DNA from: a virus | IMG/VR virus record: IMGVR_UViG_3300026097_000805 | Span: 62,001 to 126,000 of that record | Direction: 5' to 3' (one strand) | Length of the DNA stretch: 64,000 nucleotides | Shown: piece by piece, positions 1-64,000 of the stretch | Numbering within the stretch: position 1 is the first letter of the stretch | How the letters are laid out: each line of letters begins with the position of its first letter | The notes under the pieces: generated by a model | What the model was told of the DNA's origin: nothing | Seen by the model: the letters and a program-made list of their open reading frames with translations, nothing else | Database searches by the model: none | Made by a program: the position numbers and the translations under genes

Positions 1-557
1 TCCTTGCTGAAGTCTTGGAGTATTTGACTTTTATCTGCACCCTTAGGAGCAATATCAATACCAGTTTCGCCGCCTACAGTTGCAGTAATATCTGGGAATA
101 GTTGATTAAACTCGTCTGCTATCCTACGCCTATCGCCATTCCACGCTTCATAGTCAACCCAAGATCGACGCTGTTCTAGTGTAGCATTGCGTCCTACGAT
201 ACTAAAGTTTACCATGCCCGGTCGATGTTCAAAATGCGAGCCTGTGCGAATGTTAAAATCACATTTAGTTAACTGCGTAGTTAACCATTCGTGTGCAGAC
301 TCTGGCAATGTCCAATTGTTTCTACGCACATTTACATCACCTTCATAAACATCACTGCCACTGCAATTGTATACACGCTTGCACTTATGATATATAAACT
401 CGCCAACTTGCTCTACAGTCTTTGCACGATCTGATCCGGTTACTAAGTATACATCGTTGTCTTCACAAAACTTACTAAACCACGAAGCAAAGTGTTTGTT
501 CATGCGACCTCTACTGGGTGTTAGTGTGCCGTCTACGTCAAATATAAACTTATTCAT
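1..557 (-). CDS. Phosphomannomutase-like HAD hydrolase (3' end outside window)
   Basis: Resembles eukaryotic-type phosphomannomutases, HAD phosphatases that move phosphate between C6 and C1 of mannose. The N-terminus carries the HAD motif I (FDVDGTLTPSR). A conserved block follows (GMVNFSIVGRNATLEQR), then a late GGETGIDIAPKGADKS segment in which the lysine matches the HAD motif III region of the PMM family. The start is an ATG at 557. The gene overlaps the next upstream ORF by 8 bp, and about 185 residues are visible before the window edge. Near a sugar-type nucleotidyltransferase, it may feed nucleotide-sugar synthesis; the substrate is inferred only from family resemblance. Confidence 0.8.
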   Translation of the reverse strand, partial: MNKFIFDVDGTLTPSRGRMNKHFASWFSKFCEDNDVYLVTGSDRAKTVEQVGEFIYHKCKRVYNCSGSDVYEGDVNVRRNNWTLPESAHEWLTTQLTKCDFNIRTGSHFEHRPGMVNFSIVGRNATLEQRRSWVDYEAWNGDRRRIADEFNQLFPDITATVGGETGIDIAPKGADKSQILQDFSK

Positions 558-711
558 TCTCTTGTTTTAATCTCCATTGGCAGTAAGCCTCCCAACCAAA
601 CTCATAAAGTGCGTATGCTGCAACAAAGCCTACATACGGAATAGTAAACGCCATAGTTAGCATTATGTCTGCGGCTAGCAATGCTGCTGGATAATCATAC
701 CATCTAATCAT
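550..711 (-). CDS. Small membrane protein (53 aa)
   Basis: Unrecognised. It has one or two hydrophobic segments (roughly residues 8-40) and a charged, Trp-rich C-terminus. The start at 711 is chosen because AGGAG lies 9 nt upstream; an earlier in-frame start would give 74 aa but lacks a good ribosome site. It overlaps the phosphomannomutase start by 8 bp and the preceding microprotein stop (ATGA), so it is probably translationally coupled. Likely inner-membrane; function unknown. Confidence 0.55.
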   Translation of the reverse strand: MIRWYDYPAALLAADIMLTMAFTIPYVGFVAAYALYEFGWEAYCQWRLKQENE

Positions 712-794
712 ACTAATAAAACTCCTGCAACTAATGATACTATCGCTACGATAGCAAGAGTACCTAATATCCACGGCATAATTTTATCTATCAT
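708..794 (-). CDS. 28-aa single-TM microprotein
   Basis: Very short ORF encoding a basic/acidic N-terminus followed by about 20 hydrophobic residues. Its TGA overlaps the ATG of the next gene (ATGA), and its start lies inside the end of the 60-aa membrane gene upstream. The tight overlaps argue that it is translated, but no strong ribosome site is visible. It could be a chance ORF; function unknown. Confidence 0.35.
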   Translation of the reverse strand: MIDKIMPWILGTLAIVAIVSLVAGVLLV

Positions 795-966
795 TGCCTA
801 AACCAAAGCAAGGCGTAGCAAGTGACATATGACATTTTCGAGCATACTCTTCTGGTCCCATAATAGCAATGTTCATTAGCAACGGTACGCCTACCATAAA
901 AAATGTAACGATTAAAATTGCCCAACCAAGACCTTTTAGTGTGCAATAATTTGTTTGTTCAGCCAT
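784..966 (-). CDS. Small membrane protein (60 aa)
   Basis: Unrecognised 60-residue protein with a single transmembrane segment at about residues 14-35 and a Cys-containing C-terminal half. Its ATG lies within the last codons of the cytidylyltransferase gene (8-bp overlap), typical of this operon. One of three consecutive membrane microproteins. Confidence 0.55.
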   Translation of the reverse strand: MAEQTNYCTLKGLGWAILIVTFFMVGVPLLMNIAIMGPEEYARKCHMSLATPCFGLGNDR

Positions 967-1378
967 TGTTTTGTCTTTCTGCTACTCTAGCTCTAAGATC
1001 GCTGCTACTAAAGCGATGATCACGTTTGTTAAAGTACAGTTCGATATCACGTTTTGCACAGATTGCTCTTCCTGTGAACTTTCCGTCTCTATACTCTTCT
1101 CCTATTACTCTAACATCAATATGATACATTGTCAAGATATCTTCTAGATCTTGTTCTGTGCTATACGGAATAATTTCGTCTACATAGCCAACTGCTTTGA
1201 GTTGTGTGTAGCGTTCTACAATAGTCTGAACTGGAGAGTTTTTTTCTTTCCTGTCCACACTAGGATCAATTTGTAATCCACATATTAGGTAATCACACTG
1301 TTGCTTTGCTTCACGCAACATTTGTACATGTCCTGCGTGAAGTAAATCGAAGGTTGATGCGGTAAATCCTACTCTCAT
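959..1378 (-). CDS. Glycerol-3-phosphate cytidylyltransferase-like nucleotidyltransferase
   Basis: Nucleotidyltransferase-fold enzyme of the TagD/RfaE-C type, 139 aa, near the usual length. The HxGH nucleotide-binding motif is present as HAGH around residues 15-18. The second signature is RDHRFSSSDLR near residue 120, where the family has RTxGISTT. Such enzymes couple CTP or ATP to a phosphorylated alcohol or sugar. It overlaps the reductase gene by 4 bp and lies close to the phosphomannomutase-like gene, so a role in nucleotide-activated sugar or polyol synthesis is possible. The actual substrate cannot be read from sequence. Confidence 0.8.
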   Translation of the reverse strand: MRVGFTASTFDLLHAGHVQMLREAKQQCDYLICGLQIDPSVDRKEKNSPVQTIVERYTQLKAVGYVDEIIPYSTEQDLEDILTMYHIDVRVIGEEYRDGKFTGRAICAKRDIELYFNKRDHRFSSSDLRARVAERQNNG

Positions 1379-2184
1379 CCTACAAATGCCTTTTCTAATA
1401 CATATGACCCTTGCTCTTTTTTAGTGCCTTCGGACCATCCGTTCTTGTCTAACATTTCTTTGATGTCCAAATTAAACTCCATATTACCACAAAGCATAAC
1501 TTTATCTGTTTCAGGAGTAGCATTTGTCATAATCGCACCGTTTTTGACTAAATCTGTTATACGATCACTTGTGCCGTTCCACCCATCGCCTCGAGTAACC
1601 ACAGGAGTATAGTCAATGTCTTGTTCCTGTAAAAACTCATTGTATGCTAGTATTTCTGCTTCTGTTCTCACACTCCATACAACGTGTATACGCTTGTATT
1701 TAGATCGTGTAGCAGGATCACGCAACAAACTGATAAACGGAGCAATGCCTGTACCAGTTGCTAACAGCCATAGATTGTCACCTTCTGTTAGATTGTCAAT
1801 CAGCAATGTACCTGTGGGTTTATTGCCTACACTAACAGTATCACCTGGTTGAATCTTTTGCAGTTTACTTGTAAGAGGACCGTCCGGTACTTTGATGCTG
1901 TAAAACTCAACAAAGTCGTCTTCTGGTCCGCTTGTAATACTGTAAGCACGTTTAGGAGCGTCTTCTACACTAATCATAGTAAACTCGCCTGCACGGAACT
2001 TGAAGTTATTAGGCTTAGTCAACCTAAAGCGGAACAAACTATCTGTGTAGTGTTCTACTTCTGTGACTGTAAGTTGTCCTTGTTCTTCTTCAAGATACTT
2101 TTTATATTCAATTTGATATTCTTCTTCGCTAAGAGAGTGCCACCCACGGCATCCGTCTGGTGAACGTCCACATCCACAAGCCAT
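1375..2184 (-). CDS. Ferredoxin/flavodoxin-NADP reductase-like protein with Cys-rich N-terminus
   Basis: FAD/NADP oxidoreductase of 269 aa. Residues ~35-130 form the FAD domain with the R-x-Y-S motif (RAYSITSGPEDD). Residues ~135-265 form the NAD(P) domain with GTGIAPF and a C-G motif (LCGNMEF). The end EKAFVG resembles bacterial FPR-type reductases. Unusually, it begins with a short Cys motif (CGCGRSPDGCRGWH) that is not part of FPRs and could bind metal or be a fused small domain. A strong GAGGAGG ribosome site precedes the ATG. The phage also encodes a ferredoxin at 25.9-26.3 kb, a plausible redox partner (inference). Confidence 0.85.
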   Translation of the reverse strand: MACGCGRSPDGCRGWHSLSEEEYQIEYKKYLEEEQGQLTVTEVEHYTDSLFRFRLTKPNNFKFRAGEFTMISVEDAPKRAYSITSGPEDDFVEFYSIKVPDGPLTSKLQKIQPGDTVSVGNKPTGTLLIDNLTEGDNLWLLATGTGIAPFISLLRDPATRSKYKRIHVVWSVRTEAEILAYNEFLQEQDIDYTPVVTRGDGWNGTSDRITDLVKNGAIMTNATPETDKVMLCGNMEFNLDIKEMLDKNGWSEGTKKEQGSYVLEKAFVG

Positions 2185-2306
2185 TACTCGTCCTCCTCGT
2201 AGTTTAATTGTTCTTTTAGTTCGTTTACAAGATCAGCAACTTTCTCAATAAGTGCTACATCTTGATCGCTTTCTGTGTCTAGTTCCACTTCAATTTTAAT
2301 TTTCAT
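2184..2306 (-). CDS. Acidic 40-aa hypothetical protein
   Basis: Short acidic ORF between gp43 and the reductase. It has a GGAGAG ribosome site just upstream, and its stop codon overlaps the reductase start (TAATG). The end of the ORF itself supplies the reductase ribosome site. The sequence is predicted mostly helical. No family recognised. Confidence 0.6.
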   Translation of the reverse strand: MKIKIEVELDTESDQDVALIEKVADLVNELKEQLNYEEDE

Positions 2307-2307
2307 A

Positions 2308-4977
2308 TTACTCTCCAAAGTCAAACAAACTGTTAAATGTAGTGTGCTGCTTTGTATCTTCTAGTGGATAGTTCAACACACCAATCAAGTTGTCTAACTT
2401 ATTATCAATAATAGTTTCTGCCATTGCCGCATCATCAAATGGCAACTCTTTGAACCAATCGGGCAAACGCAACTCATCTGTAGGATACGCAACACTTGTA
2501 TAGCCTAGCGGATTTTGCTTGAGCTTGCAAACAATAACTTTCATACCATCTACAATCTCTTGAGAGTATTTGTCTCCATTCATGCGCTTGAGTGTATTCC
2601 AATTAATACTTGCTCTAACGTGTCCGGGCATATTCGCTTTGCCTTGCTTTTGCTCCAGTCGCTGATAGTGTCCGATCTTGTTTGCACGTTTGGGCGAACC
2701 TTTTTCCCAACCCGGCATTTCTTGAAACTCTTTGCGGAACTGTGTAATACGCTCTAGTACATCTGCCTGCGGAACATCTGTTAGCACCATTAGCAATAGT
2801 TCTTTCAAGAAGTCCTGCATAAACACAGGTGTATCCGAACGGCGCAAGTCCAAGCCCATGGCCTTTACCTTACCCGGACTTCCTTCTTGGTCTGTTCTAA
2901 AGCCTTCGTTATCTACTACTAGTGCCGCATAACGCTTCTTAGTAATATACAAACCGCTTACAGCAACAATCTCACGTCCTGCTGCAATTACGTCTGCACG
3001 ACTTTTAGGACAGTGAAACGCACGACCCATAAAGTCAACAAACGTTGTGTCTACTTGCTCACAGATTTGATCATACAGCGCAATAGCCTTTTCAGTCGAC
3101 CATTCTAGTTTACCAGACTCTACGTCATCTTTTAGAATAGGCCATGCACTAAAATACACAGAGTCAGTATCACCGTAAATAACAGCCTTGCCTACATGAT
3201 CATACTCGCCTGCAATAGTCTTGTTTGCTTCTGCACTCATGTGCTTAACAATCTGTCTACCTGTAAGTGTAGTTGACTGTCCGATACGTTTATCGAAGAA
3301 TCTACAACCAGGATTGAGAATCGCACCATACAAACTGTTCAAGTTAATCTTCTTAACTAACTGTCGTTTGTCCCAGTATTCAATCTCAGCATCGTTCTTA
3401 GCATCCTTTGCTTTTTTCAGCATCTTCTGCATGTCTTTACGTTCAGCATACCAACGCTTTAGAATACCTGGAATTACACCTTCAAACTCAGTTGTAAATA
3501 TAGTACCGTTAGCACTAAGCATCCAAGGCATATGTGAGTCGAATATAAGTTGATAAATCTCCGCACCTGATAGTACATCCGACCTACCATCCTCCCAATC
3601 AACTGTAAGTGCAACATCCTTTCGTTGATCCATAACTGCTTCGTATTCTTCTGTCGCAAATCTACCTTCCCAACTGCCTGCAAAGCTCTTTTTCTTTAGT
3701 GTCATGTCTTCATGCACACGAGCATCGCTGATCTCTGCTCGAATCTGTCCTACAATAGTTTCTGGCGCCATGTTCAACGCACGAATCACACTAGGATACA
3801 GTGAATTCAAGTCCATTGACGCCACCCACTTGTGTAAGCCCTTCTTAGGAAACGCAACATACGCACCCGCTGCCTGTGTGTTCTCGTCGTCACGTTGTTT
3901 GCGATTGGGTACTTGTAGCCCACGATTGTGTGCTTCGTTGATAATGCCTTGCTCTGTGACAGCAACAGCGCCCATTGTAGTTTGTAATAGTACTGTATTT
4001 TCGTGTGCAACTGTATTACTCAGGTCAATGAAGCGCAGTTTCTTGTCTAGCTTGTCAAGTAGTGCAGTATCCTGAATATTATATTCAATAAACTTACGGA
4101 AATCGTTGTTGTACAGTTGATCCAGTGTACCTTCATATGGTACTTTGTTTTCACCTACTTCAATCTCGCCGATAGCATCCAGTCGATATGTGTGACGTTC
4201 TTCATAGGTGTACTTGCGATACAGTTCAAGACTGTCCAAGTGTACACGACCTACTAGATCAAACGTGACAGCTTGCTTCCCATATTTTTCATATTCACGC
4301 TTCTTGGGCAATTGTCCCCATAAGCAGAATCTACGTGTATCATCTTTGCTTAATACACGCATTGTTCTATTAACAGTGTAGGGAATATCATAACCTTCAC
4401 TGTTCCAGCCACTTAAAATATCAGCATCTTCAATTAGTGTCAAGAAAGTGTCAATCATCTCACTTTCTTTTTCAAACAACATTACATTGTCAATGCCTTC
4501 AAGTTCTACCTTTGCTTGCTCCATAGTAAGTGTCTTAGGCGGAACAGCAAGACACACCATTGTTTCCATCCACTGCAAATATACAGATATTGATGTAATG
4601 GGCATAAACGGATCCGCAGGATCAGCAAAGCCTCGTTCCGGATCAAAGTCCGTCTCGATATCGAAGAACGCAATGTTTAGTTTGGGTGCATCTTGATTGA
4701 GATAGTGTTCGCTTAAACACTGAAAGATTGGATTTACATCGCTTTCAAAAAGTGTTTTATCTTTGTTGATAGCAACTTCTTTGCGAAAGTCTTTTGTGTT
4801 CTTACACACAATGCGAGATAACGGATCGCCGTACACACTCTTGTACTTGCCGCGTTCGTCCTTGTAATAAAAAGTATATTTTGCTTGATATTCTTGGAAG
4901 TGTCTTTTGCCGTCTCGTCGTTCTACGACACGGATAATATCTTGATCGCGATCGAACATCGCGTCTACATATGGCAT
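2308..4977 (-). CDS. 43: DNA polymerase gp43 (family B)
   Basis: Replicative DNA polymerase of the T4 type, 889 aa. The 3'-5' exonuclease domain shows FDIETD at residues 105-110, an Exo II block (NSEGYDIPYTVNR) and Exo III (YNIQDTALLDKLD). Polymerase motif A (DLNSLYPS) is near residue 386, motif B (KKINLNSLYGA) near 541 and motif C (YGDTDS) near 599. All metal-binding acidic residues are present. AAGGAG lies 7 nt before the ATG. Membrane proteins and DsbA lie upstream and the reductase downstream. No inteins or interruptions are seen, although T4-like gp43 genes are sometimes split. Confidence 0.98.
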   Translation of the reverse strand: MPYVDAMFDRDQDIIRVVERRDGKRHFQEYQAKYTFYYKDERGKYKSVYGDPLSRIVCKNTKDFRKEVAINKDKTLFESDVNPIFQCLSEHYLNQDAPKLNIAFFDIETDFDPERGFADPADPFMPITSISVYLQWMETMVCLAVPPKTLTMEQAKVELEGIDNVMLFEKESEMIDTFLTLIEDADILSGWNSEGYDIPYTVNRTMRVLSKDDTRRFCLWGQLPKKREYEKYGKQAVTFDLVGRVHLDSLELYRKYTYEERHTYRLDAIGEIEVGENKVPYEGTLDQLYNNDFRKFIEYNIQDTALLDKLDKKLRFIDLSNTVAHENTVLLQTTMGAVAVTEQGIINEAHNRGLQVPNRKQRDDENTQAAGAYVAFPKKGLHKWVASMDLNSLYPSVIRALNMAPETIVGQIRAEISDARVHEDMTLKKKSFAGSWEGRFATEEYEAVMDQRKDVALTVDWEDGRSDVLSGAEIYQLIFDSHMPWMLSANGTIFTTEFEGVIPGILKRWYAERKDMQKMLKKAKDAKNDAEIEYWDKRQLVKKINLNSLYGAILNPGCRFFDKRIGQSTTLTGRQIVKHMSAEANKTIAGEYDHVGKAVIYGDTDSVYFSAWPILKDDVESGKLEWSTEKAIALYDQICEQVDTTFVDFMGRAFHCPKSRADVIAAGREIVAVSGLYITKKRYAALVVDNEGFRTDQEGSPGKVKAMGLDLRRSDTPVFMQDFLKELLLMVLTDVPQADVLERITQFRKEFQEMPGWEKGSPKRANKIGHYQRLEQKQGKANMPGHVRASINWNTLKRMNGDKYSQEIVDGMKVIVCKLKQNPLGYTSVAYPTDELRLPDWFKELPFDDAAMAETIIDNKLDNLIGVLNYPLEDTKQHTTFNSLFDFGE

Positions 4978-5005
4978 TTATTTCTCCTTGTTGATTATGG
5001 CCAAC

Positions 5006-5278
5006 TTAACCATCTACATGCTCTTTTGAGCGAGACTTGTACCATTGTACCAGTCCGTAAATACTTAGCGCAAACCAAAATATCTCAATAATAATACTGG
5101 ATAGGTTAGGTTTGAAGTATAAGTTAATGCCAAGCAGTACAGCAACAACCATGTTATTGAAGCTATACCAAAAGCCCTTGGCATCTAGTTTGCCAAACTG
5201 TAGTAAGGCAAACGTTCCAACTAGTATGACAACACCTACGTTGCCTACAAAGTCGCTCCATTCATAAGTGTATTCCAT
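5006..5278 (-). CDS. CBU_0592-like membrane protein
   Basis: 90-residue protein with three hydrophobic segments. The pattern of an N-terminal G-x-x-G-V membrane helix, a central L-x-F-G-K-L-D segment, an NN-containing helix and a final S-x-Y-G-L helix resembles the CBU_0592 family of small bacterial membrane proteins of unknown function. It lies next to a second small membrane protein upstream. Probably inner membrane. Confidence 0.6.
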   Translation of the reverse strand: MEYTYEWSDFVGNVGVVILVGTFALLQFGKLDAKGFWYSFNNMVVAVLLGINLYFKPNLSSIIIEIFWFALSIYGLVQWYKSRSKEHVDG

Positions 5279-5281
5279 CCA

Positions 5282-5515
5282 TCACCTAATAAAATAATTG
5301 TATATTCCGTATGCATCTACAAATAGAAACACAAAGTTTTGTATAAACATGGGCTTGTCTTTTAAATAAAAGAACAAACTACTCAAAACCACATGTCCTA
5401 GTGCAAATACAATAAATCCATAGCGACTGTATTCAAAGTTCGAACTTAGTAGTATAGCCGCAATGAAAAATAATATTGTGCCGGTCCACTTGGCAGTCTC
5501 TTGGTAGCGTATCAC
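5282..5515 (-). CDS. Small multi-pass membrane protein (77 aa)
   Basis: Three predicted hydrophobic segments (about residues 10-25, 33-50 and 57-75). It starts within 4 bp of the dsbA stop and ends 3 bp before the next membrane gene. The C-terminal D-A-Y-G-I-Y-N-Y segment recalls the last helix of its neighbour, so the two may be paralogues or partners. Function unknown. Confidence 0.6.
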   Translation of the reverse strand: MIRYQETAKWTGTILFFIAAILLSSNFEYSRYGFIVFALGHVVLSSLFFYLKDKPMFIQNFVFLFVDAYGIYNYFIR

Positions 5516-5772
5516 TTATCGTATCCGAGTGTAGCAACAAGTGTTTCGAGATCTTCGTGTGCATCTGCATGATTGTCCCAGTCACGATTCTTAGCAATTT
5601 TAATTGCTTTGTTAATAAGTGCAGGTTTGATATCGAGTTCTTCTGCAACAGCTTTTACAGTTTCTTTAAGGCCGCCCTGCAAGTCTTCTACTTCTTGCAT
5701 GACAGTTACTCCTTCACGCACAAGACGTTCTAATTTTGCTTTTTCTTCTGGTCCGTAGGTACGGTCACTCAT
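5512..5772 (-). CDS. dsbA: DsbA-like dsDNA-binding late-transcription protein
   Basis: 86 aa, matching in length and pattern the T4 DsbA family (double-stranded DNA-binding protein implicated in late transcription). The central region (LQGGLKETVKAVAEELDIKPALINKAIKIA) has a helix-turn-helix-like character. A good ribosome site (GGAGGAG) precedes the start. It is the first gene behind a strong sigma70-type promoter (-35 at 5824-5829, -10 at 5801-5806), consistent with early or middle synthesis. Confidence 0.8.
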   Translation of the reverse strand: MSDRTYGPEEKAKLERLVREGVTVMQEVEDLQGGLKETVKAVAEELDIKPALINKAIKIAKNRDWDNHADAHEDLETLVATLGYDK

Positions 5773-5800
5773 TAGGATACTCCTCCGTTAATTTATAACT

Positions 5801-5829
5801 AGTATATGATATATTTAGGTAGATGTCAA
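5801..5829 (-). promoter_or_regulatory. sigma70-type promoter upstream of dsbA
   Basis: TTGACA at 5829-5824, 17-nt spacer and TATACT at 5806-5801. Predicted start near 5794, about 20 nt before the dsbA ATG. It sits in a 60-bp intergenic gap, one of few in the region. Confidence 0.8.
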
Positions 5830-5833
5830 GTAT

Positions 5834-6466
5834 TTAAAATACTTTTTTGTTGTCGAACGCACGATCCCATCCAAAGAACTGTGCCTTATAGTCCGAATGG
5901 TCGTCACTTGAAAGATTGATCCATTCGTCTTTGCGTTGCCATAGTTTGACAGCGCCTTCATACCAATCGGTATTGTCGATAATGTTTTCTAGTTTTTCTT
6001 TAGCATCATATGCATCTTCTATTCGATCAAAGTCTTGTTCGATGTGTATTACTTCCATTACTAGATCGTGACTTACAAAGTCCAGACTAAAGTCTATCCC
6101 CCATTTAGGTTTGATGTTGAGCAGCTTTTGTAGTATAGGACGACTGCGACAAATTTCTTCAATCTGTTCTCTTGCTTCTCCTGCAAATGCATATCGTGTT
6201 AGCAGCATACAGTGATCTAATACTAGATTCTGTTCAGTTTGCTCTGTGTCACGATACCACTCTTGTACAGGCGCTATATGGAACTGTATTTCTCGATTAA
6301 GTTCGACACCGTTTGCTTCGTAATGCAAGTGTTCTAGAGGAGTAGGAACTTCGTATCCATCCTTATCAAAGTCTTTGAAAGGAAGTGTTTCTACTAAAGA
6401 TCGCTCTATTGGTTTAGTAAGGAATGGATTGTTTGTAAACTTGGGATGTAAGTTTACTAGATTCAT
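5834..6466 (-). CDS. Conserved hypothetical protein (210 aa)
   Basis: Soluble mixed alpha/beta protein with many acidic and aromatic residues and no signal peptide or transmembrane segment. No motif of known function is recognised. It begins within the last codons of the pterin dehydratase gene (4-bp overlap) and ends just before the sigma70 promoter of dsbA. Confidence 0.6.
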   Translation of the reverse strand: MNLVNLHPKFTNNPFLTKPIERSLVETLPFKDFDKDGYEVPTPLEHLHYEANGVELNREIQFHIAPVQEWYRDTEQTEQNLVLDHCMLLTRYAFAGEAREQIEEICRSRPILQKLLNIKPKWGIDFSLDFVSHDLVMEVIHIEQDFDRIEDAYDAKEKLENIIDNTDWYEGAVKLWQRKDEWINLSSDDHSDYKAQFFGWDRAFDNKKVF

Positions 6467-6774
6467 CCTATCTCCTGGGCTCCCATTTTACGAATAGCTT
6501 CGTCTATGTATAATGCAAGTTCAAAGTCTAACTGTGTCAAACCGCCTACATCGTGGGTATACACCATTAACACTACTTCGTTATAAAAGAATCCTATGTC
6601 TGCAAAATGGTCTAGTTTTACTTGTGGCTTTTCGATGTACAAAAGGAAGCGTAGCACACTGTTGTAGTCATCGAACGCTACTTTCTTGTATAGATACTTA
6701 CCCTTGCGAATTTCCCAGTCGGAAGCAAACTTTCTACGAATAGGTTCAGCTTGTTCAATGTCTAGTCGCTTCAT
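6463..6774 (-). CDS. Pterin-4a-carbinolamine dehydratase-like protein
   Basis: 103 aa, the usual size of PCD/DCoH proteins, which dehydrate 4a-hydroxytetrahydropterin. The C-terminal THDVGGLTQLDFELA matches the family signature THxxGGLTxxDxxLA. The usual active-site triplet HHP is replaced: the segment reads KLDHFAD, keeping the first His but not the second or the Pro. Activity may therefore be altered. With DHFR, thymidylate synthase and SHMT in the same genome, a link to folate or pterin metabolism is plausible. Confidence 0.75.
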   Translation of the reverse strand: MKRLDIEQAEPIRRKFASDWEIRKGKYLYKKVAFDDYNSVLRFLLYIEKPQVKLDHFADIGFFYNEVVLMVYTHDVGGLTQLDFELALYIDEAIRKMGAQEIG

Positions 6775-7190
6775 TGTGTTCTGTCCTTATCATCGATTGC
6801 ACCACCACTAACCCAGGCAGTGCAACTACGTGTACCTGCACACTTGAAGTGGAGGAAGTTGCAGTATCCCAAATCTGCTTTATGGATTGTAGCCATTGCA
6901 TCAGCTTCTTTTTCATCACCTTGAATTCCACCTTCTATACAGTTCCACATTTTATCTGATACATCAAATGCTGCACAGTTGTTGCACTGCATGGTCTTAG
7001 CAGTTGTTTCATCTATGCCCCATTTCTTAGCATAGTCTTTCCAGTAAGTGCCTGGCTTTTCAGGATTTGCAGGACCGTACATATAATCGTGGATTGCACG
7101 TTGACGATTTTTAAGATTTACATCAATGTCTTGTGTAGCAACAGGACAGCCTTTGTTAGCTGCTTCTACAAGATTGATGTAAGATCTCAT
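6771..7190 (-). CDS. Cys-rich protein with capsid-targeting-like N-terminus
   Basis: 139 aa, with several Cys pairs (CNNCAAF, CNFLHFKC, RSCTAW) that could bind Fe-S or Zn. The C-terminal half resembles a conserved family common in marine T4-like phages; no enzymatic function is known to me. The N-terminus MRSYINLVEAA closely parallels the T4 internal-protein targeting sequence (MKTYQEFIxEA), with L-V-E followed by A as a possible prohead-protease site. First of a run of genes sharing this feature. Confidence 0.6.
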   Translation of the reverse strand: MRSYINLVEAANKGCPVATQDIDVNLKNRQRAIHDYMYGPANPEKPGTYWKDYAKKWGIDETTAKTMQCNNCAAFDVSDKMWNCIEGGIQGDEKEADAMATIHKADLGYCNFLHFKCAGTRSCTAWVSGGAIDDKDRTQ

Positions 7191-7810
7191 TTATAATCCT
7201 TTAGTGCTGCATACAAACGATCTTTAATTGATTCGGTTGTTGATTCTCTAGGAGCAGATCTTTCAAGGTCATCCATACCTTTAGCTTGACGCATTAGATC
7301 TTGGAAGTCAGTATCTTGCATTTGTTCCGGACTTGCACCGATTGCTTTTCTATCGTCGTTAAAATGCATATAGGCAATTTGTGCAAACATTCTTGCAGCT
7401 TTTTTCGGCATGCCTTTGTTCACAAATTTTTCAATTAATTTGTCTAGCTCTGGATTTTGTTCTGTGTTTTCATCTTCTCCCACGAGCTTGTCTTTCAAAG
7501 GATGTGGTTGTTCGCCGCTTGTGCTAGGAGTGCTTGTTGCGGGCATAGGATCTTTTCCTCTTGCATAGTCTCCGTGTTTTTGTGCTTCATTTACTTGTAC
7601 CCCTGCAAGCGCAGCAAAATCTGCAACACTATCTAGGCCTAAAGGCATAGATCCTTGCGGTACTTGTACTGACTCATTTACATAGTCTTTGGTAGGCGGA
7701 ACATCAGCTACCGCACCGCCTTGTGCTTGAGACTGCAACTTTGCTAGATCTTCTCTAGGATCCGTGGGGTCTAATTCAAATAGTTTACGTTGTAAGTCGT
7801 GATAATCCAT
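7187..7810 (-). CDS. Hypothetical protein, probable virion/head component
   Basis: 207 aa, low-complexity Pro/Thr/Ser middle (residues ~40-110) and an acidic helical C-terminal half. The N-terminus has L-F-E at residues 10-12, compatible with a prohead-protease (L/I-x-E) site. Neighbours on both sides share such motifs. No known family recognised. Confidence 0.5.
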   Translation of the reverse strand: MDYHDLQRKLFELDPTDPREDLAKLQSQAQGGAVADVPPTKDYVNESVQVPQGSMPLGLDSVADFAALAGVQVNEAQKHGDYARGKDPMPATSTPSTSGEQPHPLKDKLVGEDENTEQNPELDKLIEKFVNKGMPKKAARMFAQIAYMHFNDDRKAIGASPEQMQDTDFQDLMRQAKGMDDLERSAPRESTTESIKDRLYAALKDYK

Positions 7811-7811
7811 A

Positions 7812-8300
7812 TTACATCTTCACACAGTTGTCTACAGTTTTGCCGCCCTTTTTCTTAGTGCCCATACGCTTGTAGCCTTTCCAGCATACTTTGCCGTCTA
7901 CACCTTTTTGCTTTTCTTCAGGTAGGGTAGTATAACTAGGCTTACCACAGTCTGAACAAACACCTTCAGTTTTTTCTGCTAGTTTTGAACGCAGGGCATC
8001 GACATAGTTTTTAGATTCTACAGGCATTTCTGCAGGCATTGCTTGCCCACCGTTTGCAAACTTCATATCATAATCTAGTGCATGGTATACACTTGACATA
8101 TAATCTGCTGCTTTAGTAATTTTGCTCTGCTGCCAGCCCTCGATGCCCTCTGCTTCTGAAACAGTTTTTAACATCTCGTGTAGCTTTACAGCATACTTTG
8201 CAATTTTATATAGGTCTGAACGAGCCATCTGAACTTCGTGATCACGTTCTGCACGATCGGCTAATTCACCTAGACCTTCTTGTATTTTTTTCATTCTCAT
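7812..8300 (-). CDS. Probable head-packaged protein with Cys/Lys C-terminal tail
   Basis: 162 aa. It begins MRMKKIQEGLGE, giving I-Q-E at residues 6-8. The middle is helical; the C-terminus has CSDCGKPSYTT and then a very basic tail with KGYKRMGTKKKGGK and two further Cys, likely zinc- or DNA-binding. GGAG lies 9 nt before the ATG, and a late-promoter motif (GATAAATA at 8334-8327) sits 27 bp upstream, so late expression is expected. Confidence 0.55.
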   Translation of the reverse strand: MRMKKIQEGLGELADRAERDHEVQMARSDLYKIAKYAVKLHEMLKTVSEAEGIEGWQQSKITKAADYMSSVYHALDYDMKFANGGQAMPAEMPVESKNYVDALRSKLAEKTEGVCSDCGKPSYTTLPEEKQKGVDGKVCWKGYKRMGTKKKGGKTVDNCVKM

Positions 8301-8326
8301 TGAAGCACTCCAATATACGTATAATG

Positions 8327-8334
8327 TATTTATC
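8327..8334 (-). promoter_or_regulatory. T4-type late promoter
   Basis: GATAAATA on the minus strand, one mismatch from the T4 late consensus TATAAATA. It overlaps the stop codon of the upstream gene and would drive the 162-aa gene. Confidence 0.6.
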
Positions 8335-8848
8335 GTTTGAGCGTTTGACCTGACATTAAATTAGCACCGCTGTCTAGTGCATTTGGCGCAACACCCTTGC
8401 GCTTTTTAGGCTTTTTAGCATTACGAGTGACACTTGGATTGGATACTGTGGCAATTGCGCCGCCCCCTACACTTGTTGCACCGCTAGTTGCAGTTTCGTT
8501 ATATACATTTCCTACACTTCGGCTTTGTGCAATTATTTTATCTCCACGTTTAAGTACATAACTTGGAACTGGAGTATCGTGCTTTGAATACACATTTTCA
8601 ATTGCTTTGCCAAAATTCGTCCATTTTTCTTTTGCTGTATTTCCTTCGAAATCTGTAAGGTCAAATTCTTTACCATTATCCATTACAATTACTAAAGTTG
8701 CTTGGCTATCGGCTGTGTTGTCTCTTAATTTTTTCTTGCGACGACGACCACTTGCTTTTGCGGCTTTATAGCTTTTCTTATAGCTTTTTGATTTTAAACG
8801 ACCTTCTGTTTCAATCGATTCTTCGCTTAAAATTTCATTTACTCTCAT
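8330..8848 (-). CDS. Basic hypothetical protein with capsid-targeting-like N-terminus
   Basis: 172 aa. The ATG at 8848 is preferred over one 30 nt upstream because GGAG lies 8 nt before it; the protein then starts MRVNEILSEES, matching the N-terminal pattern of its neighbours (L-S-E at 7-9). A strongly basic block (residues ~20-45, SGRRRKKKL) and a basic C-terminal KKPKKRKG suggest nucleic-acid contact. Function unknown; probable virion protein. Confidence 0.55.
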   Translation of the reverse strand: MRVNEILSEESIETEGRLKSKSYKKSYKAAKASGRRRKKKLRDNTADSQATLVIVMDNGKEFDLTDFEGNTAKEKWTNFGKAIENVYSKHDTPVPSYVLKRGDKIIAQSRSVGNVYNETATSGATSVGGGAIATVSNPSVTRNAKKPKKRKGVAPNALDSGANLMSGQTLKR

Positions 8849-8939
8849 AGTGCTGTCTCCAAAATGCATTACGCTCATTAGTACTTAGTCTTTGCGCTTC
8901 GTGTTCTTTATACTTTTTAACGTAATATGCAATATCCAT
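8835..8939 (-). CDS. 34-aa charged microprotein
   Basis: Short ORF bridging two cassette genes. Its ATG overlaps the stop of the HAD gene (TAATG) and its TGA lies inside the start of the next gene. Rich in Tyr, Lys, Arg and Glu. Coupled overlaps support translation; no family recognised. Confidence 0.4.
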   Translation of the reverse strand: MDIAYYVKKYKEHEAQRLSTNERNAFWRQHYESK

Positions 8940-9967
8940 TATTTCTTTCTACCTGATTTCATATTAGCACACCAGTGATACATTTTAGCCTTCTCACCAC
9001 TTGCGTTCTTAGCACGTTTGCGAAGTGCTGTCACTGATCCATTGCAACTAGCACCTGAACGTTTTACACGCCCTGGTCTGCTTTTGCCTTTTTCCTTACC
9101 GTCAGCAAAGTTTTCTTTGACCATTGAACGAGCCTTGTCTAATGCCGCAGCAGCCTTAATAGTCATTGATCCTGCTAGACCAATCTCAAGACCATCTTTA
9201 TCTCTTATAGTAAGGTCCTGCGCAACATCAGCACCTACTTCAACTTCTCCTGCTTTCACTGCTTGTGCTAACCATCTTCTTGCAGCCTTTAGTTCATTCC
9301 ACATCATTTTGTATGTAGCACCACCCTGAAGTTTAAAGCCAGCACCTTTTTTAAAATATTTGTTTATTAAATTTTTGTATTGTTCTTCTGTAGTTGAATC
9401 TCCTGCAGAGTTTTCTTCTACAGGCTCTTGCATATGCTGTTTGATTGCTTTTGCTGTTCTTTCAAATTTATGATCTTTGTACTTAAATCCTATACCACCA
9501 GCTGCTTCCCAGTTGTTGATGTTAACACCATAGTCGTCAATCAGTATGTTAGGTGTGCCGTCTTCGTGTTTAGCATATTGTGGTTTGTTGTGAGTGACAT
9601 ATACTTCTTTGGGCGGGAAAAATGCTAGATTTTCTTCTACCCAAGTACGCTTGTGTCTTTCTGAATTAGGGTCGTCTGCTAAAGGACTGGTACAAATATA
9701 GTATTCACCTTTGACTTGTTTGATTAAATTTAGTAATTCTTTTGCCTGAGGTAGTACGGGAAGTCTTAACCAAAAGTCGTCTGTATCACGTATTTTTTGT
9801 AATGCATCGTCAATGTCATGCTGTTTGTTAATTTGTGTAAAATGATCTACATCCATTAGTCTTGCCCACTCGCCAAAGAAGTCAGCAAGTACACCATCCA
9901 TATCCACATATATTTCACTCGCACTTGCAATCTCGCCAAGATTTTCAAAAATCTCATGTACTCGCAT
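8939..9967 (-). CDS. HAD-family (deoxy)nucleotidase-like protein with targeting N-terminus and basic Cys tail
   Basis: 342 aa, composite. Residues 1-15 are MRVHEIFENLGEIAS, with I-F-E and L-G-E as possible prohead-protease sites. Residues ~18-190 form a HAD hydrolase like 5'(3')-deoxyribonucleotidases: YVDMDGVLADF (motif I), ICTSP (motif II) and ILIDDYGVNINNW (motif III/IV). A linker follows. The last ~60 residues are basic (GKSRPGRVKRSG) with Cys residues, ending WCANMKSGRKK, a tail type I recall in other marine phage proteins. Possibly a nucleotide phosphatase delivered in the head; packaging is inferred. Confidence 0.7.
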   Translation of the reverse strand: MRVHEIFENLGEIASASEIYVDMDGVLADFFGEWARLMDVDHFTQINKQHDIDDALQKIRDTDDFWLRLPVLPQAKELLNLIKQVKGEYYICTSPLADDPNSERHKRTWVEENLAFFPPKEVYVTHNKPQYAKHEDGTPNILIDDYGVNINNWEAAGGIGFKYKDHKFERTAKAIKQHMQEPVEENSAGDSTTEEQYKNLINKYFKKGAGFKLQGGATYKMMWNELKAARRWLAQAVKAGEVEVGADVAQDLTIRDKDGLEIGLAGSMTIKAAAALDKARSMVKENFADGKEKGKSRPGRVKRSGASCNGSVTALRKRAKNASGEKAKMYHWCANMKSGRKK

Positions 9968-10520
9968 CTGCGTTTTCCTTTAATGTAATAACACCACAGG
10001 CTAATCTATCTCCAGCATTGCCTGTTTTTAAACTTTCGTCGTCCCTGCCTTGGCCTAGATCATCTTCGTCACTGTGTACTACAACAGCACGACCTACTAC
10101 ACTGCGTTCACCTGTGAGGTCCACACGTTTTGCTGCTATACTGATGTTAGCAACACCGTCTTCGTCTGCTGTTATATTACCCAGATCGCCTACGTGTCCT
10201 TCGTCCAAATCCCCATGATCAACTCCATCCGGATTATAGTGTCCGCCTGCACTCTCACAACCTTGACTTAAATCACCAAACTCGTGAATATGGAATCCGT
10301 GTTCACCTGGAGTTAGTCCAGTTATCTTGCCTACTATGAGAGTAGGACCGTTTGCTTGTTGCTTGAATAAGATTGTGCCTTCAACTGTGTCTGAATGTTC
10401 TAGCACACATACCGCTGTGACGGTTTCTTGTGCTTCTGTGATCTTGTTTACGCTTTCGCATTGACATGCACTGGCTTTGGTTCTAGGACATTGTGTCGTT
10501 AGCACTTCATAAATTTTCAT
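9954..10520 (-). CDS. sodC: Cu/Zn superoxide dismutase with N-terminal extension
   Basis: 188 aa; dismutates superoxide. The SOD domain spans residues ~33-185. All ligands appear present: HGFHIHEFGD (copper His), GGHYNPDG and VDHGDLDEGHVGDLGN (bridging and zinc His, zinc Asp) and VVVHSDEDD (copper His). The disulfide Cys are in SQGCESAGG and RLACGVI. The extension starts MKIYEVLTTQ, is Cys-containing, has no typical signal peptide, and holds K-I-T-E followed by A at residues 26-30, a fit to the T4 prohead-protease rule. Packaging in the virion rather than periplasmic export is inferred. Confidence 0.9.
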   Translation of the reverse strand: MKIYEVLTTQCPRTKASACQCESVNKITEAQETVTAVCVLEHSDTVEGTILFKQQANGPTLIVGKITGLTPGEHGFHIHEFGDLSQGCESAGGHYNPDGVDHGDLDEGHVGDLGNITADEDGVANISIAAKRVDLTGERSVVGRAVVVHSDEDDLGQGRDDESLKTGNAGDRLACGVITLKENADAST

Positions 10521-11335
10521 TTTTTACGTCCTTGACAATGTGCTTTTTGACTGAAGCCTTTTGGATTAGAGCAATTAATACTGTCTTTATATTTTTTACT
10601 CCATTTTTCTTCTATACTCTCAACCTGTGACATTGCTTTTTGCATTTGCTTTTGACTAAACTTTATACCTTGTCTAACAAGAAATTTTTGTAAGAAGGTT
10701 AAGTGTGCCAAACCAATAGCTGCTGCAATCATTATAAGGATATTTGGTGCAAACTTTTTTATTAGTTCAGCTAATGCACTAGGTTTTTTATTTTTATATC
10801 TAGCTACTATTTGATCAAAATTCTTAGGACGTAGTTGAGGTACTGGAGCAGTTGCTGGTGCTGCTTCAGTTTGTAGCACATCTCGTGCAGTCTTAATAGC
10901 ATCAGGTCCTTGAGGATGTTTCGGATTAATACTTACTACTTCACCATTTATGAGTTCTGAAATGTTAGCCGCTTTGCCTACGCTATCTAGCACTTGATGT
11001 AATTTGTCTTGTGCATCATAGTTGCCACGTTCATAACCTTTTTTACCACGAACTTCTATACGATGTTTATTGTTAGTATCCATGATATGTAAAACATCTA
11101 TTTCGTCGTCTCTTTCTAAACGAAGCTTAATGCCTTCTGTCAGGCCTAAATTAAAAAGAACATTAGTGCTTTTACCTTTGACTTTTTTGCTTAGTGTAGG
11201 CGGACGTCCGTCTCGGTCTACTGTATTGCCAAATTTCTTTGCTTGTTTAGTGATTTCATCAGGGCCTACGTCAGGCGTTGTGTTTACACCTTTTACAATT
11301 CTGCCTACGCCTTCGTATAACTCGTAAACCTTCAT
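10517..11335 (-). CDS. Probable head protein with targeting N-terminus, one TM helix and Cys/basic tail
   Basis: 272 aa, starting MKVYELYEGVGR (L-Y-E at 6-8). Residues ~195-215 are a strong hydrophobic helix. The end (SINCSNPKGFSQKAHCQGRKK) is a two-Cys basic tail of the kind seen on other marine T4-like virion proteins. The middle is charged and lacks recognised motifs. Membrane helix plus packaging motif could indicate a protein ejected with the DNA, but this is speculation. Confidence 0.55.
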   Translation of the reverse strand: MKVYELYEGVGRIVKGVNTTPDVGPDEITKQAKKFGNTVDRDGRPPTLSKKVKGKSTNVLFNLGLTEGIKLRLERDDEIDVLHIMDTNNKHRIEVRGKKGYERGNYDAQDKLHQVLDSVGKAANISELINGEVVSINPKHPQGPDAIKTARDVLQTEAAPATAPVPQLRPKNFDQIVARYKNKKPSALAELIKKFAPNILIMIAAAIGLAHLTFLQKFLVRQGIKFSQKQMQKAMSQVESIEEKWSKKYKDSINCSNPKGFSQKAHCQGRKK

Positions 11336-11550
11336 TTCTTTTTACGACCCCTAAATTGTACCTGCCCTGTCATATAAGGTTTACTAAACCATAACTGAAA
11401 CCATTCTGGATCACCTGGGCGTATATTCATTTCACGTTCTTTTTTCTTGATAGCTGCCGCTGTCTCGCTAGGATTTTCGTCTAACACATATTCTGTGTAG
11501 CCTTTGAATTCATTTATTCCAGCAAGTTTGCGAAGCTCATCTAGATCCAT
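11332..11550 (-). CDS. Small basic probable virion protein (72 aa)
   Basis: 72 aa beginning MDLDELRKLAGINEFKGY; I-N-E at 12-14 fits the prohead-protease rule. It ends in QFRGRKKK, a basic tail like its neighbours. Overlaps the flanking genes by 4 and 1 bp. Confidence 0.5.
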   Translation of the reverse strand: MDLDELRKLAGINEFKGYTEYVLDENPSETAAAIKKKEREMNIRPGDPEWFQLWFSKPYMTGQVQFRGRKKK

Positions 11551-13718
11551 TATAGCCCCTGTTCAACTGCTTGAGCTAGTTGCTCCGCACCTACTTCTTT
11601 ACCGTCTAAGTAAATTTTTGCTGTACCTTTGTCTAGCAAGGGCTTTACGGCCATAGGATCCTTGAGAATAGCAAGAGGATCTCCGCCTAGTATCTGTGTC
11701 ATCATTGTTCTAGGATTTTTGTGAAATGCTGGACGATCTAAGACTTTACCGGTAAGTGCTACTTTAAGTCTGCCTATTGTTATACTACCTTTAATTACAG
11801 GTTGACCTTTTCTTGCATCGAAAATAAATCTAGCACCGCCGAACGCATATGACAAATAATCAGCCTCACTCGGTTTGTTTCCTTCTAATGGTCCTCTTGC
11901 TTCTAATCCACCACCGCTAAAAATATAACGAGCTTTACCATCTGCATACTTTATTGTAGACAGGCCATTAACAACGGGAGTTTGCGTTTTGATTAGTTTT
12001 CCATTAGCATCATAAAACTTTTTACCCCATGCTCCACTGTGTGTATAGCTTCCGTCTGCGGCATAGTCTTTTGTGCTCCCGTCTGGTAATTCTTCAGATC
12101 TTTCTTCGTTAAATTCTGCACTCACGTCTGCTGTGTCTTTATCTAATTGTCTTTGGCCTAAATCAATTAATTTTTCTACTGATAATCCGCTCAATTTTTG
12201 TGCTTGTGTTATCATTTGATTTGCTTTTTTCTTTGCTGAAGGTGATAAAATTACAGTTGTATCCATTTCATCTCCGCCAGTGAGGCTACCTTGTAATAAA
12301 TTTTGTGCCCCCATAGCTAGTGCAATTGCTCTTTCTAAATTAGGATTAGAAGATTCACGCATTTTCTTTTTACGATTTTTACAACTTGCTTCAAACGCGG
12401 TTATAACATCTTCGCTTGTAATTTGATAACGCTTGCCGCGGCTCTTAATTTCTTTGCCAACAAGTATTTTAAGAACTTTAGAAAGTTTGGCAATATCTTG
12501 TTCTTTATCAATAGCATCGTCAATTAGCATACGTAGATATTGACGTAGTTGTACAGGGTCGATCACAACATCGCTTTCGTTGGTTTTCTTTTTCTTCTTA
12601 TTATGTTGTGCCCAAGCTATAGCATATGGCGCACCTTCGTCATCCGGAAATTCTTTTTTAAGAGCTTTTACTTGATCTTCTCTTCCTGGAGGTGCTTCTT
12701 CATCAGTCTTTTTATATTTCTTTAGCATCTTCTCCTCATCTGGAGAATCACCAAAATATTTGTGTACTAAATCATCTAATTCGTTGTGAAATTTATCTTC
12801 GTCTTTAGGTGATACATCTTCTTTTTTAAACAAATCATTCAATGAATCATCGGAGTAGCCTGGACCGCTTCCTAACCAACTACGCTGTGACATTCTTGTC
12901 TTTTCGTCCGGTATTAACCCTAACTTTTCGTAGTATTGTCTTAACTCCGATCTTGACATTTCCTGAGATTTTTTAGCATAGTCTGCCATTATTAATTCTT
13001 CTGCTCTTTTTGGATCTATACCATTGTCAATCATCTTCTGTTTTATTCTAGCAAATATATTATTACTATTTTCTGCTACATTTTCGCTTACAGGTGCTTC
13101 TGGATCGCCTAATGCTTTGTTAAGCAGTTGCGTAGCTGTTTGTGCATTCCCTGGATACATTAGTTCGGCGGCCTGTAATTTGTCTTCGTCTGACATTTCT
13201 GGCCATGCTGCTCGTAGCTCACTAGCACTTTTAATGCTCATGCCGCTAAAATTAAAGTCAATTGTAGGACCGTATGCTAGATAACCGTGGGTATCTGCTG
13301 TTTCTAATTCACCGTCATTATAAGAAATTAAGTATCCCATGTTGCCATCACTTTTACGCACTTGATCAGGTAAAGGATGACTTGTTTTATCTTTTTCGCT
13401 ACGCACAAATACAAGTGCTGTCTGTGATGCGTCACTTATAATATCGTTATAGGATAACGCATTAAAAGGTGACTTGACCTGTATAAATCTGTTAGCAGGA
13501 ACACCAGCCATTTGTGCAAGTTTTATCTTTACATCGAATGGAAAAGGCCTTGATTTTGTATCATTAGTTGCTGCAACATATACATTATCTTTACCAAATG
13601 TTTCTACAGCCCAGTCATACAGACTTTTGTGCCCGGGATGAAAAGGATGAAATCCACCAGGCATAACTGCTATTACTTTTTGTGCAGGTGCTGCTTCAAA
13701 TAGTTGACGTAGTCTCAC
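11550..13718 (-). CDS. 722-aa nucleotidyltransferase-fold fusion protein, probable virion enzyme
   Basis: Begins MRLRQLFEAAPAQK, with L-F-E followed by A at residues 6-9. Residues ~14-200 form a nucleotidyltransferase fold with GGFHPFHPGH (HxGH) and a conserved RSEKDK segment, resembling adenylyltransferases. A long acidic linker (~220-380) holds a PPGREDQVKALKKEFP segment and a poly-Lys stretch. The C-terminal ~200 residues are beta-rich and unrecognised. Such a fusion of catalytic head, linker and tail domain is not a standard metabolic enzyme; substrate unknown. Confidence 0.7.
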   Translation of the reverse strand: MRLRQLFEAAPAQKVIAVMPGGFHPFHPGHKSLYDWAVETFGKDNVYVAATNDTKSRPFPFDVKIKLAQMAGVPANRFIQVKSPFNALSYNDIISDASQTALVFVRSEKDKTSHPLPDQVRKSDGNMGYLISYNDGELETADTHGYLAYGPTIDFNFSGMSIKSASELRAAWPEMSDEDKLQAAELMYPGNAQTATQLLNKALGDPEAPVSENVAENSNNIFARIKQKMIDNGIDPKRAEELIMADYAKKSQEMSRSELRQYYEKLGLIPDEKTRMSQRSWLGSGPGYSDDSLNDLFKKEDVSPKDEDKFHNELDDLVHKYFGDSPDEEKMLKKYKKTDEEAPPGREDQVKALKKEFPDDEGAPYAIAWAQHNKKKKKTNESDVVIDPVQLRQYLRMLIDDAIDKEQDIAKLSKVLKILVGKEIKSRGKRYQITSEDVITAFEASCKNRKKKMRESSNPNLERAIALAMGAQNLLQGSLTGGDEMDTTVILSPSAKKKANQMITQAQKLSGLSVEKLIDLGQRQLDKDTADVSAEFNEERSEELPDGSTKDYAADGSYTHSGAWGKKFYDANGKLIKTQTPVVNGLSTIKYADGKARYIFSGGGLEARGPLEGNKPSEADYLSYAFGGARFIFDARKGQPVIKGSITIGRLKVALTGKVLDRPAFHKNPRTMMTQILGGDPLAILKDPMAVKPLLDKGTAKIYLDGKEVGAEQLAQAVEQGL

Positions 13719-14041
13719 TTGTAGTCACCTCGCTTGATTTGTTCCATTTCTTCGGAGAATAGTTTATCAATTAGCGCATCGCGGTCTGGCTGTTTAAAAA
13801 CATCTTCAGCAGAACGACCTAGGTTATACTTTTTAACATAACCATTGATACCCTGTTCAATCATATCCATTATCATAGTACGATCAACTTTTTTACCCTC
13901 GCTATGATTATCAGCTAATTTAGCCATACACGGAAAATACTGTTTGCGATAGAAATTAGGGTCGTTGCGCATGTAGTAGCTAGCATCGTCTACAAGATCA
14001 AAAGGTAAGCTATTTTCTGTGACTTCATAAATCTTTACCAT
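13715..14041 (-). CDS. Hypothetical protein with cassette-type N-terminus (108 aa)
   Basis: The start at 14041 is favoured by GGAG 9 nt upstream, giving MVKIYEVTENSLP, close to the SOD and neighbouring N-termini (V-T-E at 7-9). The rest is helical and charged. Overlaps the upstream gene by 7 bp and the 722-aa gene by 4 bp. Function unknown. Confidence 0.55.
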   Translation of the reverse strand: MVKIYEVTENSLPFDLVDDASYYMRNDPNFYRKQYFPCMAKLADNHSEGKKVDRTMIMDMIEQGINGYVKKYNLGRSAEDVFKQPDRDALIDKLFSEEMEQIKRGDYK

Positions 14042-14595
14042 TTTCTGCAACTCCAATAGCGAGCTTTATGACGAGGTCCCGGATTGTCACAATTGTGTCT
14101 TGCTCTAAAGCTTCTACGTCTTTCTGGATTAGATTTTTTTATCTTAGCACCCTTTTGGCCAAAGTTTACTTTAACTACATTACCTTTTGGATTTTTTACA
14201 TATACTTTGAACTTTTTAACATCGCCCGCCATAGGCTTGCCCAATTTGACTTTGCGACCTTGATACTCTGCTTCGTCTAAGTCATTGTCCTCGTTAAACC
14301 ACATTACTCCGAATTCTTCGTAAAAGTCATCGTCATCATCAAACGTGACTTCCTCTATGTCTTCATCTTCTTCGCCTACATATATATCAAAATCTTCATA
14401 ACCTTGTTCAAACATATAATTAGCAAGCTTTTGTGCATATTCGTCAGATTCATCTAATGTAAGAGCTCTTGCAAGAGGTATTTGAATGACTGTGGTATCT
14501 TGTTCTGTATCATATGATTCAAAAACAGGAAAAATACTTTCGTCCAATTTAGTTGACTCTTGTTTTTCCATTACTACTCTTACAAAATATTCCAT
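14035..14595 (-). CDS. Acidic/basic two-part probable head protein
   Basis: 186 aa. The N-terminal two thirds are very acidic (D/E runs around residues 75-105). The C-terminal ~75 residues are basic, with GRKVKLGKPMAGD, a beta segment and FRARHNCDNPGP...WSCRKW, a Cys/Arg domain that I recall on prohead or structural proteins of marine T4-like phages. L-D-E is present at 17-19. Probably a virion or scaffold-associated protein. Confidence 0.6.
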   Translation of the reverse strand: MEYFVRVVMEKQESTKLDESIFPVFESYDTEQDTTVIQIPLARALTLDESDEYAQKLANYMFEQGYEDFDIYVGEEDEDIEEVTFDDDDDFYEEFGVMWFNEDNDLDEAEYQGRKVKLGKPMAGDVKKFKVYVKNPKGNVVKVNFGQKGAKIKKSNPERRRSFRARHNCDNPGPRHKARYWSCRKW

Positions 14596-14604
14596 GATTT
14601 TACC

Positions 14605-14961
14605 TTAGTGATTTAGTTTGATAAAGTTAATTACGCCGTCAGTGTACTCTATATATGCCCGTACCCAAACATAATTTCCTGTAAAATTTGCAATAACACT
14701 CGAAGTAGTGCCTTCATCTGCACTTACAGGGTGAGCTTGCGTGTAAACAGCAAACCAGTCAGCTTCGACCGGATCAATAGCTAGAGTACCTTGTATATTC
14801 ACAGTGCCAATGAATCCTGAGATATCGTATTGAATAGTATGGAGACCGTCACTACGACCGTAGTATCCGTCTCCTTTATATTTGTCACCTGTGATTGTAG
14901 CAACTGAGCTATCACTTGGGTGTGTATTTTGACTTAAGATTATTTCACTGTTATTTGGCAT
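14605..14961 (-). CDS. Putative structural protein (118 aa)
   Basis: Beta-rich, Thr/Ser/Gly-rich protein resembling small fibre or decoration proteins. The only ATG is at 14961. A late-promoter motif (GATAAATA, 14974-14967) ends 6 nt before it, so the predicted transcript starts at or next to the start codon and no ribosome site is visible. Function not identified. Confidence 0.5.
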   Translation of the reverse strand: MPNNSEIILSQNTHPSDSSVATITGDKYKGDGYYGRSDGLHTIQYDISGFIGTVNIQGTLAIDPVEADWFAVYTQAHPVSADEGTTSSVIANFTGNYVWVRAYIEYTDGVINFIKLNH

Positions 14962-14965
14962 ACTA

Positions 14966-15610
14966 TTATTTATCAAGATCTTGCTTACAGACAATTTTGT
15001 CTACACGACCAAGACTGCCGAGCATAAGTCCTACAATGTTAAGGATTTTTTCATCTCTTACATAAAAGTATAAACCTTTAGAATATCCACTATTTGCCAC
15101 TTCGTTAAGAAACACAGGGCCTGCTTTTGAAAGTTTTGGATTATTTTGTATCCATTTAGCTAAACTAGGATCAGGCTTAGAGTTTAGTGTTATTCTATAT
15201 TGATAATCACTAGGTTTTTCTACAAGTATGGTATTTTTTGCTAGTATTACAGGAGGTTCATAAAACTCCGTTGGTGCGTTGACTTGAGATGCTATATACA
15301 GAAGCCAATCTTTGTCTTGACTATATAATTGTAGCATAGGATATTCTACGCGGATCTTATAGTCATTCCTTTTAATTAATTCTTTGTATAACCATTTACA
15401 CTCAGTAAAAGTAGCTAAATCATATTCCTTCTTACGATACGTTCCTAACACTAGAGGTTTATTCATTTCCACCATGACTTCGAGTCTAGACAGTTCTTCT
15501 CGAGCAAATCTAAACTTTTTTTCACGGAAAATATAAGCTAGAGAATTATATAACCCTAGCTTATATGGATATTCATTATAGAATAGCTTTTTGGTTTCAA
15601 GAGTTCGCAA
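14966..15610 (-). CDS. Conserved hypothetical protein (~214 aa)
   Basis: Mixed alpha/beta, basic protein without recognised domain. The start is uncertain: an ATG at 15658 lies 62 nt inside clpA without a ribosome site, whereas a TTG at 15610 follows GGAGAGGAAG inside the clpA tail; I favour 15610. It follows clpA in the same operon. Confidence 0.55.
   Translation of the reverse strand: MRTLETKKLFYNEYPYKLGLYNSLAYIFREKKFRFAREELSRLEVMVEMNKPLVLGTYRKKEYDLATFTECKWLYKELIKRNDYKIRVEYPMLQLYSQDKDWLLYIASQVNAPTEFYEPPVILAKNTILVEKPSDYQYRITLNSKPDPSLAKWIQNNPKLSKAGPVFLNEVANSGYSKGLYFYVRDEKILNIVGLMLGSLGRVDKIVCKQDLDK
14967..14974 (-). promoter_or_regulatory. T4-type late promoter (leaderless arrangement)
   Basis: GATAAATA on the minus strand, 6 nt before the ATG of the 118-aa structural gene. 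T4 late transcripts start about 6 nt after this element, so the mRNA may be leaderless. Confidence 0.5.
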
Positions 15611-17837
15611 CAACTTCCTCTCCAACACTTTCGAGGCGTAGTTCGCCATCAGCAACATCTATTTTTACACTGCCACCGTGCTTAAGATTGCCAAACAAAA
15701 GTTGTCTAGAAAGAGGACGCTTAATTTCGTTGTCGATAACACGTTGTAGTGGTCTTGCACCCATTTTCTTGTTAAAACCCTTATCGACTAGATAATCAAG
15801 TGCTTCGTCTGATACAGTAATACTAACACCTTTTCCAACTACCATTTCTTTAAGTTCAACTAGGAACTTGCCCACAATCTTAATCATAACTTCCTTGCCA
15901 AGTTTAGCAAAGGTTATTGTTCCGTCTAATCGATTACGGAATTCAGGTGCAAAGAATTTTTTCAGTTCAGTATCTTCGTATTCTTTATCAGTTTCGTCTG
16001 TAAAGCCAATAGTATTCTTTTCTGCTTCCTGTGCGCCTAAATTAGTTGTTAGGATAAGAACACAATTACGGGCATCTGCTTCCTTGCCATTAGATCCAGT
16101 AATTTTACCATTGTCCATAACTTGTAGTAAAATTTGTGAAACATCAGGGTGTGCTTTCTCGATTTCGTCCAGCAATAATACACAGTTAGGATTTTCTTGT
16201 AGTTTAGTTATAAGCAATCCGTTGTTTTCTTCATACCCTACATAGCCCGGAGGAGATCCGATTAGTTTAGCAACAGCATGCTTTTCTTGATATTCGCTCA
16301 TATCAAAACGTACAAGTTTTACACCTAAGTTATTAGCAAGAGCTTTAGCTGTCTCCGTTTTACCTGTACCAGTCGGACCCATAAACACAAAACTGCCAAT
16401 TGGTTTATCATCCGGTTTCAAACCAGCTTGTGCTACAAGAATTTTATCTACAATACTTTCGATAGCTGTGTCCTGACCGTAAACAACACCTTTCAAATTC
16501 TTTTCAAGATTTACAAGATTTTCTGTTTCACGTTCTGCAACTTGCTCCTCAGGTAAATTTATAGTCTTTGCAAGTTCAAATTCAATTTCTTTTTCGCTAA
16601 CAATTTTTTCATCAACAGGGTCTTTTAGATTAAATCTTGAACACGCCTGGTCAATTAGATCAATTGCTTTGTCAGGAAGTTTTTTATCAGATTGATATTT
16701 TACACTTAACTTAACAGCCGCTTCTATAGCATCGTCAGTAATTGTTGTATTATGGTAGTCTTCATAATACTTTTTAATACCTTGCAAAATATCGTTAGCT
16801 ACTTCTGGGCTCGGCTCGTCTACGGTCACACGCTGGAAGCGACGCATCAGCGCACGATCCTTTTCAAAGTATTTGCGATATTCTTCCCAGGTAGTACTAG
16901 CAACAACTTTTAAGTCGCCTTTTGTAAGAGCAGGCTTTAACATATTTGCTAGATCGTTTGAACTATTTTGTCCACCAGCGCCGGCACCGTTCATCATGTG
17001 TGCTTCATCTACGAACATAATGGTTTTACCTTTTTTACGAAGTCCTGCAAGCACAAGTTTAAACCGTTCTTCAAAATCTCCGCGATATTTACTACCAGCT
17101 AACATAGCACCAATATCTAGATTGTAAACTTGATATTCGTTTAAAAATTCAGGAACATTTCCTTGTACGATGTTAAAAGCCATACCTTCAGCAATAGCTG
17201 TTTTACCAACACCTGGCTCGCCTACTAGTAGTACATTATTTTTACTACGGCGCCCTAGTGCAAGCGCAATACTATCAAGCTCTTCCGATCTTCCAATTAC
17301 AGGATCTATTCTATTACGTTTTACTTCATCATTTAAGTTAGTTGTGAATGAACGTAAAGCACGTTGTGCAGCGCCGCTGATCTCTTCATCTTCAATAATC
17401 TCTTCTACTTCATTATCTAAGTAATCTGCAAATTGTTCTTTGGTGACACCACCCTTTTGTAAGAAGTAGTAAGAGTGACTTTTCTTTTCTGATAACATAC
17501 TCATTGCAACATCGCATAGTTCTATATTATTTCTACCGGCAAACAATACTTGAGTAAATGCTCTATTTAAAACTCTTTCTACAGTTTGTGTTTTTTTAGG
17601 TTTAAATTTGGTTGTGTCTATTTTTATATCGTCTAAATTATTTTTCAAATAATGTTCTAAATTAGCTTTGATAAAATCAACGTCCGCACCATAACCTTTT
17701 AAAATATTAAAAAAGTTTTCACTGCACATCATGCTAAACAAAAGATGTTCTAATGTAACATATTCGTGTTTTAATTTTTGTGCATCTTTAACTGCTTTGT
17801 CAAATACTAATTGTAGCTCTTTGCTCGGTTCAACCAT
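15597..17837 (-). CDS. clpA: ClpA-type AAA+ unfoldase
   Basis: 746 aa, near E. coli ClpA length. Residues ~1-145 form a Clp N domain. D1 has Walker A GEPGVGKT near residue 206, and D2 has GPTGTGKT near 485 with LLDEIEKAHPD. There is no long ClpB middle coiled coil. Between the D2 ATPase motifs and FFAPEFRNRLD lies NTIGF, at the position of the ClpP-docking IGL/IGF loop (about residue 607), so it should pair with a ClpP. The phage encodes a ClpP at 57.9-58.5 kb. It unfolds proteins for degradation; targets are unknown. It overlaps deformylase by 8 bp and is probably co-transcribed with def and dnaJ. Confidence 0.93.
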   Translation of the reverse strand: MVEPSKELQLVFDKAVKDAQKLKHEYVTLEHLLFSMMCSENFFNILKGYGADVDFIKANLEHYLKNNLDDIKIDTTKFKPKKTQTVERVLNRAFTQVLFAGRNNIELCDVAMSMLSEKKSHSYYFLQKGGVTKEQFADYLDNEVEEIIEDEEISGAAQRALRSFTTNLNDEVKRNRIDPVIGRSEELDSIALALGRRSKNNVLLVGEPGVGKTAIAEGMAFNIVQGNVPEFLNEYQVYNLDIGAMLAGSKYRGDFEERFKLVLAGLRKKGKTIMFVDEAHMMNGAGAGGQNSSNDLANMLKPALTKGDLKVVASTTWEEYRKYFEKDRALMRRFQRVTVDEPSPEVANDILQGIKKYYEDYHNTTITDDAIEAAVKLSVKYQSDKKLPDKAIDLIDQACSRFNLKDPVDEKIVSEKEIEFELAKTINLPEEQVAERETENLVNLEKNLKGVVYGQDTAIESIVDKILVAQAGLKPDDKPIGSFVFMGPTGTGKTETAKALANNLGVKLVRFDMSEYQEKHAVAKLIGSPPGYVGYEENNGLLITKLQENPNCVLLLDEIEKAHPDVSQILLQVMDNGKITGSNGKEADARNCVLILTTNLGAQEAEKNTIGFTDETDKEYEDTELKKFFAPEFRNRLDGTITFAKLGKEVMIKIVGKFLVELKEMVVGKGVSITVSDEALDYLVDKGFNKKMGARPLQRVIDNEIKRPLSRQLLFGNLKHGGSVKIDVADGELRLESVGEEVVANS

Positions 17838-18336
17838 TTATTAACCTCTTTTGTTTTTCTAGCTTTTTGTTAGCCATTGCTAATTTTAATTTCGATACTC
17901 TATCAGTGAAAGTGACACCGTTAAGATGGTCATACTCATGCAAAAAGCATCTAGCATCTATTCCACTAAATTCTATTATACATTCTTTTGCGTCTAAGTC
18001 AAGAAATTGTGCAATTATTTTACTAGGTCTCTTGACATGTAATACTAATCCTGGATAACTTAGACACCCTTCTGGTCCGTTAACAGTCTCTTCATCTACT
18101 TCTAAAATCACAGGATTAATGATAGCAAATGGCTTTTTAATTTCAGGGTGTTCGATCGGACGCATCACAAAGATTTGTGCATCTAAACCTACTTGATTTG
18201 CACTCAACCCAATACCGTTTTGTGCCATCATAATCTCACACATCTTTCCAGATATATCCACAGCATCTAAAGTATCAAAATTAAAAGGCTTAACAGATTT
18301 ATCAAGCCATTCATCGGGTGCTTTAACTAATTGCAT
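17830..18336 (-). CDS. def: Peptide deformylase
   Basis: 168 aa; removes N-formyl groups from nascent proteins. All three motifs are intact: [10 protein letters not shown] (residues 41-50), EGCLSYPG (metal Cys91) and HEYDHLNG (metal His133/His137, catalytic Glu134). The usual HEXDH is complete. Located between clpA and dnaJ with 8- and 14-bp overlaps. Phage deformylases are known from marine myoviruses. The window also has an initiator-like tRNA. Confidence 0.95.
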
Positions 18337-19141
18337 TTTTTATTTCCTCTATTTTGTCAAGTAAGTCTTTGTCTTCGATTTTTGGAATATTTGCATCTAT
18401 TTTTATGTATAAATTTCCCTTCCTACCTGTATTTACATTAGGAACACCGTGACCTGCGATACTAAAGGTAGTTCCTGGTTTTGTTCCTTTGGGCACATTT
18501 AAATTTAGCAAATTTCCTGCTGGCGATTCTATTACTATCTCTGTCCCTAATAGTAAGTCGAAGACTGATATTTTTTTTGTAGTTGTAAGATTGTCTTCTG
18601 TGCGTTTCCATATTGAGTTTGGAGGTATCCGAATTTTTAAATTTAAGTTGCCTTTTGGTATATTTGAAAATGTGTCATCTCCGTATCCTGCGAAATTTAT
18701 CACATCGCCGTCTTTCACTCCTGGAGGAATCTTAACATCTAAAAATTGTTGCTTACCGCTAGGCAGTTTATAAGCAATACTTACACCTCTACCTGTAAAG
18801 ATATCTATAAAATCTAAGTTGTATTGAATTTGTATATCTTTATTTTTTCGTATACTATTATGTCTCGGTCCTCCAAAACCAAAAACTTGAGAAAATACGT
18901 CTTCAAAATTATGCATATTATGCATATTAGATGTGTTAAAATTTCCTTGATGACTAGGACTGTCGTATTGCTTACGTTTTGTAGGATCTTTCAAGACATC
19001 ATAAGCTTCGTTCACTTGCTGCAATTTTTCTGCAGATCCGCCACGATCGGGATGATGCTTCATCGCAAGCTTGCGGTAAGCTTTTTTAATATCATCTTGA
19101 GAGGCGGTTTTACCTACGCCTAGGATAGAATAATAGTCCAT
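18323..19141 (-). CDS. dnaJ: DnaJ/CbpA-type co-chaperone
   Basis: About 272 aa. The J domain begins [11 protein letters not shown] (reason for choosing 19141 over an ATG 24 nt earlier) and has the essential HPD (KHHPDRGGS). A Gly/Asn-rich linker with an MHNMHNF segment follows, then two C-terminal substrate-binding domains ([10 protein letters not shown] and [10 protein letters not shown] repeats). The Cys-rich zinc domain is absent, so it is a class II J protein. It stimulates Hsp70 ATPase; no phage DnaK is seen, so host DnaK is the likely partner. A GGTAAATA late-like element lies 6 nt upstream. Confidence 0.93.
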
Positions 19142-19184
19142 ACAGTTATTTACCGCATGGACCATTGTGTAAAGTTAGTACTGA

Positions 19185-19532
19185 TTATTCTTTAGGCTTG
19201 CTCTTACCTTTAATTGCATCAGCGCCAAAGAATGCTGCAACCAACGCAGAGATAGCAACAAAATATGTAGGCGCAATATCACCAATAATCTGTGCAGCAT
19301 TGTCTGCTCCTAATAGAGATGTTGCAACAATAGTAAATGGATATAGTAGCATACCAAATAGTGCAAACCAAGTCATGTTGCGCATTGCATCACGCTGTGC
19401 ATCTTGATCTTCTAGAGCCTTTCTTTTGAACTCTAGATGCATTTCCATTTCTTCTTTTGAAATATGTCCGTCACCATTTGTGTCAATACCCTCTACAGCT
19501 GATGCGTCAATTGTTTTCTTTTCGTCTGCCAT
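19185..19532 (-). CDS. EF-hand membrane protein
   Basis: 115 aa. Residues ~17-30 are a canonical calcium-binding loop (DTNGDGHISKEE). Two transmembrane helices follow (about 52-72 and 88-107) and a short basic tail. Calcium-responsive membrane protein; its position beside endolysin and spanin-like genes makes a holin or lysis-control role possible, but this is unproven. Confidence 0.65.
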   Translation of the reverse strand: MADEKKTIDASAVEGIDTNGDGHISKEEMEMHLEFKRKALEDQDAQRDAMRNMTWFALFGMLLYPFTIVATSLLGADNAAQIIGDIAPTYFVAISALVAAFFGADAIKGKSKPKE

Positions 19533-19813
19533 TAGTCTTTCCCCTCTAGTTTAGCAATGCGAGCTTCTAGCTCATCAATCTTTGAAGTTATTTTAGGATA
19601 CTTTATACGCCATGCGGTTGGATCGTTTTGAAGCCAAGTCCATCCCCAACGCATTGCAAGATATTCTAGTGTACTGTCAAACTTTTGTACGCCCCATATT
19701 GCCATTCTTGTATCTTTGAACCAGAACAAAAATGCTGCACCAAATAGTGAACCAGCAATACTAGTATAAATCCACAGACGGTCGCCTGCCATCTGTTGTA
19801 TCATTTCCCACAT
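19532..19813 (-). CDS. Small membrane protein next to lysis genes
   Basis: 93 aa, one strong transmembrane segment at about residues 17-33, then a Trp-rich amphipathic stretch and a C-terminal coiled coil (KIDELEARIAKLEGK). AGAGGGG lies upstream of the ATG, with a late promoter at 19846-19839. Possibly holin or spanin accessory; not assigned. Confidence 0.6.
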   Translation of the reverse strand: MWEMIQQMAGDRLWIYTSIAGSLFGAAFLFWFKDTRMAIWGVQKFDSTLEYLAMRWGWTWLQNDPTAWRIKYPKITSKIDELEARIAKLEGKD

Positions 19814-19838
19814 ACTAACCCCTCTTGTTAACTATGTG

Positions 19839-19846
19839 TATTTATC
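19839..19846 (-). promoter_or_regulatory. T4-type late promoter
   Basis: GATAAATA on the minus strand, 26 bp before the 93-aa membrane protein gene; would express it and the EF-hand gene late. Confidence 0.6.
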
Positions 19847-19890
19847 TTACAATGCTAATAGCACTGAACATGGACAGAGAAGGAGGAAGT

Positions 19891-20346
19891 TTAGAATATC
19901 TTGAAAAAAGATTGGTCTTTGGTCTCTGTTTGTTCTTCGATCTCTTTTTGAGCGTCTTCGATGCCGGCATTGGCAGCATCAAGTGCTTCGTTCGCGTTCT
20001 TGTAGTAGTTTTCGTATGCAGCAATAATTGCTTGCTGTTGTTGAATGTATGCTCTAATGCTAGAGAAGTTTAATGAGATATTTTCGTAGCCTTCGTCTGT
20101 TAGCGCAAAGAACACAACTGGACGTCCTGTAGCTTCAATTTCAGCTACCTTTTCTTCGAAGTTTTCAGGAGTGAGTAGTACCCATTCTACATCCTTCATG
20201 CGAATGCCATCTGCATTTGGAAGTACAAGTTCGGGTTTGTCTACAGGTTTAGCACTAACCTCAATCTTCTGAGGCATGCTGGTACAACCGCTAAGGATTG
20301 CTAGGATCAGTCCAAAGCCAAGGACATTCTTTATTAAATTGGTCAC
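19891..20346 (-). CDS. Lipoprotein, possible outer-membrane spanin (Rz1-like)
   Basis: About 151 aa with a type II signal sequence and lipobox L-S-G-C (Cys near residue 21), so probably anchored in the outer membrane. The C-terminal ~60 residues form a coiled coil. The start is a GTG at 20346 with AAAGGAGG 9-10 nt upstream. Its 5' end overlaps the 3' end of the Rz-like gene by 56 bp, the overlapped architecture seen in Rz/Rz1 pairs, although it is longer than a typical Rz1. Confidence 0.65.
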   Translation of the reverse strand: MTNLIKNVLGFGLILAILSGCTSMPQKIEVSAKPVDKPELVLPNADGIRMKDVEWVLLTPENFEEKVAEIEATGRPVVFFALTDEGYENISLNFSSIRAYIQQQQAIIAAYENYYKNANEALDAANAGIEDAQKEIEEQTETKDQSFFKIF

Positions 20347-20752
20347 CGCTTGTTGCCTCCTTTTCTTTGTCTGTTAGTTCTGCGCCTGCTAGTATTTCAA
20401 AACATCTGCCTGCGTTAACTGTGCCTCTGTTTACTAGTCTTTCTACTAATCCAGGTTTCCCTGCGCCTAGCACAGCCAAGTCGTGTTTTGCAAGTTTATC
20501 TGCTAGTACGTTGTTTTGCGCACGTATAGCAGCAAACTCTTGATTAACACGATTTAGCTCTTGGTTTGCCTTTGCGAAATCAGCCTGCAAAGTCGAAACA
20601 GCCTCTTCACTTATAGCTACTGCTGTTTCTAACTTTGCATTGTTTTGATTAAGGATAGCAATGCGTTCTTGTGTATCGTTATAATACCAATAGAACGCAC
20701 CGCATAAAACTAGCATCATCATTGCCATTGCACCTGCTAGTTTCATTCCCAT
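20291..20752 (-). CDS. Inner-membrane spanin-like protein (Rz-like)
   Basis: About 153 aa: a single N-terminal transmembrane helix (roughly residues 4-22) followed by a long heptad-rich coiled coil (residues ~30-95) and a Cys-containing C-terminus. This topology matches i-spanins. It follows the endolysin directly; starts at 20752 or 20746 are both possible, an upstream one being inside the endolysin gene. Confidence 0.65.
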   Translation of the reverse strand: MGMKLAGAMAMMMLVLCGAFYWYYNDTQERIAILNQNNAKLETAVAISEEAVSTLQADFAKANQELNRVNQEFAAIRAQNNVLADKLAKHDLAVLGAGKPGLVERLVNRGTVNAGRCFEILAGAELTDKEKEATSGDQFNKECPWLWTDPSNP

Positions 20753-20753
20753 T

Positions 20754-21629
20754 TTAGTCGTCCAATAGTTTCGCAAATGTAGCCGGACCTGCAATACCGT
20801 CTGCTGTGAGACCGTTTGCTGCCTGCCATTCTTTTAACGCACGTTCTGTGCCAGGACCAAATGCACCGTCTGCACTAATGCCTAGTGCTTCTTGCATGAT
20901 CTTAACACCTTCGCCACGTGAACCTTTGCGTAGTACACCGATGTCATCAATGATATCTTCTGCACTGTTGTCGTCCTCGCCTAAGTCTTCTACACTCATG
21001 CCTAGCACTTCCATTGCATGTGCATAGCGTCTCTGACGATCTTCTAGTCCAATAGTGCCGCCATTGATCTTTTTAGTCATACGCACAACATCATCACCGT
21101 CAGCAATGTCGTTTAGGTTTCTGCTTTCCCAGTACCAGCAAGCTGATTCAACTGCACCTGCAGGAGTTGCTACATATTCTGCGGCTTCCTCTGCGGTCAT
21201 GTCTACACTTGCGCCAAAGCGTGTGTAGTTTTCACGTCCAGTCAATTGCTTTAAGCCACGCCCGCGGAATCTCCAGCCATCACCTTCTTCAACGTTGCCC
21301 ATTTTGTACTTACGGAACTCGTCCATGTATACATAGTTTGCAATCATCTCTGGGTTGCGGTGATACTCGTCTGCATCACGCTTCGGAGCTTCACCAAAAT
21401 AGCGTCCAAACACTGCACGAAGTGCTTTTGCTGAATAGTTCAAGTTTTCTTCTAGGCGCTTAAATCCGCCTGATTCGTGAGCGCACTGGCTTAGAAAGTG
21501 TGCTACTCTACGTTCTGTAGTAATACCATATTTAGGTAAAATGTCACACAGTGCATCATACCAATCGTCTGCATCTGCTGAAATAATTTCAGCTAGATGT
21601 TCTTTTGTAAAATCAAATTCAAAGCTCAT
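20754..21629 (-). CDS. Endolysin, GH19-like with peptidoglycan-binding domain
   Basis: 291 aa. Residues ~1-210 resemble GH19 (chitinase/lysozyme-like) phage endolysins, with a putative catalytic Glu in AHESGGF (Glu52), the DGWRFRGRGLKQLTG block and KINGGTIGLEDRQRRY. Residues ~230-290 form a PG_binding_1 domain (LRKGSRGEGVKIMQ...DGIAGPATFAKL). No signal peptide, so release would need a holin or similar. It cleaves host peptidoglycan at lysis and precedes the spanin-like pair. Confidence 0.9.
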   Translation of the reverse strand: MSFEFDFTKEHLAEIISADADDWYDALCDILPKYGITTERRVAHFLSQCAHESGGFKRLEENLNYSAKALRAVFGRYFGEAPKRDADEYHRNPEMIANYVYMDEFRKYKMGNVEEGDGWRFRGRGLKQLTGRENYTRFGASVDMTAEEAAEYVATPAGAVESACWYWESRNLNDIADGDDVVRMTKKINGGTIGLEDRQRRYAHAMEVLGMSVEDLGEDDNSAEDIIDDIGVLRKGSRGEGVKIMQEALGISADGAFGPGTERALKEWQAANGLTADGIAGPATFAKLLDD

Positions 21630-21783
21630 CTTTTGTATCCTTTAGGTTTGTACATTTTTTACATCTGCAAGACTTGCAGACTACAACTTCATTTATGCCA
21701 AGTTCGTCGGCTTGCACTTTCATCTTAGCGTCAGTACCACAATGTGATTCTCTACCACAATTTTCACAGAATGTTGTACCCAT
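21619..21783 (-). CDS. 54-aa zinc-ribbon protein
   Basis: Small protein with Cys pairs C-E-N-C and C-K-S-C-R-C-K-K-C, a likely zinc ribbon. It ends 11 bp inside the endolysin start and starts next to the stop of the upstream gene; GAAAGG precedes it. Function unknown, possibly regulatory. Confidence 0.55.
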   Translation of the reverse strand: MGTTFCENCGRESHCGTDAKMKVQADELGINEVVVCKSCRCKKCTNLKDTKDEL

Positions 21784-21789
21784 ATTTAT

Positions 21790-22503
21790 TTACAGCCTTT
21801 CAACTACCAATGTTTTTCCGGCGTTTTCGAATGTTAATTTTTGGCCGTATTTGGTTATGTTATAATCACCTATATATTTAGATAGAAAAATTATCTCGGC
21901 AAATTCATTTACATTAATACTTTCAGCGAGTGATTCTATTGTTTCGACTGTATCTCCAAAATCTACAAAACGGAAATTTAGTGGATCTGCATACTTTTTA
22001 TTGATTGTTAGAATGTCATCTGACATATCTACACTTTCTAGATAGCTTCTATTAAAGAAGTTTTTATAGTTTTCTAGATTTGATTCATTTACTTTAACAC
22101 CATAGTTATCAGGGTCTAATGGAACCTCTTCGTCAAGTGCTATCTGTGTTGCCGATTGGCTGCGCCAATTCTTATAATAGCGGAATTTAATATCATCTAA
22201 ATCTGCTAGCTTAGATACACCATCTACGATTTCCATTATGTTTTCAGTTGCGCCACGTTCTCTTTGCAGTTCTACAAATACTTTATAAGTACCGTCTTTT
22301 TGTTCTCCTGTAGTTGCATCTGCGTCTAGAACAAAACTGTATCCTGATTCTAAGAACTTTACAAGATCATCAGCGGGTGCTTTATCTTTGACACTAAAGC
22401 TAATAGTAATGATATTTTTATCATCACCCATTTTGCTTGCAAAACTATCAATTTCAAAGATGTGATATACTAGATCTTTTAAGTCGCCTGCTCTAAGTCC
22501 CAT
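21790..22503 (-). CDS. Conserved T4-like phage protein (237 aa)
   Basis: Starts MGLRAGDLKDLVYHIFEID, an N-terminus I associate with a conserved structural protein of marine T4-like phages. The rest is mixed alpha/beta and acidic. It lies directly behind the 186-aa gene in a late operon. Function not established. Confidence 0.6.
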   Translation of the reverse strand: MGLRAGDLKDLVYHIFEIDSFASKMGDDKNIITISFSVKDKAPADDLVKFLESGYSFVLDADATTGEQKDGTYKVFVELQRERGATENIMEIVDGVSKLADLDDIKFRYYKNWRSQSATQIALDEEVPLDPDNYGVKVNESNLENYKNFFNRSYLESVDMSDDILTINKKYADPLNFRFVDFGDTVETIESLAESINVNEFAEIIFLSKYIGDYNITKYGQKLTFENAGKTLVVERL

Positions 22504-22504
22504 A

Positions 22505-23065
22505 TTATATTGCTCCGTCTAATGGTAGTTCTCCACCGCCCGCTGGTGCCTCTCCCGGTGCAGGTGCTGCTGCCATATCTGCAGGTTGTGGAGCTACTTC
22601 TCCTGCTTGCGGAGTATCAGTAGCAGGTTCTAAACTTAGTTCTTCAATTTTAGAAGTCCCACCATAAACGTCTGCAATTAATTTTTTCGGCATTTTTATC
22701 TGCACCAACCAAATAGGATGTCGATCTAACTTACCTTTTTTTGAACCAGGACGAATGTCATCAGGTTCACGAATTTTTCTAGGTTTAATTACGTAATCTT
22801 TTTTATATCCAACTTTGCAATCATAATCGAGTAGTCTTTTGCCGCCCATAGGATCAGGCATTTTATTTCTGTCCCACATAAATGTGCATGTCACAAAATG
22901 TCTCGTTATTTTCGGACCAGCAGCTAATTCACCGTCTTGCCAATTTTCATAAACATAGACATCTAGCTCGTCTATAACTCTTTCAAAATCCTTCAGCACT
23001 TGAAATGCTGTGTTAGAGTCATAAATTCTTTCAATGTTTTGTACAATGTCAGCTGAATCTTGCAT
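22505..23065 (-). CDS. Conserved structural-type protein (186 aa)
   Basis: The core is beta-rich with a Pro/Ala-rich low-complexity tail (residues ~145-180). It is the first gene behind a late promoter (23099-23092) and forms a unit with the 237-aa gene. Probably a virion component by context; no catalytic motif. Confidence 0.55.
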   Translation of the reverse strand: MQDSADIVQNIERIYDSNTAFQVLKDFERVIDELDVYVYENWQDGELAAGPKITRHFVTCTFMWDRNKMPDPMGGKRLLDYDCKVGYKKDYVIKPRKIREPDDIRPGSKKGKLDRHPIWLVQIKMPKKLIADVYGGTSKIEELSLEPATDTPQAGEVAPQPADMAAAPAPGEAPAGGGELPLDGAI

Positions 23066-23091
23066 TTGGATATCCTATATTCTTACATACT

Positions 23092-23099
23092 TATTTATC
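23092..23099 (-). promoter_or_regulatory. T4-type late promoter
   Basis: GATAAATA on the minus strand, 27 bp before the 186-aa gene, in the divergent interval facing phoH. Confidence 0.6.
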
Positions 23100-23103
23100 G
23101 CAT

Positions 23104-23116
23104 GTTAATCATTAAC
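23104..23116. repeat. 13-bp palindrome in the phoH divergent interval
   Basis: GTTAATCATTAAC: 6-bp arms around one base, lying between the late promoter (-) and phoH (+). Could be an operator; no known binding protein assigned. Confidence 0.4.
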
Positions 23117-23215
23117 AATAAGTTTTTCTGCAGGACCTCTTAGCTAAATACTTTGTAGGGCAAATGCCCATCCGGCACAGTGTCCTATTTGAACCTAATC
23201 CATAAGGAGGACTTA

Positions 23216-23932
23216 ATGGGTGCAAAAAGAAAGTCTCGTCAGAGACAGGATAACTTCTCAAACGTTGTAAATATCAACACTTTCACTAAAAAACAATCAG
23301 TCCAGATACTTCCAAGAAATAGGAATCAAGAGCAATATGTACTAAAACTGTTAGACCCAAAGAAAGATATTGTCTTTGGTATTGGTCCTGCAGGCACAGG
23401 TAAAACACTGCTAGCAGTACAAGTTGCAGTAAAACTATTCAAAGAAGGCACAATCGACAAAATTATTGTGACAAGGCCAGCAGTTAGTGTAGACGAAGAT
23501 CTAGGATTTTTACCAGGCACACTAGAGCAGAAAATGGCACCATGGACCAGGCCAATTTTTGATGTATTAAGAGAGTACTTTAATGCAAAAGAAATCGAAG
23601 GCATGATCGAAGAAGGAATTATAGAAATAGCGCCTCTGGCATATATGAGAGGACGAACTTTTAAAAATAGTTTTATTCTAGCAGATGAGATGCAAAATGC
23701 AACCCCAAACCAAATGAAAATGCTTTTAACAAGATTAGGAGAAGGCTCAATGATGGCCGTTACAGGCGACCTAGCTCAAGCAGATAGGCTCAAGGATAAT
23801 GGTTTAATTGACTTCACTAAACTGTTAGAATCAAGCAATTCAGCCCATTTGGACATAGTCCACTTTGAACAAGGAGATATTGAAAGACACGAGGCAGTGA
23901 AAGAGGTACTAAAAGTTTACGGAGACGAATAA
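23216..23932 (+). CDS. phoH: PhoH-like ATPase
   Basis: 238 aa, plus strand, alone among minus-strand genes. P-loop GPAGTGKT near residue 62, then VTRPAVSVDEDLGFLPGTLEQKM, a conserved PhoH block, and ILADEMQNATPNQMKMLLTR with the Walker B acid. The start is set by AAGGAGG 6 nt before the ATG at 23216. PhoH is an auxiliary gene frequent in marine phages; its role in phosphate stress or RNA metabolism is uncertain. An intrinsic terminator lies 16 nt after the stop. Confidence 0.93.
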   Translation: MGAKRKSRQRQDNFSNVVNINTFTKKQSVQILPRNRNQEQYVLKLLDPKKDIVFGIGPAGTGKTLLAVQVAVKLFKEGTIDKIIVTRPAVSVDEDLGFLPGTLEQKMAPWTRPIFDVLREYFNAKEIEGMIEEGIIEIAPLAYMRGRTFKNSFILADEMQNATPNQMKMLLTRLGEGSMMAVTGDLAQADRLKDNGLIDFTKLLESSNSAHLDIVHFEQGDIERHEAVKEVLKVYGDE

Positions 23933-24297
23933 ACTCTTTCCCATGTATGTTCGGCAGTTAATTTAAAACTGCCGAACAATTTCTTCTCCCATTTTTCAGG
24001 TTCGATCATACTTAAAAATAATCCATCATTACCTTCATAAAGGTAGTACACATTTCCTACTACAGGATTAAAGTTACAACGAGCACTGTATACCATTTCG
24101 GTGTCTTCAGCAAGCCTGCATAGTCTAAAATACTCCTCCTTTAGTTGTTCGAATTTTGTTTCAAGTTGATGTGTAGCATTGACACCCCTCTCTTTTTTTC
24201 GGCCTATAACATCGGGCACAGTAAACGCCGGCGCACCTACATTAGTAGGATAATTCATTGACATAGGATTAGCAACTACATTGTCGGGTTTTTTCAT
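23917..24297 (-). CDS. DUF2452-like protein
   Basis: 126 aa; central Y-x-L-C-R-x-A, FNPVVGNVYYLYEGNDGLFLSMI and EPEKWEKK pattern resembles the DUF2452 family, whose function is unknown. It is convergent with phoH and overlaps its 3' end by 16 bp. Its codons also encode a 12-bp-arm hairpin that would terminate phoH transcripts. Confidence 0.65.
   Translation of the reverse strand: MKKPDNVVANPMSMNYPTNVGAPAFTVPDVIGRKKERGVNATHQLETKFEQLKEEYFRLCRLAEDTEMVYSARCNFNPVVGNVYYLYEGNDGLFLSMIEPEKWEKKLFGSFKLTAEHTWERVYSSP
23948..23978 (+). terminator. Intrinsic terminator of phoH inside the convergent gene
   Basis: Perfect 12-bp arms (TGTTCGGCAGTT and its complement) around a 7-nt loop, followed by ATTTCTT on the plus strand, 16 nt after the phoH stop. 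The hairpin lies within the coding sequence of the minus-strand DUF2452 gene. Confidence 0.75.
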
Positions 24298-24605
24298 TCT
24301 TGAAACAATCTTCCATATTTGCTGGCCCAGGTCATCTGCCTGTAAATTCTTGCCCTATGGGCGTATAAGTCTTTTTTTTTTGAATCGTAGCTTAACTGAT
24401 ATACAAGATATTCGTTAGGTGTAAGAATACGGTCCCACGACAATCCTTTGATAGGCGGACGTCCCATTGAATCGTAAAATGTTTTTATAAGCACATACTT
24501 CTTGCCAGGCCATACAAGTTTACCAGAGGCTGTGCGCTTCCACCACCAAGCACGTTTTTCTTCCGCTCGTTCTTGAGGATCGCCCACGGCGTTAGCACCC
24601 ATCAT
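24294..24605 (-). CDS. Hypothetical protein (103 aa)
   Basis: Basic, Trp/Tyr-rich soluble protein with no recognised motif. Overlaps thyA and the DUF2452 gene by 4 bp each, so likely part of the nucleotide-metabolism operon. Confidence 0.55.
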   Translation of the reverse strand: MMGANAVGDPQERAEEKRAWWWKRTASGKLVWPGKKYVLIKTFYDSMGRPPIKGLSWDRILTPNEYLVYQLSYDSKKKDLYAHRARIYRQMTWASKYGRLFQE

Positions 24606-25456
24606 ACAGCCATTGGCGCCTTAATACTATCCATTGGATTATAGTTTAAAAGTTTGTAGTCATTTACGTTTGTTTCTAAAATACGATCCAAACTTCCAAA
24701 CGCAGGCATTTCAAGTTTAGGCATTTTTTTAGGTCTACGTTTGATTTGCTGTTCTACTTGTTCGATGTGGTTATTATAAATATGACAGTCCCCGCCAGTC
24801 CATATAAACTCGCCTACTTCTAGTCCACAAATTTGTGCAATCATGTGGGTAAGCAAACTATAGCTTGCAATATTAAACGGAACGCCTAAAAACATATCAG
24901 CACTACGCTGATATAGTTGACAACTTATTTTGCCATTGATTATTCTAAACTGTGCCATTGTATGACAAGGCGGAAGTGCCATTTCAGGAATCTCTGGAAC
25001 ATTCCATGCATTTAAAATTATACGTCTACTGTCAGCATTAGTATTGATTTCATCTATAATCTTAGCAATCTGGTCAACACCGCCAAAGTTGCGCCATTGT
25101 TTGCCGTATACAGGTCCTAAAGCTTTAATAGTATCCGTATTAGTATAACCTAGTTCTTTACCTTGTGCATCTGCATTAGCTGTCCAAATAGTATTTTTTC
25201 CATTTAGATTTTCCCTAGTATCTCCGTAAAGGATTTCGGCAAGCCTGCGCTCATCTGTGCCTCCTTCTAAAAACCATAAAAGTTCGCTTACTACACTCTT
25301 CCAGGCAAGACGTTTTGTGGTCACAGCAGGAAATCCTTTTTGCAGATCAAAACGCATTTGATAGCCGAATACTGTAAGTGTCCCTACACCTGTACGGTCA
25401 TTAACTTGTTCTCCGTTTTTTAGAACGTATTTTAATGCATCTAAATATTGTTTCAT
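24602..25456 (-). CDS. thyA: Thymidylate synthase
   Basis: 284 aa ThyA-type enzyme that methylates dUMP to dTMP using methylene-THF. The catalytic Cys is in LPPCHTMAQF (about residue 160), with the DRTG phosphate site near the N-terminus, RRIILNAWN, and the dUMP-binding YQRSAD and HIYNNH segments. The ATG at 25456 follows GGAAG; an in-frame TTG 12 nt upstream is less likely. It overlaps the DHFR stop codon, so the two enzymes of the cycle are coupled. Confidence 0.97.
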   Translation of the reverse strand: MKQYLDALKYVLKNGEQVNDRTGVGTLTVFGYQMRFDLQKGFPAVTTKRLAWKSVVSELLWFLEGGTDERRLAEILYGDTRENLNGKNTIWTANADAQGKELGYTNTDTIKALGPVYGKQWRNFGGVDQIAKIIDEINTNADSRRIILNAWNVPEIPEMALPPCHTMAQFRIINGKISCQLYQRSADMFLGVPFNIASYSLLTHMIAQICGLEVGEFIWTGGDCHIYNNHIEQVEQQIKRRPKKMPKLEMPAFGSLDRILETNVNDYKLLNYNPMDSIKAPMAV

Positions 25457-25938
25457 TACTTCTTCCAAATTTGAAATGTGACTTCAGGATGTTCTTCCTC
25501 ATGTGTCAAAAAGAATTTTTCCTCGATAGCTTCTAATGGCAAATATGCATCGCATTCAAACTCTCCGGGAATACGACTGATGTAAAACTCGTCGATAATA
25601 TCTAAAGTTTGTTCAATAATCTTAGGGCCGCCGATGATCCAAGTAATCAAGCTGCTATACTTTTGTTCGACACTGCGTATACCTTCAACTACATCACCGT
25701 TGATAAAATCATCTGCTAGTGGACAGTTTTCAGGCTTGCTGGTCACAACAACGTTCTTGCGCTTAGGCATAGGCTTGGGCATATCCGGGTCAAGATATGT
25801 TGCACTGCCCATTACTACCACGTGTCCTAAAGTATTGTCTTTAAACCATTGGAAGTCTCGCTTGACGTGTGGCCATGGCAGTGTGCCTTTGTTTCCTACT
25901 CCGCCTTTTTCGTCACACGCTAAGATTGCTTTTATCAT
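25456..25938 (-). CDS. Dihydrofolate reductase
   Basis: 160 aa, standard length. The sequence [21 protein letters not shown] includes the Trp and active-site Asp, and [10 protein letters not shown] and WIIGGPKII form the NADPH site. It reduces dihydrofolate left by thymidylate synthase, encoded directly after it. Overlaps the ferredoxin gene by 4 bp. Confidence 0.95.
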
Positions 25939-26288
25939 TCTATCTCCATTATGGGTATACTCTTTTCGATATATTGTTCGTACTTGTTAGGAATACCGTT
26001 AAATTTCTCTGCATCTGGAGGAGAATCTTTTACTTCTGTGATATTTTCTCCCTGACCGCTAAGAACTTCGTTAATAGCATACCATTTATCGTGTTCTGCA
26101 CCTTCTAGTGCATTATCAGGAACAATTGCATCTACAGGACATTCCGGCTCGCATACTCCGCAATCAATACATTCAAGAGGATTAATCACTAGCATATCGT
26201 CTACTTCGTAGAAACAGTCTACAGGACAAACTGAGACACAGTCTGTATGCTTACATTTTACACAATTATCTGTGACTAGATATGTCAT
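25935..26288 (-). CDS. fdxA: 7Fe/8Fe ferredoxin (FdxA-like)
   Basis: 117 aa two-cluster ferredoxin. The N-terminal [19 protein letters not shown] and the [17 protein letters not shown] give the Cys patterns of FdxA-type proteins with one 3Fe-4S and one 4Fe-4S cluster. An acidic C-terminal extension follows. ATG 26288 is favoured by GAGGAT 9 nt upstream; an in-frame TTG is two codons earlier. It lies between gp44 and DHFR. Possible electron partner of the reductase at 1.4-2.2 kb (inference). Confidence 0.93.
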
Positions 26289-26383
26289 TGGCAAAGATCC
26301 TCATACATGATAGTATACTGTCTGTGTTTGCTCATATCACGTTTAAACACAGGTACAAATTCTAATAACTTTTTTAAAATCAT
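26285..26383 (-). CDS. 32-aa microprotein between gp44 and ferredoxin
   Basis: ORF with GCGAGGA 6 nt before the ATG; the start abuts the gp44 stop (TAAATG) and the TGA overlaps the ferredoxin ATG. Basic and hydrophobic, helical. The good ribosome site and exact fit argue it is real. Unknown function. Confidence 0.5.
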
Positions 26384-27298
26384 TTAAATCCTCGCCAGGC
26401 GAATAAGTGTCGCCGCTAAATTTATTTCAGGGTCTGCTACTAGCGTATGATCTACTAGCCCTTGTTTAATAGTTAGTACTGCGGTATCTTGTTGTTCTTC
26501 ATTTCCGAACAACGTAATATTGTCATACAGCCAGCGATAGATTTCTTCCATCTCTTCTGGACGCACTGCACCACACAACAGTTTACGTGCATCTTGAATC
26601 TTGCCTGCTTTAAACAGTTCTACCATTTCAATCTTCCAGTCTTGCTCTCCTGTGTCACCTTCGTGTGGTGCAAGCAAAACTCCATCCTGACAGTTCATCT
26701 GTACTGTGTTGATGCACTTTCTTAAGTCTGGATATGTTGCTTTGACATAAGTGTCGAGAGTATCCAAATCCGGAGTGATACCTTCAGTGATGAGGATCTC
26801 AGCGACCCTAGCAGTAAATTCTGTTTGATCGATCTTGGCAATATGGAAACCTTGGCACCTACTATGCAAAGCCGGAATAATACGGTTAGGATAATTGCAA
26901 GTAAGGATAAAACGTGCAGTAGTATGATACTCCTCCATAACTCCACGTAGTGCTGCCTGTGCGTTTGGAGATAAGTAATCTGCCTCATCTAATAATACCA
27001 CCTTAAAGTCGCCAAACGGAATCATTTGTACAAAGTTTACAATCTTATCGCGTACATCATCCACACTGTTTGTTCGCGATGCGTTAATTTCTAAGATGTC
27101 TAAGTCGTTGATGTCCAACTCATTAAACAACAGTTTAGCAAGTGTAGTCTTACCAATACCTGCATTACCACTAAACAGCAAATGCGGAATAGTTTTGTCT
27201 TTGATCCATGTGTTTACCTGTGCTCGTTGTGCTTCATCACGAAACACATAACCGCCTACTGTTTTAGGACGATACTTTTCTACCCATAATTCTTTCAT
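26384..27298 (-). CDS. 44: Sliding-clamp loader ATPase gp44
   Basis: 304 aa AAA+ protein that opens and loads the gp45 clamp. Walker A FSGNAGIGKTTLAK (about residue 45), Walker B LLDEADYLSPNAQ, sensor RFILTCNYPNRII and the SRC motif (HSRCQG). T4 homologues are of similar length. The small subunit gp62 is not seen here, so it should lie outside the window. Confidence 0.95.
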   Translation of the reverse strand: MKELWVEKYRPKTVGGYVFRDEAQRAQVNTWIKDKTIPHLLFSGNAGIGKTTLAKLLFNELDINDLDILEINASRTNSVDDVRDKIVNFVQMIPFGDFKVVLLDEADYLSPNAQAALRGVMEEYHTTARFILTCNYPNRIIPALHSRCQGFHIAKIDQTEFTARVAEILITEGITPDLDTLDTYVKATYPDLRKCINTVQMNCQDGVLLAPHEGDTGEQDWKIEMVELFKAGKIQDARKLLCGAVRPEEMEEIYRWLYDNITLFGNEEQQDTAVLTIKQGLVDHTLVADPEINLAATLIRLARI

Positions 27299-27459
27299 TC
27301 GTCTGCCTTCTTTTTCTTACTACCATAAAAACTACGTTTAAATTCAAGATTCTCTGTACGCTCTCCGGGAGGACATTTAGTAATAGTGCCGCCTTTGTCC
27401 AAGTATTCTTGTAATTGTTCTTTGGTTAACCCGCCATCTTTTGATTGTCGATCTATCAT
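27295..27459 (-). CDS. 54-aa conserved microprotein upstream of gp44
   Basis: Soluble, Lys-rich; has LTKEQLQEYLDKGG followed by CPPGER, a pattern I recall from small proteins near clamp-loader genes of marine T4-like phages. Overlaps both neighbours by 4-5 bp. Function unknown. Confidence 0.65.
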   Translation of the reverse strand: MIDRQSKDGGLTKEQLQEYLDKGGTITKCPPGERTENLEFKRSFYGSKKKKADE

Positions 27460-28001
27460 CTTGCCTTTACTCCAAAATGTTTATATGATTGTTGTACACA
27501 TTTAGCCTGATAATAACAGTCTGCTAATGCATTGTGAAGACTTTCTTGTATTGCTTTACGCGGATCTTGAGGCATCATAGCAAACAATGTTCTACTATCT
27601 CTAATCTGCCAGTAATTCCATGGAGCAGGTTTTTCTGCTTCTTTGTATAAATGTTGCAATATTACAAAGTCAAATGTAGGACCTTGACACCAAATGTAAT
27701 CTAGTCCAACACACCATTTGTTTAATTGACGTAGCATTTCTTGGACACTTACTCTTTCTAAGTCTTCGCTAAATGCTTCATCTTGAATTTCTTGAGGCTG
27801 TTTGCTCCACCAAGCAAGTGTATTATCATCAATACTACGATTATAGTCAGTAGTTTGTTCCTCAACGTCGCCTCGTAGATATAGAGGACTATGCGGTTCT
27901 GCATCTGTAAACGGGTCAAACTTAATAGCACCTAGCGTCATAACAACACTGTCAGGCTCTACACCTAGTGTTTCTAAGTCAATCATTCCATGTGTAGCCA
28001 A
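27456..28001 (-). CDS. DexA/DnaQ-like 3'-5' exonuclease
   Basis: 181 aa RNase H-fold exonuclease. Exo I is MIDLETLG, Exo II contains WCQGPTFDFVIL and Exo III has HNALADC. It resembles T4 exonuclease A and the Rv2179c-like exoribonucleases. The start is a TTG at 28001, supported by AGGAG 7 nt upstream. The upstream gap holds a sigma70 promoter and an inverted repeat whose 3' arm contains the ribosome site, suggesting control of translation or termination. Confidence 0.8.
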   Translation of the reverse strand: MATHGMIDLETLGVEPDSVVMTLGAIKFDPFTDAEPHSPLYLRGDVEEQTTDYNRSIDDNTLAWWSKQPQEIQDEAFSEDLERVSVQEMLRQLNKWCVGLDYIWCQGPTFDFVILQHLYKEAEKPAPWNYWQIRDSRTLFAMMPQDPRKAIQESLHNALADCYYQAKCVQQSYKHFGVKAR

Positions 28002-28008
28002 AAGAAAA

Positions 28009-28053
28009 CTCCTAACAATTTATACTATATTATAGCGTATAAACTGTTAGGAG
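28009..28053 (-). repeat. Inverted repeat spanning exonuclease promoter and ribosome site
   Basis: 16-bp arms with one mismatch (28009-28024 and 28038-28053) around a 13-nt loop. On the transcript the 3' arm contains TTAGGAG, the ribosome site of the exonuclease, and is followed by TTTTCTTTT. A long readthrough RNA would hide this site or terminate; RNA from the local promoter lacks the 5' arm. Confidence 0.7.
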
Positions 28054-28057
28054 TCAA
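28029..28057 (-). promoter_or_regulatory. sigma70-type promoter of the exonuclease operon
   Basis: TTGACT at 28057-28052, 17-nt spacer, TATAAT at 28034-28029; predicted start near 28022, inside the inverted repeat. Confidence 0.8.
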
Positions 28058-28060
28058 GTA

Positions 28061-28414
28061 TTATTTTACAAACTGTGCTAGTTCTGGAGCCTTCCAACCT
28101 TCTGGCTTGAGCACTTTACCGTCTTCACGCTTGCGTACCTTGCCTGTTTCTGGATCAATCTTTGCAAAGTTTGTGTCCATTACTTCTCGCCAAGCAGCTT
28201 CACTATCCCAGCCTGCTGCTCTAATAGCACCCATAGTAACAACTAAGATGTCCACTAGTGCATCGAGTTGTTCTACCTTGTCATTTGCTGCTACAGCATC
28301 AACAAGTTCTGCCACTTCTTCGTCAATAAGCGACAAGTACATTTTGTAGTTTGCGTCACTAGGTTCTTGGTCACACGCTGTCTGAAACGTGTCAATATCT
28401 TTAAATGGATTCAT
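28061..28414 (-). CDS. MazG-like NTP pyrophosphohydrolase
   Basis: 117 aa all-alpha protein with the EExxE...D motif of the MazG/PRA-PH superfamily (LIDEEVAELVDAV then LDALVDILVV). Such enzymes hydrolyse (d)NTPs or related nucleotides. Phage MazG proteins are common in marine phages, with disputed roles in (p)ppGpp or dNTP pools. Confidence 0.8.
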   Translation of the reverse strand: MNPFKDIDTFQTACDQEPSDANYKMYLSLIDEEVAELVDAVAANDKVEQLDALVDILVVTMGAIRAAGWDSEAAWREVMDTNFAKIDPETGKVRKREDGKVLKPEGWKAPELAQFVK

Positions 28415-28423
28415 TTTTTCCTC

Positions 28424-28822
28424 TTAAACAAATGCGCTCGGGTCTACAGTTGCATGTTCACCGTCATTATACTCGGCTCCAATTTGGACGCCTGCAGGCT
28501 TTTCATCGGAGAACGCAAGTATACTTTCTGCCTCAACCATACGTATATCCTTTTCGCCTTGAGAAGTTTCAATTTTCATACTCCGTGTCCATCTGCCATG
28601 TTCTATAAGGATCCAATCTCCAATGTTATATTCATCTAAATTGTCAGGACCTTTTGAGTATACTTTACCCCAACGCGGATATATTCCCCTAGTTGTTCCG
28701 TCATCGTCTTTTATGATTAATCCGCTAGCAGTTTTTTGCTCTCCAAAGTACATATCAACTACTAGAACTCTATTTCCGATTGCTCGTAGTTCACCTTTAA
28801 TTGTATTTAAATTAATAGCCAT
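28424..28822 (-). CDS. GroES-like cochaperonin (gp31-type)
   Basis: 132 aa beta protein. RAIGNRVLVVDMYFGEQ with a flexible ASGLIIKDD loop, a KVYSKGP strand and GDWILIEHGRW follow the GroES/Hsp10 plan (roof, mobile loop, barrel). In T4 gp31 replaces GroES for capsid folding. Remote homology, so substrate is inferred. Overlaps its upstream neighbour by 1 bp. Confidence 0.65.
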   Translation of the reverse strand: MAINLNTIKGELRAIGNRVLVVDMYFGEQKTASGLIIKDDDGTTRGIYPRWGKVYSKGPDNLDEYNIGDWILIEHGRWTRSMKIETSQGEKDIRMVEAESILAFSDEKPAGVQIGAEYNDGEHATVDPSAFV

Positions 28823-29142
28823 TATTCACCTTTTTTTATAAAGTTTCCGTCATCGTCTTCTTCCCACTCTGCTAATTCAGCAGCAGTTGGTTCAGTAGTA
28901 GTTGCACCTTTTTTAACCGCATGTTCGTCTACTACACCTTGGCTTGATGCATAATAATCTTTTAGCACTTCTTCTTTCTTTCGGACAATTTGACCACCAG
29001 AACCTAGTTCGTCGCCTCGAGCATTTACCTTAGCATTACCTACAGCAGGGGTTAATTCATTACGCTGACGCAGCAAGTCCATGTCAATTTGTTTACCTTG
29101 CATACTTTTGTAGACCTTGCGGCCTGTTTGTTTCATTGGCAT
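28822..29142 (-). CDS. Conserved hypothetical protein (106 aa)
   Basis: Hydrophilic, probably partly disordered; contains RGDELGSGGQIV. Strong AGGAGG ribosome site 8 nt before the ATG, and a weak late-like GATAAGTA upstream. Probably virion-related in marine T4-like phages, but not proven. Confidence 0.55.
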   Translation of the reverse strand: MPMKQTGRKVYKSMQGKQIDMDLLRQRNELTPAVGNAKVNARGDELGSGGQIVRKKEEVLKDYYASSQGVVDEHAVKKGATTTEPTAAELAEWEEDDDGNFIKKGE

Positions 29143-29169
29143 TTTGTATACCTCCTAATATATACTTAC

Positions 29170-29688
29170 TTATCTCAAGAACTCTTGCCAATCCAGGCCA
29201 TACTGGATTGAATTGATACGATGTACACCTATCAAATACAGTACATAACTTGCTACACTTGATCCACGTCCTACACCCCATACAATATCATTCTCACGCA
29301 TGTAGTCTACAAGATAGATCATATAGCGTAAAAGATTTCCCATGCCACGCTTTTCAAACTCATTTAATTCTTCAAAGCATCTTTCAAAATATTCGCCTGG
29401 ACATTTTTTAATAACGTAATCACGCACATCCATATTCTTGTATTCATCGGGCATAAACCATTCACCTTGACATACACCGTCAAAAGTCTTTTGATCTACA
29501 TCTAGGGGAATATACTTTTGTAGTTTGTCTAGACCCTGTTCTTCCATAGCGGCATTGAACTTGTCTACATCATCGTCGGCATCACACAATACCACATGCA
29601 CTTTGTCCGCATGGCCACTATAGATCATATCGACAAGATCGCGATTAGAGAATCGTGGAATACCTAGTTCATCTGTTTTCATAAGCAT
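29170..29688 (-). CDS. Free-standing fragment resembling bacterial DNA polymerase III alpha
   Basis: 172 aa. The C-terminal ~60 residues (VWGVGRGSSVASYVLYLIGV...YGLDWQEFLR) match the palm-proximal block of DnaE, where bacteria have PGRGSAAGSLVAYxLGIT and DPLxYxLxFERFLN. The polymerase catalytic Asp residues and the PHP and OB domains are absent. It cannot be a polymerase on its own; it may modulate replication or be a remnant under selection. The start is uncertain (two ATGs, no clear ribosome site). Confidence 0.7.
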   Translation of the reverse strand: MLMKTDELGIPRFSNRDLVDMIYSGHADKVHVVLCDADDDVDKFNAAMEEQGLDKLQKYIPLDVDQKTFDGVCQGEWFMPDEYKNMDVRDYVIKKCPGEYFERCFEELNEFEKRGMGNLLRYMIYLVDYMRENDIVWGVGRGSSVASYVLYLIGVHRINSIQYGLDWQEFLR

Positions 29689-29697
29689 GCACTTAGT

Positions 29698-29934
29698 TTA
29701 ATTGATATTGATTAAATTGTCAAGTCCGTTTTCACCGGTTTGTTCTTGATCTTTTAGTTTGGCTTTTGCTGTGCGTAATTGTAATTCTTGTTTATACATA
29801 TCTAAAATTACAGAAATCTGCTGTTGCACTTGGGGATTGCGAGAAATAAAATATTTCCTAGATAATTCGGAAACTTTATTTTCAATCTCTGAATCACTTA
29901 GGTCATTAAAATTATCTACTAGCGGGTTAAACAT
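29698..29934 (-). CDS. Helical hypothetical protein (78 aa)
   Basis: Almost entirely helical, with a coiled-coil-like middle. It overlaps the stop of the 189-aa fibre gene by 1 bp. Conserved-looking and compact; unknown function, perhaps assembly-related. Confidence 0.55.
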   Translation of the reverse strand: MFNPLVDNFNDLSDSEIENKVSELSRKYFISRNPQVQQQISVILDMYKQELQLRTAKAKLKDQEQTGENGLDNLININ

Positions 29935-30503
29935 TAACTAAATGATCCATACGATTGACGCAAAACTGTTAATCCTGCATCTGAAGTCCAAAAATCTACA
30001 ATAACAGGATTAGAGTCACTAACCACAGTAAACGATCCGGGCCAGTCAGTATGACTTTTGAATGATCCGCCTCCGCCTGCGGCCCACGAAATAGTATAAG
30101 TGGCCGTACCATCAGTAACAATTTCTAAACGTAATTTCGCAAGTTTTCCTGACTCTGGCCAATCCGTTAGTGTAAGTGTTAGATTGCCGCCTACTTCTAC
30201 TTTTTGATAATGACCATTTGCAAAACTAATATTTTGACTAGTGGTAATATTACCTGTTTCATAAACAGTTTCTGTAGTTGCAATGAAATCAGCTTCCTGG
30301 ATTTTATTCCCATTAAAATCATTGTCAGCATTTTTCTTAGCTGTATTGGTATCTAAGCTTGCTAGATCGGCTGCTGCTGCACTTAGGCTGTTTTTGATTG
30401 ATGTAAAGTTGTCACGAAACCCCTGCGAATCATTATCTACACCTGCAACAGGATATGTTGCATCAATATCGTTAATAGTAGTTGTGCTTATTGTAATGGC
30501 CAT
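29934..30503 (-). CDS. Tail-fibre-type structural protein (189 aa)
   Basis: The N-terminal YPVAGVDNDSQGFRDNFTSIKNSL module recurs in marine phage fibre proteins and resembles the NDGTGD/FRKVN modules of the larger proteins downstream. The C-terminal part is beta-rich. Late promoter 22 bp upstream of the ATG. Probably a short fibre or baseplate-associated component. Confidence 0.65.
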   Translation of the reverse strand: MAITISTTTINDIDATYPVAGVDNDSQGFRDNFTSIKNSLSAAAADLASLDTNTAKKNADNDFNGNKIQEADFIATTETVYETGNITTSQNISFANGHYQKVEVGGNLTLTLTDWPESGKLAKLRLEIVTDGTATYTISWAAGGGGSFKSHTDWPGSFTVVSDSNPVIVDFWTSDAGLTVLRQSYGSFS

Positions 30504-30524
30504 TTATTATTTCTCCTGCAACAT

Positions 30525-30532
30525 TATTTATC
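30525..30532 (-). promoter_or_regulatory. T4-type late promoter
   Basis: GATAAATA on the minus strand ahead of the 189-aa structural gene. Confidence 0.6.
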
Positions 30533-30536
30533 GTAG

Positions 30537-33308
30537 TTAAATGTTAAATTTATAATTTGCGAACAGCACATACTGTTCTTCTGAATTTCCAGTTGTGCTG
30601 TCGATAATATACCTGTCCATATCAAAGTTAAACTGTGTAAAATCTGGATCTACAAAATCTAATGCGTTTTTCACAATAGCACTAGTTCCTGGTTTACAAT
30701 ATACCAAAGGAATAGCATTTACAAATCCTAATTCGTTGACACTGTCTACTTGTGCTGTACGCATCCATAGAGGAAGAAAATTTCGTTCTGTACTTCCTAG
30801 GTCTCGTATAGCATCTCTCATGTGACTAATATTGGATATGTATCTCACATGATCACCTGCTCCGTCGACTGTTATTGCATTTGTATCAACCGTAATAGTA
30901 TTTGCCGGATCTGGTCTATATTTTTTACTTATAGGAGTTCCTAAAGTAAATGGAACTTCAATTTCTGACCCGTCTCTAAGGGTAATCAGTAATTTAGTAG
31001 ATACAGGGTAGGTCACCTTAAAGTCTCTTGTAAACAAGTCAATGCCAGGTCCAAAATCTACATCTGCTATGTCACCGTTTCGGGTAGTAATTTTTGTTAT
31101 ATTTGGTAAGGCATCGTACAGTTCGTTTACACTTGTATATTTGACAGAGTTAACAATCTGGGGTGATTTATTTTTTATTTTAATTTGTTTTTGTACATCG
31201 CCGACGGCACTTTCATATGGATCAATTACTTCAATATAAATTACTTCATATACAATATCATTCGTTCCAGGCGTTTTAGCAACAGCCGTTTTTACTTCGC
31301 CTAATTTTAATTGACGTCTAGAATGGTTTTTTGCTGCTGCTGCCACATATTCTTGTATACTCTTTGTTTCAATTCCCGAATATAACAACATTTTTAATTT
31401 TCTTTGTAAGCCGAAGTTTGGATCATTGGGTCTATATATATAATCAGGATTAAAAACTTCGCCATTGTTGATTAGGTCGATCAAGTTTTGACGTTTTTCA
31501 CTTTTCATAAATGGCTGTACATATATATTGCTGTATTGTTTATTACCAGGGTCTGACACTGTTATATTGAAATGTCTTTGTATCGCACTATATCCAAATT
31601 GATCTTGTGCTTTTATTGTAAAACTATACTTCCTGTCAACCGTAGTTGTATTACCATCTAGAATTAGATCTTTTCCGTCAAAAACAGTTAGTCCTGGATT
31701 CAATTCAGTTCCAAAAGGTCTAATTTTACCTATAATTTCTCCATCTAAGCTTAGACTTAATCCTGGAGGAAGTGTTCCGCTTTCAAGTGAGTATATTAAT
31801 CTTGCATTAGGCACTGTGGTTTGCGCACTAACGCTTAAAGTACTGATATAGTTTGCACTAATGCTTCCTAGATTCTCTGGAGTTAGCCATTGTATTGTAC
31901 TATCTATTTCACCGATCAGGCTGATTGTAAACGTTTTAGATTTTTCGGCAATTTCTTGTGCAGCTACATCTACAGTGCCTAAATCAATAGTATCACCTAT
32001 ACCGACGTTCTCAGTTAGGACTTTATCTAAAGTGAGTACGTCATATAAGCTATTGACTGTGTTTATACTTATTACTTTATAGGCTGTAGTCCCTACGCGA
32101 AATTCTTGATTTAAAGCATATGATGAAAATTCACCTAATTTGTTTATTTTAATTGTATTTGTGCCCTGGGTAGTATCCTCATACGCAAACTGTTGAAACT
32201 GTATTGTATCAGAACCTGAATCGATTCTTCTTGCATTTATTGTGAATTTGTATTCTTTTGTAATTGCAGGTTGGTACGGAGTATATCCTGCTACTTCACC
32301 TGTAGTGCTGTCAAGTGTCAACCCAGGCGGCAATAAACTATCGCTCCCGTCGTCGTTTTTACTTGCTAAATTGTAAACAACGACTCCAGTTAATGTATTA
32401 GGATCAATTACGTCTAATTTTAAGGTCACGTAATTATTGGCTCTGCGGAAGCCGAAGTCTCTAGGTGTAATCCAAATAGGAGTTCTTACATGTGTGATAT
32501 CTGCTGTAAAAGTTCCTGTGCCTACTTGCATTATAGTTGTATCAGCACGGAAGAAATCATCACCTACTACATAAATTCTAAATGTTCTTCTTGCTATAGT
32601 ATCACCATCTGAGACATTTACTGTAAATTGATAATATCTATTTAATTTCTTAGGAGAACGAGTAGGTGTGCTAAAGTCATAAGTTGTTGTATCGTAAAAA
32701 TAACTATCATAGCCATTGTTAGATCTCACACTCCAGTCATATCCAATTTTAGACAAATAGTCAAACGGGCCATCGTCATAATAACCGCTCGATGCTGCTT
32801 TCTCTATTGCTAGAATAGGATCTACTATACCTATCAATCTTCCATCAGTAGTAAGCTGAATACCTGGCGGAAGTTGTCCGTCTCTATTACCTATAAAATA
32901 TTCTAAGGATTGACCTGTACTAGTATCTTGATCAGTTGCCTCTAATTGGAATTCTATTGGAGCACTGTCTAAGATAAAGTATTGTCCATTTATGCCAACA
33001 GGTAAAAGATCTTCTGCCGTCACCCACTGAGGCGCATCTTCTCCTTGTATTACTATTTTGAAAGTTCTATCACTAATAGCGCCTTGATATGATGCTCTTA
33101 ACACAAAAGTAAAAGTAGTCTCTCTAGGAACTTCAAATGGTGTTCCTACAATTTGATTAGAATCTAACCGCATGCCATCAGGCAAAGACCCACTAATCAG
33201 TGTTGTTGTAGCTGAGTTTTCTGTAAGTGGTAAAGCAACACTGGTTGTTCTTCTCTCTTGAAGTGTTGCAATTATTTCACCTGATGATCTTGACCATAGT
33301 CCTGACAT
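30537..33308 (-). CDS. Large structural protein with putative-Ig repeats (923 aa)
   Basis: Contains several He_PIG-like Ig modules, recognised by LPDGMRL, LPPGIQL, LPPGLTLD and LPPGLSLS turns each followed by a G-x-I/V strand and an F-x-I/V-x-A strand. The C-terminal third is different, with repeated acidic and aromatic segments. Such modules are common in phage tail fibres and baseplate proteins, binding surfaces or partners. Expressed from a late promoter. Exact position in the particle unknown. Confidence 0.75.
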   Translation of the reverse strand: MSGLWSRSSGEIIATLQERRTTSVALPLTENSATTTLISGSLPDGMRLDSNQIVGTPFEVPRETTFTFVLRASYQGAISDRTFKIVIQGEDAPQWVTAEDLLPVGINGQYFILDSAPIEFQLEATDQDTSTGQSLEYFIGNRDGQLPPGIQLTTDGRLIGIVDPILAIEKAASSGYYDDGPFDYLSKIGYDWSVRSNNGYDSYFYDTTTYDFSTPTRSPKKLNRYYQFTVNVSDGDTIARRTFRIYVVGDDFFRADTTIMQVGTGTFTADITHVRTPIWITPRDFGFRRANNYVTLKLDVIDPNTLTGVVVYNLASKNDDGSDSLLPPGLTLDSTTGEVAGYTPYQPAITKEYKFTINARRIDSGSDTIQFQQFAYEDTTQGTNTIKINKLGEFSSYALNQEFRVGTTAYKVISINTVNSLYDVLTLDKVLTENVGIGDTIDLGTVDVAAQEIAEKSKTFTISLIGEIDSTIQWLTPENLGSISANYISTLSVSAQTTVPNARLIYSLESGTLPPGLSLSLDGEIIGKIRPFGTELNPGLTVFDGKDLILDGNTTTVDRKYSFTIKAQDQFGYSAIQRHFNITVSDPGNKQYSNIYVQPFMKSEKRQNLIDLINNGEVFNPDYIYRPNDPNFGLQRKLKMLLYSGIETKSIQEYVAAAAKNHSRRQLKLGEVKTAVAKTPGTNDIVYEVIYIEVIDPYESAVGDVQKQIKIKNKSPQIVNSVKYTSVNELYDALPNITKITTRNGDIADVDFGPGIDLFTRDFKVTYPVSTKLLITLRDGSEIEVPFTLGTPISKKYRPDPANTITVDTNAITVDGAGDHVRYISNISHMRDAIRDLGSTERNFLPLWMRTAQVDSVNELGFVNAIPLVYCKPGTSAIVKNALDFVDPDFTQFNFDMDRYIIDSTTGNSEEQYVLFANYKFNI

Positions 33309-33329
33309 ACGTTTTTCCCTATTATAACG

Positions 33330-33337
33330 TATTTATC
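33330..33337 (-). promoter_or_regulatory. T4-type late promoter
   Basis: GATAAATA on the minus strand, 22 bp before the 923-aa structural gene. Confidence 0.6.
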
Positions 33338-33344
33338 GTAAATT

Positions 33345-34085
33345 TTAGATTGTTGGATTTGTAAATGTACCGTAGTCTGATGCAAGACCTGCAGGTGCAG
33401 AAAATGTACCGTAGTCTACTGATGCTGTTGCTATAACTAAATCTATACCACTTGTAGCTTCGTTTATAAATCCGCCATAATCTACTCCGAACAGTGTTCT
33501 ACCTAATGCTGCTTCATAGAATCTTAAATCAATATCATGTACATTACCTACATAATTTGGGGCTGTTATTTCTGTGTTTGCTGTAATAGTATTTACAGTT
33601 AGTATATTGACATTATTAATATCGTTCGCAGCGGCGTTCAATACACCACTAAGAACTGGACTAGGGTCTTGCGATACTAGATCTGTACCATTAATAGCTA
33701 TAGTTAACGTGTTTCCAGAAAATGTTGTATCAATATTTTGTCCACCTAGCAGATTAATTGCATCACTTCCTGTGAAGGCTAGGTTTCCTGTGTCAGCATT
33801 AAACTGAATATTTCTTAGGCTATCCGGCACACTTACGGTAATATCATTTGCTGTTGAAGTTAATGTAACGTTGTCTCCTGCAACAAGACTTTTAAATTCT
33901 AAAGTATTACCGTCTTTTACATAAAAAACGCCTTCCCCAGATCCTAAATTCTCTGCATCAGTGGCTACTGTGACTCTGCTATCAATGTCTGTAAAATTAC
34001 TGTTTACTTTTGCAAAAGCTACACGGAGATCGTCGCCTGTTCCATCATTTGCAATTTGTCCTATGTTAATTGTTTGTACTGCCAT
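33345..34085 (-). CDS. Fibre-type structural protein (246 aa)
   Basis: The N-terminal IGQIANDGTGDDLRVAFAKV module is nearly the same as in the 2847-aa protein (IGVEGNDGTGDSIRESF). The beta-rich middle ends in DYGGF/DYGTF repeats. Probably a fibre or adaptor protein using a shared attachment domain. Confidence 0.7.
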   Translation of the reverse strand: MAVQTINIGQIANDGTGDDLRVAFAKVNSNFTDIDSRVTVATDAENLGSGEGVFYVKDGNTLEFKSLVAGDNVTLTSTANDITVSVPDSLRNIQFNADTGNLAFTGSDAINLLGGQNIDTTFSGNTLTIAINGTDLVSQDPSPVLSGVLNAAANDINNVNILTVNTITANTEITAPNYVGNVHDIDLRFYEAALGRTLFGVDYGGFINEATSGIDLVIATASVDYGTFSAPAGLASDYGTFTNPTI

Positions 34086-34097
34086 TTACATCTCCGT

Positions 34098-35000
34098 TTA
34101 TAAGTTTGCTAATACCCATGCCTTAAATGCTGCATAATCACCAGCACCGTCTTGAAGTGCTGTTTTTAGATCTGCAATTTTTACATAACCTGGTATCTCA
34201 CCATTTACGCCATCTACTAATAGTGTACTATTATCAGCAAATACACTACCAGTGACATCACCGTCTACGTTTCCGTTAACATTTCCGTAGACTTGACCAC
34301 TTATGTGTATGTCTTTAAATTGGTCTTCTGCACTACCGATATCGTATAGTTCACCTGCACCTGCTCTTGGCAGTACATGTCCTCTAATAGTGCCTGATAC
34401 GTTTACACTGCTAAGAATTGCGTCTACAAGAATAGTCGAGTCTTGTCCAAACACACTACCTATTAAATCTCCACTATTGTTTACATCAACAGTTAAATCT
34501 CCATTTTGGACTTGAGCTAGTGTAATATATCCTGAATCATTGTTTAAAGTGCTGATATTACTACCAGGTTGTAGAGCACTGTCTGCTGTTGTGCCCTGAG
34601 CACTAGTCGCAGCATCTGTTATACCATATCCACTTAGTGTTGTAGGCTTACTAGTTAGATCTGCAAATGCTACTGTTGTTAAATAACCCGAATCATTATT
34701 TAAATTACTAACATTACTACCTGTCACAACATAATTCGCATCATTTGTAAACAAGCTAATATTAGTAGGTTTATCCGAAAGATCGTCATAACTTCCGCTG
34801 GTGGCTATAGTTGCTAGAGGCGTTCCTCCTTTTGTAATAGTTGTTGCACTGATACTACCAATGGTAAGTGTTCCACTCCCTGTAATATCTACTACACCTA
34901 TTATACTATTTCCAGATAGCTGTAAACTATCTCCCGAAGGAATTTCCTTTATCTTATTACTATCCGAAGTATCTACTATTAGTGGAAATCTGTTTGCCAT
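34098..35000 (-). CDS. Tail-fibre-like protein (300 aa)
   Basis: Repetitive beta protein with DLTSKPTTLSGYGITDA and D-L-S-D-K-P repeats typical of phage side-tail fibres. N-terminal MANRFPLIVDTSDSNKIKE and C-terminal GDYAAFKAWVLANL are motifs I associate with marine phage fibre proteins. Late promoter 20 bp upstream. Confidence 0.75.
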   Translation of the reverse strand: MANRFPLIVDTSDSNKIKEIPSGDSLQLSGNSIIGVVDITGSGTLTIGSISATTITKGGTPLATIATSGSYDDLSDKPTNISLFTNDANYVVTGSNVSNLNNDSGYLTTVAFADLTSKPTTLSGYGITDAATSAQGTTADSALQPGSNISTLNNDSGYITLAQVQNGDLTVDVNNSGDLIGSVFGQDSTILVDAILSSVNVSGTIRGHVLPRAGAGELYDIGSAEDQFKDIHISGQVYGNVNGNVDGDVTGSVFADNSTLLVDGVNGEIPGYVKIADLKTALQDGAGDYAAFKAWVLANL

Positions 35001-35019
35001 CTTGTAATCCTGTTTTATA

Positions 35020-35027
35020 TATTTATC
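35020..35027 (-). promoter_or_regulatory. T4-type late promoter
   Basis: GATAAATA on the minus strand, before the 300-aa fibre gene. Confidence 0.6.
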
Positions 35028-35048
35028 GGCTTTTGTAAGTTGTGAGCC

Positions 35049-38000
35049 TTAAACTCTGCCCACAACTACTTCAACTATACCTTTTTCTGTGTCTAGTTTT
35101 TCGCCAACAGCTTTACCAATCACTGTGCCAACTCTTGGATCATTGTCTACTATAGCATAACCAGGTATTGCACTGGCAACCAACATATCACCCTTACAAA
35201 CTTTGCCAATAACTTTACATGGCACACGCCCTTGCAGTGCGATAGGTGTAGCTATGCCAGGGCATGCTTGGTTCATTGTATATGCAGGGTTTTCAGATAC
35301 AACACCTGCAACTCTCGTTGAACGATGGTCTATACTTTGTGTAATTTCCTTTTCCCCACCAAACACGACTACTGTACCAAAATTATATTCAGCATCAGCT
35401 TCATAATATTCTGCCAAGTCAGCGTATGTTGCTTCAAAACGTGAACCGGTTGAAAGACTCCAATTACCAGTTATAGTACCTGAGGTTGCAGCAAGACCTG
35501 TACTTATAGTTCTAACTGTAAGTGTGTCTGTACCGGCAACTGTTACGCCACCAGCAGCAGCAATAGTTAAACGTTCTACTCCTGCCGTATAGAATCTCAG
35601 TTGATCGTTATCATCACCCGGTGCATCTTCAGCACTAATGTAAGTGTCTTGATCTACATCTTTTACACCACCCAATGATCCCCAATTTGAACCATCGTAT
35701 CCTTCAAACGTACTATCTGTAGTATTATAACGAACCATGCCTTGGGATGCTGTAGTACCAGCGGCTGTTCCAGGACGTTGAGCTGTTGTACCGACTGATA
35801 GTTTTAGTGCCCCTGTTCCTGAAACAAATACTTGTCCTGTTCCGTTTGCGCCTAAATTTAAATTAGCATTTGTTGTAAGTGCAGCTAAAGTATCTGTATT
35901 TACAGCACTAGAAGTTACTCTTGCCATAACACTGCCGCCCGCAACAAAAGTCACAATATCTGCGCCGCCTGCACTAAAACCTGTTCCTGCACCTATACCA
36001 ATACCTGTGCTATTTGCATCTTTTTCACCCGGTGCTTCAATAAATGAACTATAAATCCAACGTGCTGCTAAAGCAGAAGTTTCTACTGTACTACCAGCAC
36101 CACCTACTGTACCAAAGGTACTTGCTTGATGGAAGTTGCTTTCACTATATGCAGGTATATCACCAATTCTAACAACGCCGCCTGTATTAATAGTTGGCTT
36201 GCTTGCACCAGACGATGTAAAAATCGTGCCTTGCTCCGGCGTAGTCATTGTCAAAATAGCACTTGCTTCTGATAAAACAGTGTAAGAAGGGTCACCTCCT
36301 ATGATTAAACTATCTGCGTGTATTGCACCTGTGATGTCTCTTTTTACAAGACTATTGCCTGCATTATCGTATGCTATATCAGTATATGCATAATCGCCTG
36401 CACCTGCTGTGCCATATTGTATTAATGCTAATCCCGGATCGTTAGGAATAGTATTAGTTGGAGGATTAGACCAATAAGCTCTTTCCGCAGCAAAATCACC
36501 ATCTGCAAGGCCTGCACCTTTGTCAATTACATTAGCATAGGTATCAATTTCAGGACTACCGTTGCCTGATGTAGTTCTCCCAAATAATTGATATTGATCA
36601 ACAGCAGGAAGATCTGCAAGATCAACTCCATTAGCTGCTAGTGTCACCCACCCGTTTGTGACAGTGAAATCTCCGCTATCAAAACTGGCAAGACCTAGAT
36701 CAGCTTGTGCAATACCTGTAGCATTTGCTCTTGTAGTTGCGGCATTCATATTGAGTTTGCTTTGCGCAATAGCAGCAGAGTTATTAACATCAGCGTTCAC
36801 AATAGCCTGTGATTCAATTTGTAAATTTATTGTTGTGTCACTCGATGACCTATTTACGTTAATGTTAATATCGCTTGCACTATCTTCTTTTGCATTAGCA
36901 AACTCGTCTTGAGGATTTTCGAGAACAGCCGCAGCTTTTGTACCAGGTGATGTGACATACACAGGTGTAAGTGATGTGCTGAATCCTGCACCTGATTGTA
37001 AGTCATAAGTGATTATCTGAACATTTTGGTTTAAGGAATAATCAAATCTTGTTTCTACTGCAATGACAGTAGCAGTTGACGACCCGTCTTCAAGAGTATC
37101 ACCGGCTATTATTGATCCAACTGTAGGTTCAACAGTTAATCTTTTATAGCCTGTAGGAACAAATACTTGTTTTTGTTCATCTCCGCTTCCTGTTCTGTCG
37201 TGTATTACAACATTACGTATGTCATCTAATTCATCATAAGCCTGCGTTGCTTGAACAACATAGTCTTTTGTAGTAGCATCGTTGTCGTCAGTTGGATCTA
37301 GAAGATTTTTAATCTGTCTAGAATTCATATTCATGTTGCCTTCCATCTTTGTGGAACCGTCTAGTGCCATGAATCCAGGAGCAAATCTTGCACTACCTGT
37401 CAACTGAATACTTCCGTTATGACCTAGTCTTCTACTAACATAATTTGCAATTGCCTTTTCAGTTGGCACTGCTGTATCTGATAAATCTGTAAACAATTCG
37501 TCATTTGAAAATTCATTAATTGTTACACCATCTCTGAATCCTAGGCTAGCAGCTCTAGAAATACCAACTTCACCAGCGAATGTCACACTACCTGTGCTTT
37601 GGTCTACAACGAAATACTTACCTACTCTGAAGAATCCATCTTCGTCCGAGCTAATAAAAAATACTCTACCTTTTCTACGTTCCCAAACTTGGGCTTTTGT
37701 TGCATCATCCGCATTGCTGTACGAACCTGCCTTAGCAGCTGAACCGCCAAGTGGCGAACCTAATAATACGTTAGGATAATTACTTGTGTTAAAACCGCCT
37801 GTTCCTATTTGAGTAAAATCATGTCCTGTTGCTCTAAGCAAAGAGATCGCAATTGTAATTTCTGCCGTACTACCTGCAGGCAGTGCCGGAAATAGTTCTC
37901 TACCAGACGTGAATGAAGTTTTGATACCATTATTTGCACTGGTTCCTGTGATATCCCAATCAGCACCATCGGTTTGATAATCCTGTATTTCAATATACCA

Positions 38001-41000
38001 GACGCTATCAGATTTTATCCATCTACCGCCGCTAGTATATGCATCATACGCACTACTGTCCAATCCGCTAGTCAGACCGCTATCAGTATAAAGTTCAAAG
38101 GTATTTGTAGCAACATTTCCTACAAAAAACGTGTTGGTGTTAAGGTCTGTCATTCCTCCTACATCACGTATTTCTATGCTGTCCCCGTTTGATAGGTTAT
38201 GACTTGCACTAACTACCACAGCAGGATCGGCTTGTGTAATGCTTGTTATATTGCCTTGATCAACAGCATCATAGTCTATTATTTGGAATGTTTTTCCTTG
38301 GTAAGCAAAAATCTTACCCCCACTATATCCTACATCACCCGGATATAATATATTTTGATTTGTTGCATCAGTTGCATCAGCAACAAGACGTAATTCTGTT
38401 AGCACATTATCTAAAGGTTCTACAGCTATTTTTGTATCTGCAATTGTGCCTCCAAGTGTTTTCGCACCATCATCTGGATCTGTTGTACTAACATTGCCAA
38501 AATCCACAGTGATTATCTCAAAATCGAAACCGCTGTCAAATGTTGCCTTAACTTCGTCGGATCCTAATTCAAGTCCTTGGTCGTCTGTCTGTGTGAATCC
38601 TGTGCTTCTATATGTGGTTAAATCGCTTTCGTCAAAATTTACAGCAGTGCTAGGACGTTCTGTAATACTTTCGGGGTTTGCAACACTTGTAAAAATGAAA
38701 TTTTCACCTTGTCTGTATTCTATAAATGTATCATGAGTCACACTTGCTTGTAAATCTGCAAAGAAGTCAATATTAGATCCTGCTTCTTGAATAGTTAATC
38801 TATAAACATGATTACCTATTTCACCTGCCTTAGTCCATGTTCCGCCCGACGTATAGGCTGTAAATACAGTTCCGTCTACTGCTGAGGTTTGGCTTTGATT
38901 ACTATATAGAGTAAAAGTATTTGTTGTGACATCTCCTACATAATAAAAGTTGTCATTTAGCTCTACCATTCCTGATACACCAGTTATAGTAATTCTATCA
39001 CCATTGGATAAATTATGACCTGCGCTTGTAATTTCTATAGGAGATGCCTGTGTAGCAGCGGTAATATTGCCTTGTGTAGATGCTGCAATATAGGTACCTG
39101 GAGTGTTTTGATACACTGTTTGCACATCAATAGTTAAATCTCCTGCACCGTCGACGCCGCCTATATCAGCGCCGCTTATTGTAATTGTATCAGAATTTGT
39201 ATACCCACTTCCTACATTAGTGATTGCAAAACTAGCTGATCCGGCGGATATAGTTACACTAAATTCTGCTCCTATGCCGGACCCACTGGTTGACTTTTGT
39301 GCTACTCCAGTATAAGTAGCACTACCTGAAGGAACAGAGCCAGTTATACTGGTGTTGTCAACAGCTTCGATACCTGTAGCAACCACAGCTCCGGCTGCAC
39401 CAATTGTTCCGTCATTGTTTGGATCTGCTAAATTTTCAATTCTACTGATTCTATAATTTAGCGGCCCTGTTGCACCCCCATGATCAATTAGTATAAAACT
39501 ATTAGTCATCGGCGGTTCTTTAAAATCATATACGGTTATGCTTGTATCTTCAGATGCATTAGTAAATCCGCTATAAGTGAAAGCTTTTATCGGCTGCACC
39601 ATATTTCTTAAGGTTAGCACTTCGTCTGGAATTTCATTTGGGTCAGCGCCTTCTGCAACCAATCCAAAATTACCATAACCGTTTGAGCCGTTTAGTGAGC
39701 GTATTTCAGATCCGTTTGCAGCATAATAAGCAGCATGGCAGTAGTATGTAAACATACTAACCATTTCTGAGAATGCACCGTTTGTCGTTACAAGGCCATA
39801 ACCTAAGTCATTAATCTGTGTAAAGTCGTTGCCTAAAATTGATCTATTACCTGCTGTCTGCAGGAAAATATCCTGAATAACATCGTTTGCATCGTGTCCA
39901 GGATCGCCTATATCATCCGAGCCTGTATAATTCCAGCCATTACCGTTGTTAGATCCCGGGTCTAGATAAATTACAGCACGACCTGTTCCGCTATCATAGT
40001 TTGAAATGGCATTTACTTGATAACGTTGCCCTTCAAAGTAAAAAGGTGCAGGTAGTTCTGGAAGCCTCAGTTTAAGCCCTTGCGGTTCGCCACCTACATC
40101 TTGTGACTCTACATATAATGTGAATGCGTTAAGAGCTACTGTGCTTGCGCTGTCTGTGTAATTTCCACTATTTGCTTTTATACGCATAGGTATATTACCA
40201 GCAAATGCATCGACAAACATGCCGCCACTAAATGCCTGTGCGTTTCTTGATCTTGAAAAGCTAGATGCTGTTTGTATATATGGTGATTTTGTTAGAATCT
40301 GTCCTGTAGGATCCAACACACACATAAATCCTCCATGACCTTGTACAGTAACATTACGCACAATAGTAGCATCGTCCATCATGAATACGTCTACGCCGTC
40401 TGCATCATTACGCTTTGGAGGATTGTAGTCTGCATCAAAGGCAAAATTAACTTTATCTACAAGCTCTCCTACAAGAGCCACTGAACCTGCAACTTCTTGC
40501 CATTTGGTTGTGTCAGTCAATTTTTGATAGGTTGCACTTAATGGATCTAAGTCTTCGTCTGCTGCAATTGACGTGTGTGCAGACACAGCTTTATAGAAAA
40601 ATGTATCTAGTCCTACAGTTTTTTTAACAAAATCTCCTTGTGCATAATTAGTTCCTGCTGCCCATGTAGGTTCTGCTACGCCGCCGTCTAAATCCACAGC
40701 AACAGTGCCTCTTATAGTCGAAGGCGCTGTTCCTGTTAACAAGTCACTAGCAAGAGTTGAAATATAGTTGATTGCATCTTCGGTTTCTGCTTCTGTACCC
40801 GGTGTAAGTGCGCCCGTATAATACTCCCCTTGTGCTTCTAAAACTCCTTCTACGCCACCCCTTTCTAAGTCGTTGATAATTGCGTCAACAATTAAACCTA
40901 CATCTCTTTCACATTTTGTTCTTGATTCTGAAGAGAATAATAACGGATAAGTTGCATCTACATATTCGCCCACTTCTGTTTGAATAAAGGATCTGTTTAA

Positions 41001-43592
41001 TTCTAATATATTTGCTGCGCTATTATACCCGCCTATACTAGTGACTGCGGCACCTACATTTAGCGGTTTAGTATTGTCCAACAAATAATGATACCCAAAG
41101 AATCCTTGTACCTCTCCTACTTGGTTAATAAAAGGAGTACCTGTAGTTAAAAGTGTTATACCGTCAAATTCTTTATCTCTGTAAAAATAAGTATTTGCAA
41201 AGGAAGATTGTGATACTCTTCTTTTTGGACGTATAATTACACGTCTAAACTCGTCGCCTTTTAGTGAAACGTTCTTAGTAAGTTTTATTGGATAATCTTC
41301 TTCGTATATACCTGATTCTACTCGTATAACAACTTGCTTTGACTTTACAAAGTTGCCCATTTCAAGCTCTTCACCTGCTTCAAAGTCTTTGGCTTCTAGC
41401 GGTTGAAGATAAAAGGTAGTAGAACTAGTATCTTGTTCATATGTGATAATTCTACCTATTGCTCCTGACCTCTTGCCTACTATAACCTTGCCAGGCAAGG
41501 CATCTACGTTATCAGGATCTGTTTGATCTAAAATTCCACCTGTGCTATTTGTTATGTCAAGTTCATATCTATTACCAAATGCTATATCTGCACCTGCATC
41601 AATGCCGTTATTGATAATATTTCTAATCAATGCAAAGTTTTGTGTGACTGCTACATAACCGTTAGCAGAAGGAGCAATTCCAGATATACTAGTATCTTGG
41701 CTGAGCTTGTCTTGATATCTAAGTCCAATTTTTGCATTCCCATCATTTACAAATGTTGTAAATGCGCTATTATCGTATGGGGTTTCTAACGTTGAATCTG
41801 TAAATAATTCCAAAGTTCCAGAATCTATAACTTTTACAAACACAATTACATCTTCAATTTCGGTCATACCTGACACATCTTTGAAGATAACTTGATTGCT
41901 GTTTGACAATCCGTGTGCAGTACTGGTTGTCACACTTGCTGGAGTATCTCCTGACTTTTTAGTTATAGCTGTCACAGTCTTAGGATTTAAAACCGAATTT
42001 TGTAGAACTGCTTGAGCTATTTCTAGTGCCTTTGCAAAAGCCGCATCTGTTCTTGCTAACTGACTAGTGATAGCAATTCTTCCACTAACACTAGAATAAT
42101 ATCTTTCTGCTGCTGTTCTAGATAGATAGTTTGCAGTATTCCCGCGAGTAGCATCAAAGCTTACCGCATCTAGAACTAAACCAAGATCTCTTTCGCAAGT
42201 ATCTACATTATAGGAAAACGATGGATAAGTGTAAGCAAGGAAGCCAGTAATTTCTTTTATAATATATTCTCTATTATTTTGGATAATACTCCTAGTGTCA
42301 GTGTTAACCGGAGTTTCGACTGCTGCACTTACGACTGTAGATGCTGTACCTTCAGTTGTAGAAGTTGCACCAAAGCTTAGTGTTTGAAAATAAGGTCCTG
42401 GCTCTTCAGGTGCTGTGTTTATAAGTTCACTAGCTCGCTGTGCCGCTGCATTAATCGTTCTGTAAGCATAGGTTGCTGCTGAACCCTCTTTGCCTGCAGG
42501 AACTCCACTCATGGTGTCGTCGCCTGCTGTGCTAACAAACAGCACTTCTGGTGAACTATAAGCTGTGTTATCTACATAATATTTGGTAGCTGCTTGTAGG
42601 TCTTCTGATCCATTTGGTGTTCCTGCTCCTGCTAACTCTCCTGGATGGTCAGATAAAAATAGTGCGCCCTCCATTGTATCGCCTTGACGTCTAGTGACAC
42701 TCTCTCTAGGCATAGCAACATCCCTAAGGAAATTACCTGTCAGTGTTGCATCGTATCCTGCATCTGCAATTGTATGGGTATCATCAGCAGCAATAGAGCC
42801 GCTTACAATAATTTTAAATGGATCGGCTACACTATCACTTTCTGCTTGGGCTTTGGTTTGGTCACTAAAAAGTGAAAGTTCAGTATCTGATTCGTATCTT
42901 ATATAGTAGGTTGTACCCGAAGTTAGGCCTGTTGGATCTGTATCTTCAGCGTCGAAAACATATGCAGTGCCGTTTACGCCGCTATCAAATCCATGACCGC
43001 TTTCAAACACTAAATGACCACTACCATTATAACTGTCAATAGTAAGAGTGTACTGGCTCACACCGTCTGGTTCTGCTGCTACACGGATTGGAAGGCCGCT
43101 TGTCACATAACGTCTGTCTGCGTAGCCTTTAGTAATAACAAGATCATCAACTGTATATGTCGTGGAGCGTCCTTCCTGTGCCGACAAAGCTGCTGCTGCT
43201 GCTTCCGAAATATTAACACCCCCGATTGCAAAATTTGCCGCGCTCAAATGATTACCTAGTGTTGGAGCAGTATTATCCTGCACTATTTCAATTCCTGTGA
43301 CACTCAGATCTATTTCACCCGGAGTTGTGACAAGATCTACACCTATTGTACCGTCGCTCGAAGTAATACTAGAAAATATTACAGCATTACCTGTGCCGTT
43401 TGTAGTTAATATTTTATTAGCTTCAAATGCACTAGGGGTATCTCCTAAAGAAAGAAAACTTAAACTTCCTTCTACGCCAAATACAGCATAAATTTCTGTA
43501 AAGTTTTCGTTTACCTTTCGAAACGATTCGCGAATACTATCGCCTGTTCCGTCATTACCTTCAACGCCGATATCAATATCTTGTCTTGCCAT
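35049..43592 (-). CDS. Giant modular tail-fibre/structural protein (2847 aa)
   Basis: Residues 1-35 hold the attachment-type IGVEGNDGTGDSIRESF module. Three ~80-residue repeats near residues 537-617, 1506-1586 and 1775-1858 have the SAGHNLSNGDRITITGV...NTFTLY pattern of FCCH-like beta modules. A long central region has right-handed-helix-like character. The C-terminus, after GMVRYNTTDSTFEGYDGS and DVDQDTYI, has ADLAEYYEADAEY, VAGVVSENPAY and ALQGRVPCKVIGKV, resembling self-processing chaperone domains (Peptidase_G2-like) of fibres; cleavage is inferred. Probably the main receptor-binding or long-fibre polypeptide. Confidence 0.8.
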   Translation of the reverse strand: MARQDIDIGVEGNDGTGDSIRESFRKVNENFTEIYAVFGVEGSLSFLSLGDTPSAFEANKILTTNGTGNAVIFSSITSSDGTIGVDLVTTPGEIDLSVTGIEIVQDNTAPTLGNHLSAANFAIGGVNISEAAAAALSAQEGRSTTYTVDDLVITKGYADRRYVTSGLPIRVAAEPDGVSQYTLTIDSYNGSGHLVFESGHGFDSGVNGTAYVFDAEDTDPTGLTSGTTYYIRYESDTELSLFSDQTKAQAESDSVADPFKIIVSGSIAADDTHTIADAGYDATLTGNFLRDVAMPRESVTRRQGDTMEGALFLSDHPGELAGAGTPNGSEDLQAATKYYVDNTAYSSPEVLFVSTAGDDTMSGVPAGKEGSAATYAYRTINAAAQRASELINTAPEEPGPYFQTLSFGATSTTEGTASTVVSAAVETPVNTDTRSIIQNNREYIIKEITGFLAYTYPSFSYNVDTCERDLGLVLDAVSFDATRGNTANYLSRTAAERYYSSVSGRIAITSQLARTDAAFAKALEIAQAVLQNSVLNPKTVTAITKKSGDTPASVTTSTAHGLSNSNQVIFKDVSGMTEIEDVIVFVKVIDSGTLELFTDSTLETPYDNSAFTTFVNDGNAKIGLRYQDKLSQDTSISGIAPSANGYVAVTQNFALIRNIINNGIDAGADIAFGNRYELDITNSTGGILDQTDPDNVDALPGKVIVGKRSGAIGRIITYEQDTSSTTFYLQPLEAKDFEAGEELEMGNFVKSKQVVIRVESGIYEEDYPIKLTKNVSLKGDEFRRVIIRPKRRVSQSSFANTYFYRDKEFDGITLLTTGTPFINQVGEVQGFFGYHYLLDNTKPLNVGAAVTSIGGYNSAANILELNRSFIQTEVGEYVDATYPLLFSSESRTKCERDVGLIVDAIINDLERGGVEGVLEAQGEYYTGALTPGTEAETEDAINYISTLASDLLTGTAPSTIRGTVAVDLDGGVAEPTWAAGTNYAQGDFVKKTVGLDTFFYKAVSAHTSIAADEDLDPLSATYQKLTDTTKWQEVAGSVALVGELVDKVNFAFDADYNPPKRNDADGVDVFMMDDATIVRNVTVQGHGGFMCVLDPTGQILTKSPYIQTASSFSRSRNAQAFSGGMFVDAFAGNIPMRIKANSGNYTDSASTVALNAFTLYVESQDVGGEPQGLKLRLPELPAPFYFEGQRYQVNAISNYDSGTGRAVIYLDPGSNNGNGWNYTGSDDIGDPGHDANDVIQDIFLQTAGNRSILGNDFTQINDLGYGLVTTNGAFSEMVSMFTYYCHAAYYAANGSEIRSLNGSNGYGNFGLVAEGADPNEIPDEVLTLRNMVQPIKAFTYSGFTNASEDTSITVYDFKEPPMTNSFILIDHGGATGPLNYRISRIENLADPNNDGTIGAAGAVVATGIEAVDNTSITGSVPSGSATYTGVAQKSTSGSGIGAEFSVTISAGSASFAITNVGSGYTNSDTITISGADIGGVDGAGDLTIDVQTVYQNTPGTYIAASTQGNITAATQASPIEITSAGHNLSNGDRITITGVSGMVELNDNFYYVGDVTTNTFTLYSNQSQTSAVDGTVFTAYTSGGTWTKAGEIGNHVYRLTIQEAGSNIDFFADLQASVTHDTFIEYRQGENFIFTSVANPESITERPSTAVNFDESDLTTYRSTGFTQTDDQGLELGSDEVKATFDSGFDFEIITVDFGNVSTTDPDDGAKTLGGTIADTKIAVEPLDNVLTELRLVADATDATNQNILYPGDVGYSGGKIFAYQGKTFQIIDYDAVDQGNITSITQADPAVVVSASHNLSNGDSIEIRDVGGMTDLNTNTFFVGNVATNTFELYTDSGLTSGLDSSAYDAYTSGGRWIKSDSVWYIEIQDYQTDGADWDITGTSANNGIKTSFTSGRELFPALPAGSTAEITIAISLLRATGHDFTQIGTGGFNTSNYPNVLLGSPLGGSAAKAGSYSNADDATKAQVWERRKGRVFFISSDEDGFFRVGKYFVVDQSTGSVTFAGEVGISRAASLGFRDGVTINEFSNDELFTDLSDTAVPTEKAIANYVSRRLGHNGSIQLTGSARFAPGFMALDGSTKMEGNMNMNSRQIKNLLDPTDDNDATTKDYVVQATQAYDELDDIRNVVIHDRTGSGDEQKQVFVPTGYKRLTVEPTVGSIIAGDTLEDGSSTATVIAVETRFDYSLNQNVQIITYDLQSGAGFSTSLTPVYVTSPGTKAAAVLENPQDEFANAKEDSASDININVNRSSSDTTINLQIESQAIVNADVNNSAAIAQSKLNMNAATTRANATGIAQADLGLASFDSGDFTVTNGWVTLAANGVDLADLPAVDQYQLFGRTTSGNGSPEIDTYANVIDKGAGLADGDFAAERAYWSNPPTNTIPNDPGLALIQYGTAGAGDYAYTDIAYDNAGNSLVKRDITGAIHADSLIIGGDPSYTVLSEASAILTMTTPEQGTIFTSSGASKPTINTGGVVRIGDIPAYSESNFHQASTFGTVGGAGSTVETSALAARWIYSSFIEAPGEKDANSTGIGIGAGTGFSAGGADIVTFVAGGSVMARVTSSAVNTDTLAALTTNANLNLGANGTGQVFVSGTGALKLSVGTTAQRPGTAAGTTASQGMVRYNTTDSTFEGYDGSNWGSLGGVKDVDQDTYISAEDAPGDDNDQLRFYTAGVERLTIAAAGGVTVAGTDTLTVRTISTGLAATSGTITGNWSLSTGSRFEATYADLAEYYEADAEYNFGTVVVFGGEKEITQSIDHRSTRVAGVVSENPAYTMNQACPGIATPIALQGRVPCKVIGKVCKGDMLVASAIPGYAIVDNDPRVGTVIGKAVGEKLDTEKGIVEVVVGRV

Positions 43593-43604
43593 TTTATACT
43601 CCGG

Positions 43605-43961
43605 TTATACTGGTGTTGCCAGTTTATCTATATCAAAATTTACACTAACACCGCAGCCGCAACTGCTCTGCGCATTAGGATTTTTGATCTCAAAATTTGA
43701 TCCTATAATAGATTTGGTATAATCTATAGTTGATCCTGCTAGAAACATTAAACTATGTGCCCCTACTACAAACGAACCTGTATCACACTCGATTAAAAAA
43801 TCGTTTGCTTCTAGTTCGTCTACTTGTGCTGTACCCCATTCATATTCGAAGCCTGCACAGCCTCCTCCTTTGATATTAAGAGTGATTGCATAGCAATCAT
43901 GCTCTTGACACAGTTTGCTAATCTGATGGTTTGCTGAAGGAGTTATAGTAATTAGACTCAT
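43605..43961 (-). CDS. A-type Fe-S carrier (IscA/ErpA-like)
   Basis: 118 aa, typical length. The three conserved Cys occur in GGGCAGFEY and SSCGCGVSVNF near the C-terminus. A-type proteins deliver Fe-S clusters to apo-enzymes. With ferredoxin and flavin reductase in the same genome, it could support Fe-S proteins of phage or host. A late promoter (43989-43982) precedes it, so it may be made late, alongside the giant fibre protein. Confidence 0.93.
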   Translation of the reverse strand: MSLITITPSANHQISKLCQEHDCYAITLNIKGGGCAGFEYEWGTAQVDELEANDFLIECDTGSFVVGAHSLMFLAGSTIDYTKSIIGSNFEIKNPNAQSSCGCGVSVNFDIDKLATPV

Positions 43962-43981
43962 ATTTTGTTCCTTTCTAATGT

Positions 43982-43989
43982 TATTTATC
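43982..43989 (-). promoter_or_regulatory. T4-type late promoter
   Basis: GATAAATA on the minus strand, 21 bp before the A-type Fe-S carrier gene. Confidence 0.55.
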
Positions 43990-44022
43990 GGATGATTTTA
44001 TAATCTTAATGTAAATATAGTT

Positions 44023-44310
44023 ATGTACATAAAGGAATATATTATTAAGAAGCGATACGAACGTGTCAGTAAGTATGGTACGACGCATACTTACTACCGT
44101 GACTTAACTATGGTTGTTTTACGATGCGACAACTGCAATGCAGCATTTGAACGTTCGCGAGGAAGTATGGATCCTAAACGCCTGAGCAATAATTATTTTC
44201 ATGTGTGCGGAAATTGTGATGCAAAGAAGTTCGCGCAAAAGAAAGGAGTTGAACGTAAACAAATTTGGAATATGAGTGCTAGTTCAGATCTCCCTATTGG
44301 TAAATTATGA
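44023..44310 (+). CDS. Zinc-ribbon protein (plus strand, 95 aa)
   Basis: Central C-D-N-C ... C-G-N-C ribbon with GSMDPKRLSNNYFH, followed by AQKKGVERKQIW. I recall this pattern from small conserved marine phage proteins, supporting a real gene although its strand is unusual and no strong ribosome site is visible; an internal start (MVVLRCDNC) is possible. Convergent with the next minus gene (6-bp overlap). Confidence 0.6.
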   Translation: MYIKEYIIKKRYERVSKYGTTHTYYRDLTMVVLRCDNCNAAFERSRGSMDPKRLSNNYFHVCGNCDAKKFAQKKGVERKQIWNMSASSDLPIGKL

Positions 44311-44565
44311 TTGTTGTAGAAACTTCTTTTCGTATTCTTCAGCAGTATAACAGCCTCCGAAGAATACTAGTCCGTCTGCGCTAGCAAATTCAAATTCAAA
44401 ATTTTCATCTACTACGGTTGTATTTGTGCCATCGTCTGCTAATGCATTTACAAACTCTGCACATTCTTCGTGTGTAGCGTATAGTTTTTCGCTGATTTCG
44501 GGCCCTGTTCTTGCTGTAGGATTATTGATCCAAAAGGTAAAGAAAACTAGGGCAATAGTATTCAT
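44305..44565 (-). CDS. Hypothetical protein with hydrophobic N-terminus (86 aa)
   Basis: The start at 44565 is preferred (AAGAAAG before it, overlap with the preceding stop). The first ~17 residues are hydrophobic, signal-like; the remainder is acidic with two Cys. Could be exported. Unknown function. Confidence 0.5.
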   Translation of the reverse strand: MNTIALVFFTFWINNPTARTGPEISEKLYATHEECAEFVNALADDGTNTTVVDENFEFEFASADGLVFFGGCYTAEEYEKKFLQQS

Positions 44566-44726
44566 TTTTCTTTCTTGAACAATGTCCAAGCACCATATGC
44601 AATTGCGCCGTATGCCACTAGGCTTGCAATCGGTTTAAAGATTAGAAACGCAACTCCTGCACCGATCAGTACAGCACCGTCAAGTGTAGTACGCTCGCTT
44701 AATCTGTCAATAATAAACTTTTTCAT
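44562..44726 (-). CDS. 54-aa membrane protein
   Basis: RLSERTTLDGAVLIGAGVAF then a second hydrophobic helix and a basic tail: one or two transmembrane segments. I recall close relatives in other marine phages. Stop overlaps the next start (ATGA). Function unknown. Confidence 0.6.
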   Translation of the reverse strand: MKKFIIDRLSERTTLDGAVLIGAGVAFLIFKPIASLVAYGAIAYGAWTLFKKEK

Positions 44727-44896
44727 TGATACTTGGCTCCGTTTTTTGTGTTAGGACTTGTTTTCATAGATTTAGTTTTAGAAGGAAATTGAGTTGAACT
44801 TTTTACAGGAACATAAGTCATTCTTTGTCCTTTATCGTGGCGTATGCCTGTAATTTTATCCAAATTTAATCTTCCTGTATATCCTATTCTTGCCAT
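44723..44896 (-). CDS. 57-aa basic hypothetical protein
   Basis: Basic, Lys/Thr/Ser-rich protein starting MARIGYTGRLNLDK. Ribosome site GCAGGAG 9 nt before the ATG. An AATAAATA late-like element lies at 44925-44918, 22 bp upstream of the ATG. Coupled to the next gene by an ATGA overlap. Confidence 0.55.
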   Translation of the reverse strand: MARIGYTGRLNLDKITGIRHDKGQRMTYVPVKSSTQFPSKTKSMKTSPNTKNGAKYQ

Positions 44897-44953
44897 TTTT
44901 AAATCTCCTGCTAATTGTATTTATTTAAATAAGTTTCCTTAAGGAGAAAAAAT

Positions 44954-45220
44954 ATGTTTACATGGTTAAAGAAGCTATTTGGTTCAGACGTGCCTGACAC
45001 TCCTGTCATTGCACAAGCGCCAAAAGAAGAAGCAAAGTCGCATATTAGTAAAGTTGTAAAGGTAGAGCAAACTAAAAAACCTGCGACTAAAAAGGCAGCA
45101 AAAGTTGATTTGGATTCTATGAAGAAGAATGAATTACTTGCTCATGCTAAAGCAAAAGGTATTAAAGCTAATGCAAGCATGAATAAAGCTGCACTGCTCG
45201 AAGCAATTAAGAATGGTTAA
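44954..45220 (+). CDS. Lys-rich protein with HeH/SAP-like C-terminus (plus strand)
   Basis: 88 aa with AAGGAG 8 nt before the ATG. A disordered Lys/Ala-rich middle leads to a C-terminal helix-extension-helix fold (KNELLAHAKAKGIKANASMN), similar to SAP/HeH or Rho N-terminal DNA/RNA-binding domains. Convergent with the coiled-coil gene (14-bp overlap). Likely nucleic-acid binding. Confidence 0.65.
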   Translation: MFTWLKKLFGSDVPDTPVIAQAPKEEAKSHISKVVKVEQTKKPATKKAAKVDLDSMKKNELLAHAKAKGIKANASMNKAALLEAIKNG

Positions 45221-45494
45221 TACTATTCTGCAATTGATTTAATGCAGCATCTAAGCGAGTCAGCTTTCGCTCTAATACAGTGATAGCGGCTCGCTGTTTT
45301 TTTGACTGCTCTTCCAATGAACGTACATATTCAATTGTAGGAATCTTTTGAACACTACCATCTTCACCTAGCATCTCAAATGTGTCTACACCTTGCGCAC
45401 GTAATCCGCCTGCTACACGATTAGGATTTTTATCAGATGATGATTTGGTCTGGGCCTGCGGCTTTCTGCCGTACATTTGATTTAAGTAGCTCAT
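45207..45494 (-). CDS. Coiled-coil protein (95 aa)
   Basis: Disordered N-terminal half, then a heptad-rich C-terminal coiled coil (EEQSKKQRAAITVLERK). It begins inside the 3' end of the UV endonuclease gene (62-bp overlap), with a perfect late promoter 17 bp upstream. Possibly a structural or assembly protein. Confidence 0.55.
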   Translation of the reverse strand: MSYLNQMYGRKPQAQTKSSSDKNPNRVAGGLRAQGVDTFEMLGEDGSVQKIPTIEYVRSLEEQSKKQRAAITVLERKLTRLDAALNQLQNSINHS

Positions 45495-46524
45495 TGTCTT
45501 TTCCTTTGTAGTATTTATATAGCTCGATACTTGCTAAGTTCTTAGCCTTGCTCTCCGCCATAATGTCTGCGTACTCTAAAAACTCTAATGCCCAGTCATT
45601 GGCAGCATTGTTAGGATAATAATCACTATGCGCACGTAGTTTTGCTTTCTTGTATCCTTGTTCTAACAATGTAGGGAAGTCAGGTAAGGTATCTTTATCA
45701 ATATGTCCTACCCACTCCTCTCTACTATAGGAGTAATGAATCACAGGCCGCACACCACGCCACGAATCAATTACGCGAGAATATCTATCGTCGGTGGGGT
45801 AAATGTATTCATTCTCACGACACAAGTGGTGGTGGATATCGAGTACCAAAGCGCAGTCGTCGACGAGCTCAAGGCTGTGTTCGAGTCCCCACTTGTTTTC
45901 GTCGTTTTCGATTGTGATGATATTTCGCGCCTCAGGCGAGAGTTGTTTAAGTGCGTCCTTGATGCCTTGTGGACCTCTTCGACCCGATATATGGACATTG
46001 CATTTAAAGTCTTGAAATGTTTGTCCGTATCCCATCCAGCGCACGACATCGGTGTGATATTCAAATTCTTCTATGCTCCTCTCTACAATCTCGTCATTGT
46101 CACTTGCAAGAACTGTAAACTGGCCAGGATGCATAGACAAACGAACATCAAGCCTACGAGCAGTCTCGCCCACCTCGGCAAAATGTCTTTCACAATATGC
46201 TCTAACGTCTGGTAGTCTCCAGTAGTACCGCCAATCATGCTGAGTGTACACAGGCAACACATCGCTACCCAATCTAACCATTCGCAAATTTTGTGGTAAG
46301 CTACCAACATATTCAATCAACCTTTTGTAAGAAGCAATGTTATGCTCCATCAGTTCCCACAAGCGTTGCTCTGCATCTTCACGTGTTTGACGATTGAGCC
46401 ATTGCACTGTGGTACTGCGAGTATTTAGCGGTCGTTGAATTTCCTCTAATTGTTTCCTTGGTAGCGATTGATCTGGGTGCATGTACTTACATGCGAAGCC
46501 TATACGTGTAGTTTGTGCCTTCAT
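45433..46524 (-). CDS. UV-damage endonuclease (UvdE/UvsE)
   Basis: 363 aa TIM-barrel endonuclease that nicks 5' of UV photoproducts. Segments RIGFACKYMH, SMHPGQFTVL, NVHISGRRGPQG, IENDENKWG and HHHLC provide the metal-binding His/Glu/Asp set. I start at 46524 because the sigma70 promoter just upstream would begin transcription at the earlier ATG (46557). The promoter is perfect, so the gene is probably early or middle. Confidence 0.93.
   Translation of the reverse strand: MKAQTTRIGFACKYMHPDQSLPRKQLEEIQRPLNTRSTTVQWLNRQTREDAEQRLWELMEHNIASYKRLIEYVGSLPQNLRMVRLGSDVLPVYTQHDWRYYWRLPDVRAYCERHFAEVGETARRLDVRLSMHPGQFTVLASDNDEIVERSIEEFEYHTDVVRWMGYGQTFQDFKCNVHISGRRGPQGIKDALKQLSPEARNIITIENDENKWGLEHSLELVDDCALVLDIHHHLCRENEYIYPTDDRYSRVIDSWRGVRPVIHYSYSREEWVGHIDKDTLPDFPTLLEQGYKKAKLRAHSDYYPNNAANDWALEFLEYADIMAESKAKNLASIELYKYYKGKDNELLKSNVRQKAAGPDQIII
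45512..45519 (-). promoter_or_regulatory. T4-type late promoter (exact consensus)
   Basis: TATAAATA on the minus strand, inside the UV endonuclease coding region, 17 bp before the coiled-coil gene. Confidence 0.65.
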
Positions 46525-46562
46525 AAAGTCGCCTGCTGTTGTAAATTTTAAATCCATAGTTT

Positions 46563-46591
46563 ATTATACTGCCCTTAGCGCCAATTGTCAA
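46563..46591 (-). promoter_or_regulatory. Consensus sigma70 promoter of the UV endonuclease
   Basis: TTGACA at 46591-46586, exactly 17-nt spacer, TATAAT at 46568-46563. It lies at the 3' end of the glycosyltransferase gene; predicted start near 46556. Confidence 0.85.
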
Positions 46592-47417
46592 TCACCCAAG
46601 GATCTTCACAATTGTGAGGATTAGGGTCACCATGGAACACACAAACACAACATTCGACTCTAGGAGTCACATTTTCAACAGTTTTAAGTTTACGACTGCC
46701 TTTGGTCCCGCCGGGAGCAAATTGACGATCTTTTCTTACTTCCCATTTCCAGCTTTGTATCCAGCTGTCCGGATAAAGCACGGGTGCTTTTTGTTTGAAG
46801 GTCGCGTCGTATAAGTAATCCTGATCACCAAAAAATTTGCGCTGTATTAATTTAGGGTCTTTGATATAATCTTCCCATACATGTTTTAACTGTCCTACTT
46901 CAAATCTTACCACACTGCTGTTATACTTGTGCCATTTAGGCCGCATAGCTCTAGTAAAGTCTCTAACAGTACACCATTGATCAGGATGATAAGTGAATAG
47001 TTTATCAATATTTGATGCAATGACTACATCTAAATCTAGATATAAAATAGTTCCTTTGATAGGTAAGTCTGTGCTAAACATATAAGGTTTACACCACCAG
47101 CCAGTTAGACCAGCTGGAAGTAAGATTATTTTTACATCTGGGTGTATGTCTTTTGAATCATCGGTCAAACAAACCATTTCAAAATCCAAACTACAATGGC
47201 GCTTTACGCCATTATATAATTTATTTACATAGTCTGCAGAATACTTCGAACCATGCTTAAGGCACATGACATATCGTTTTTCTTCCTTAGTTGTGCTCAC
47301 TACTTGCGAAGAAGGCAAAGTTTTTTCTAACTTTTGCTGTGCTTTATAAAGCTTTCGCTGTTCTTTAATTACTCGCCACTCTTCTTTAGAGTACTGACTC
47401 TTATCAATCTTAGCCAT
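46575..47417 (-). CDS. Glycosyltransferase (GT8-like)
   Basis: 280 aa. A basic helical N-terminus is followed by RYVMCLKHGSKY, a WWCKPYMF segment and a D-x-D motif (LYLDLDVV) that binds metal and the nucleotide sugar. The C-terminal H-G-D-P-N-P-H fits GT-A fold enzymes of glycogenin type. Could modify phage DNA, virion or host surface; the acceptor is unknown. Confidence 0.75.
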   Translation of the reverse strand: MAKIDKSQYSKEEWRVIKEQRKLYKAQQKLEKTLPSSQVVSTTKEEKRYVMCLKHGSKYSADYVNKLYNGVKRHCSLDFEMVCLTDDSKDIHPDVKIILLPAGLTGWWCKPYMFSTDLPIKGTILYLDLDVVIASNIDKLFTYHPDQWCTVRDFTRAMRPKWHKYNSSVVRFEVGQLKHVWEDYIKDPKLIQRKFFGDQDYLYDATFKQKAPVLYPDSWIQSWKWEVRKDRQFAPGGTKGSRKLKTVENVTPRVECCVCVFHGDPNPHNCEDPWVIDNWR

Positions 47418-47997
47418 TTATGCGTTTCATCAAATCCTTAGGTGATTCCCATACCCAACGAGGCTTTTGCGGAAGTGTTGATCCAAACTTTTGTAAGTAT
47501 TCAACAGCACTTGCTTGTGCTGTAGGACGATTAACTTCGCACATTGCATCGTTGCGTTCGTGTTCGTATACACGCACACGCTCTACATAACAACGACCGT
47601 CTGTGATAGCATGAATGTATGCGTTAACGTGTTCCCAAATAAACACACTACTCATTTCCATACTAACACCACTTGGCAATACACGAAGTGTACCTAACAG
47701 TCCACCATCATTAACCATTACATCCGGAATGTCTCCAATGCGTGGATCATCAGCTGGCAGTACAGTCACGTGATCGAAATAGTATTCTAAGAAATCTTTT
47801 ACTGCCTTCAATTTGCCAAACGGAACAATCCATCCATGTTCGTCGACATCACCTGCAAACGTAAATTCTACACTACGATCATAACCATGTACCTGCGCAC
47901 AGTGTCCTGGTGTGCCGTCATCGTTTGTATCAAAATGTTGTGCATGACCGCACGGTAAGTTCTTGTATACTTTTGTTGCTTTAATTTGTAAACCCAT
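47410..47997 (-). CDS. queD: QueD-like 6-carboxytetrahydropterin synthase
   Basis: 195 aa of the PTPS/QueD fold. The Zn/active-site set appears as LPCGHAQHF, HCAQVHGYDRS, VPFGKLKAVKDFL and FDHVTVL, then WEHVNAYI. QueD makes carboxytetrahydropterin on the route to 7-deazaguanines. No QueE/QueC/FolE is seen in the window. It is first behind a sigma70-like promoter. Could serve tRNA queuosine or DNA modification. Confidence 0.85.
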   Translation of the reverse strand: MGLQIKATKVYKNLPCGHAQHFDTNDDGTPGHCAQVHGYDRSVEFTFAGDVDEHGWIVPFGKLKAVKDFLEYYFDHVTVLPADDPRIGDIPDVMVNDGGLLGTLRVLPSGVSMEMSSVFIWEHVNAYIHAITDGRCYVERVRVYEHERNDAMCEVNRPTAQASAVEYLQKFGSTLPQKPRWVWESPKDLMKRING

Positions 47998-48072
47998 CTC
48001 TTGCCTCCTGTGTTCGAGTAAGTTTGATGCGCAGAGTATTTAAAGTGGGTTGAGCATTAGTCCACTGTGTAT

Positions 48073-48101
48073 ATACTACACGATATTACTTATCTTGTCA
48101 A
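48073..48101 (-). promoter_or_regulatory. sigma70-like promoter upstream of queD
   Basis: TTGACA at 48101-48096, 17-nt spacer, TAGTAT (4/6) at 48078-48073; an 80-nt leader precedes the queD ATG. Confidence 0.6.
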
Positions 48102-48663
48102 GTATAACATTGTTGTATTTCCAGGCTTTAGGAAGCTGCCAGGTGTCTTCTTGATAAATTGTAAATTGTACTTTTGGAAAGCATTCAAACACTTTGCCTA
48201 TCTGATGTATCCAGTACCTTGGATCAACAGCTCTTTTATGCGAGTCGTCATAGTTAGGGGTGCTTTTATATATGTTATTTACAGTGTTTGTTTTACTATA
48301 CAAATCAAAACCTAACAATTTTACATTATGTTCTTTTTCTAGTTTTGCAGCTAGAAGAACAGCATATGGACCACTCCCCCAATTGAAAGGTTCGTCCCAA
48401 CGTTCACTACCAGCATATGGAAGATCGGGTACAATACGTATACGTTTATGACATTTAAAATTTTTATGCCATTCTTCTCTAGTATACACAAGACTGGTCG
48501 CATTAGTATTGCAATCAACAGCTTCTTGTACCATTCTCCTATCAACACATACCAAATAGTCAACTATAAAATCTCTTAGTATAGCGTTGCATCCTATCTT
48601 AAGGTCTTTAATTTTGTTGATGTCGACAGATTTACGGCTTTCGCCATTACCAATAACTAACAT
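48076..48663 (-). CDS. Conserved hypothetical protein (195 aa)
   Basis: Starts MLVIGNGESRKSVD, followed by GCNAILRDF, LVCVDRRMV and a DEPFNWGSGPYAV core: a Rossmann-like pattern resembling phage proteins annotated as putative glycosyltransferases or DUF115-like. No catalytic residues can be assigned. A late-like AATAAATA lies 6 nt upstream. Its stop overlaps the sigma70-like promoter of queD. Confidence 0.5.
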   Translation of the reverse strand: MLVIGNGESRKSVDINKIKDLKIGCNAILRDFIVDYLVCVDRRMVQEAVDCNTNATSLVYTREEWHKNFKCHKRIRIVPDLPYAGSERWDEPFNWGSGPYAVLLAAKLEKEHNVKLLGFDLYSKTNTVNNIYKSTPNYDDSHKRAVDPRYWIHQIGKVFECFPKVQFTIYQEDTWQLPKAWKYNNVILDKISNIV

Positions 48664-48667
48664 ACAG

Positions 48668-48976
48668 CTATTTATTGAGGTCGTCTCTTACCTTGCGTAA
48701 TTCTCTTTTAATTTCTTGAAAGTTATTAGAAGTTCTTTGCATAGCTTCAGCAAACAATCGAATGGTATCTACTGCCCACCACCACCATATGACGCTAATA
48801 ACAAAGAAAAATAAGCCACCTATTATTATAAGTTTATTTGCAAGTTGATCCATACCTAATGCATAAAGTAAAAATTCTGCTGCAAGCCATATCAAAGGCA
48901 CAGACCAAGCAAAATACTTCCAGATCTTTGACTGAAAGATTGCTCTCTCATATATTTTTTTATTTTCTTTATTCAT
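48668..48976 (-). CDS. Two-TM membrane protein (102 aa)
   Basis: Hydrophobic helices at about residues 20-40 and 48-66, followed by a charged helical tail. Late block between fibre-like protein and hypothetical gene. Possibly holin-like or structural, unassigned. Confidence 0.55.
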   Translation of the reverse strand: MNKENKKIYERAIFQSKIWKYFAWSVPLIWLAAEFLLYALGMDQLANKLIIIGGLFFFVISVIWWWWAVDTIRLFAEAMQRTSNNFQEIKRELRKVRDDLNK

Positions 48977-50071
48977 TTATCTAGAGATTTGACCGAATGG
49001 TTTCCAAGCACCCGGAGTACCATCAGTTATACATATCCAACCAACCCATCCAGTTGGTTGCGGATTGTCATTCCAAATTATATCCCCTTTACGATATGAT
49101 CCAGTTTGCGGTTCGCTTGAACCTACTTCTTGCTTCTTATTTTGAAAACGTACAGGACCTGCTGTTGTGATATCAACATCGTCTCCAAAGTTTTTTACTC
49201 TTACGCCAATTCGGTCTGCAAAAGTTGTTCTTTCATGAACTCTTATACCGCCTGTTGGTTCGAAACTGATTCTACGAGAATCATCTGTGACAATATCAAA
49301 ACCGCTTGTTGTCCATGTTCCTAATTTAAAGCGTAAATCATCTGTGTAGTCTATAACAAATTCATGCTCTAAACTTTTAACACTTAGGGCACCATTTGGT
49401 TCCATTGTGCCTAATCCAAGACGCATGGAATTTGGATCATAGTGTACAAAGTTGTCTATTGTAAAGGATCCTGCAACATCTAGTTTAGTCAAAGTGCCTA
49501 CAGTTCTTAGTGAGCTGTTTCTAATGCCGACGCCTAGGCTATCACTACTTAATACAGTCTGACCTGCTATACAATATTCTTTGTCTCTAGCAATGTCGAG
49601 CGTTTCGCTGGAAAATAATCTATCAGGATTGCCCTGCATTGTTAATTGTCTAGTATTACCTTGGCCAGTCCAAACAAGTCCTTTGTTTGCAATAGAACCA
49701 TTTTCTGCTTTGAACTCTAGTGGTCCTGTTCTTTCGTTTCGAACGTCTGCACTGATTTCGTCTACGTGTAGTTTAGTAGCTGTAATTTCTCCTTCGACTG
49801 TAAGCGAACCTTTTACAGTTAAAGGGTTTAAGATTTCTTTTGCTTCTAGTGCAGGAGCAATAATTTTATCATTTTCTATTACAAGTACAGGTTTCTCTGC
49901 ATACGTTGCATTGTCTTTTATGCCTACACTAGCAAATTTTGCAATCTTGCCGCCCATTATCTTATCGCCACTTAACTCTCTATCGAGTATCTGTGGTTTA
50001 GGAACCGGACGATTTTGTAGTTCTTCGATTGTTTCTGCTAGTGCAACTAGGCTATTTTTAAGTTCGCTCAT
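48977..50071 (-). CDS. Fibre-like structural protein (364 aa)
   Basis: Start at 50071 chosen for AGGA 9 nt upstream. A coiled N-terminus (MSELKNSLVALAETIEELQN) is followed by a beta-rich body with LTVKGSLTVEGEITATKL and GTMEPNGALSVKS segments, typical of trimeric fibre shafts, and a C-terminal GDIIWNDNPQPTGWVGWIC block common in marine phage fibres. Late promoter 28 bp upstream. Confidence 0.75.
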   Translation of the reverse strand: MSELKNSLVALAETIEELQNRPVPKPQILDRELSGDKIMGGKIAKFASVGIKDNATYAEKPVLVIENDKIIAPALEAKEILNPLTVKGSLTVEGEITATKLHVDEISADVRNERTGPLEFKAENGSIANKGLVWTGQGNTRQLTMQGNPDRLFSSETLDIARDKEYCIAGQTVLSSDSLGVGIRNSSLRTVGTLTKLDVAGSFTIDNFVHYDPNSMRLGLGTMEPNGALSVKSLEHEFVIDYTDDLRFKLGTWTTSGFDIVTDDSRRISFEPTGGIRVHERTTFADRIGVRVKNFGDDVDITTAGPVRFQNKKQEVGSSEPQTGSYRKGDIIWNDNPQPTGWVGWICITDGTPGAWKPFGQISR

Positions 50072-50098
50072 TTGATAAATCCTGCTATTATGCAACAG

Positions 50099-50106
50099 TA
50101 TTTATC
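50099..50106 (-). promoter_or_regulatory. T4-type late promoter
   Basis: GATAAATA on the minus strand ahead of the 364-aa fibre-like gene, overlapping the stop of the upstream gene. Confidence 0.6.
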
Positions 50107-51406
50107 AAGAAACCTTTAGCAGTATCGTATCTGGATTACATCGACCATTGAGTTTTGTGTCTGTAGTAGCAATGTCATCTAAGAACTTACGTAGTGCTAC
50201 TTTACCTGCACTCTTAAATGCTTTGAGTTGCTCTTCAGGTTTGCGCAGAGTCTTTTGAATACTTAGTGCTTCGTCAAAGCCAATAATAGTTGTACCTTTC
50301 ACACTAAGCCCACTACCTTCACGCTTCATTCCTTTAGGATCAATGTTAGCGGCAACATACTTGCCCAGTTTGCGTGTTTTTACGTTAAATACCCAAAGCT
50401 CATTAGCACCTACAACGTCTACAGGATTAACACTTGCTAGACTGTACTTGGCATCTGTCTTACAGTACTTGAGCTTCTCCACTAGTTTAGTAGCACTCTT
50501 AGGCTTGGCCTTGCGTGGCTTGCGTGTCGCCTTTGCACTTTCAATTAGGAAGTCTAGTGCAGTCATTAGTTCTTCAATAGCAGTACGCAACTTTTTAATG
50601 TCTGCTTTTTTAATGTGTGCATAGCCTTCTTTAAGTTGTGCCCACAGGTCAGCTTCTTTTTCGTCTAGTTTTTTAAGTTGTCCTGCTGTAGGCATGCGTT
50701 CTAGCTCGTCATAGTCTGTTAGTTCATTTTCATAAAATGCTTTTAGCTTGCGAGCGTGTGCTTGTGTGACTCCCATGTCCATAAAGTGCTTTTTAAAGTC
50801 AAAGCCTTTAGGATCAAACGTAGCAGGATCAAGAATCCAACCTTCCAACCAACTGTCGATCTTTTCACTTTGCTGACGAGCCTGTTCCGTCAATCGTTCT
50901 TGGATAGTAGGAACATATACATCCTTCTTGTCTTTTTCCTCTTCTTGCTTTTCTTCTACGACAGTACTACCAATGTCAATAGCATGTTCAATACGCTTCT
51001 TTAAAAATTCTGTTATAGGACGTTTACTGCCTTGTGTGCCAGGAAGGCTTTCCCAAAACTCGTTTTCTTTCTCGCTGTAGTCAGGAGCTCCGTCCATAAG
51101 TGTATGGGCTAAGATACCAGCTGTGACACTTAATGCATGTCCTGGTGCAGCCTTAGCATGTTTAATTTGCTCTTTGCTATACTCACCGCTTTGCTCCATC
51201 CATTTAAATGCTGCTTGATATAAGTCAGCAGGTTTGAAGTTTTCGTAATAGAAGCTACGGCAAAATTCTCTATGGCGATGGATCTGTTCTCCAGTCCATT
51301 CTTCCCAGCCGTCCCAACCAGGCGAAGCAAGTTTACCACCGCGCTTTACACGAGGTGCAGCTCGTGGTGCTTTCTTTTTAACTTTTACGCCTGCTACTGT
51401 TGCCAT
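50105..51406 (-). CDS. Large basic hypothetical protein (433 aa)
   Basis: Basic N-terminus (GVKVKKKAPRAAPRVKRGG), long helical and Lys-rich middle, and a beta-containing C-terminal ~120 residues (ELWVFNVKTRKLGKYVAA). No enzyme motif. Expressed from its own sigma70 promoter, hence early or middle. Possibly DNA- or nucleoid-associated. Confidence 0.6.
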   Translation of the reverse strand: MATVAGVKVKKKAPRAAPRVKRGGKLASPGWDGWEEWTGEQIHRHREFCRSFYYENFKPADLYQAAFKWMEQSGEYSKEQIKHAKAAPGHALSVTAGILAHTLMDGAPDYSEKENEFWESLPGTQGSKRPITEFLKKRIEHAIDIGSTVVEEKQEEEKDKKDVYVPTIQERLTEQARQQSEKIDSWLEGWILDPATFDPKGFDFKKHFMDMGVTQAHARKLKAFYENELTDYDELERMPTAGQLKKLDEKEADLWAQLKEGYAHIKKADIKKLRTAIEELMTALDFLIESAKATRKPRKAKPKSATKLVEKLKYCKTDAKYSLASVNPVDVVGANELWVFNVKTRKLGKYVAANIDPKGMKREGSGLSVKGTTIIGFDEALSIQKTLRKPEEQLKAFKSAGKVALRKFLDDIATTDTKLNGRCNPDTILLKVS

Positions 51407-51433
51407 GTGAATTCTCCTAACTGTTTAATTGCT

Positions 51434-51462
51434 AGTATATAGCCGTTGAGGATTTTTGTCAA
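51434..51462 (-). promoter_or_regulatory. sigma70-type promoter of the 433-aa gene
   Basis: TTGACA at 51462-51457, 17-nt spacer, TATACT at 51439-51434; ribosome site GGAG precedes the ATG at 51406. Confidence 0.8.
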
Positions 51463-51698
51463 CTCTTTTTGAGTGCCCAGAAGGTAGCATACTTGTCTTC
51501 TAGACAACCTGTGATTATAATACGATGACCAAATATGCTAGGATCTATCATTGTTTGCCATTCTATGTCTGTGGCTTTTTCCATACAGAACTTGCCCTCG
51601 GGTGTTTGTTGCCATTCATAGATAGGCTGTGCGGCATAGATTTCTACGTCCTCTACATCTCCTAGTGTAAATTCGTGTAGCTTATACCTACTTAGCAT
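51459..51698 (-). CDS. Hypothetical protein (79 aa)
   Basis: Small soluble protein with F-x-L-G-D-V-E-D, followed by EWQTMIDPSIFGHR. Immediately downstream of DNA ligase (0-bp gap), probably one operon. Unknown function. Confidence 0.55.
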   Translation of the reverse strand: MLSRYKLHEFTLGDVEDVEIYAAQPIYEWQQTPEGKFCMEKATDIEWQTMIDPSIFGHRIIITGCLEDKYATFWALKKS

Positions 51699-53003
51699 TT
51701 ATATTTTTTCGTTAGGCTCAAAGCCTCTGAATGTTTTGAATCTTGGAAATCGCAAACTATATGTACCATCTTGATTTTGTGTAATTGCATCTGCTCTTAC
51801 TTCGACTAAATTGCCGATAATAGCATTGCGATTATTCCAAAACTCGTCCCGATGAACATCAGAAAAGCCACTACCCACGTTAACGCGAATATCTTTTCCA
51901 TCATCGATCCCCTCACAAACGAATGCTCCAAGACGTCCTTGATTCCTGCCAGTGCCTTCTTCAACTTCCTTTACCTCCAGTGTGACTTCAATAAATGGTT
52001 TTGCTTTGAGCCAAGCATGTGTACGCTTGCATTCATAAGGTGCGTCAATGTCTTTGATCATAACACCTTCATATCCACCGTCTACAGCCGCTTTATTAAG
52101 CTCTACAAAGCGAGCTTCGCCTTCTGGTGTGTCTAAGTCTACTTCTTCCCAATCCAACGCTTGTACGTGCTCTAAGACGTCCTTGTGATCTTCTACCCAG
52201 TGCTTGGTGATCTCACTACGGAAGCTCTGAGGCTTATCCCACGAACCATTCTGGAAACAACCTAGCGGAATAGTATCAAACAAGTGCAGTACAGCATCGT
52301 TTGCTTCTACATTGTCTTTGCGATGCACTTGCTTCATAAGGTCTTGGAAGTTAGCACTCATTACTTCACCGTCTAACACTAGCGGATAAGGTACAGGATA
52401 CTCTGCAACAACTGCTTCAAGTTCTTCAATGATGTGCCCAAAGTTGTGAAACTGTTTTCCGTTGCGACTAAACATTTCTACTTTGTTGCCGCGAATAATT
52501 GTAATAACACGAACACCATCAAGTTTGATTTCAATCTGTTTCTTGCCACGCATCTTCTTTTCGTGCTTGAGACTGTCATGTGCAAGCGCACAAGTAAACA
52601 CAGGCACAGTACCTGGCACTACTTTGTTCACAGTCTTTTCACTTACACCACAGCGCAGGTCTTTGATAAGGATACGTCGATACCAGTCATTCCATTGTTC
52701 CTTTGTTGCTACTTCCATAGCAAGTAGGATGGCATCGCGAGCAGCGTGTCCAGTTGCATCTCTGTTGATCAACAAGTCAGTAAGTTTTACAAAGTTATCC
52801 CAGTGCAAGCCTTGTCCTGTATCTTCTTCTTTGACAGGCACTTGTTTTACACCAAAAGTCACAAGTGGGTCCAATGCCATACGCAAGCCTTCAAAGAACT
52901 CTGGAAGTCCTTCTTTATGTGCGGCAAGAATAATATCTTCTTTGTTAAGACGACTGTTGTGTATTTCTAATTGTCGTATAATTTGATCTGGCTGGGTTCG
53001 CAT
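51699..53003 (-). CDS. ATP-dependent DNA ligase
   Basis: 434 aa. Adenylation motif I EIKLDGVR with the AMP-accepting Lys at ~160, motif III/IIIa (VLDGEVM, VLHLFD), motif IV (EGVMIK) and motif V (AWLKAKPF), followed by an OB domain. An N-terminal helical domain resembles T4 gp30 in architecture. The start at 53003 (ATG) is preferred over an upstream TTG at 53054. Joins Okazaki fragments during replication. Confidence 0.93.
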   Translation of the reverse strand: MRTQPDQIIRQLEIHNSRLNKEDIILAAHKEGLPEFFEGLRMALDPLVTFGVKQVPVKEEDTGQGLHWDNFVKLTDLLINRDATGHAARDAILLAMEVATKEQWNDWYRRILIKDLRCGVSEKTVNKVVPGTVPVFTCALAHDSLKHEKKMRGKKQIEIKLDGVRVITIIRGNKVEMFSRNGKQFHNFGHIIEELEAVVAEYPVPYPLVLDGEVMSANFQDLMKQVHRKDNVEANDAVLHLFDTIPLGCFQNGSWDKPQSFRSEITKHWVEDHKDVLEHVQALDWEEVDLDTPEGEARFVELNKAAVDGGYEGVMIKDIDAPYECKRTHAWLKAKPFIEVTLEVKEVEEGTGRNQGRLGAFVCEGIDDGKDIRVNVGSGFSDVHRDEFWNNRNAIIGNLVEVRADAITQNQDGTYSLRFPRFKTFRGFEPNEKI

Positions 53004-53182
53004 CTTTGTTCTGGCTCCATGTCTAATGATTCGTGAAAGTCGAACACTGTCCAACCTTGTAATGCATACATTGTAGCATGAGAAGGCGTACAGAGCAAGA
53101 TTTTTTGCTCCATATACCCTGCGGTTTCTACTCGAGCGTGTTCTACAAATCGCTCGATACTGTATAGTCTGTGTTCAATCAT
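52967..53182 (-). CDS. 71-aa hypothetical protein overlapping the ligase start
   Basis: ORF with ATG at 53182, overlapping the ligase 5' end by 37 bp and the upstream gene by 8 bp. Contains SHATMYALQGWTVFDF. Coupled overlaps support it; no family. Confidence 0.5.
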   Translation of the reverse strand: MIEHRLYSIERFVEHARVETAGYMEQKILLCTPSHATMYALQGWTVFDFHESLDMEPEQRCEPSQIKLYDN

Positions 53183-53327
53183 CCCAATCAATTTTGTTGT
53201 ACTTAGGTTTCTTTTTGATCTTGTTTTTGATCACTTGTGGACGGAAGGGACCTTGTGGATCCCTTACCGCCTTTGCTTCAAAGTTGCGTCTCTTGGGTGC
53301 TTGAGGACGTCTTAGTTTCTTGGACAT
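53175..53327 (-). CDS. 50-aa Lys/Arg-rich microprotein
   Basis: Very basic protein with RRPQAPKRRNFEAKAVRDPQ and FRPQVIKNKIKKK, ending in acidic WDD. AAGGG 9 nt before the ATG. Similar small basic proteins occur in T4-like phages; may bind nucleic acid. Confidence 0.6.
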   Translation of the reverse strand: MSKKLRRPQAPKRRNFEAKAVRDPQGPFRPQVIKNKIKKKPKYNKIDWDD

Positions 53328-53866
53328 TATACAACCCTTAGATCCTCAATGTTTATAGGAGTGTAGTCAATATGCTCTACACAAACACATCTGTGATGTT
53401 CTGTTGGACTTGGATTCTGATGAATATGTCCGTGAACATTTAACAACTGCTCACCTGCCTTGTTGTGACGATAGCGGTACAGTCCACTAGGGTCCAACGG
53501 AATGTGACTCAACAACAACCCATGCTCGTGAAACTCTCTCCACACAACAACCTTGGTGACAAGTCCGTTCTGAATAAAGAACTTGGCATCATCGTGATTG
53601 CCAAGAACTAATCTTTTAGAACCATTCAGTCTGGCCCATAAACTTCTAAAAGTGTCTTTATTGCCAAAAAACACATCACCCAAGTGGTATACAATATCAC
53701 CGGGCTTGACAACACGGTTCCAGTTTTCGATCATTGTTTCGTCCATTTCTTCAACAGAACTAAAACGATCGCCACGAACTAACTTACCTGTGCGTGAATC
53801 CACAAAGTTAAGGATATTGGCATGTTGAAAGTGTGTATCACTAATTAACCAAATATCTCTAGACAT
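53327..53866 (-). CDS. Metallophosphoesterase
   Basis: 179 aa calcineurin-like phosphoesterase. Metal ligands occur in SDTHF, HLGDVF, GNHDD, LSHIPLD and NVHGHIH. Hydrolyses phosphoesters, substrate unknown. It is the first gene behind a consensus sigma70 promoter at 53924-53896, with AAGGAGG before the start. Confidence 0.9.
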   Translation of the reverse strand: MSRDIWLISDTHFQHANILNFVDSRTGKLVRGDRFSSVEEMDETMIENWNRVVKPGDIVYHLGDVFFGNKDTFRSLWARLNGSKRLVLGNHDDAKFFIQNGLVTKVVVWREFHEHGLLLSHIPLDPSGLYRYRHNKAGEQLLNVHGHIHQNPSPTEHHRCVCVEHIDYTPINIEDLRVV

Positions 53867-53895
53867 GTTGCCCTCCTTTCTTAAGTGTTAATAGT

Positions 53896-53924
53896 ATTAT
53901 ATGTGTATTTAACTTGTTTGTCAA
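53896..53924 (-). promoter_or_regulatory. Consensus sigma70 promoter of the phosphoesterase operon
   Basis: TTGACA at 53924-53919, 17-nt spacer, TATAAT at 53901-53896, in the gap after the tRNA-Phe gene. Confidence 0.85.
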
Positions 53925-53931
53925 CCAATAG

Positions 53932-54007
53932 TGGTGCTAGAGGACGGAATCGAACCGCCGACACGAGAATCTTCAATACCCTGCTCTACCGACTGAGCTA
54001 CTCTAGC
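53932..54007 (-). tRNA. tRNA-Phe(GAA)
   Basis: Anticodon loop TTGAAGA; acceptor GCTAGAG pairs with CTCTAGC; CCA encoded. Last gene of the eight-tRNA cluster. Confidence 0.93.
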
Positions 54008-54011
54008 ATTA

Positions 54012-54082
54012 TGGTAGTAAATGATAGAATCGAACTATCTCTTCAGGCTTATGAGACCCGAGTCCGGACCACCGGATTTACT
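54012..54082 (-). tRNA. tRNA-Met(CAT), short D-arm
   Basis: Anticodon loop CTCATAA, acceptor AGTAAAT/ATTTACT, CCA encoded. Only 71 nt: the D-arm is a self-complementary CCGG-TGGT-CCGG. Could be elongator Met or, if lysidine-modified, Ile(CAT). Confidence 0.8.
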
Positions 54083-54083
54083 A

Positions 54084-54166
54084 TGGAGTGCAAGACAGGA
54101 CTCGAACCTGCATAGTCTTACGACACGGATTTGCAATCCGATGCATAACCATTCTGCCACTTGCAC
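54084..54166 (-). tRNA. tRNA-Cys(GCA)
   Basis: Loop TTGCAAA within CGGAT/ATCCG stem, acceptor GTGCAAG/CTTGCAC, CCA encoded. The variable region is longer than usual for Cys. Confidence 0.9.
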
Positions 54167-54167
54167 A

Positions 54168-54242
54168 TGGCTGGGGCGGAAGGACTCGAACCTCCAATCG
54201 ACAGAATCAAAATCTGTTGCATTACCAATTATGCTACACCCC
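54168..54242 (-). tRNA. tRNA-Gln(TTG)
   Basis: Loop TTTTGAT between ACAGA and TCTGT, acceptor starting GGGG, CCA encoded. Confidence 0.92.
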
Positions 54243-54248
54243 AAAACT

Positions 54249-54324
54249 TGGTGGACTCGCTCGGATTCGAACCGAGGACCAATTGATTAAAAGTCAACTG
54301 CTCTACCAACTGAGCTACGAGTCC
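54249..54324 (-). tRNA. tRNA-Lys(TTT)
   Basis: Loop CTTTTAA, acceptor GGACTCG/CGAGTCC, CCA encoded, canonical D- and T-arms. Confidence 0.94.
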
Positions 54325-54325
54325 A

Positions 54326-54409
54326 TGGTGGGGAAGGTAGGATTCGAACCTACTCACTTTACGAACTGATTTACAGTCAGCCGCGCCTCTCCAACTGCGC
54401 CGCTTCCCC
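54326..54409 (-). tRNA. tRNA-Tyr(GTA)
   Basis: Loop CTGTAAA, acceptor GGGGAAG/CTTCCCC, long class II variable arm, CCA encoded. Confidence 0.94.
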
Positions 54410-54410
54410 A

Positions 54411-54486
54411 TGGTGTCAAAGGATGGACTTGAACCATCGACCTAACGGTTATCAGCCGTTTGCTCTACCAACTGAGCTACATTGAC
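54411..54486 (-). tRNA. tRNA-Ile(GAT)
   Basis: Loop CTGATAA, anticodon stem ACGG/CCGT, CCA encoded; one mismatch (T6-T67) in the acceptor stem. Confidence 0.92.
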
Positions 54487-54491
54487 AAACT

Positions 54492-54565
54492 TGGCACCGG
54501 TCCAGGGAATCGAACCCCGAGTTTCAGTTTTGGAGACTGACGTGTTGCCATTACACTAGACCGAT
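54492..54565 (-). tRNA. tRNA-Trp(CCA)
   Basis: Loop CTCCAAA between TCAGT and ACTGA; acceptor ATCGGTC/GACCGGT, discriminator G, CCA encoded. First gene of the eight-tRNA cluster, just after the attenuator-like terminator. Confidence 0.93.
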
Positions 54566-54586
54566 ATAAAACTTTTTCCTCCTACT

Positions 54587-54626
54587 AAAAATAAAAAACC
54601 CCTGCTAATATCTCTACTAGCAGGGG
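54587..54626 (-). terminator. Intrinsic terminator (possible attenuator) before the eight-tRNA cluster
   Basis: Minus-strand stem CCCCTGCTA (54626-54618) with TAGCAGGGG (54607-54599), 10-nt loop, followed by TTTTTTATTTTT. It lies 22 nt upstream of tRNA-Trp and downstream of the leader ORF. Cluster 1 has no promoter after it, so those tRNAs need readthrough. Confidence 0.85.
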
Positions 54627-54651
54627 TGCGTTAAATAACTTTTCTTGACTA

Positions 54652-54729
54652 CTATGTCAAAAGCACACTCCTGCCTTCGCTAAACCAGCGAATGCAATAT
54701 TGTTGAATATGTTTCATCATTGTAGTCAT
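54652..54729 (-). CDS. 25-aa leader peptide, attenuator candidate
   Basis: ORF of 25 codons about 30 nt after the predicted start of the sigma70 promoter, with AAGAG upstream. Residues 4-16 are MMKHIQQYCIRWF. Their codons (ATG, AAA, ATT, CAA, TAT, TGC, TGG, TTT) are those read by all eight tRNAs of the cluster downstream: Met, Lys, Ile, Gln, Tyr, Cys, Trp, Phe. His and Arg, the two exceptions, have no tRNA in the window. A hairpin (54676-54692, TTCGCT/AGCGAA) overlaps codons 13-18. Segment 54675-54670 (GGCAGG) can pair with CCTGCT of the terminator 5' arm. This is the layout of ribosome-mediated attenuation; function is inferred. Confidence 0.55.
   Translation of the reverse strand: MTTMMKHIQQYCIRWFSEGRSVLLT
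54676..54692 (-). repeat. Pause-type hairpin within the leader ORF
   Basis: Perfect 6-bp stem TTCGCT/AGCGAA, loop GGTTT, overlapping the Trp and Phe codons of the leader peptide. Competes with the possible antiterminator pairing. Confidence 0.6.
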
Positions 54730-54766
54730 TTCTATTTCTCTTTGTTTAATTTCTTAGTATGTGTAT

Positions 54767-54795
54767 ACTATACACGTTTATTTATCTTCTGTCAA
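54767..54795 (-). promoter_or_regulatory. sigma70-type promoter of the tRNA leader, with late motif in its spacer
   Basis: TTGACA at 54795-54790, 17-nt spacer, TATAGT at 54772-54767. The spacer holds GATAAATA (54786-54779), a late element, so this site may be used at both stages. Predicted early start near 54760. Confidence 0.75.
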
Positions 54796-54810
54796 CCGTT
54801 TATTTTACTT

Positions 54811-54834
54811 TTTGACAATTTAGATACAATATTT
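54811..54834. repeat. 24-bp inverted repeat, arm 1 (after the 12-tRNA cluster)
   Basis: Perfect inverted match to 56211-56234. On the minus-strand transcript the two arms would pair to enclose all 12 tRNA genes. Plus-strand reading begins TTTGACAATTTAGATACA. Confidence 0.9.
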
Positions 54835-54838
54835 TAAA

Positions 54839-54913
54839 TGGTACACCGTAGGGGAATCGAACCCCTCTTTCCTGCGTGAAAGGCAAGCGTCCTAACCGAT
54901 AGACGAACGGTGC
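54839..54913 (-). tRNA. tRNA-Glu(TTC)
   Basis: Loop CTTTCAC; acceptor GCACCGT with ACGGTGT; CCA encoded. Last gene of the 12-tRNA cluster. Confidence 0.93.
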
Positions 54914-54918
54914 ATATA

Positions 54919-54995
<77 letters not shown>

Positions 54996-55001
54996 AATAA
55001 T

Positions 55002-55094
55002 TGGCGGTGAGGGTGGGATTTGAACCCACGGAACGCTATTAACGTTCGTCTGTTTTCAAGACAGGTGCAATAAGCCGGACTCTGCCACCTCACC
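55002..55094 (-). tRNA. tRNA-Ser(TGA)
   Basis: Loop CTTGAAA, class II with long variable arm (CGAACGTT/AGCGTTC), acceptor GGTGAGG/CCTCACC, CCA encoded. Confidence 0.94.
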
Positions 55095-55101
55095 AATAAA
55101 T

Positions 55102-55397
55102 TGGCAGCCCGTTAGCCACACACCGTTGGAATGATGCTTGTGACCCCTACACTGTAATAGCCCTGCTGTCTAGTTTATCAGTCTAGGGCACAAACTATTG
55201 TTTAGGTATAGGACTTTTGCTTCTCACTAAAGACCGCCACGGACCAACGGACGGCACTCTTTAGAACTAACACTAATGCAAAGAGCAAGTGGTTAACCAA
55301 TGCATCGACCTAGTTACTTGATAGACTATATCATATCTTTCGCTACTATCGGGCGGTTCAGGCCCTTATCGCCGTCTCTTTCGAGCTAGTGTGTAGT
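55102..55397 (-). ncRNA. Structured non-coding segment within the tRNA cluster, CCA-ended
   Basis: About 300 nt between tRNA-Met and tRNA-Ser without any ORF of note. On the minus strand it shows several stem-loops: CTC-GAAA-GAG near the 5' end, CTAAAGA/TCTTTAG with an inner CCG/CGG stem, and GCCCT/AGGGC. It ends GGGCTGCCA, so a CCA is encoded where a tRNA would end. I could not find a T-arm, a tmRNA tag or RNase P motifs. Probably a stable RNA cut from the polycistronic tRNA transcript; identity unknown. Confidence 0.5.
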
Positions 55398-55473
55398 TGG
55401 TAGCGGGAGCAGGAATCGAACCTACCTCAGTCCGGCTTATGAGACCAGTGAGTTCCCAGAACTCTATCCCGCA
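55398..55473 (-). tRNA. tRNA-Met(CAT), initiator-like
   Basis: Loop CTCATAA. First acceptor pair is a U-U mismatch (1-72), D-stem has A11-U24, and two of three initiator G-C pairs are present in the anticodon stem. These are initiator tRNA features. CCA encoded. Confidence 0.8.
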
Positions 55474-55476
55474 ACT

Positions 55477-55550
55477 TGGAGCGGATACCGAGAATCGAAC
55501 TCGGACGATCACGTTGGCAACGTGAGAGGCTACCTTTACATCATATCCGC
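55477..55550 (-). tRNA. tRNA-Gly(GCC)
   Basis: Loop TTGCCAA, acceptor GCGGATA/TATCCGC, CCA encoded. Confidence 0.93.
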
Positions 55551-55554
55551 AATA

Positions 55555-55630
55555 TGGTGGAGATACGCGGGATCGAACCGCGGACCTGAAGCTTGCAAAG
55601 CTACTGCTCTCCCATCTGAGCTATATCCCC
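55555..55630 (-). tRNA. tRNA-Ala(TGC)
   Basis: Loop TTTGCAA, acceptor starting GGGGATA, CCA encoded. Confidence 0.93.
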
Positions 55631-55635
55631 ATTAA

Positions 55636-55712
<77 letters not shown>

Positions 55713-55719
55713 TTTAATA

Positions 55720-55802
55720 TGGTGCCCTGGGGGAGACTCGAACTCCCACTCCGAAGAACTGGTACCTAAAACCAGCGTGTCTACCAATTCCACCACCAGG
55801 GC
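55720..55802 (-). tRNA. tRNA-Leu(TAG)
   Basis: Loop TTTAGGT between CTGGT and ACCAG, class II variable arm, acceptor GCCCTGG/CCAGGGC, CCA encoded. The only Leu tRNA seen. Confidence 0.93.
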
Positions 55803-55808
55803 AATTTA

Positions 55809-55883
55809 TGGTGCTGATGGAGAGAATCGAACTCCCAATCTACGCATTACAAGTGCGTTGCCTTACCATTCGGCCACATCAGC
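55809..55883 (-). tRNA. tRNA-Thr(TGT)
   Basis: Loop CTTGTAA, acceptor GCTGATG/CATCAGC, CCA encoded. Confidence 0.93.
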
Positions 55884-55889
55884 AATATT

Positions 55890-55964
55890 TGGAGCGGGTG
55901 GACGGGATCGAACCGACGACACCTGACTTGGAAGGACAGTGCTCTACCACTGAGCTACACCCGC
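55890..55964 (-). tRNA. tRNA-Gly(TCC)
   Basis: Loop CTTCCAA, acceptor GCGGGTG/CACCCGC, CCA encoded. Confidence 0.93.
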
Positions 55965-55968
55965 AATA

Positions 55969-56057
55969 TGGCGGAGCGACTGGGAGTCGAACCCAGTGAA
56001 CGCGGTTAGCGTTCTACGGATTAGCAATCCGCTGCATTACCATCCTGCCCCCGCTCC
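55969..56057 (-). tRNA. tRNA-Ser(GCT)
   Basis: Loop TTGCTAA, class II variable arm with AACGC/GCGTT, acceptor GGAGCGG at 5' end, CCA encoded. Confidence 0.93.
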
Positions 56058-56068
56058 GTATGTGTTTG

Positions 56069-56122
56069 GCTCTACCCTCCCCTCTGGGCGATTTAACTAA
56101 CGAGGCATCTTGCGTTAGTACC
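56069..56122 (-). ncRNA. Short CCA-ended non-tRNA segment
   Basis: About 54 nt between tRNA-Asn and tRNA-Ser. The minus strand has a perfect 7-bp hairpin (ACTAACG/CGTTAGT), a CCC/GGG-rich part and ends TAGAGCCA. Too small for a tRNA; may be a truncated tRNA-like or a stable RNA released by processing. Confidence 0.35.
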
Positions 56123-56127
56123 ATGTT

Positions 56128-56202
56128 TGGCTCCCGGTGTTGGAATCGAACCAACCAATGACGGATTAACAGTCCGCTCCCCCACCTTGGGGGCAACCGG
56201 GA
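56128..56202 (-). tRNA. tRNA-Asn(GTT)
   Basis: Loop CTGTTAA, acceptor TCCCGGT/ACCGGGA, discriminator G, CCA encoded. Unusual G/C-rich D-arm (CCCCC/GGGGG). First gene of the 12-tRNA cluster. Confidence 0.92.
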
Positions 56203-56210
56203 ATAAACCT

Positions 56211-56234
56211 AAATATTGTATCTAAATTGTCAAA
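56211..56234. repeat. 24-bp inverted repeat, arm 2 (before the 12-tRNA cluster)
   Basis: Exact reverse complement of 54811-54834; lies 8 nt upstream of tRNA-Asn on the transcript. Confidence 0.9.
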
Positions 56235-56240
56235 GAGCGT

Positions 56241-56261
56241 GTAGCAAGTTCTTCTTGCTAC
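56241..56261 (-). repeat. Hairpin at the 5' end of the tRNA transcript
   Basis: 8-bp stem GTAGCAAG/CTTGCTAC with a 5-nt loop, a few nt after the predicted start of the cluster promoter; may protect the 5' end. Confidence 0.6.
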
Positions 56262-56272
56262 GTTATGTATAT

Positions 56273-56301
56273 ACTATACTACTTTATTCTGTGCCTGTCA
56301 A
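56273..56301 (-). promoter_or_regulatory. sigma70-type promoter of the 12-tRNA cluster
   Basis: TTGACA at 56301-56296, 17-nt spacer, TATAGT at 56278-56273; predicted start near 56266. Confidence 0.8.
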
Positions 56302-56321
56302 CTACTATTTTGCCTTAAACC

Positions 56322-56360
56322 AAAAAAAAACCTTCCTTGCTGTGTGCTTGGAAGGTTTTT
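56322..56360 (-). terminator. Intrinsic terminator, probably bidirectional
   Basis: Stem CCTTCC/GGAAGG (56331-56336, 56350-56355) flanked by nine A on the left and five T on the right; on the minus strand it ends in a run of nine T. Separates the 2OG oxygenase unit from the tRNA operon. Confidence 0.8.
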
Positions 56361-56384
56361 GGAATCTTGTTAGCTAATGCTCGC

Positions 56385-56474
56385 TTACGTTCCGCAACCC
56401 TCCAGGCATAGACTACCCGCTGGATTTTCCGATCCAGGTGTCCATGTATCTAATGTGAGTACGAATGTAAACAT
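56385..56474 (-). CDS. Possible 29-aa microprotein
   Basis: ORF with AAGGA 12 nt before ATG, a late promoter (56512-56505) upstream and the terminator downstream. It contains DTWTPGSENPAG and a C-x-x-x-C. Alternatively the region is a short late non-coding RNA. No homologue recognised. Confidence 0.35.
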   Translation of the reverse strand: MFTFVLTLDTWTPGSENPAGSLCLEGCGT

Positions 56475-56504
56475 TGAAAGTTTTTTCCTTATTAACTATG
56501 CATT

Positions 56505-56512
56505 TATTTATC
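56505..56512 (-). promoter_or_regulatory. T4-type late promoter
   Basis: GATAAATA on the minus strand, in a 360-bp intergenic gap, upstream of the 29-codon ORF and a terminator. Confidence 0.5.
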
Positions 56513-56563
56513 ATCTAGATAAAAAACACGCACATATTGGCTTATTTTTGGAACTTTGCTGTG

Positions 56564-57160
56564 TTAATATCTCTTAGGATGAATAAATGAAGAAATAGAA
56601 AATCTACCATCTATTGCATCATCCGACTGCATTTTTACCGGTTCTACATTATGTATTAAACAACTGGGAAATAGCACAGTTCTTGCATTCTTCAGTTGAA
56701 TATTGTTGCCTGCAATATTAAAATCTCCACCTGTAAACTTTTTTGGTTCCTTAAATAACCATGTAATACACGACATCAAAGCTGTATCTGCATGAGGCTT
56801 GTAATAGTCGCCTTCATTGTACCTTGATAACAACACGTCATACTCGAACTCACAAAATAAGAATTCAAAAAAATTACTTTTGCTTGCTAAACTTTGCTTT
56901 ATCTGTAGATCATAAAGTTTTTTATGAACATTAATAATATCACTATATTCCGGATTTATCACTTGATGAATCCAGATTCCTTTATTCTTTTTTAAATCTT
57001 GGCCTGTTAGATCAATTGCTGACCCAGTATTATTAGGGTTAAGCAACTTTGAAGACAAAAATGATACTTCTTTCCAAATTGCAGAAATTTCTTTGTCGTC
57101 AAAAAAATTGTCTATAATAGCAACAGGTAAGTCTTTTACTTTAAGGATTTGTAAATGCAT
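56564..57160 (-). CDS. 2-oxoglutarate/Fe(II) oxygenase
   Basis: 198 aa prolyl-hydroxylase-like enzyme. Fe ligands are H-x-D in YYKPHADTA and the distal His in LIHNVEPV; the Arg for 2-oxoglutarate is in GRFSISSFI. Core GGDFNIAGN and ARTVLFPS fit the family. Phage 2OG oxygenases are common in marine phages; substrate unknown. Confidence 0.88.
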   Translation of the reverse strand: MHLQILKVKDLPVAIIDNFFDDKEISAIWKEVSFLSSKLLNPNNTGSAIDLTGQDLKKNKGIWIHQVINPEYSDIINVHKKLYDLQIKQSLASKSNFFEFLFCEFEYDVLLSRYNEGDYYKPHADTALMSCITWLFKEPKKFTGGDFNIAGNNIQLKNARTVLFPSCLIHNVEPVKMQSDDAIDGRFSISSFIHPKRY

Positions 57161-57165
57161 TTGAT

Positions 57166-57612
57166 TTACTTACTAAATTTTAGCGTATAAGTCTTACCAT
57201 TGTTCCAAAACTTAATTGTGCTATGACTATAAACTTCTCGCTGGCGTTCTTCATATCGTGTTTCGATCGAGCATTGACGCTCCGTACGATAGCCTGTGAC
57301 GCTTTGCTTGGACTGATTTTTATCAGCGGCAATCATACCTCCAATAACGGCGCCAGCTGCCGCACCTTTGTCGTCACCCGAAGCACCTTTGCCAATAAGG
57401 CCACCAATAATCATACCACCTAGTACATCTCCTGCACTAGCACCACTTCCAGTCTGGCCGTACACAGGTACCTGTACATCCTTGCATACCTCTACACGAT
57501 ATGGCTCTTGTTCGATTACAGTTTTATAATGATCTTGTGTGACACCACGAACATTTTCTGCAAGTGCAGGAGTTGCAATTAACATACACGAAGCAACAAT
57601 AAATTTTCTCAT
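57166..57612 (-). CDS. Exported glycine-zipper protein
   Basis: 148 aa with a cleavable signal peptide (A-L-A before E19-N20) and a glycine-zipper stretch (GDVLGGMIIGGLIGKGAS...AAAGAVIGGMIAA, residues ~60-95) as in 17-kDa surface antigen/2TM zipper proteins. Likely periplasmic or outer membrane; possible role in lysis or superinfection exclusion is speculative. Confidence 0.7.
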   Translation of the reverse strand: MRKFIVASCMLIATPALAENVRGVTQDHYKTVIEQEPYRVEVCKDVQVPVYGQTGSGASAGDVLGGMIIGGLIGKGASGDDKGAAAGAVIGGMIAADKNQSKQSVTGYRTERQCSIETRYEERQREVYSHSTIKFWNNGKTYTLKFSK

Positions 57613-57962
57613 TTTATATCCTCTCTATACCATCCAGTATTGTATTCATCTACAATGTTTACATTATTTACACGATCATAACGGAAACTGCGCCATCCTT
57701 TAGCATTTACGTCCCATACACTCACAACAGCATCTGAGACTTTTCGAACAGCTTTTTGAGTCATAGGATCTTTCTTAGTTGCTGGCGGTTTCATGTCTTC
57801 ACGCAAGGTACAGGTCATAACACGCTTGTCACCGTCTAATTTAGTAAAGTCAACTACGAGCACATTTTGTTCTAGTAATCTTTCTAAATCTTCACGTACA
57901 GGAATACCTTTGAGTGTTGCTACTGTCTCAGCGACTTGAGACGACTTTATCTGCGAATCCAT
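57609..57962 (-). CDS. DUF2693-like (SH3-barrel) protein
   Basis: 117 aa. [29 protein letters not shown] and [17 protein letters not shown] resemble the DUF2693 small phage SH3-like proteins of unknown function. AGAGGAAG precedes the ATG; it overlaps the clpP 3' end by 35 bp. Confidence 0.65.
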
Positions 57963-58545
57963 TTTCTACTGCTTCCTCTGCTGTTAAGAACGTATCAAAC
58001 TTCATAGTTTCAAACAGTTCTTCATAAGACTTGTTTGCTGTGTTGTGTTTAACATACAGCTCTGTAAGACGCTTGTTGATCTTCTGCGACTCTTCGTAAT
58101 GACGTTTTGCATCTTCAAACTGTAGCTCTTGAACATGCACACTGCCACTTGTACCTGGAGTACCTGAGCTTACACGATGGATCATCGTACGGCTTTCTGG
58201 CAATACAACTCGCTTTCCTGGCGTGCCTGCTTGTGCAAGGAACGAACCCATTGAACATGCTTGGCCCATTACAATAGTGCGTATATCGGGCTTAATAAAC
58301 TGCATAGTGTCGTAAATAGCAAGTCCTGCTGTGACAGCGCCTCCGGGCGAGTTAATGTACAAACTAATTTCTTTGTCACTGTTTTGACTTTCTAGATATA
58401 GCAACTGTGCTACAATCAAATTGGCCATATTATCTTCTACTGGACCGTTCAACATCACAATACGGTCTTTCATCAATCGGCTGTAAATATCGTATGAACG
58501 TTCGCCGCGACTTTCTTGTTCTACTACCATTGGAATTAGTGGCAT
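57928..58545 (-). CDS. clpP: ClpP protease
   Basis: 205 aa. Catalytic triad Ser98 (GQACSMGS), His123 (MIHR) and Asp184 ([11 protein letters not shown]). [17 protein letters not shown] forms the oligomer interface. Slightly longer than E. coli ClpP between His and Asp. Expected partner is the phage ClpA with IGF loop; it might also join host ClpP rings. Overlaps both neighbours. Confidence 0.95.
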
Positions 58546-58769
58546 TATCGGCCCTCCTTAATATATTGTACTTTTGGACCTTTTGAAGTAAACTCCATTC
58601 CGGCCATATTTCCTACATAAATCTTACCGTTCCAGCTCATGCGTATTCTGTTGCCTGCTACAAAAGCATCAAATTTTTGTTCTTCTTTGAAGTTATCTAC
58701 TTCCGCTTCGACGCTTACATCACTCTTTGTATTTGTAAGCATCACTTTATCATCTACTATAGTTCTCAT
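58545..58769 (-). CDS. Hypothetical protein (74 aa)
   Basis: Small mostly beta protein with no motif, overlapping clpP by 1 bp. Function unknown. Confidence 0.5.
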
Positions 58770-59008
58770 TTCTTTCCTAACAATTTAAGATTCAGTACAA
58801 AGTTTTCTACTAGTAGTTTAACAATGATTGCGCCGTCTGTCAATGGATTTCTTTCCATTTCAAGCACATGAGTTGCCATCATTATGTAGGCTTGTTCTTC
58901 GGTAATGTTTAGTTCGCTCCAATCAATAGGGTCTATTGACTCGCCTTCTTTTGCTAGAATAACCAGGTTTCTAACTGCCTCGTCATCTACTTCGAACATA
59001 TCAGTCAT
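58766..59008 (-). CDS. Acidic hypothetical protein (80 aa)
   Basis: Helical and acidic, start at 59008 preferred to an upstream T-T-G. Overlaps neighbours by 4-8 bp. No family. Confidence 0.5.
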   Translation of the reverse strand: MTDMFEVDDEAVRNLVILAKEGESIDPIDWSELNITEEQAYIMMATHVLEMERNPLTDGAIIVKLLVENFVLNLKLLGKK

Positions 59009-59402
59009 CTGTATTTTCAAACCCTATATTTAGAAGACTGTCTGCTAAAATAATATCATCTTCGATGTCGTCTTTCTTTGCTTTAATTGCTGCCATGTCT
59101 GCGGCAGTAAATTTTACGTCTTTGCCACTAACTCGTAGTTCTTCTTCTAAACGAAAAATCTTTTCTAAGCTTCCTGGTCCTTCCCAAATATCATTCATTA
59201 CTTGGTTTATTTTTTCTAAAGGCACTCTACGAATTCTATATTGTCCAAAATACCTCTGTAGAAATCCGTGAAATACACTTGGAATTAAATCGTGTGCAGA
59301 GAAGTTAAATGTCCCATTAAATCCATTTGGATGAAAAGGATCTTCTAAATACTTTGGATTGTTATAAAATTCAATTGTGCTTTCAATATTAGTTTGATAC
59401 AT
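59001..59402 (-). CDS. Hypothetical protein (133 aa)
   Basis: Mixed helical protein, Phe/Tyr-rich first half (residues ~10-60) and acidic C-terminus with a lone coil-like helix. No known motif. Part of the clpP-region operon. Confidence 0.5.
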   Translation of the reverse strand: MYQTNIESTIEFYNNPKYLEDPFHPNGFNGTFNFSAHDLIPSVFHGFLQRYFGQYRIRRVPLEKINQVMNDIWEGPGSLEKIFRLEEELRVSGKDVKFTAADMAAIKAKKDDIEDDIILADSLLNIGFENTDD

Positions 59403-59410
59403 AGGTTTCC

Positions 59411-59815
59411 TTAATTTACTAGTTGTGATACTAAATTCATTGCTACTGCTGTGCCTGTGATGCTCGAGCCAATCATAATAGCTCTGTCACTCCACGCCAT
59501 GCCCACATATACCCATGCCATACTGGCTACAAGATATGCAAACTGTCCATACATGCCTAGTCCTGCTGAGATAAGAAATACTCCAGCTACTGCTAAAATT
59601 GTAGCAGTCCACTTAACATACCAGTCCGGTGTTCCTGTAGGCGTAGTAGGTGTTAGATCCTCTACTTCTGTTTGTAGTTCTGCAAGTTCTTCTTTGAGGC
59701 GTTTGCGTTCTTTAGAAAGTTCCATTGCAAGATTGCGAGCTCTACTTTCAGAACTTGCTTCCTTGTATTCTTCTTTAGCTATTTCTTGTGTTTCAGACAA
59801 TTTGTTCGATCTCAT
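59411..59815 (-). CDS. Coiled-coil membrane protein (134 aa)
   Basis: N-terminal coiled coil (residues ~5-55) followed by two or three transmembrane segments (~68-90, 92-108, 113-131). No lipobox or catalytic motif. Overlaps the following gene by 23 bp. Confidence 0.55.
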   Translation of the reverse strand: MRSNKLSETQEIAKEEYKEASSESRARNLAMELSKERKRLKEELAELQTEVEDLTPTTPTGTPDWYVKWTATILAVAGVFLISAGLGMYGQFAYLVASMAWVYVGMAWSDRAIMIGSSITGTAVAMNLVSQLVN

Positions 59816-60503
59816 ATTTTGCGCCTAGTGCGTAGACATTGTAATCATAACCTATAACTTTTGTTATACTGCCGGTTTCGCTTTTAATATTAACTTTACC
59901 TTGTTGTGCAAGAAACTGCCAAGCAGCCAATCCCATGTCAGTCAGCGGAAACTGTAGCCTTACAAGATAGTTGTCGGGTGTACGCCAATACTGTATGTCC
60001 AGCTTGCTACGGCTGCTTCTACGCTTTACTGTGCCTACATATTCAATAGTAGTATGCAAGCCGTGTTGCTGTTTATTGGGCAAGCTGGTGTGTGCATTAA
60101 AGATAGCTTCTGTTGCCTTGTCTTCTTCATAGAAGTCAGGCAGCTTCAACAACGGACTAACACTGTCCTTGTTGACGCGACGAGGCGATTCAATCAAGTC
60201 ATCCACAGCCAACATAAACTTTGAAATACGTGTATTCTGTAGGCGCCGCATTAGAATCTTGTTGCGAAAGTGCTTGCGCACAACAATAGCTCGTTCTCTA
60301 TCTTCTGCTTCGATAGTATCTTTAATAGAGGTATAGCCATGCAATACTTCTGCAATCTCACTATATTGGTTGCCTGTGCGAAGCATAGCACACACTATTG
60401 CCAGAGGATCGTTATCAAACTCTAGATACACGGGCTCTGAAAGGCCTGCCTGTGCTTGATTACAATCCCACTCAGTCCACTCGTCTATCGCGACTGTGTT
60501 CAT
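59793..60503 (-). CDS. Hypothetical protein (236 aa)
   Basis: Start chosen at 60503 (GGGA upstream, just after the previous stop); an earlier start would overlap the 239-aa gene by more than 100 bp. Contains many charged and aromatic residues, including RRLQNTRISKFMLAVDDL. No recognised domain. Confidence 0.55.
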   Translation of the reverse strand: MNTVAIDEWTEWDCNQAQAGLSEPVYLEFDNDPLAIVCAMLRTGNQYSEIAEVLHGYTSIKDTIEAEDRERAIVVRKHFRNKILMRRLQNTRISKFMLAVDDLIESPRRVNKDSVSPLLKLPDFYEEDKATEAIFNAHTSLPNKQQHGLHTTIEYVGTVKRRSSRSKLDIQYWRTPDNYLVRLQFPLTDMGLAAWQFLAQQGKVNIKSETGSITKVIGYDYNVYALGAKYEIEQIV

Positions 60504-60504
60504 T

Positions 60505-61224
60505 TTAGTCCCAAAGATTTTCGTAGTATTTGCCAAAGAGCCTAAAGCCATTTGAAATCCTTTCTTGATATTTCTTTCTACCTTCCCAATCATACTCTTT
60601 GGTATCATTAGGTCCACGAACCATTTCACTCATACCACCTTTAAGTGTCTTGAACTGAATATCACTTTCGCCTGTTTCAAACTGATCTTCCCAACTATCA
60701 TCTAGTTTGCTTTCAAACGCAAAAATCATTTCGTCCAGTACCCAGTCCCAACGTTCAAAGAACTTTTCGTCTGTAGTACCGTCGTACTCGTATTTCCTCG
60801 TATCAATCTCGTTAGCTCTCAAAGACTCAGGCACATCTTCCATATCTACGTTAGGAGCACCGTGCTTGGTTGCTTTTAGCTGTACAAGCATGGGCAAGAT
60901 AATGTGTGCAAGTGTTTCATCCATGCTCCAAGTGTCCCAGCGATCAATATGCACTTGAATCTTACGCTGCTTCTTTGAGTGTGCCCAGCTTAGGAAACGT
61001 GCTAGCAGAGTTTCGTGACGATTACGATCCCACCCATGTATTTCACCTACTTTAGGATCTGGCTCTACACTACCGTGAGCCAGCCATTCACCAAAGTTGT
61101 GTACCCAGTCTGGCTTACGGGGAATGCCATATTCGTCTTCTACTGGCTTTGCCCAAAAGCAAAGTTTTTCAGCGAGCTGATATGGGCCGATCCAGTTTGT
61201 GTATGGTCCTATACGTACTTTCAT
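60505..61224 (-). CDS. Conserved phage protein (239 aa)
   Basis: Starts MKVRIGPYTNWIGPYQLAEK, a pattern I recall in marine T4-like phages; AAGGAACAAG precedes ATG 61224. Trp-rich, probably soluble. Function unknown. Confidence 0.6.
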   Translation of the reverse strand: MKVRIGPYTNWIGPYQLAEKLCFWAKPVEDEYGIPRKPDWVHNFGEWLAHGSVEPDPKVGEIHGWDRNRHETLLARFLSWAHSKKQRKIQVHIDRWDTWSMDETLAHIILPMLVQLKATKHGAPNVDMEDVPESLRANEIDTRKYEYDGTTDEKFFERWDWVLDEMIFAFESKLDDSWEDQFETGESDIQFKTLKGGMSEMVRGPNDTKEYDWEGRKKYQERISNGFRLFGKYYENLWD

Positions 61225-61388
61225 TTCTTGTTCCTTGTTGTACACTTGCCGCTCATGCACATTGAACAATAGTGCTTGCGGTCTTCATGCTCGAATCCAT
61301 AAGCTATTATAACATCACATCCGTCACAGAGCAAGGCCCCACGGCCTCCATTAAATTTAACTTGTGCAACTTTATATTGCTTCGTCAT
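61221..61388 (-). CDS. 55-aa zinc-ribbon protein
   Basis: Cys pairs C-D-G-C and C-S-M-C with one further Cys at the basic C-terminus. Overlaps the neighbour starts. Third small zinc-ribbon protein in the window; may bind nucleic acid. Confidence 0.6.
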   Translation of the reverse strand: MTKQYKVAQVKFNGGRGALLCDGCDVIIAYGFEHEDRKHYCSMCMSGKCTTRNKK

Positions 61389-61596
61389 AATTAACTACCT
61401 TGACATTGCGTTCTTTGCCTTCGATGGTAAATGTTCTTGCATACTCTAATGCATCGTTGATGTCGTCAAACAACACAGGACGCAGGTCCCACATGTCACA
61501 CGACCCTGTGTCTTCTGTGACAAAGATCCAATCGTCTTTGCCGTCCAAACATACCATTATCGCCCAAGGTTGATCTGTGTAATCTTCAAGACTCAT
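61372..61596 (-). CDS. Hypothetical protein (74 aa)
   Basis: ATG 61596 lies in the end of the upstream ORF (AATGAGTCTTGA), suggesting coupling; a GTG at 61674 would add 26 residues. Small alpha/beta protein, unrecognised. Confidence 0.5.
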   Translation of the reverse strand: MSLEDYTDQPWAIMVCLDGKDDWIFVTEDTGSCDMWDLRPVLFDDINDALEYARTFTIEGKERNVKVVNYDEAI

Positions 61597-61741
61597 TCCA
61601 GGTAAATCCACAAAAATAATCGCCTCTAGGGCATTGTCCGTTATTAAATCCAATATCTCGATTCTCGCCGCCACCTAGAAATGCAAATACACCTCCAGTT
61701 GCGCCAAACATCAATACCATTCCAATTATTACTTCTTTCAT
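61586..61741 (-). CDS. 51-aa membrane-anchored microprotein
   Basis: N-terminal hydrophobic segment (residues 4-22), then a short region with two Cys. GAGG precedes the start and both ends overlap neighbours. Confidence 0.5.
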   Translation of the reverse strand: MKEVIIGMVLMFGATGGVFAFLGGGENRDIGFNNGQCPRGDYFCGFTWNES

Positions 61742-61893
61742 ACGCCTGCCTCTTTTCTCAGTTCTTCTGCTCGTTCCATTAGGAAACTGTACTGCTTGAT
61801 GTCACCGTTTCGCTGTGCCTTTTGAGCAACTTCCAGTGTTTCCAAATACTTTTTCTTTGCTTTTTCTTTAGGCGATTTAAATAGTCCAAACAT
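61738..61893 (-). CDS. DUF6435-like small helical protein (51 aa)
   Basis: Starts MFGLFKSPKEKAKKKY and has AQRNGDIKQYSFLMERAEEL, the pattern of a small bacterial helical-hairpin family (DUF6435-like). AAGGATA before ATG. Unknown function. Confidence 0.6.
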   Translation of the reverse strand: MFGLFKSPKEKAKKKYLETLEVAQKAQRNGDIKQYSFLMERAEELRKEAGV

Positions 61894-62192
61894 TATCCTT
61901 CCTTCTCTAAATCCCACTGTACCTTATTAGGTGGTGCTGGAGGAGTTCTTGACTTCTCCTTGGTGAATACATAAAAAGTAAAGAACAAACAAGTAAGAAG
62001 CACGGTGTGTCCAATAATGTTGTATCCAATAAACAGTAGTTCTGCTGTGTAGATACCAAAGCCGATACACCACATTGCCGCAAGTAGATTGCTTGCTAAG
62101 AACTTGTATTCCATAGGACTGTTGCGTAGTCCGTTCTTTGTAGCATCCAAGATGCCGTAGGCAAAAGTGCCCAAGTTAATCCAACCTCTCAT
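61893..62192 (-). CDS. Membrane protein (99 aa)
   Basis: Two or three transmembrane segments (about residues 33-50, 54-75) and a charged C-terminus with PPAPP. Coupled to glyA by a 4-bp overlap. Function unknown. Confidence 0.55.
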   Translation of the reverse strand: MRGWINLGTFAYGILDATKNGLRNSPMEYKFLASNLLAAMWCIGFGIYTAELLFIGYNIIGHTVLLTCLFFTFYVFTKEKSRTPPAPPNKVQWDLEKEG

Positions 62193-63328
62193 TTTAAAAT
62201 CTCCACGATTCTTTCTGCTAATTGTTTAAACCATTCAGCATCCTTGCCCCGTGTAGTCTCTGCGGCTGTGCCAATTCTAATACCACTTGTTTCTACAAAC
62301 GAACGTGGATCATTTGGTACGCCATTCTTGTTTACTGTGATGCCATTCTCTTCCAATAAGTCTGCGGCTTCACGACCTGAATGTTTACTTTCACTCAAGT
62401 CAAGTAATAGTATATGCGAATCCGTGCCTCCTGTCAAGAGTTTAAAGCCATTATCTACAAATACTCTTGCCATTGCTTGTGCATTGTGTACAACACGACT
62501 TGCATAGTCAATAAACTCGTCTGTGTTTGCTTCTGCGAATGCCTGTGCTTTTGCGGCAACAATGTTCATCAATGGTCCGCCCTGTGTGCCTGGGAAGATT
62601 GCTGAGTTTATCTTTTTAGTAAAGAACTCATCGTTCCAAAGAATAATGCCGCCGCGAGGCCCACGCAAAGTTTTGTGTGTTGTGCTTGTGACAACATCTG
62701 CATAATCACAGGGATTAGGATATGCTTTGCCAGCAATCAAGCCACTGTAATGTGCCATATCAACCATAAAGATTGCGCCTACTTGATCTGCAATATGACG
62801 CATTTCTTCCCAGTCAATGCGGCGTGGATATGCACTTGCCCCTGCAATAATCATAGCAGGTTCTACTTCCAGTGCTTGTTTCATAATAGCATCATAGTCT
62901 AACCAACCTTCATCGTTTACACCATAACTGTGTGCTTCAAACCATTTGCCACTTACATTCGCTGGTGATCCGTGTGATAAATGTCCACCACTTGCCAAGT
63001 CCATTCCTAGGATTTTATCACCTGGTTGTAAAAATGCTTTGAACACAGCAAGGTTAGCGTTAGCACCTGAATGCGGTTGAACATTGGCAAATTCACATCC
63101 ATACAGTTCTTTGAGTTCGTCAATGGCAAGTTGCTCAACCTCATCCATGTGCTCGCAACCATTGTAGTATCGCTTGCCTGGATAACCTTCTGCATACTTG
63201 TTGGTAAACACACTACCGCACAATTGCATAACTGCTTCACTTGCAAAGTTTTCACTGGCAATAAGTTCTACTGTTTGATACTGTCTGTCTGTTTCTTTTG
63301 CAAGAATGTTATTGATTCTTTGATCCAT
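62189..63328 (-). CDS. glyA: Serine hydroxymethyltransferase
   Basis: 379 aa PLP enzyme, shorter than most bacterial GlyA. PLP Lys in TSTTHKTLRGPRGG (near residue 214), with VELIASENFAS, YYNGCEHMD and GGTDSHILLLD. It turns serine + THF into glycine + methylene-THF, the one-carbon donor of the phage thymidylate synthase. ATG 63328 is set by AAAGGA. Confidence 0.95.
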   Translation of the reverse strand: MDQRINNILAKETDRQYQTVELIASENFASEAVMQLCGSVFTNKYAEGYPGKRYYNGCEHMDEVEQLAIDELKELYGCEFANVQPHSGANANLAVFKAFLQPGDKILGMDLASGGHLSHGSPANVSGKWFEAHSYGVNDEGWLDYDAIMKQALEVEPAMIIAGASAYPRRIDWEEMRHIADQVGAIFMVDMAHYSGLIAGKAYPNPCDYADVVTSTTHKTLRGPRGGIILWNDEFFTKKINSAIFPGTQGGPLMNIVAAKAQAFAEANTDEFIDYASRVVHNAQAMARVFVDNGFKLLTGGTDSHILLLDLSESKHSGREAADLLEENGITVNKNGVPNDPRSFVETSGIRIGTAAETTRGKDAEWFKQLAERIVEILK

Positions 63329-63578
63329 TGTTTTTCCTTTGTTCATAGTCGTGCATTAGTACAGTTAGCTCATCTAACTCATTGCCGCTTTGTATTACTT
63401 CTGGACACTTCCTTGATATCATGTCTAAATCGTAAGGACGGGGATAATGTCGCAGACAACTACGTGCCATGTTTCTAACTTCTCTAGACACTCGCGGTGT
63501 CTTCTTAGGATCGCACAAGTCCAACAGAAACTTTTCTGTGTACCGTAAACTGTTGTAGCGTTCACATGGCAATGTCAT
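63309..63578 (-). CDS. BPSL0761-like protein (89 aa)
   Basis: MTLPCERYNSLRYTEKFL and CLRHYPRPYDLDM resemble the BPSL0761 family of small bacterial/phage proteins. The start at 63578 follows AAGGA. Overlaps glyA by 20 bp. Confidence 0.6.
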   Translation of the reverse strand: MTLPCERYNSLRYTEKFLLDLCDPKKTPRVSREVRNMARSCLRHYPRPYDLDMISRKCPEVIQSGNELDELTVLMHDYEQRKNNGSKNQ

Positions 63579-63906
63579 ATGATGTATTCCTTGTAGTGTC
63601 AAATTTTAGACTCATAAAAGTATAGTCTTTAGGGCGTAAATATCCTGTGAGGACATATTTAGCAGTATAGCCTGACATATTTTTAATCAGAGCCCATTCA
63701 TGTTCGCGAGCACGATCCATCACAAACTGTGCCAGTTCTGGATATCTGATAAAGAATTCTTCTACTGCTCGCCGTTCGTTATTCTTTTTTACTTGATCTA
63801 TATATGTCTCTGGATCTTCGTTATGAAATATTTCTAGAGGTAGTGAAATACTGCGGTACAATATACGCTGTTCATACACTTCATCGTTGATGATTTTACA
63901 TCTCAT
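63562..63906 (-). CDS. Hypothetical protein (114 aa)
   Basis: Charged, helix-rich, with no motif. Starts inside the 3' end of the incomplete ORF at the window edge and overlaps the BPSL0761-like start by 17 bp. Confidence 0.5.
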   Translation of the reverse strand: MRCKIINDEVYEQRILYRSISLPLEIFHNEDPETYIDQVKKNNERRAVEEFFIRYPELAQFVMDRAREHEWALIKNMSGYTAKYVLTGYLRPKDYTFMSLKFDTTRNTSYDIAM

Positions 63907-64000
63907 TGCTTTTGCTATTCTTCATCCAATCCATAAACAACTTGTAAGCCTCGCCTGCATCGTCAATGGTCTCGCCTTTGTAATGGAAGCCCTTGTCGTC
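63896..64000 (-). CDS. Partial hypothetical protein (5' end outside window)
   Basis: Only the last 34 codons are visible (ending YKLFMDWMKNSKSNEM, then stop). Overlaps the next gene start by 11 bp. No family can be assigned. Confidence 0.4.
   Translation of the reverse strand, partial: DDKGFHYKGETIDDAGEAYKLFMDWMKNSKSNEM

Follow-up and report, generated by a model that had tools for sequence, protein, structure and literature searches.

A marine phage gene cassette with N-terminal leaders resembling the T4 capsid-targeting sequence

Described head-packaged proteins and the marine locus

The capsid-targeting sequence of bacteriophage T4 is short: its first 10 residues suffice, and cleavage occurs after L/I-x-E (PMC9026906). 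In the record for the internal protein IpII, residues 1-10 (MKTYQEFIAE) are marked as removed. The T4 ADP-ribosyltransferase Alt likewise travels in the head; gp21 trims it, and it is ejected into the host cell (PMC9026906). Among cyanophages, the available portions of several virion studies report a nucleotidyltransferase detected by mass spectrometry in S-CREM2 (PMC10665884), a cytidylyltransferase (MRFRQFIIE) in S-SZBM1 (PMC9146016), an NMNAT flagged as a virion protein in S-SCSM1 (MKSFLQFLKE; PMC9602691) and a kinase in S-CRM01. No targeting leader is named in those portions, and the S-CREM2 authors note that such virion proteins could be carry-over (PMC10665884). A search of one literature collection found no paper linking a capsid-targeting sequence to cyanophage cargo. 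The chlorovirus PBCV-1, an unrelated virus of algae, packages a Cu/Zn superoxide dismutase (SOD, A245R) in its virion (PMC7019647); its shared feature with the locus described here is a Cu/Zn SOD in a virus.

The stretch analyzed here (the window, 64,000 nucleotides) runs from base 62001 to base 126000 of a virus record of 179,647 bp, which appears to be a fragment. The source virus is a marine T4-like phage. Its DNA polymerase is closest to those of jumbo myoviruses (Phosso and Atu_ph07), and the right end of the record codes for a head/packaging protein like those of T4-like cyanophages. A near-identity DNA search among phages gave no match. In a 165-kb relative, G023, the polymerase is 86% identical and also adjoins the cassette, and the polymerase neighbourhoods of the isolates Phosso and Vibrio phage 2.275 contain no comparable run of leaders. 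Elsewhere, the window has a cluster of 20 tRNA genes (53932-56202), and bases 1-41000 of the record (L002-L004) form a very large auxiliary island of about 30 consecutive genes, many of which have CxxxCxxC-type, radical-SAM-like N-termini in related copies.

Like the gp21-cut T4 proteins IPI-IPIII, the cassette proteins carry an N-terminal leader of about 10 residues, ending in (L/I)-x-E, on unrelated bodies. They differ in that the leader is one or two residues shorter, that the cargo includes recognizable metabolic enzymes, and that the genes are grouped in one large cassette close to the polymerase gene, with an extra module and C-terminal tags. An earlier note on this DNA had likened the N-termini to those of T4 internal proteins; the likeness extends to the (L/I)-x-E ending but not to the 10-residue spacing, as the glutamate here is at residue 8 or 9. 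Glutamate at residue 10 is found in most of the cyanophages and in two genes of the record outside the window (MRYREFRLVE and MRYKEFRLVE). Because leader spacing is treated as variable, the shorter spacing weakens membership in the T4 class rather than the proposed mechanism. Compared with Alt, the enzymes are different, and several occur at once. S-CREM2, S-SCSM1, S-SZBM1 and S-CRM01 share a related nucleotidyltransferase slot in their cassettes, with leaders of T4 spacing; SOD and HAD nucleotidase are absent from the virion proteins listed in the available parts of those papers.

It is likely that a T4-type leader loads the cassette enzymes into the prohead, where they are trimmed, and that they are later injected with the DNA. 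In such a model, the leader M(K/R)-x-x-(E/Q)-(I/L)-x-E, or a close variant, would bring each cargo protein into the core of the prohead. A prohead protease of the gp21 type would then cut after (I/L)-x-E, freeing the enzyme inside the head, and the freed enzymes would enter the host together with the DNA. The candidate cargo consists of the Cu/Zn SOD, the HAD 5'-nucleotidase, the nucleotidyltransferase fusion and proteins of unknown function, some with a second, possibly removable, segment. Early in infection, the benefit might be superoxide quenching along with nucleotide and NAD metabolism.

Organization of the cassette and its leaders

The cassette consists of 11 genes at 6771-14595, all on the minus strand (Table 1). 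The leader starts of the genes at 8330 and 13715 are internal to the longest open reading frames, and Shine-Dalgarno sequences favour them. T4-type late promoters (TATAAATA) occur just twice within the window, and none is close to the cassette.

Table 1. Coordinates of the cassette genes, their leaders and associated features in the window
Feature	Position	Strand	Remarks
DNA polymerase	2308-4977	-	Near cassette; used for placing the phage and the relative G023
139-aa protein (6771-7190), leader MRSYINLVE	7164-7190	-	L-V-E at 7-9; AAAGG Shine-Dalgarno
Leaderless gene, 207 aa	7187-7810	-	No (I/L)xE leader; 0/20 homologues with one
162-aa protein, leader MRMKKIQE (8277-8300)	7812-8300	-	I-Q-E at 6-8
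162-aa protein, C-terminal tag CWKGYKRMGTKKKGGKTVDNCVKM	7815-7886	-	Matches several PHROGs, function unknown
172-aa protein, leader MRVNEILSE (8822-8848)	8330-8848	-	L-S-E at 7-9; internal ATG with GGAG; C-terminal end of NALD..KR type
HAD 5'-nucleotidase (NT5C), leader MRVHEIFE (9944-9967)	8939-9967	-	Pfam NT5C 5.9e-9; PHROG 2643 1.7e-21; DMDG motif in sequence
HAD nucleotidase, C-terminal tag SGEKAKMYHWCANMKSGRKK	8942-9001	-	
Cu/Zn superoxide dismutase, leader-like MKIYEVL	9954-10520	-	Sod_Cu 6.1e-49
272-aa protein, leader MKVYELYE (11312-11335)	10517-11335	-	C-terminal tag FSQKAHCQGRKK
272-aa protein, ~57-aa module GRIVKGVNTT...NLGLTE	11135-11305	-	Folded body follows
Leaderless gene, 72 aa	11332-11550	-	Leader in 1/45 homologues
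722-aa nucleotidyltransferase fusion, leader MRLRQLFE (13695-13718)	11550-13718	-	GTG start; HPFHPGH; CTP_transf_like 9.6e-5
108-aa protein, leader MVKIYEVTE (14015-14041)	13715-14041	-	V-T-E at 7-9; internal ATG with GGAG
186-aa protein without clear leader	14035-14595	-	Start MEYFVRVV by ribosome site (AAGG Shine-Dalgarno) and homologues
186-aa protein, C-terminal tag RRRSFRARHNCDNPGPRHKARYWSCRKW	14038-14121	-	Near-invariant across 25 aligned sequences

All N-termini quoted in the earlier note are present in the sequence, and exactly six of them (MRSYINLVE, MRMKKIQE, MRVNEILSE, MRVHEIFE, MKVYELYE and MRLRQLFE) do have (I/L)-x-E at residues 6-8 or 7-9. A seventh leader, MVKIYEVTE, has V-x-E instead. 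The figure of about ten tagged proteins comes down to these seven clear cases plus the SOD, with the genes at 7187-7810, 11332-11550 and 14035-14595 lacking a leader. A later (I/L)xE, by about residue 29, had been noted for the other proteins; in the SOD it is the ITE at 27-29.

A leader rule (M, an optional residue and K/R, with [IL]xE within 12 residues) was fixed before other genomes were examined. It matches nine of the 11 cassette genes, versus 14 of the 232 other open reading frames of the record (6%; Fisher p=5.7e-9). One of the nine, the gene at 14035, was rejected as a leader gene: its match begins at an internal ATG that lacks a good ribosome site, and the protein most likely starts at MEYFVRVV. 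The rule then matches eight of 11, seven of them with a well-placed site; seven is the honest count, since the match at 14035 is not credible and that of the SOD includes no proper cleavage site. The record's other matches include a second group at 166.1-170.4 kb and one at 142 kb, with the N-termini MRYKEFRLVE, MRYREFRLVE, MKIDELLNE and MKMTDLLE. This second group (L006:18153-19847 and L008:3115-7432) includes a DUF6267 protein; on another contig (L198), the SOD is joined to an end that resembles DUF6267.

The N-terminal likeness could in principle reflect shared gene ancestry or a composition bias at gene starts, with no signal involved. The motif is short, and AT-rich starts favour K, I and E. 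Against this, when residues 2-20 of the same proteins were shuffled (20,000 trials), the mean was 0.62 matches and the maximum five of 11, and other genes of the same genome match far less often. Permuting the matches along the minus-strand genes gave at most eight, and never nine, in 11 consecutive genes. The bodies belong to different families, and S-CREM2 proteins that match the leader rule were detected in virions more often than others (below). This reading is very improbable. A different proposal is that the leader is some other address or marks the proteins for degradation, with the ClpA-like ATPase encoded upstream (15597-17837) as one candidate partner. Peptide deformylase-like and DnaJ-like genes lie beside that ATPase gene (15597-19165), and a similar ATPase (75% identical) occurs near the cassette in G023 as well. 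Such a tag would leave unexplained the (I/L)xE ending, the match to the T4 leader and the virion detection of tagged cyanophage enzymes, and we give it hardly any weight.

Leaders in marine relatives and in cyanophage virions

Marine virus contigs were retrieved with two cassette proteins, giving 84 loci in which three or more of the gene families occur. The leader is present on 146 of 303 cassette homologues versus 120 of 971 other open reading frames (p=2e-36), and among frames without homology to window genes it occurs in 59 of 139 within cassettes versus 61 of 706 outside; these counts use automatic calls with alternative starts, which raise the matches in both groups, and related loci are non-independent. 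The same kind of leader is found on unrelated bodies, with the bodies changing and the leaders kept in related contigs. In the nucleotidyltransferase slot, M(K/R)LR(E/Q)LFE is retained while the bodies drop to 18-24% identity. The enzyme domains begin shortly after the leader, at about residues 17-19 in the HAD nucleotidase and about residue 19 in the nucleotidyltransferase.

In cultured cyanophages, the nucleotidyltransferase cassette mostly lies between helicase/MazG and primase/nrdA genes, and in S-CREM2 the gene is located before the primase and after the late sigma factor. The N-termini have glutamate at residue 10 in S-H38 (MKSYKEFLSEA), S-SSM5 (MKKFSAFLTEA), S-CRM01 (MKLFNQFFKEA), S-CREM2 (MKNFSSFLTEA) and S-SCSM1 (MKSFLQFLKEA), and at residue 9 in P-TIM40 (MRFLDFIKEA) and S-SZBM1 (MRFRQFIIEA). 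Homologues in PBECO4 and MED4-213 lack such a leader. Additional proteins in the virion-detected set of S-CREM2 have leaders: a SAM lyase (MKDFDSFLEE; the annotated SAM hydrolase is Pfam S-AdoMet_lyase), a kinase (MKRFDAFLTE) and a 78-aa protein (MKDLHSFLTE). The S-CRM01 kinase begins with MISFDQFLSE.

Matches to the predefined rule in S-CREM2 were detected in virions in seven of 10 cases, versus 45 of 209 other proteins (p=0.002), and for non-structural proteins of at least 75 aa the figures are 6/7 versus 20/120 (p=3e-4). With a stricter pattern, picked after the S-CREM2 N-termini had been inspected, detection was 4/4 in S-CREM2; S-SCSM1 gave 1/2 and S-SZBM1 1/3, and pooling the three gave 6/9 versus 121/721 (p=0.0013). 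The three leader genes undetected in virions (S-SZBM1 191 and 192, and S-SCSM1 30) are small, at approximately 105-165 aa.

Some other proteins may be noted here. The S-CREM2 'Cas9' virion protein (L123:7704-10313) has LRFASFMAEA at residues ~17-26, and S-CRM01 g128 has LSLDSFIKEA behind a similar extension; both could be leaders located behind an upstream segment. S-CBWM1, a non-T4 cyanophage with virion kinases, was set aside as a leader case: the kinases (L163:1388-3199) begin with Cys motifs of the KKCTRGKSCGSACV type, which might serve as a different loading signal, and a query of this phage with the nucleotidyltransferase gave no match.

A candidate cutting enzyme and a major capsid protein are encoded in a close relative of the window phage. 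G023 has a portal and a head maturation protease of the gp21 family (PF03420; PHROG 207) in addition to the cassette, and the N-terminal part of its gp23-family major head protein contains KYLSE|AAG. A Peptidase_S77/PF03420 profile search of the fragmentary 179,647-bp record found none, and the control was silent too. A small open reading frame, MRADEFINETATEGSTSAGNVASISSVV (L102:12476-12700), resembles the segment behind the presumed cut in the G023 capsid protein. Motifs similar to the leader also occur in scaffold and protease proteins (S-CREM2 gp21, MKLIREE; G023 scaffold, MLDALKTLFEN), and a number of the cassette proteins are small and basic, with no assigned function. It may be that the leader proteins are themselves prohead core, head structural or assembly components instead of enzymes meant for the host. 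T4 core proteins, however, are conserved and mostly degraded (PMC9026906), whereas the SOD, HAD nucleotidase and nucleotidyltransferase have recognizable catalytic domains, and relatives place other bodies behind the same leaders. A purely structural or assembly role is unlikely.

The earlier note had the enzymes both packaged and delivered. Packaging is backed by the likeness to T4 leaders, the modular reuse, the G023 protease and the cyanophage mass spectrometry, while delivery goes a step further. As most tagged enzymes are found in virions of related cultured phages, those of the cassette probably reach the host along with the DNA; for the window phage itself, we infer packaging, cleavage and injection alike from these comparisons. 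If this is correct, the SOD, nucleotidase and NMNAT-like 'auxiliary metabolic genes' of marine phages would encode proteins delivered at time zero instead of being expressed in the course of infection, and a sequence rule for predicting virion cargo would be in hand. It would also account for the recurrent NMNAT-like proteins in cyanophage virion proteomes, for which the original authors did not exclude carry-over, and would supply natural leaders with which to load phage heads with enzymes.

Superoxide dismutase, second module and C-terminal tags

Two features of the cassette were unexpected: a conserved (I/L)xE before the SOD domain and a module of about 57 residues. The protein at 9954-10520 is a Cu/Zn SOD by its domain (9987-10385) and its readable metal-ligand residues (GFHIHE, HYNP, HGDLDEGHVGD and VVHSDEDD). 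No early (I/L)xE follows its MKIYEVL start; there is a Cys motif (CPRTKASACQC), and the ITE is encoded at 10434-10442. Its family is large and spread among marine phages (140 stretches), and many members begin like MRAKEFTE, MRLNELYISE or MKAIEFTE. Among 30 distinct phage SODs, 27 have (I/L)xE at the same place, between the Cys motif and the SOD domain, and the other three have VTE there (shuffled expectation, 28%). A SOD from Acinetobacter 'phage' MD-2021a was set aside, its neighbouring genes indicating bacterial chromosomal DNA. Removal of superoxide at entry is a guess at the role of the enzyme, made from its class.

Many proteins have the module (GRIVKGVNTT...NLGLxE) directly behind the leader. 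Of 46 distinct copies, all close with x-x-E, and 40 are preceded by a leader; in every ending listed, the residue two positions ahead of the glutamate is L, M, I or V (LAE in 26, LTE in six). The bodies behind it include HAD nucleotidase, SOD, a KLERD...VRGKxGYE domain, a HELIH metallopeptidase-like domain and others; these types were counted by eye, because automatic clustering merged all of them, as multi-domain fusions, into one group. In an AlphaFold model of the 272-aa protein (mean pLDDT 61.7), confidence is low across the module (~38-64 over residues 1-70) and rises from about residue 70, just past LTE (79-88 over 71-150); the model has no fold match in the PDB. In a 1184-aa G023 protein (L137:14104-17655), the module is fused to a HELIH domain, a HAD nucleotidase, a segment that by eye resembles ParB and the head domain of a poly(A) polymerase; the protein ends in a MYHWCANMKSG tag.

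The cassette proteins show four distinct types of basic C-terminus that contain Cys, and these are found nowhere else in the record. In relatives, these tags co-occur with leaders, a figure inflated by family membership. Tentatively, and with less conviction than for the leader itself, marine T4-like phages may possess a general modular delivery system in which interchangeable enzymes, some of them as multi-enzyme polyproteins, are loaded by means of the leader and of the module as a second propeptide, separated by the prohead protease within the head and injected as a starter kit; the Cys-rich basic tags might provide a further signal, for loading or for DNA binding. A 64-aa protein of the Sinorhizobium phage Phosso (L258:4965-5159) has a leader-like start followed by a shortened copy of the module.
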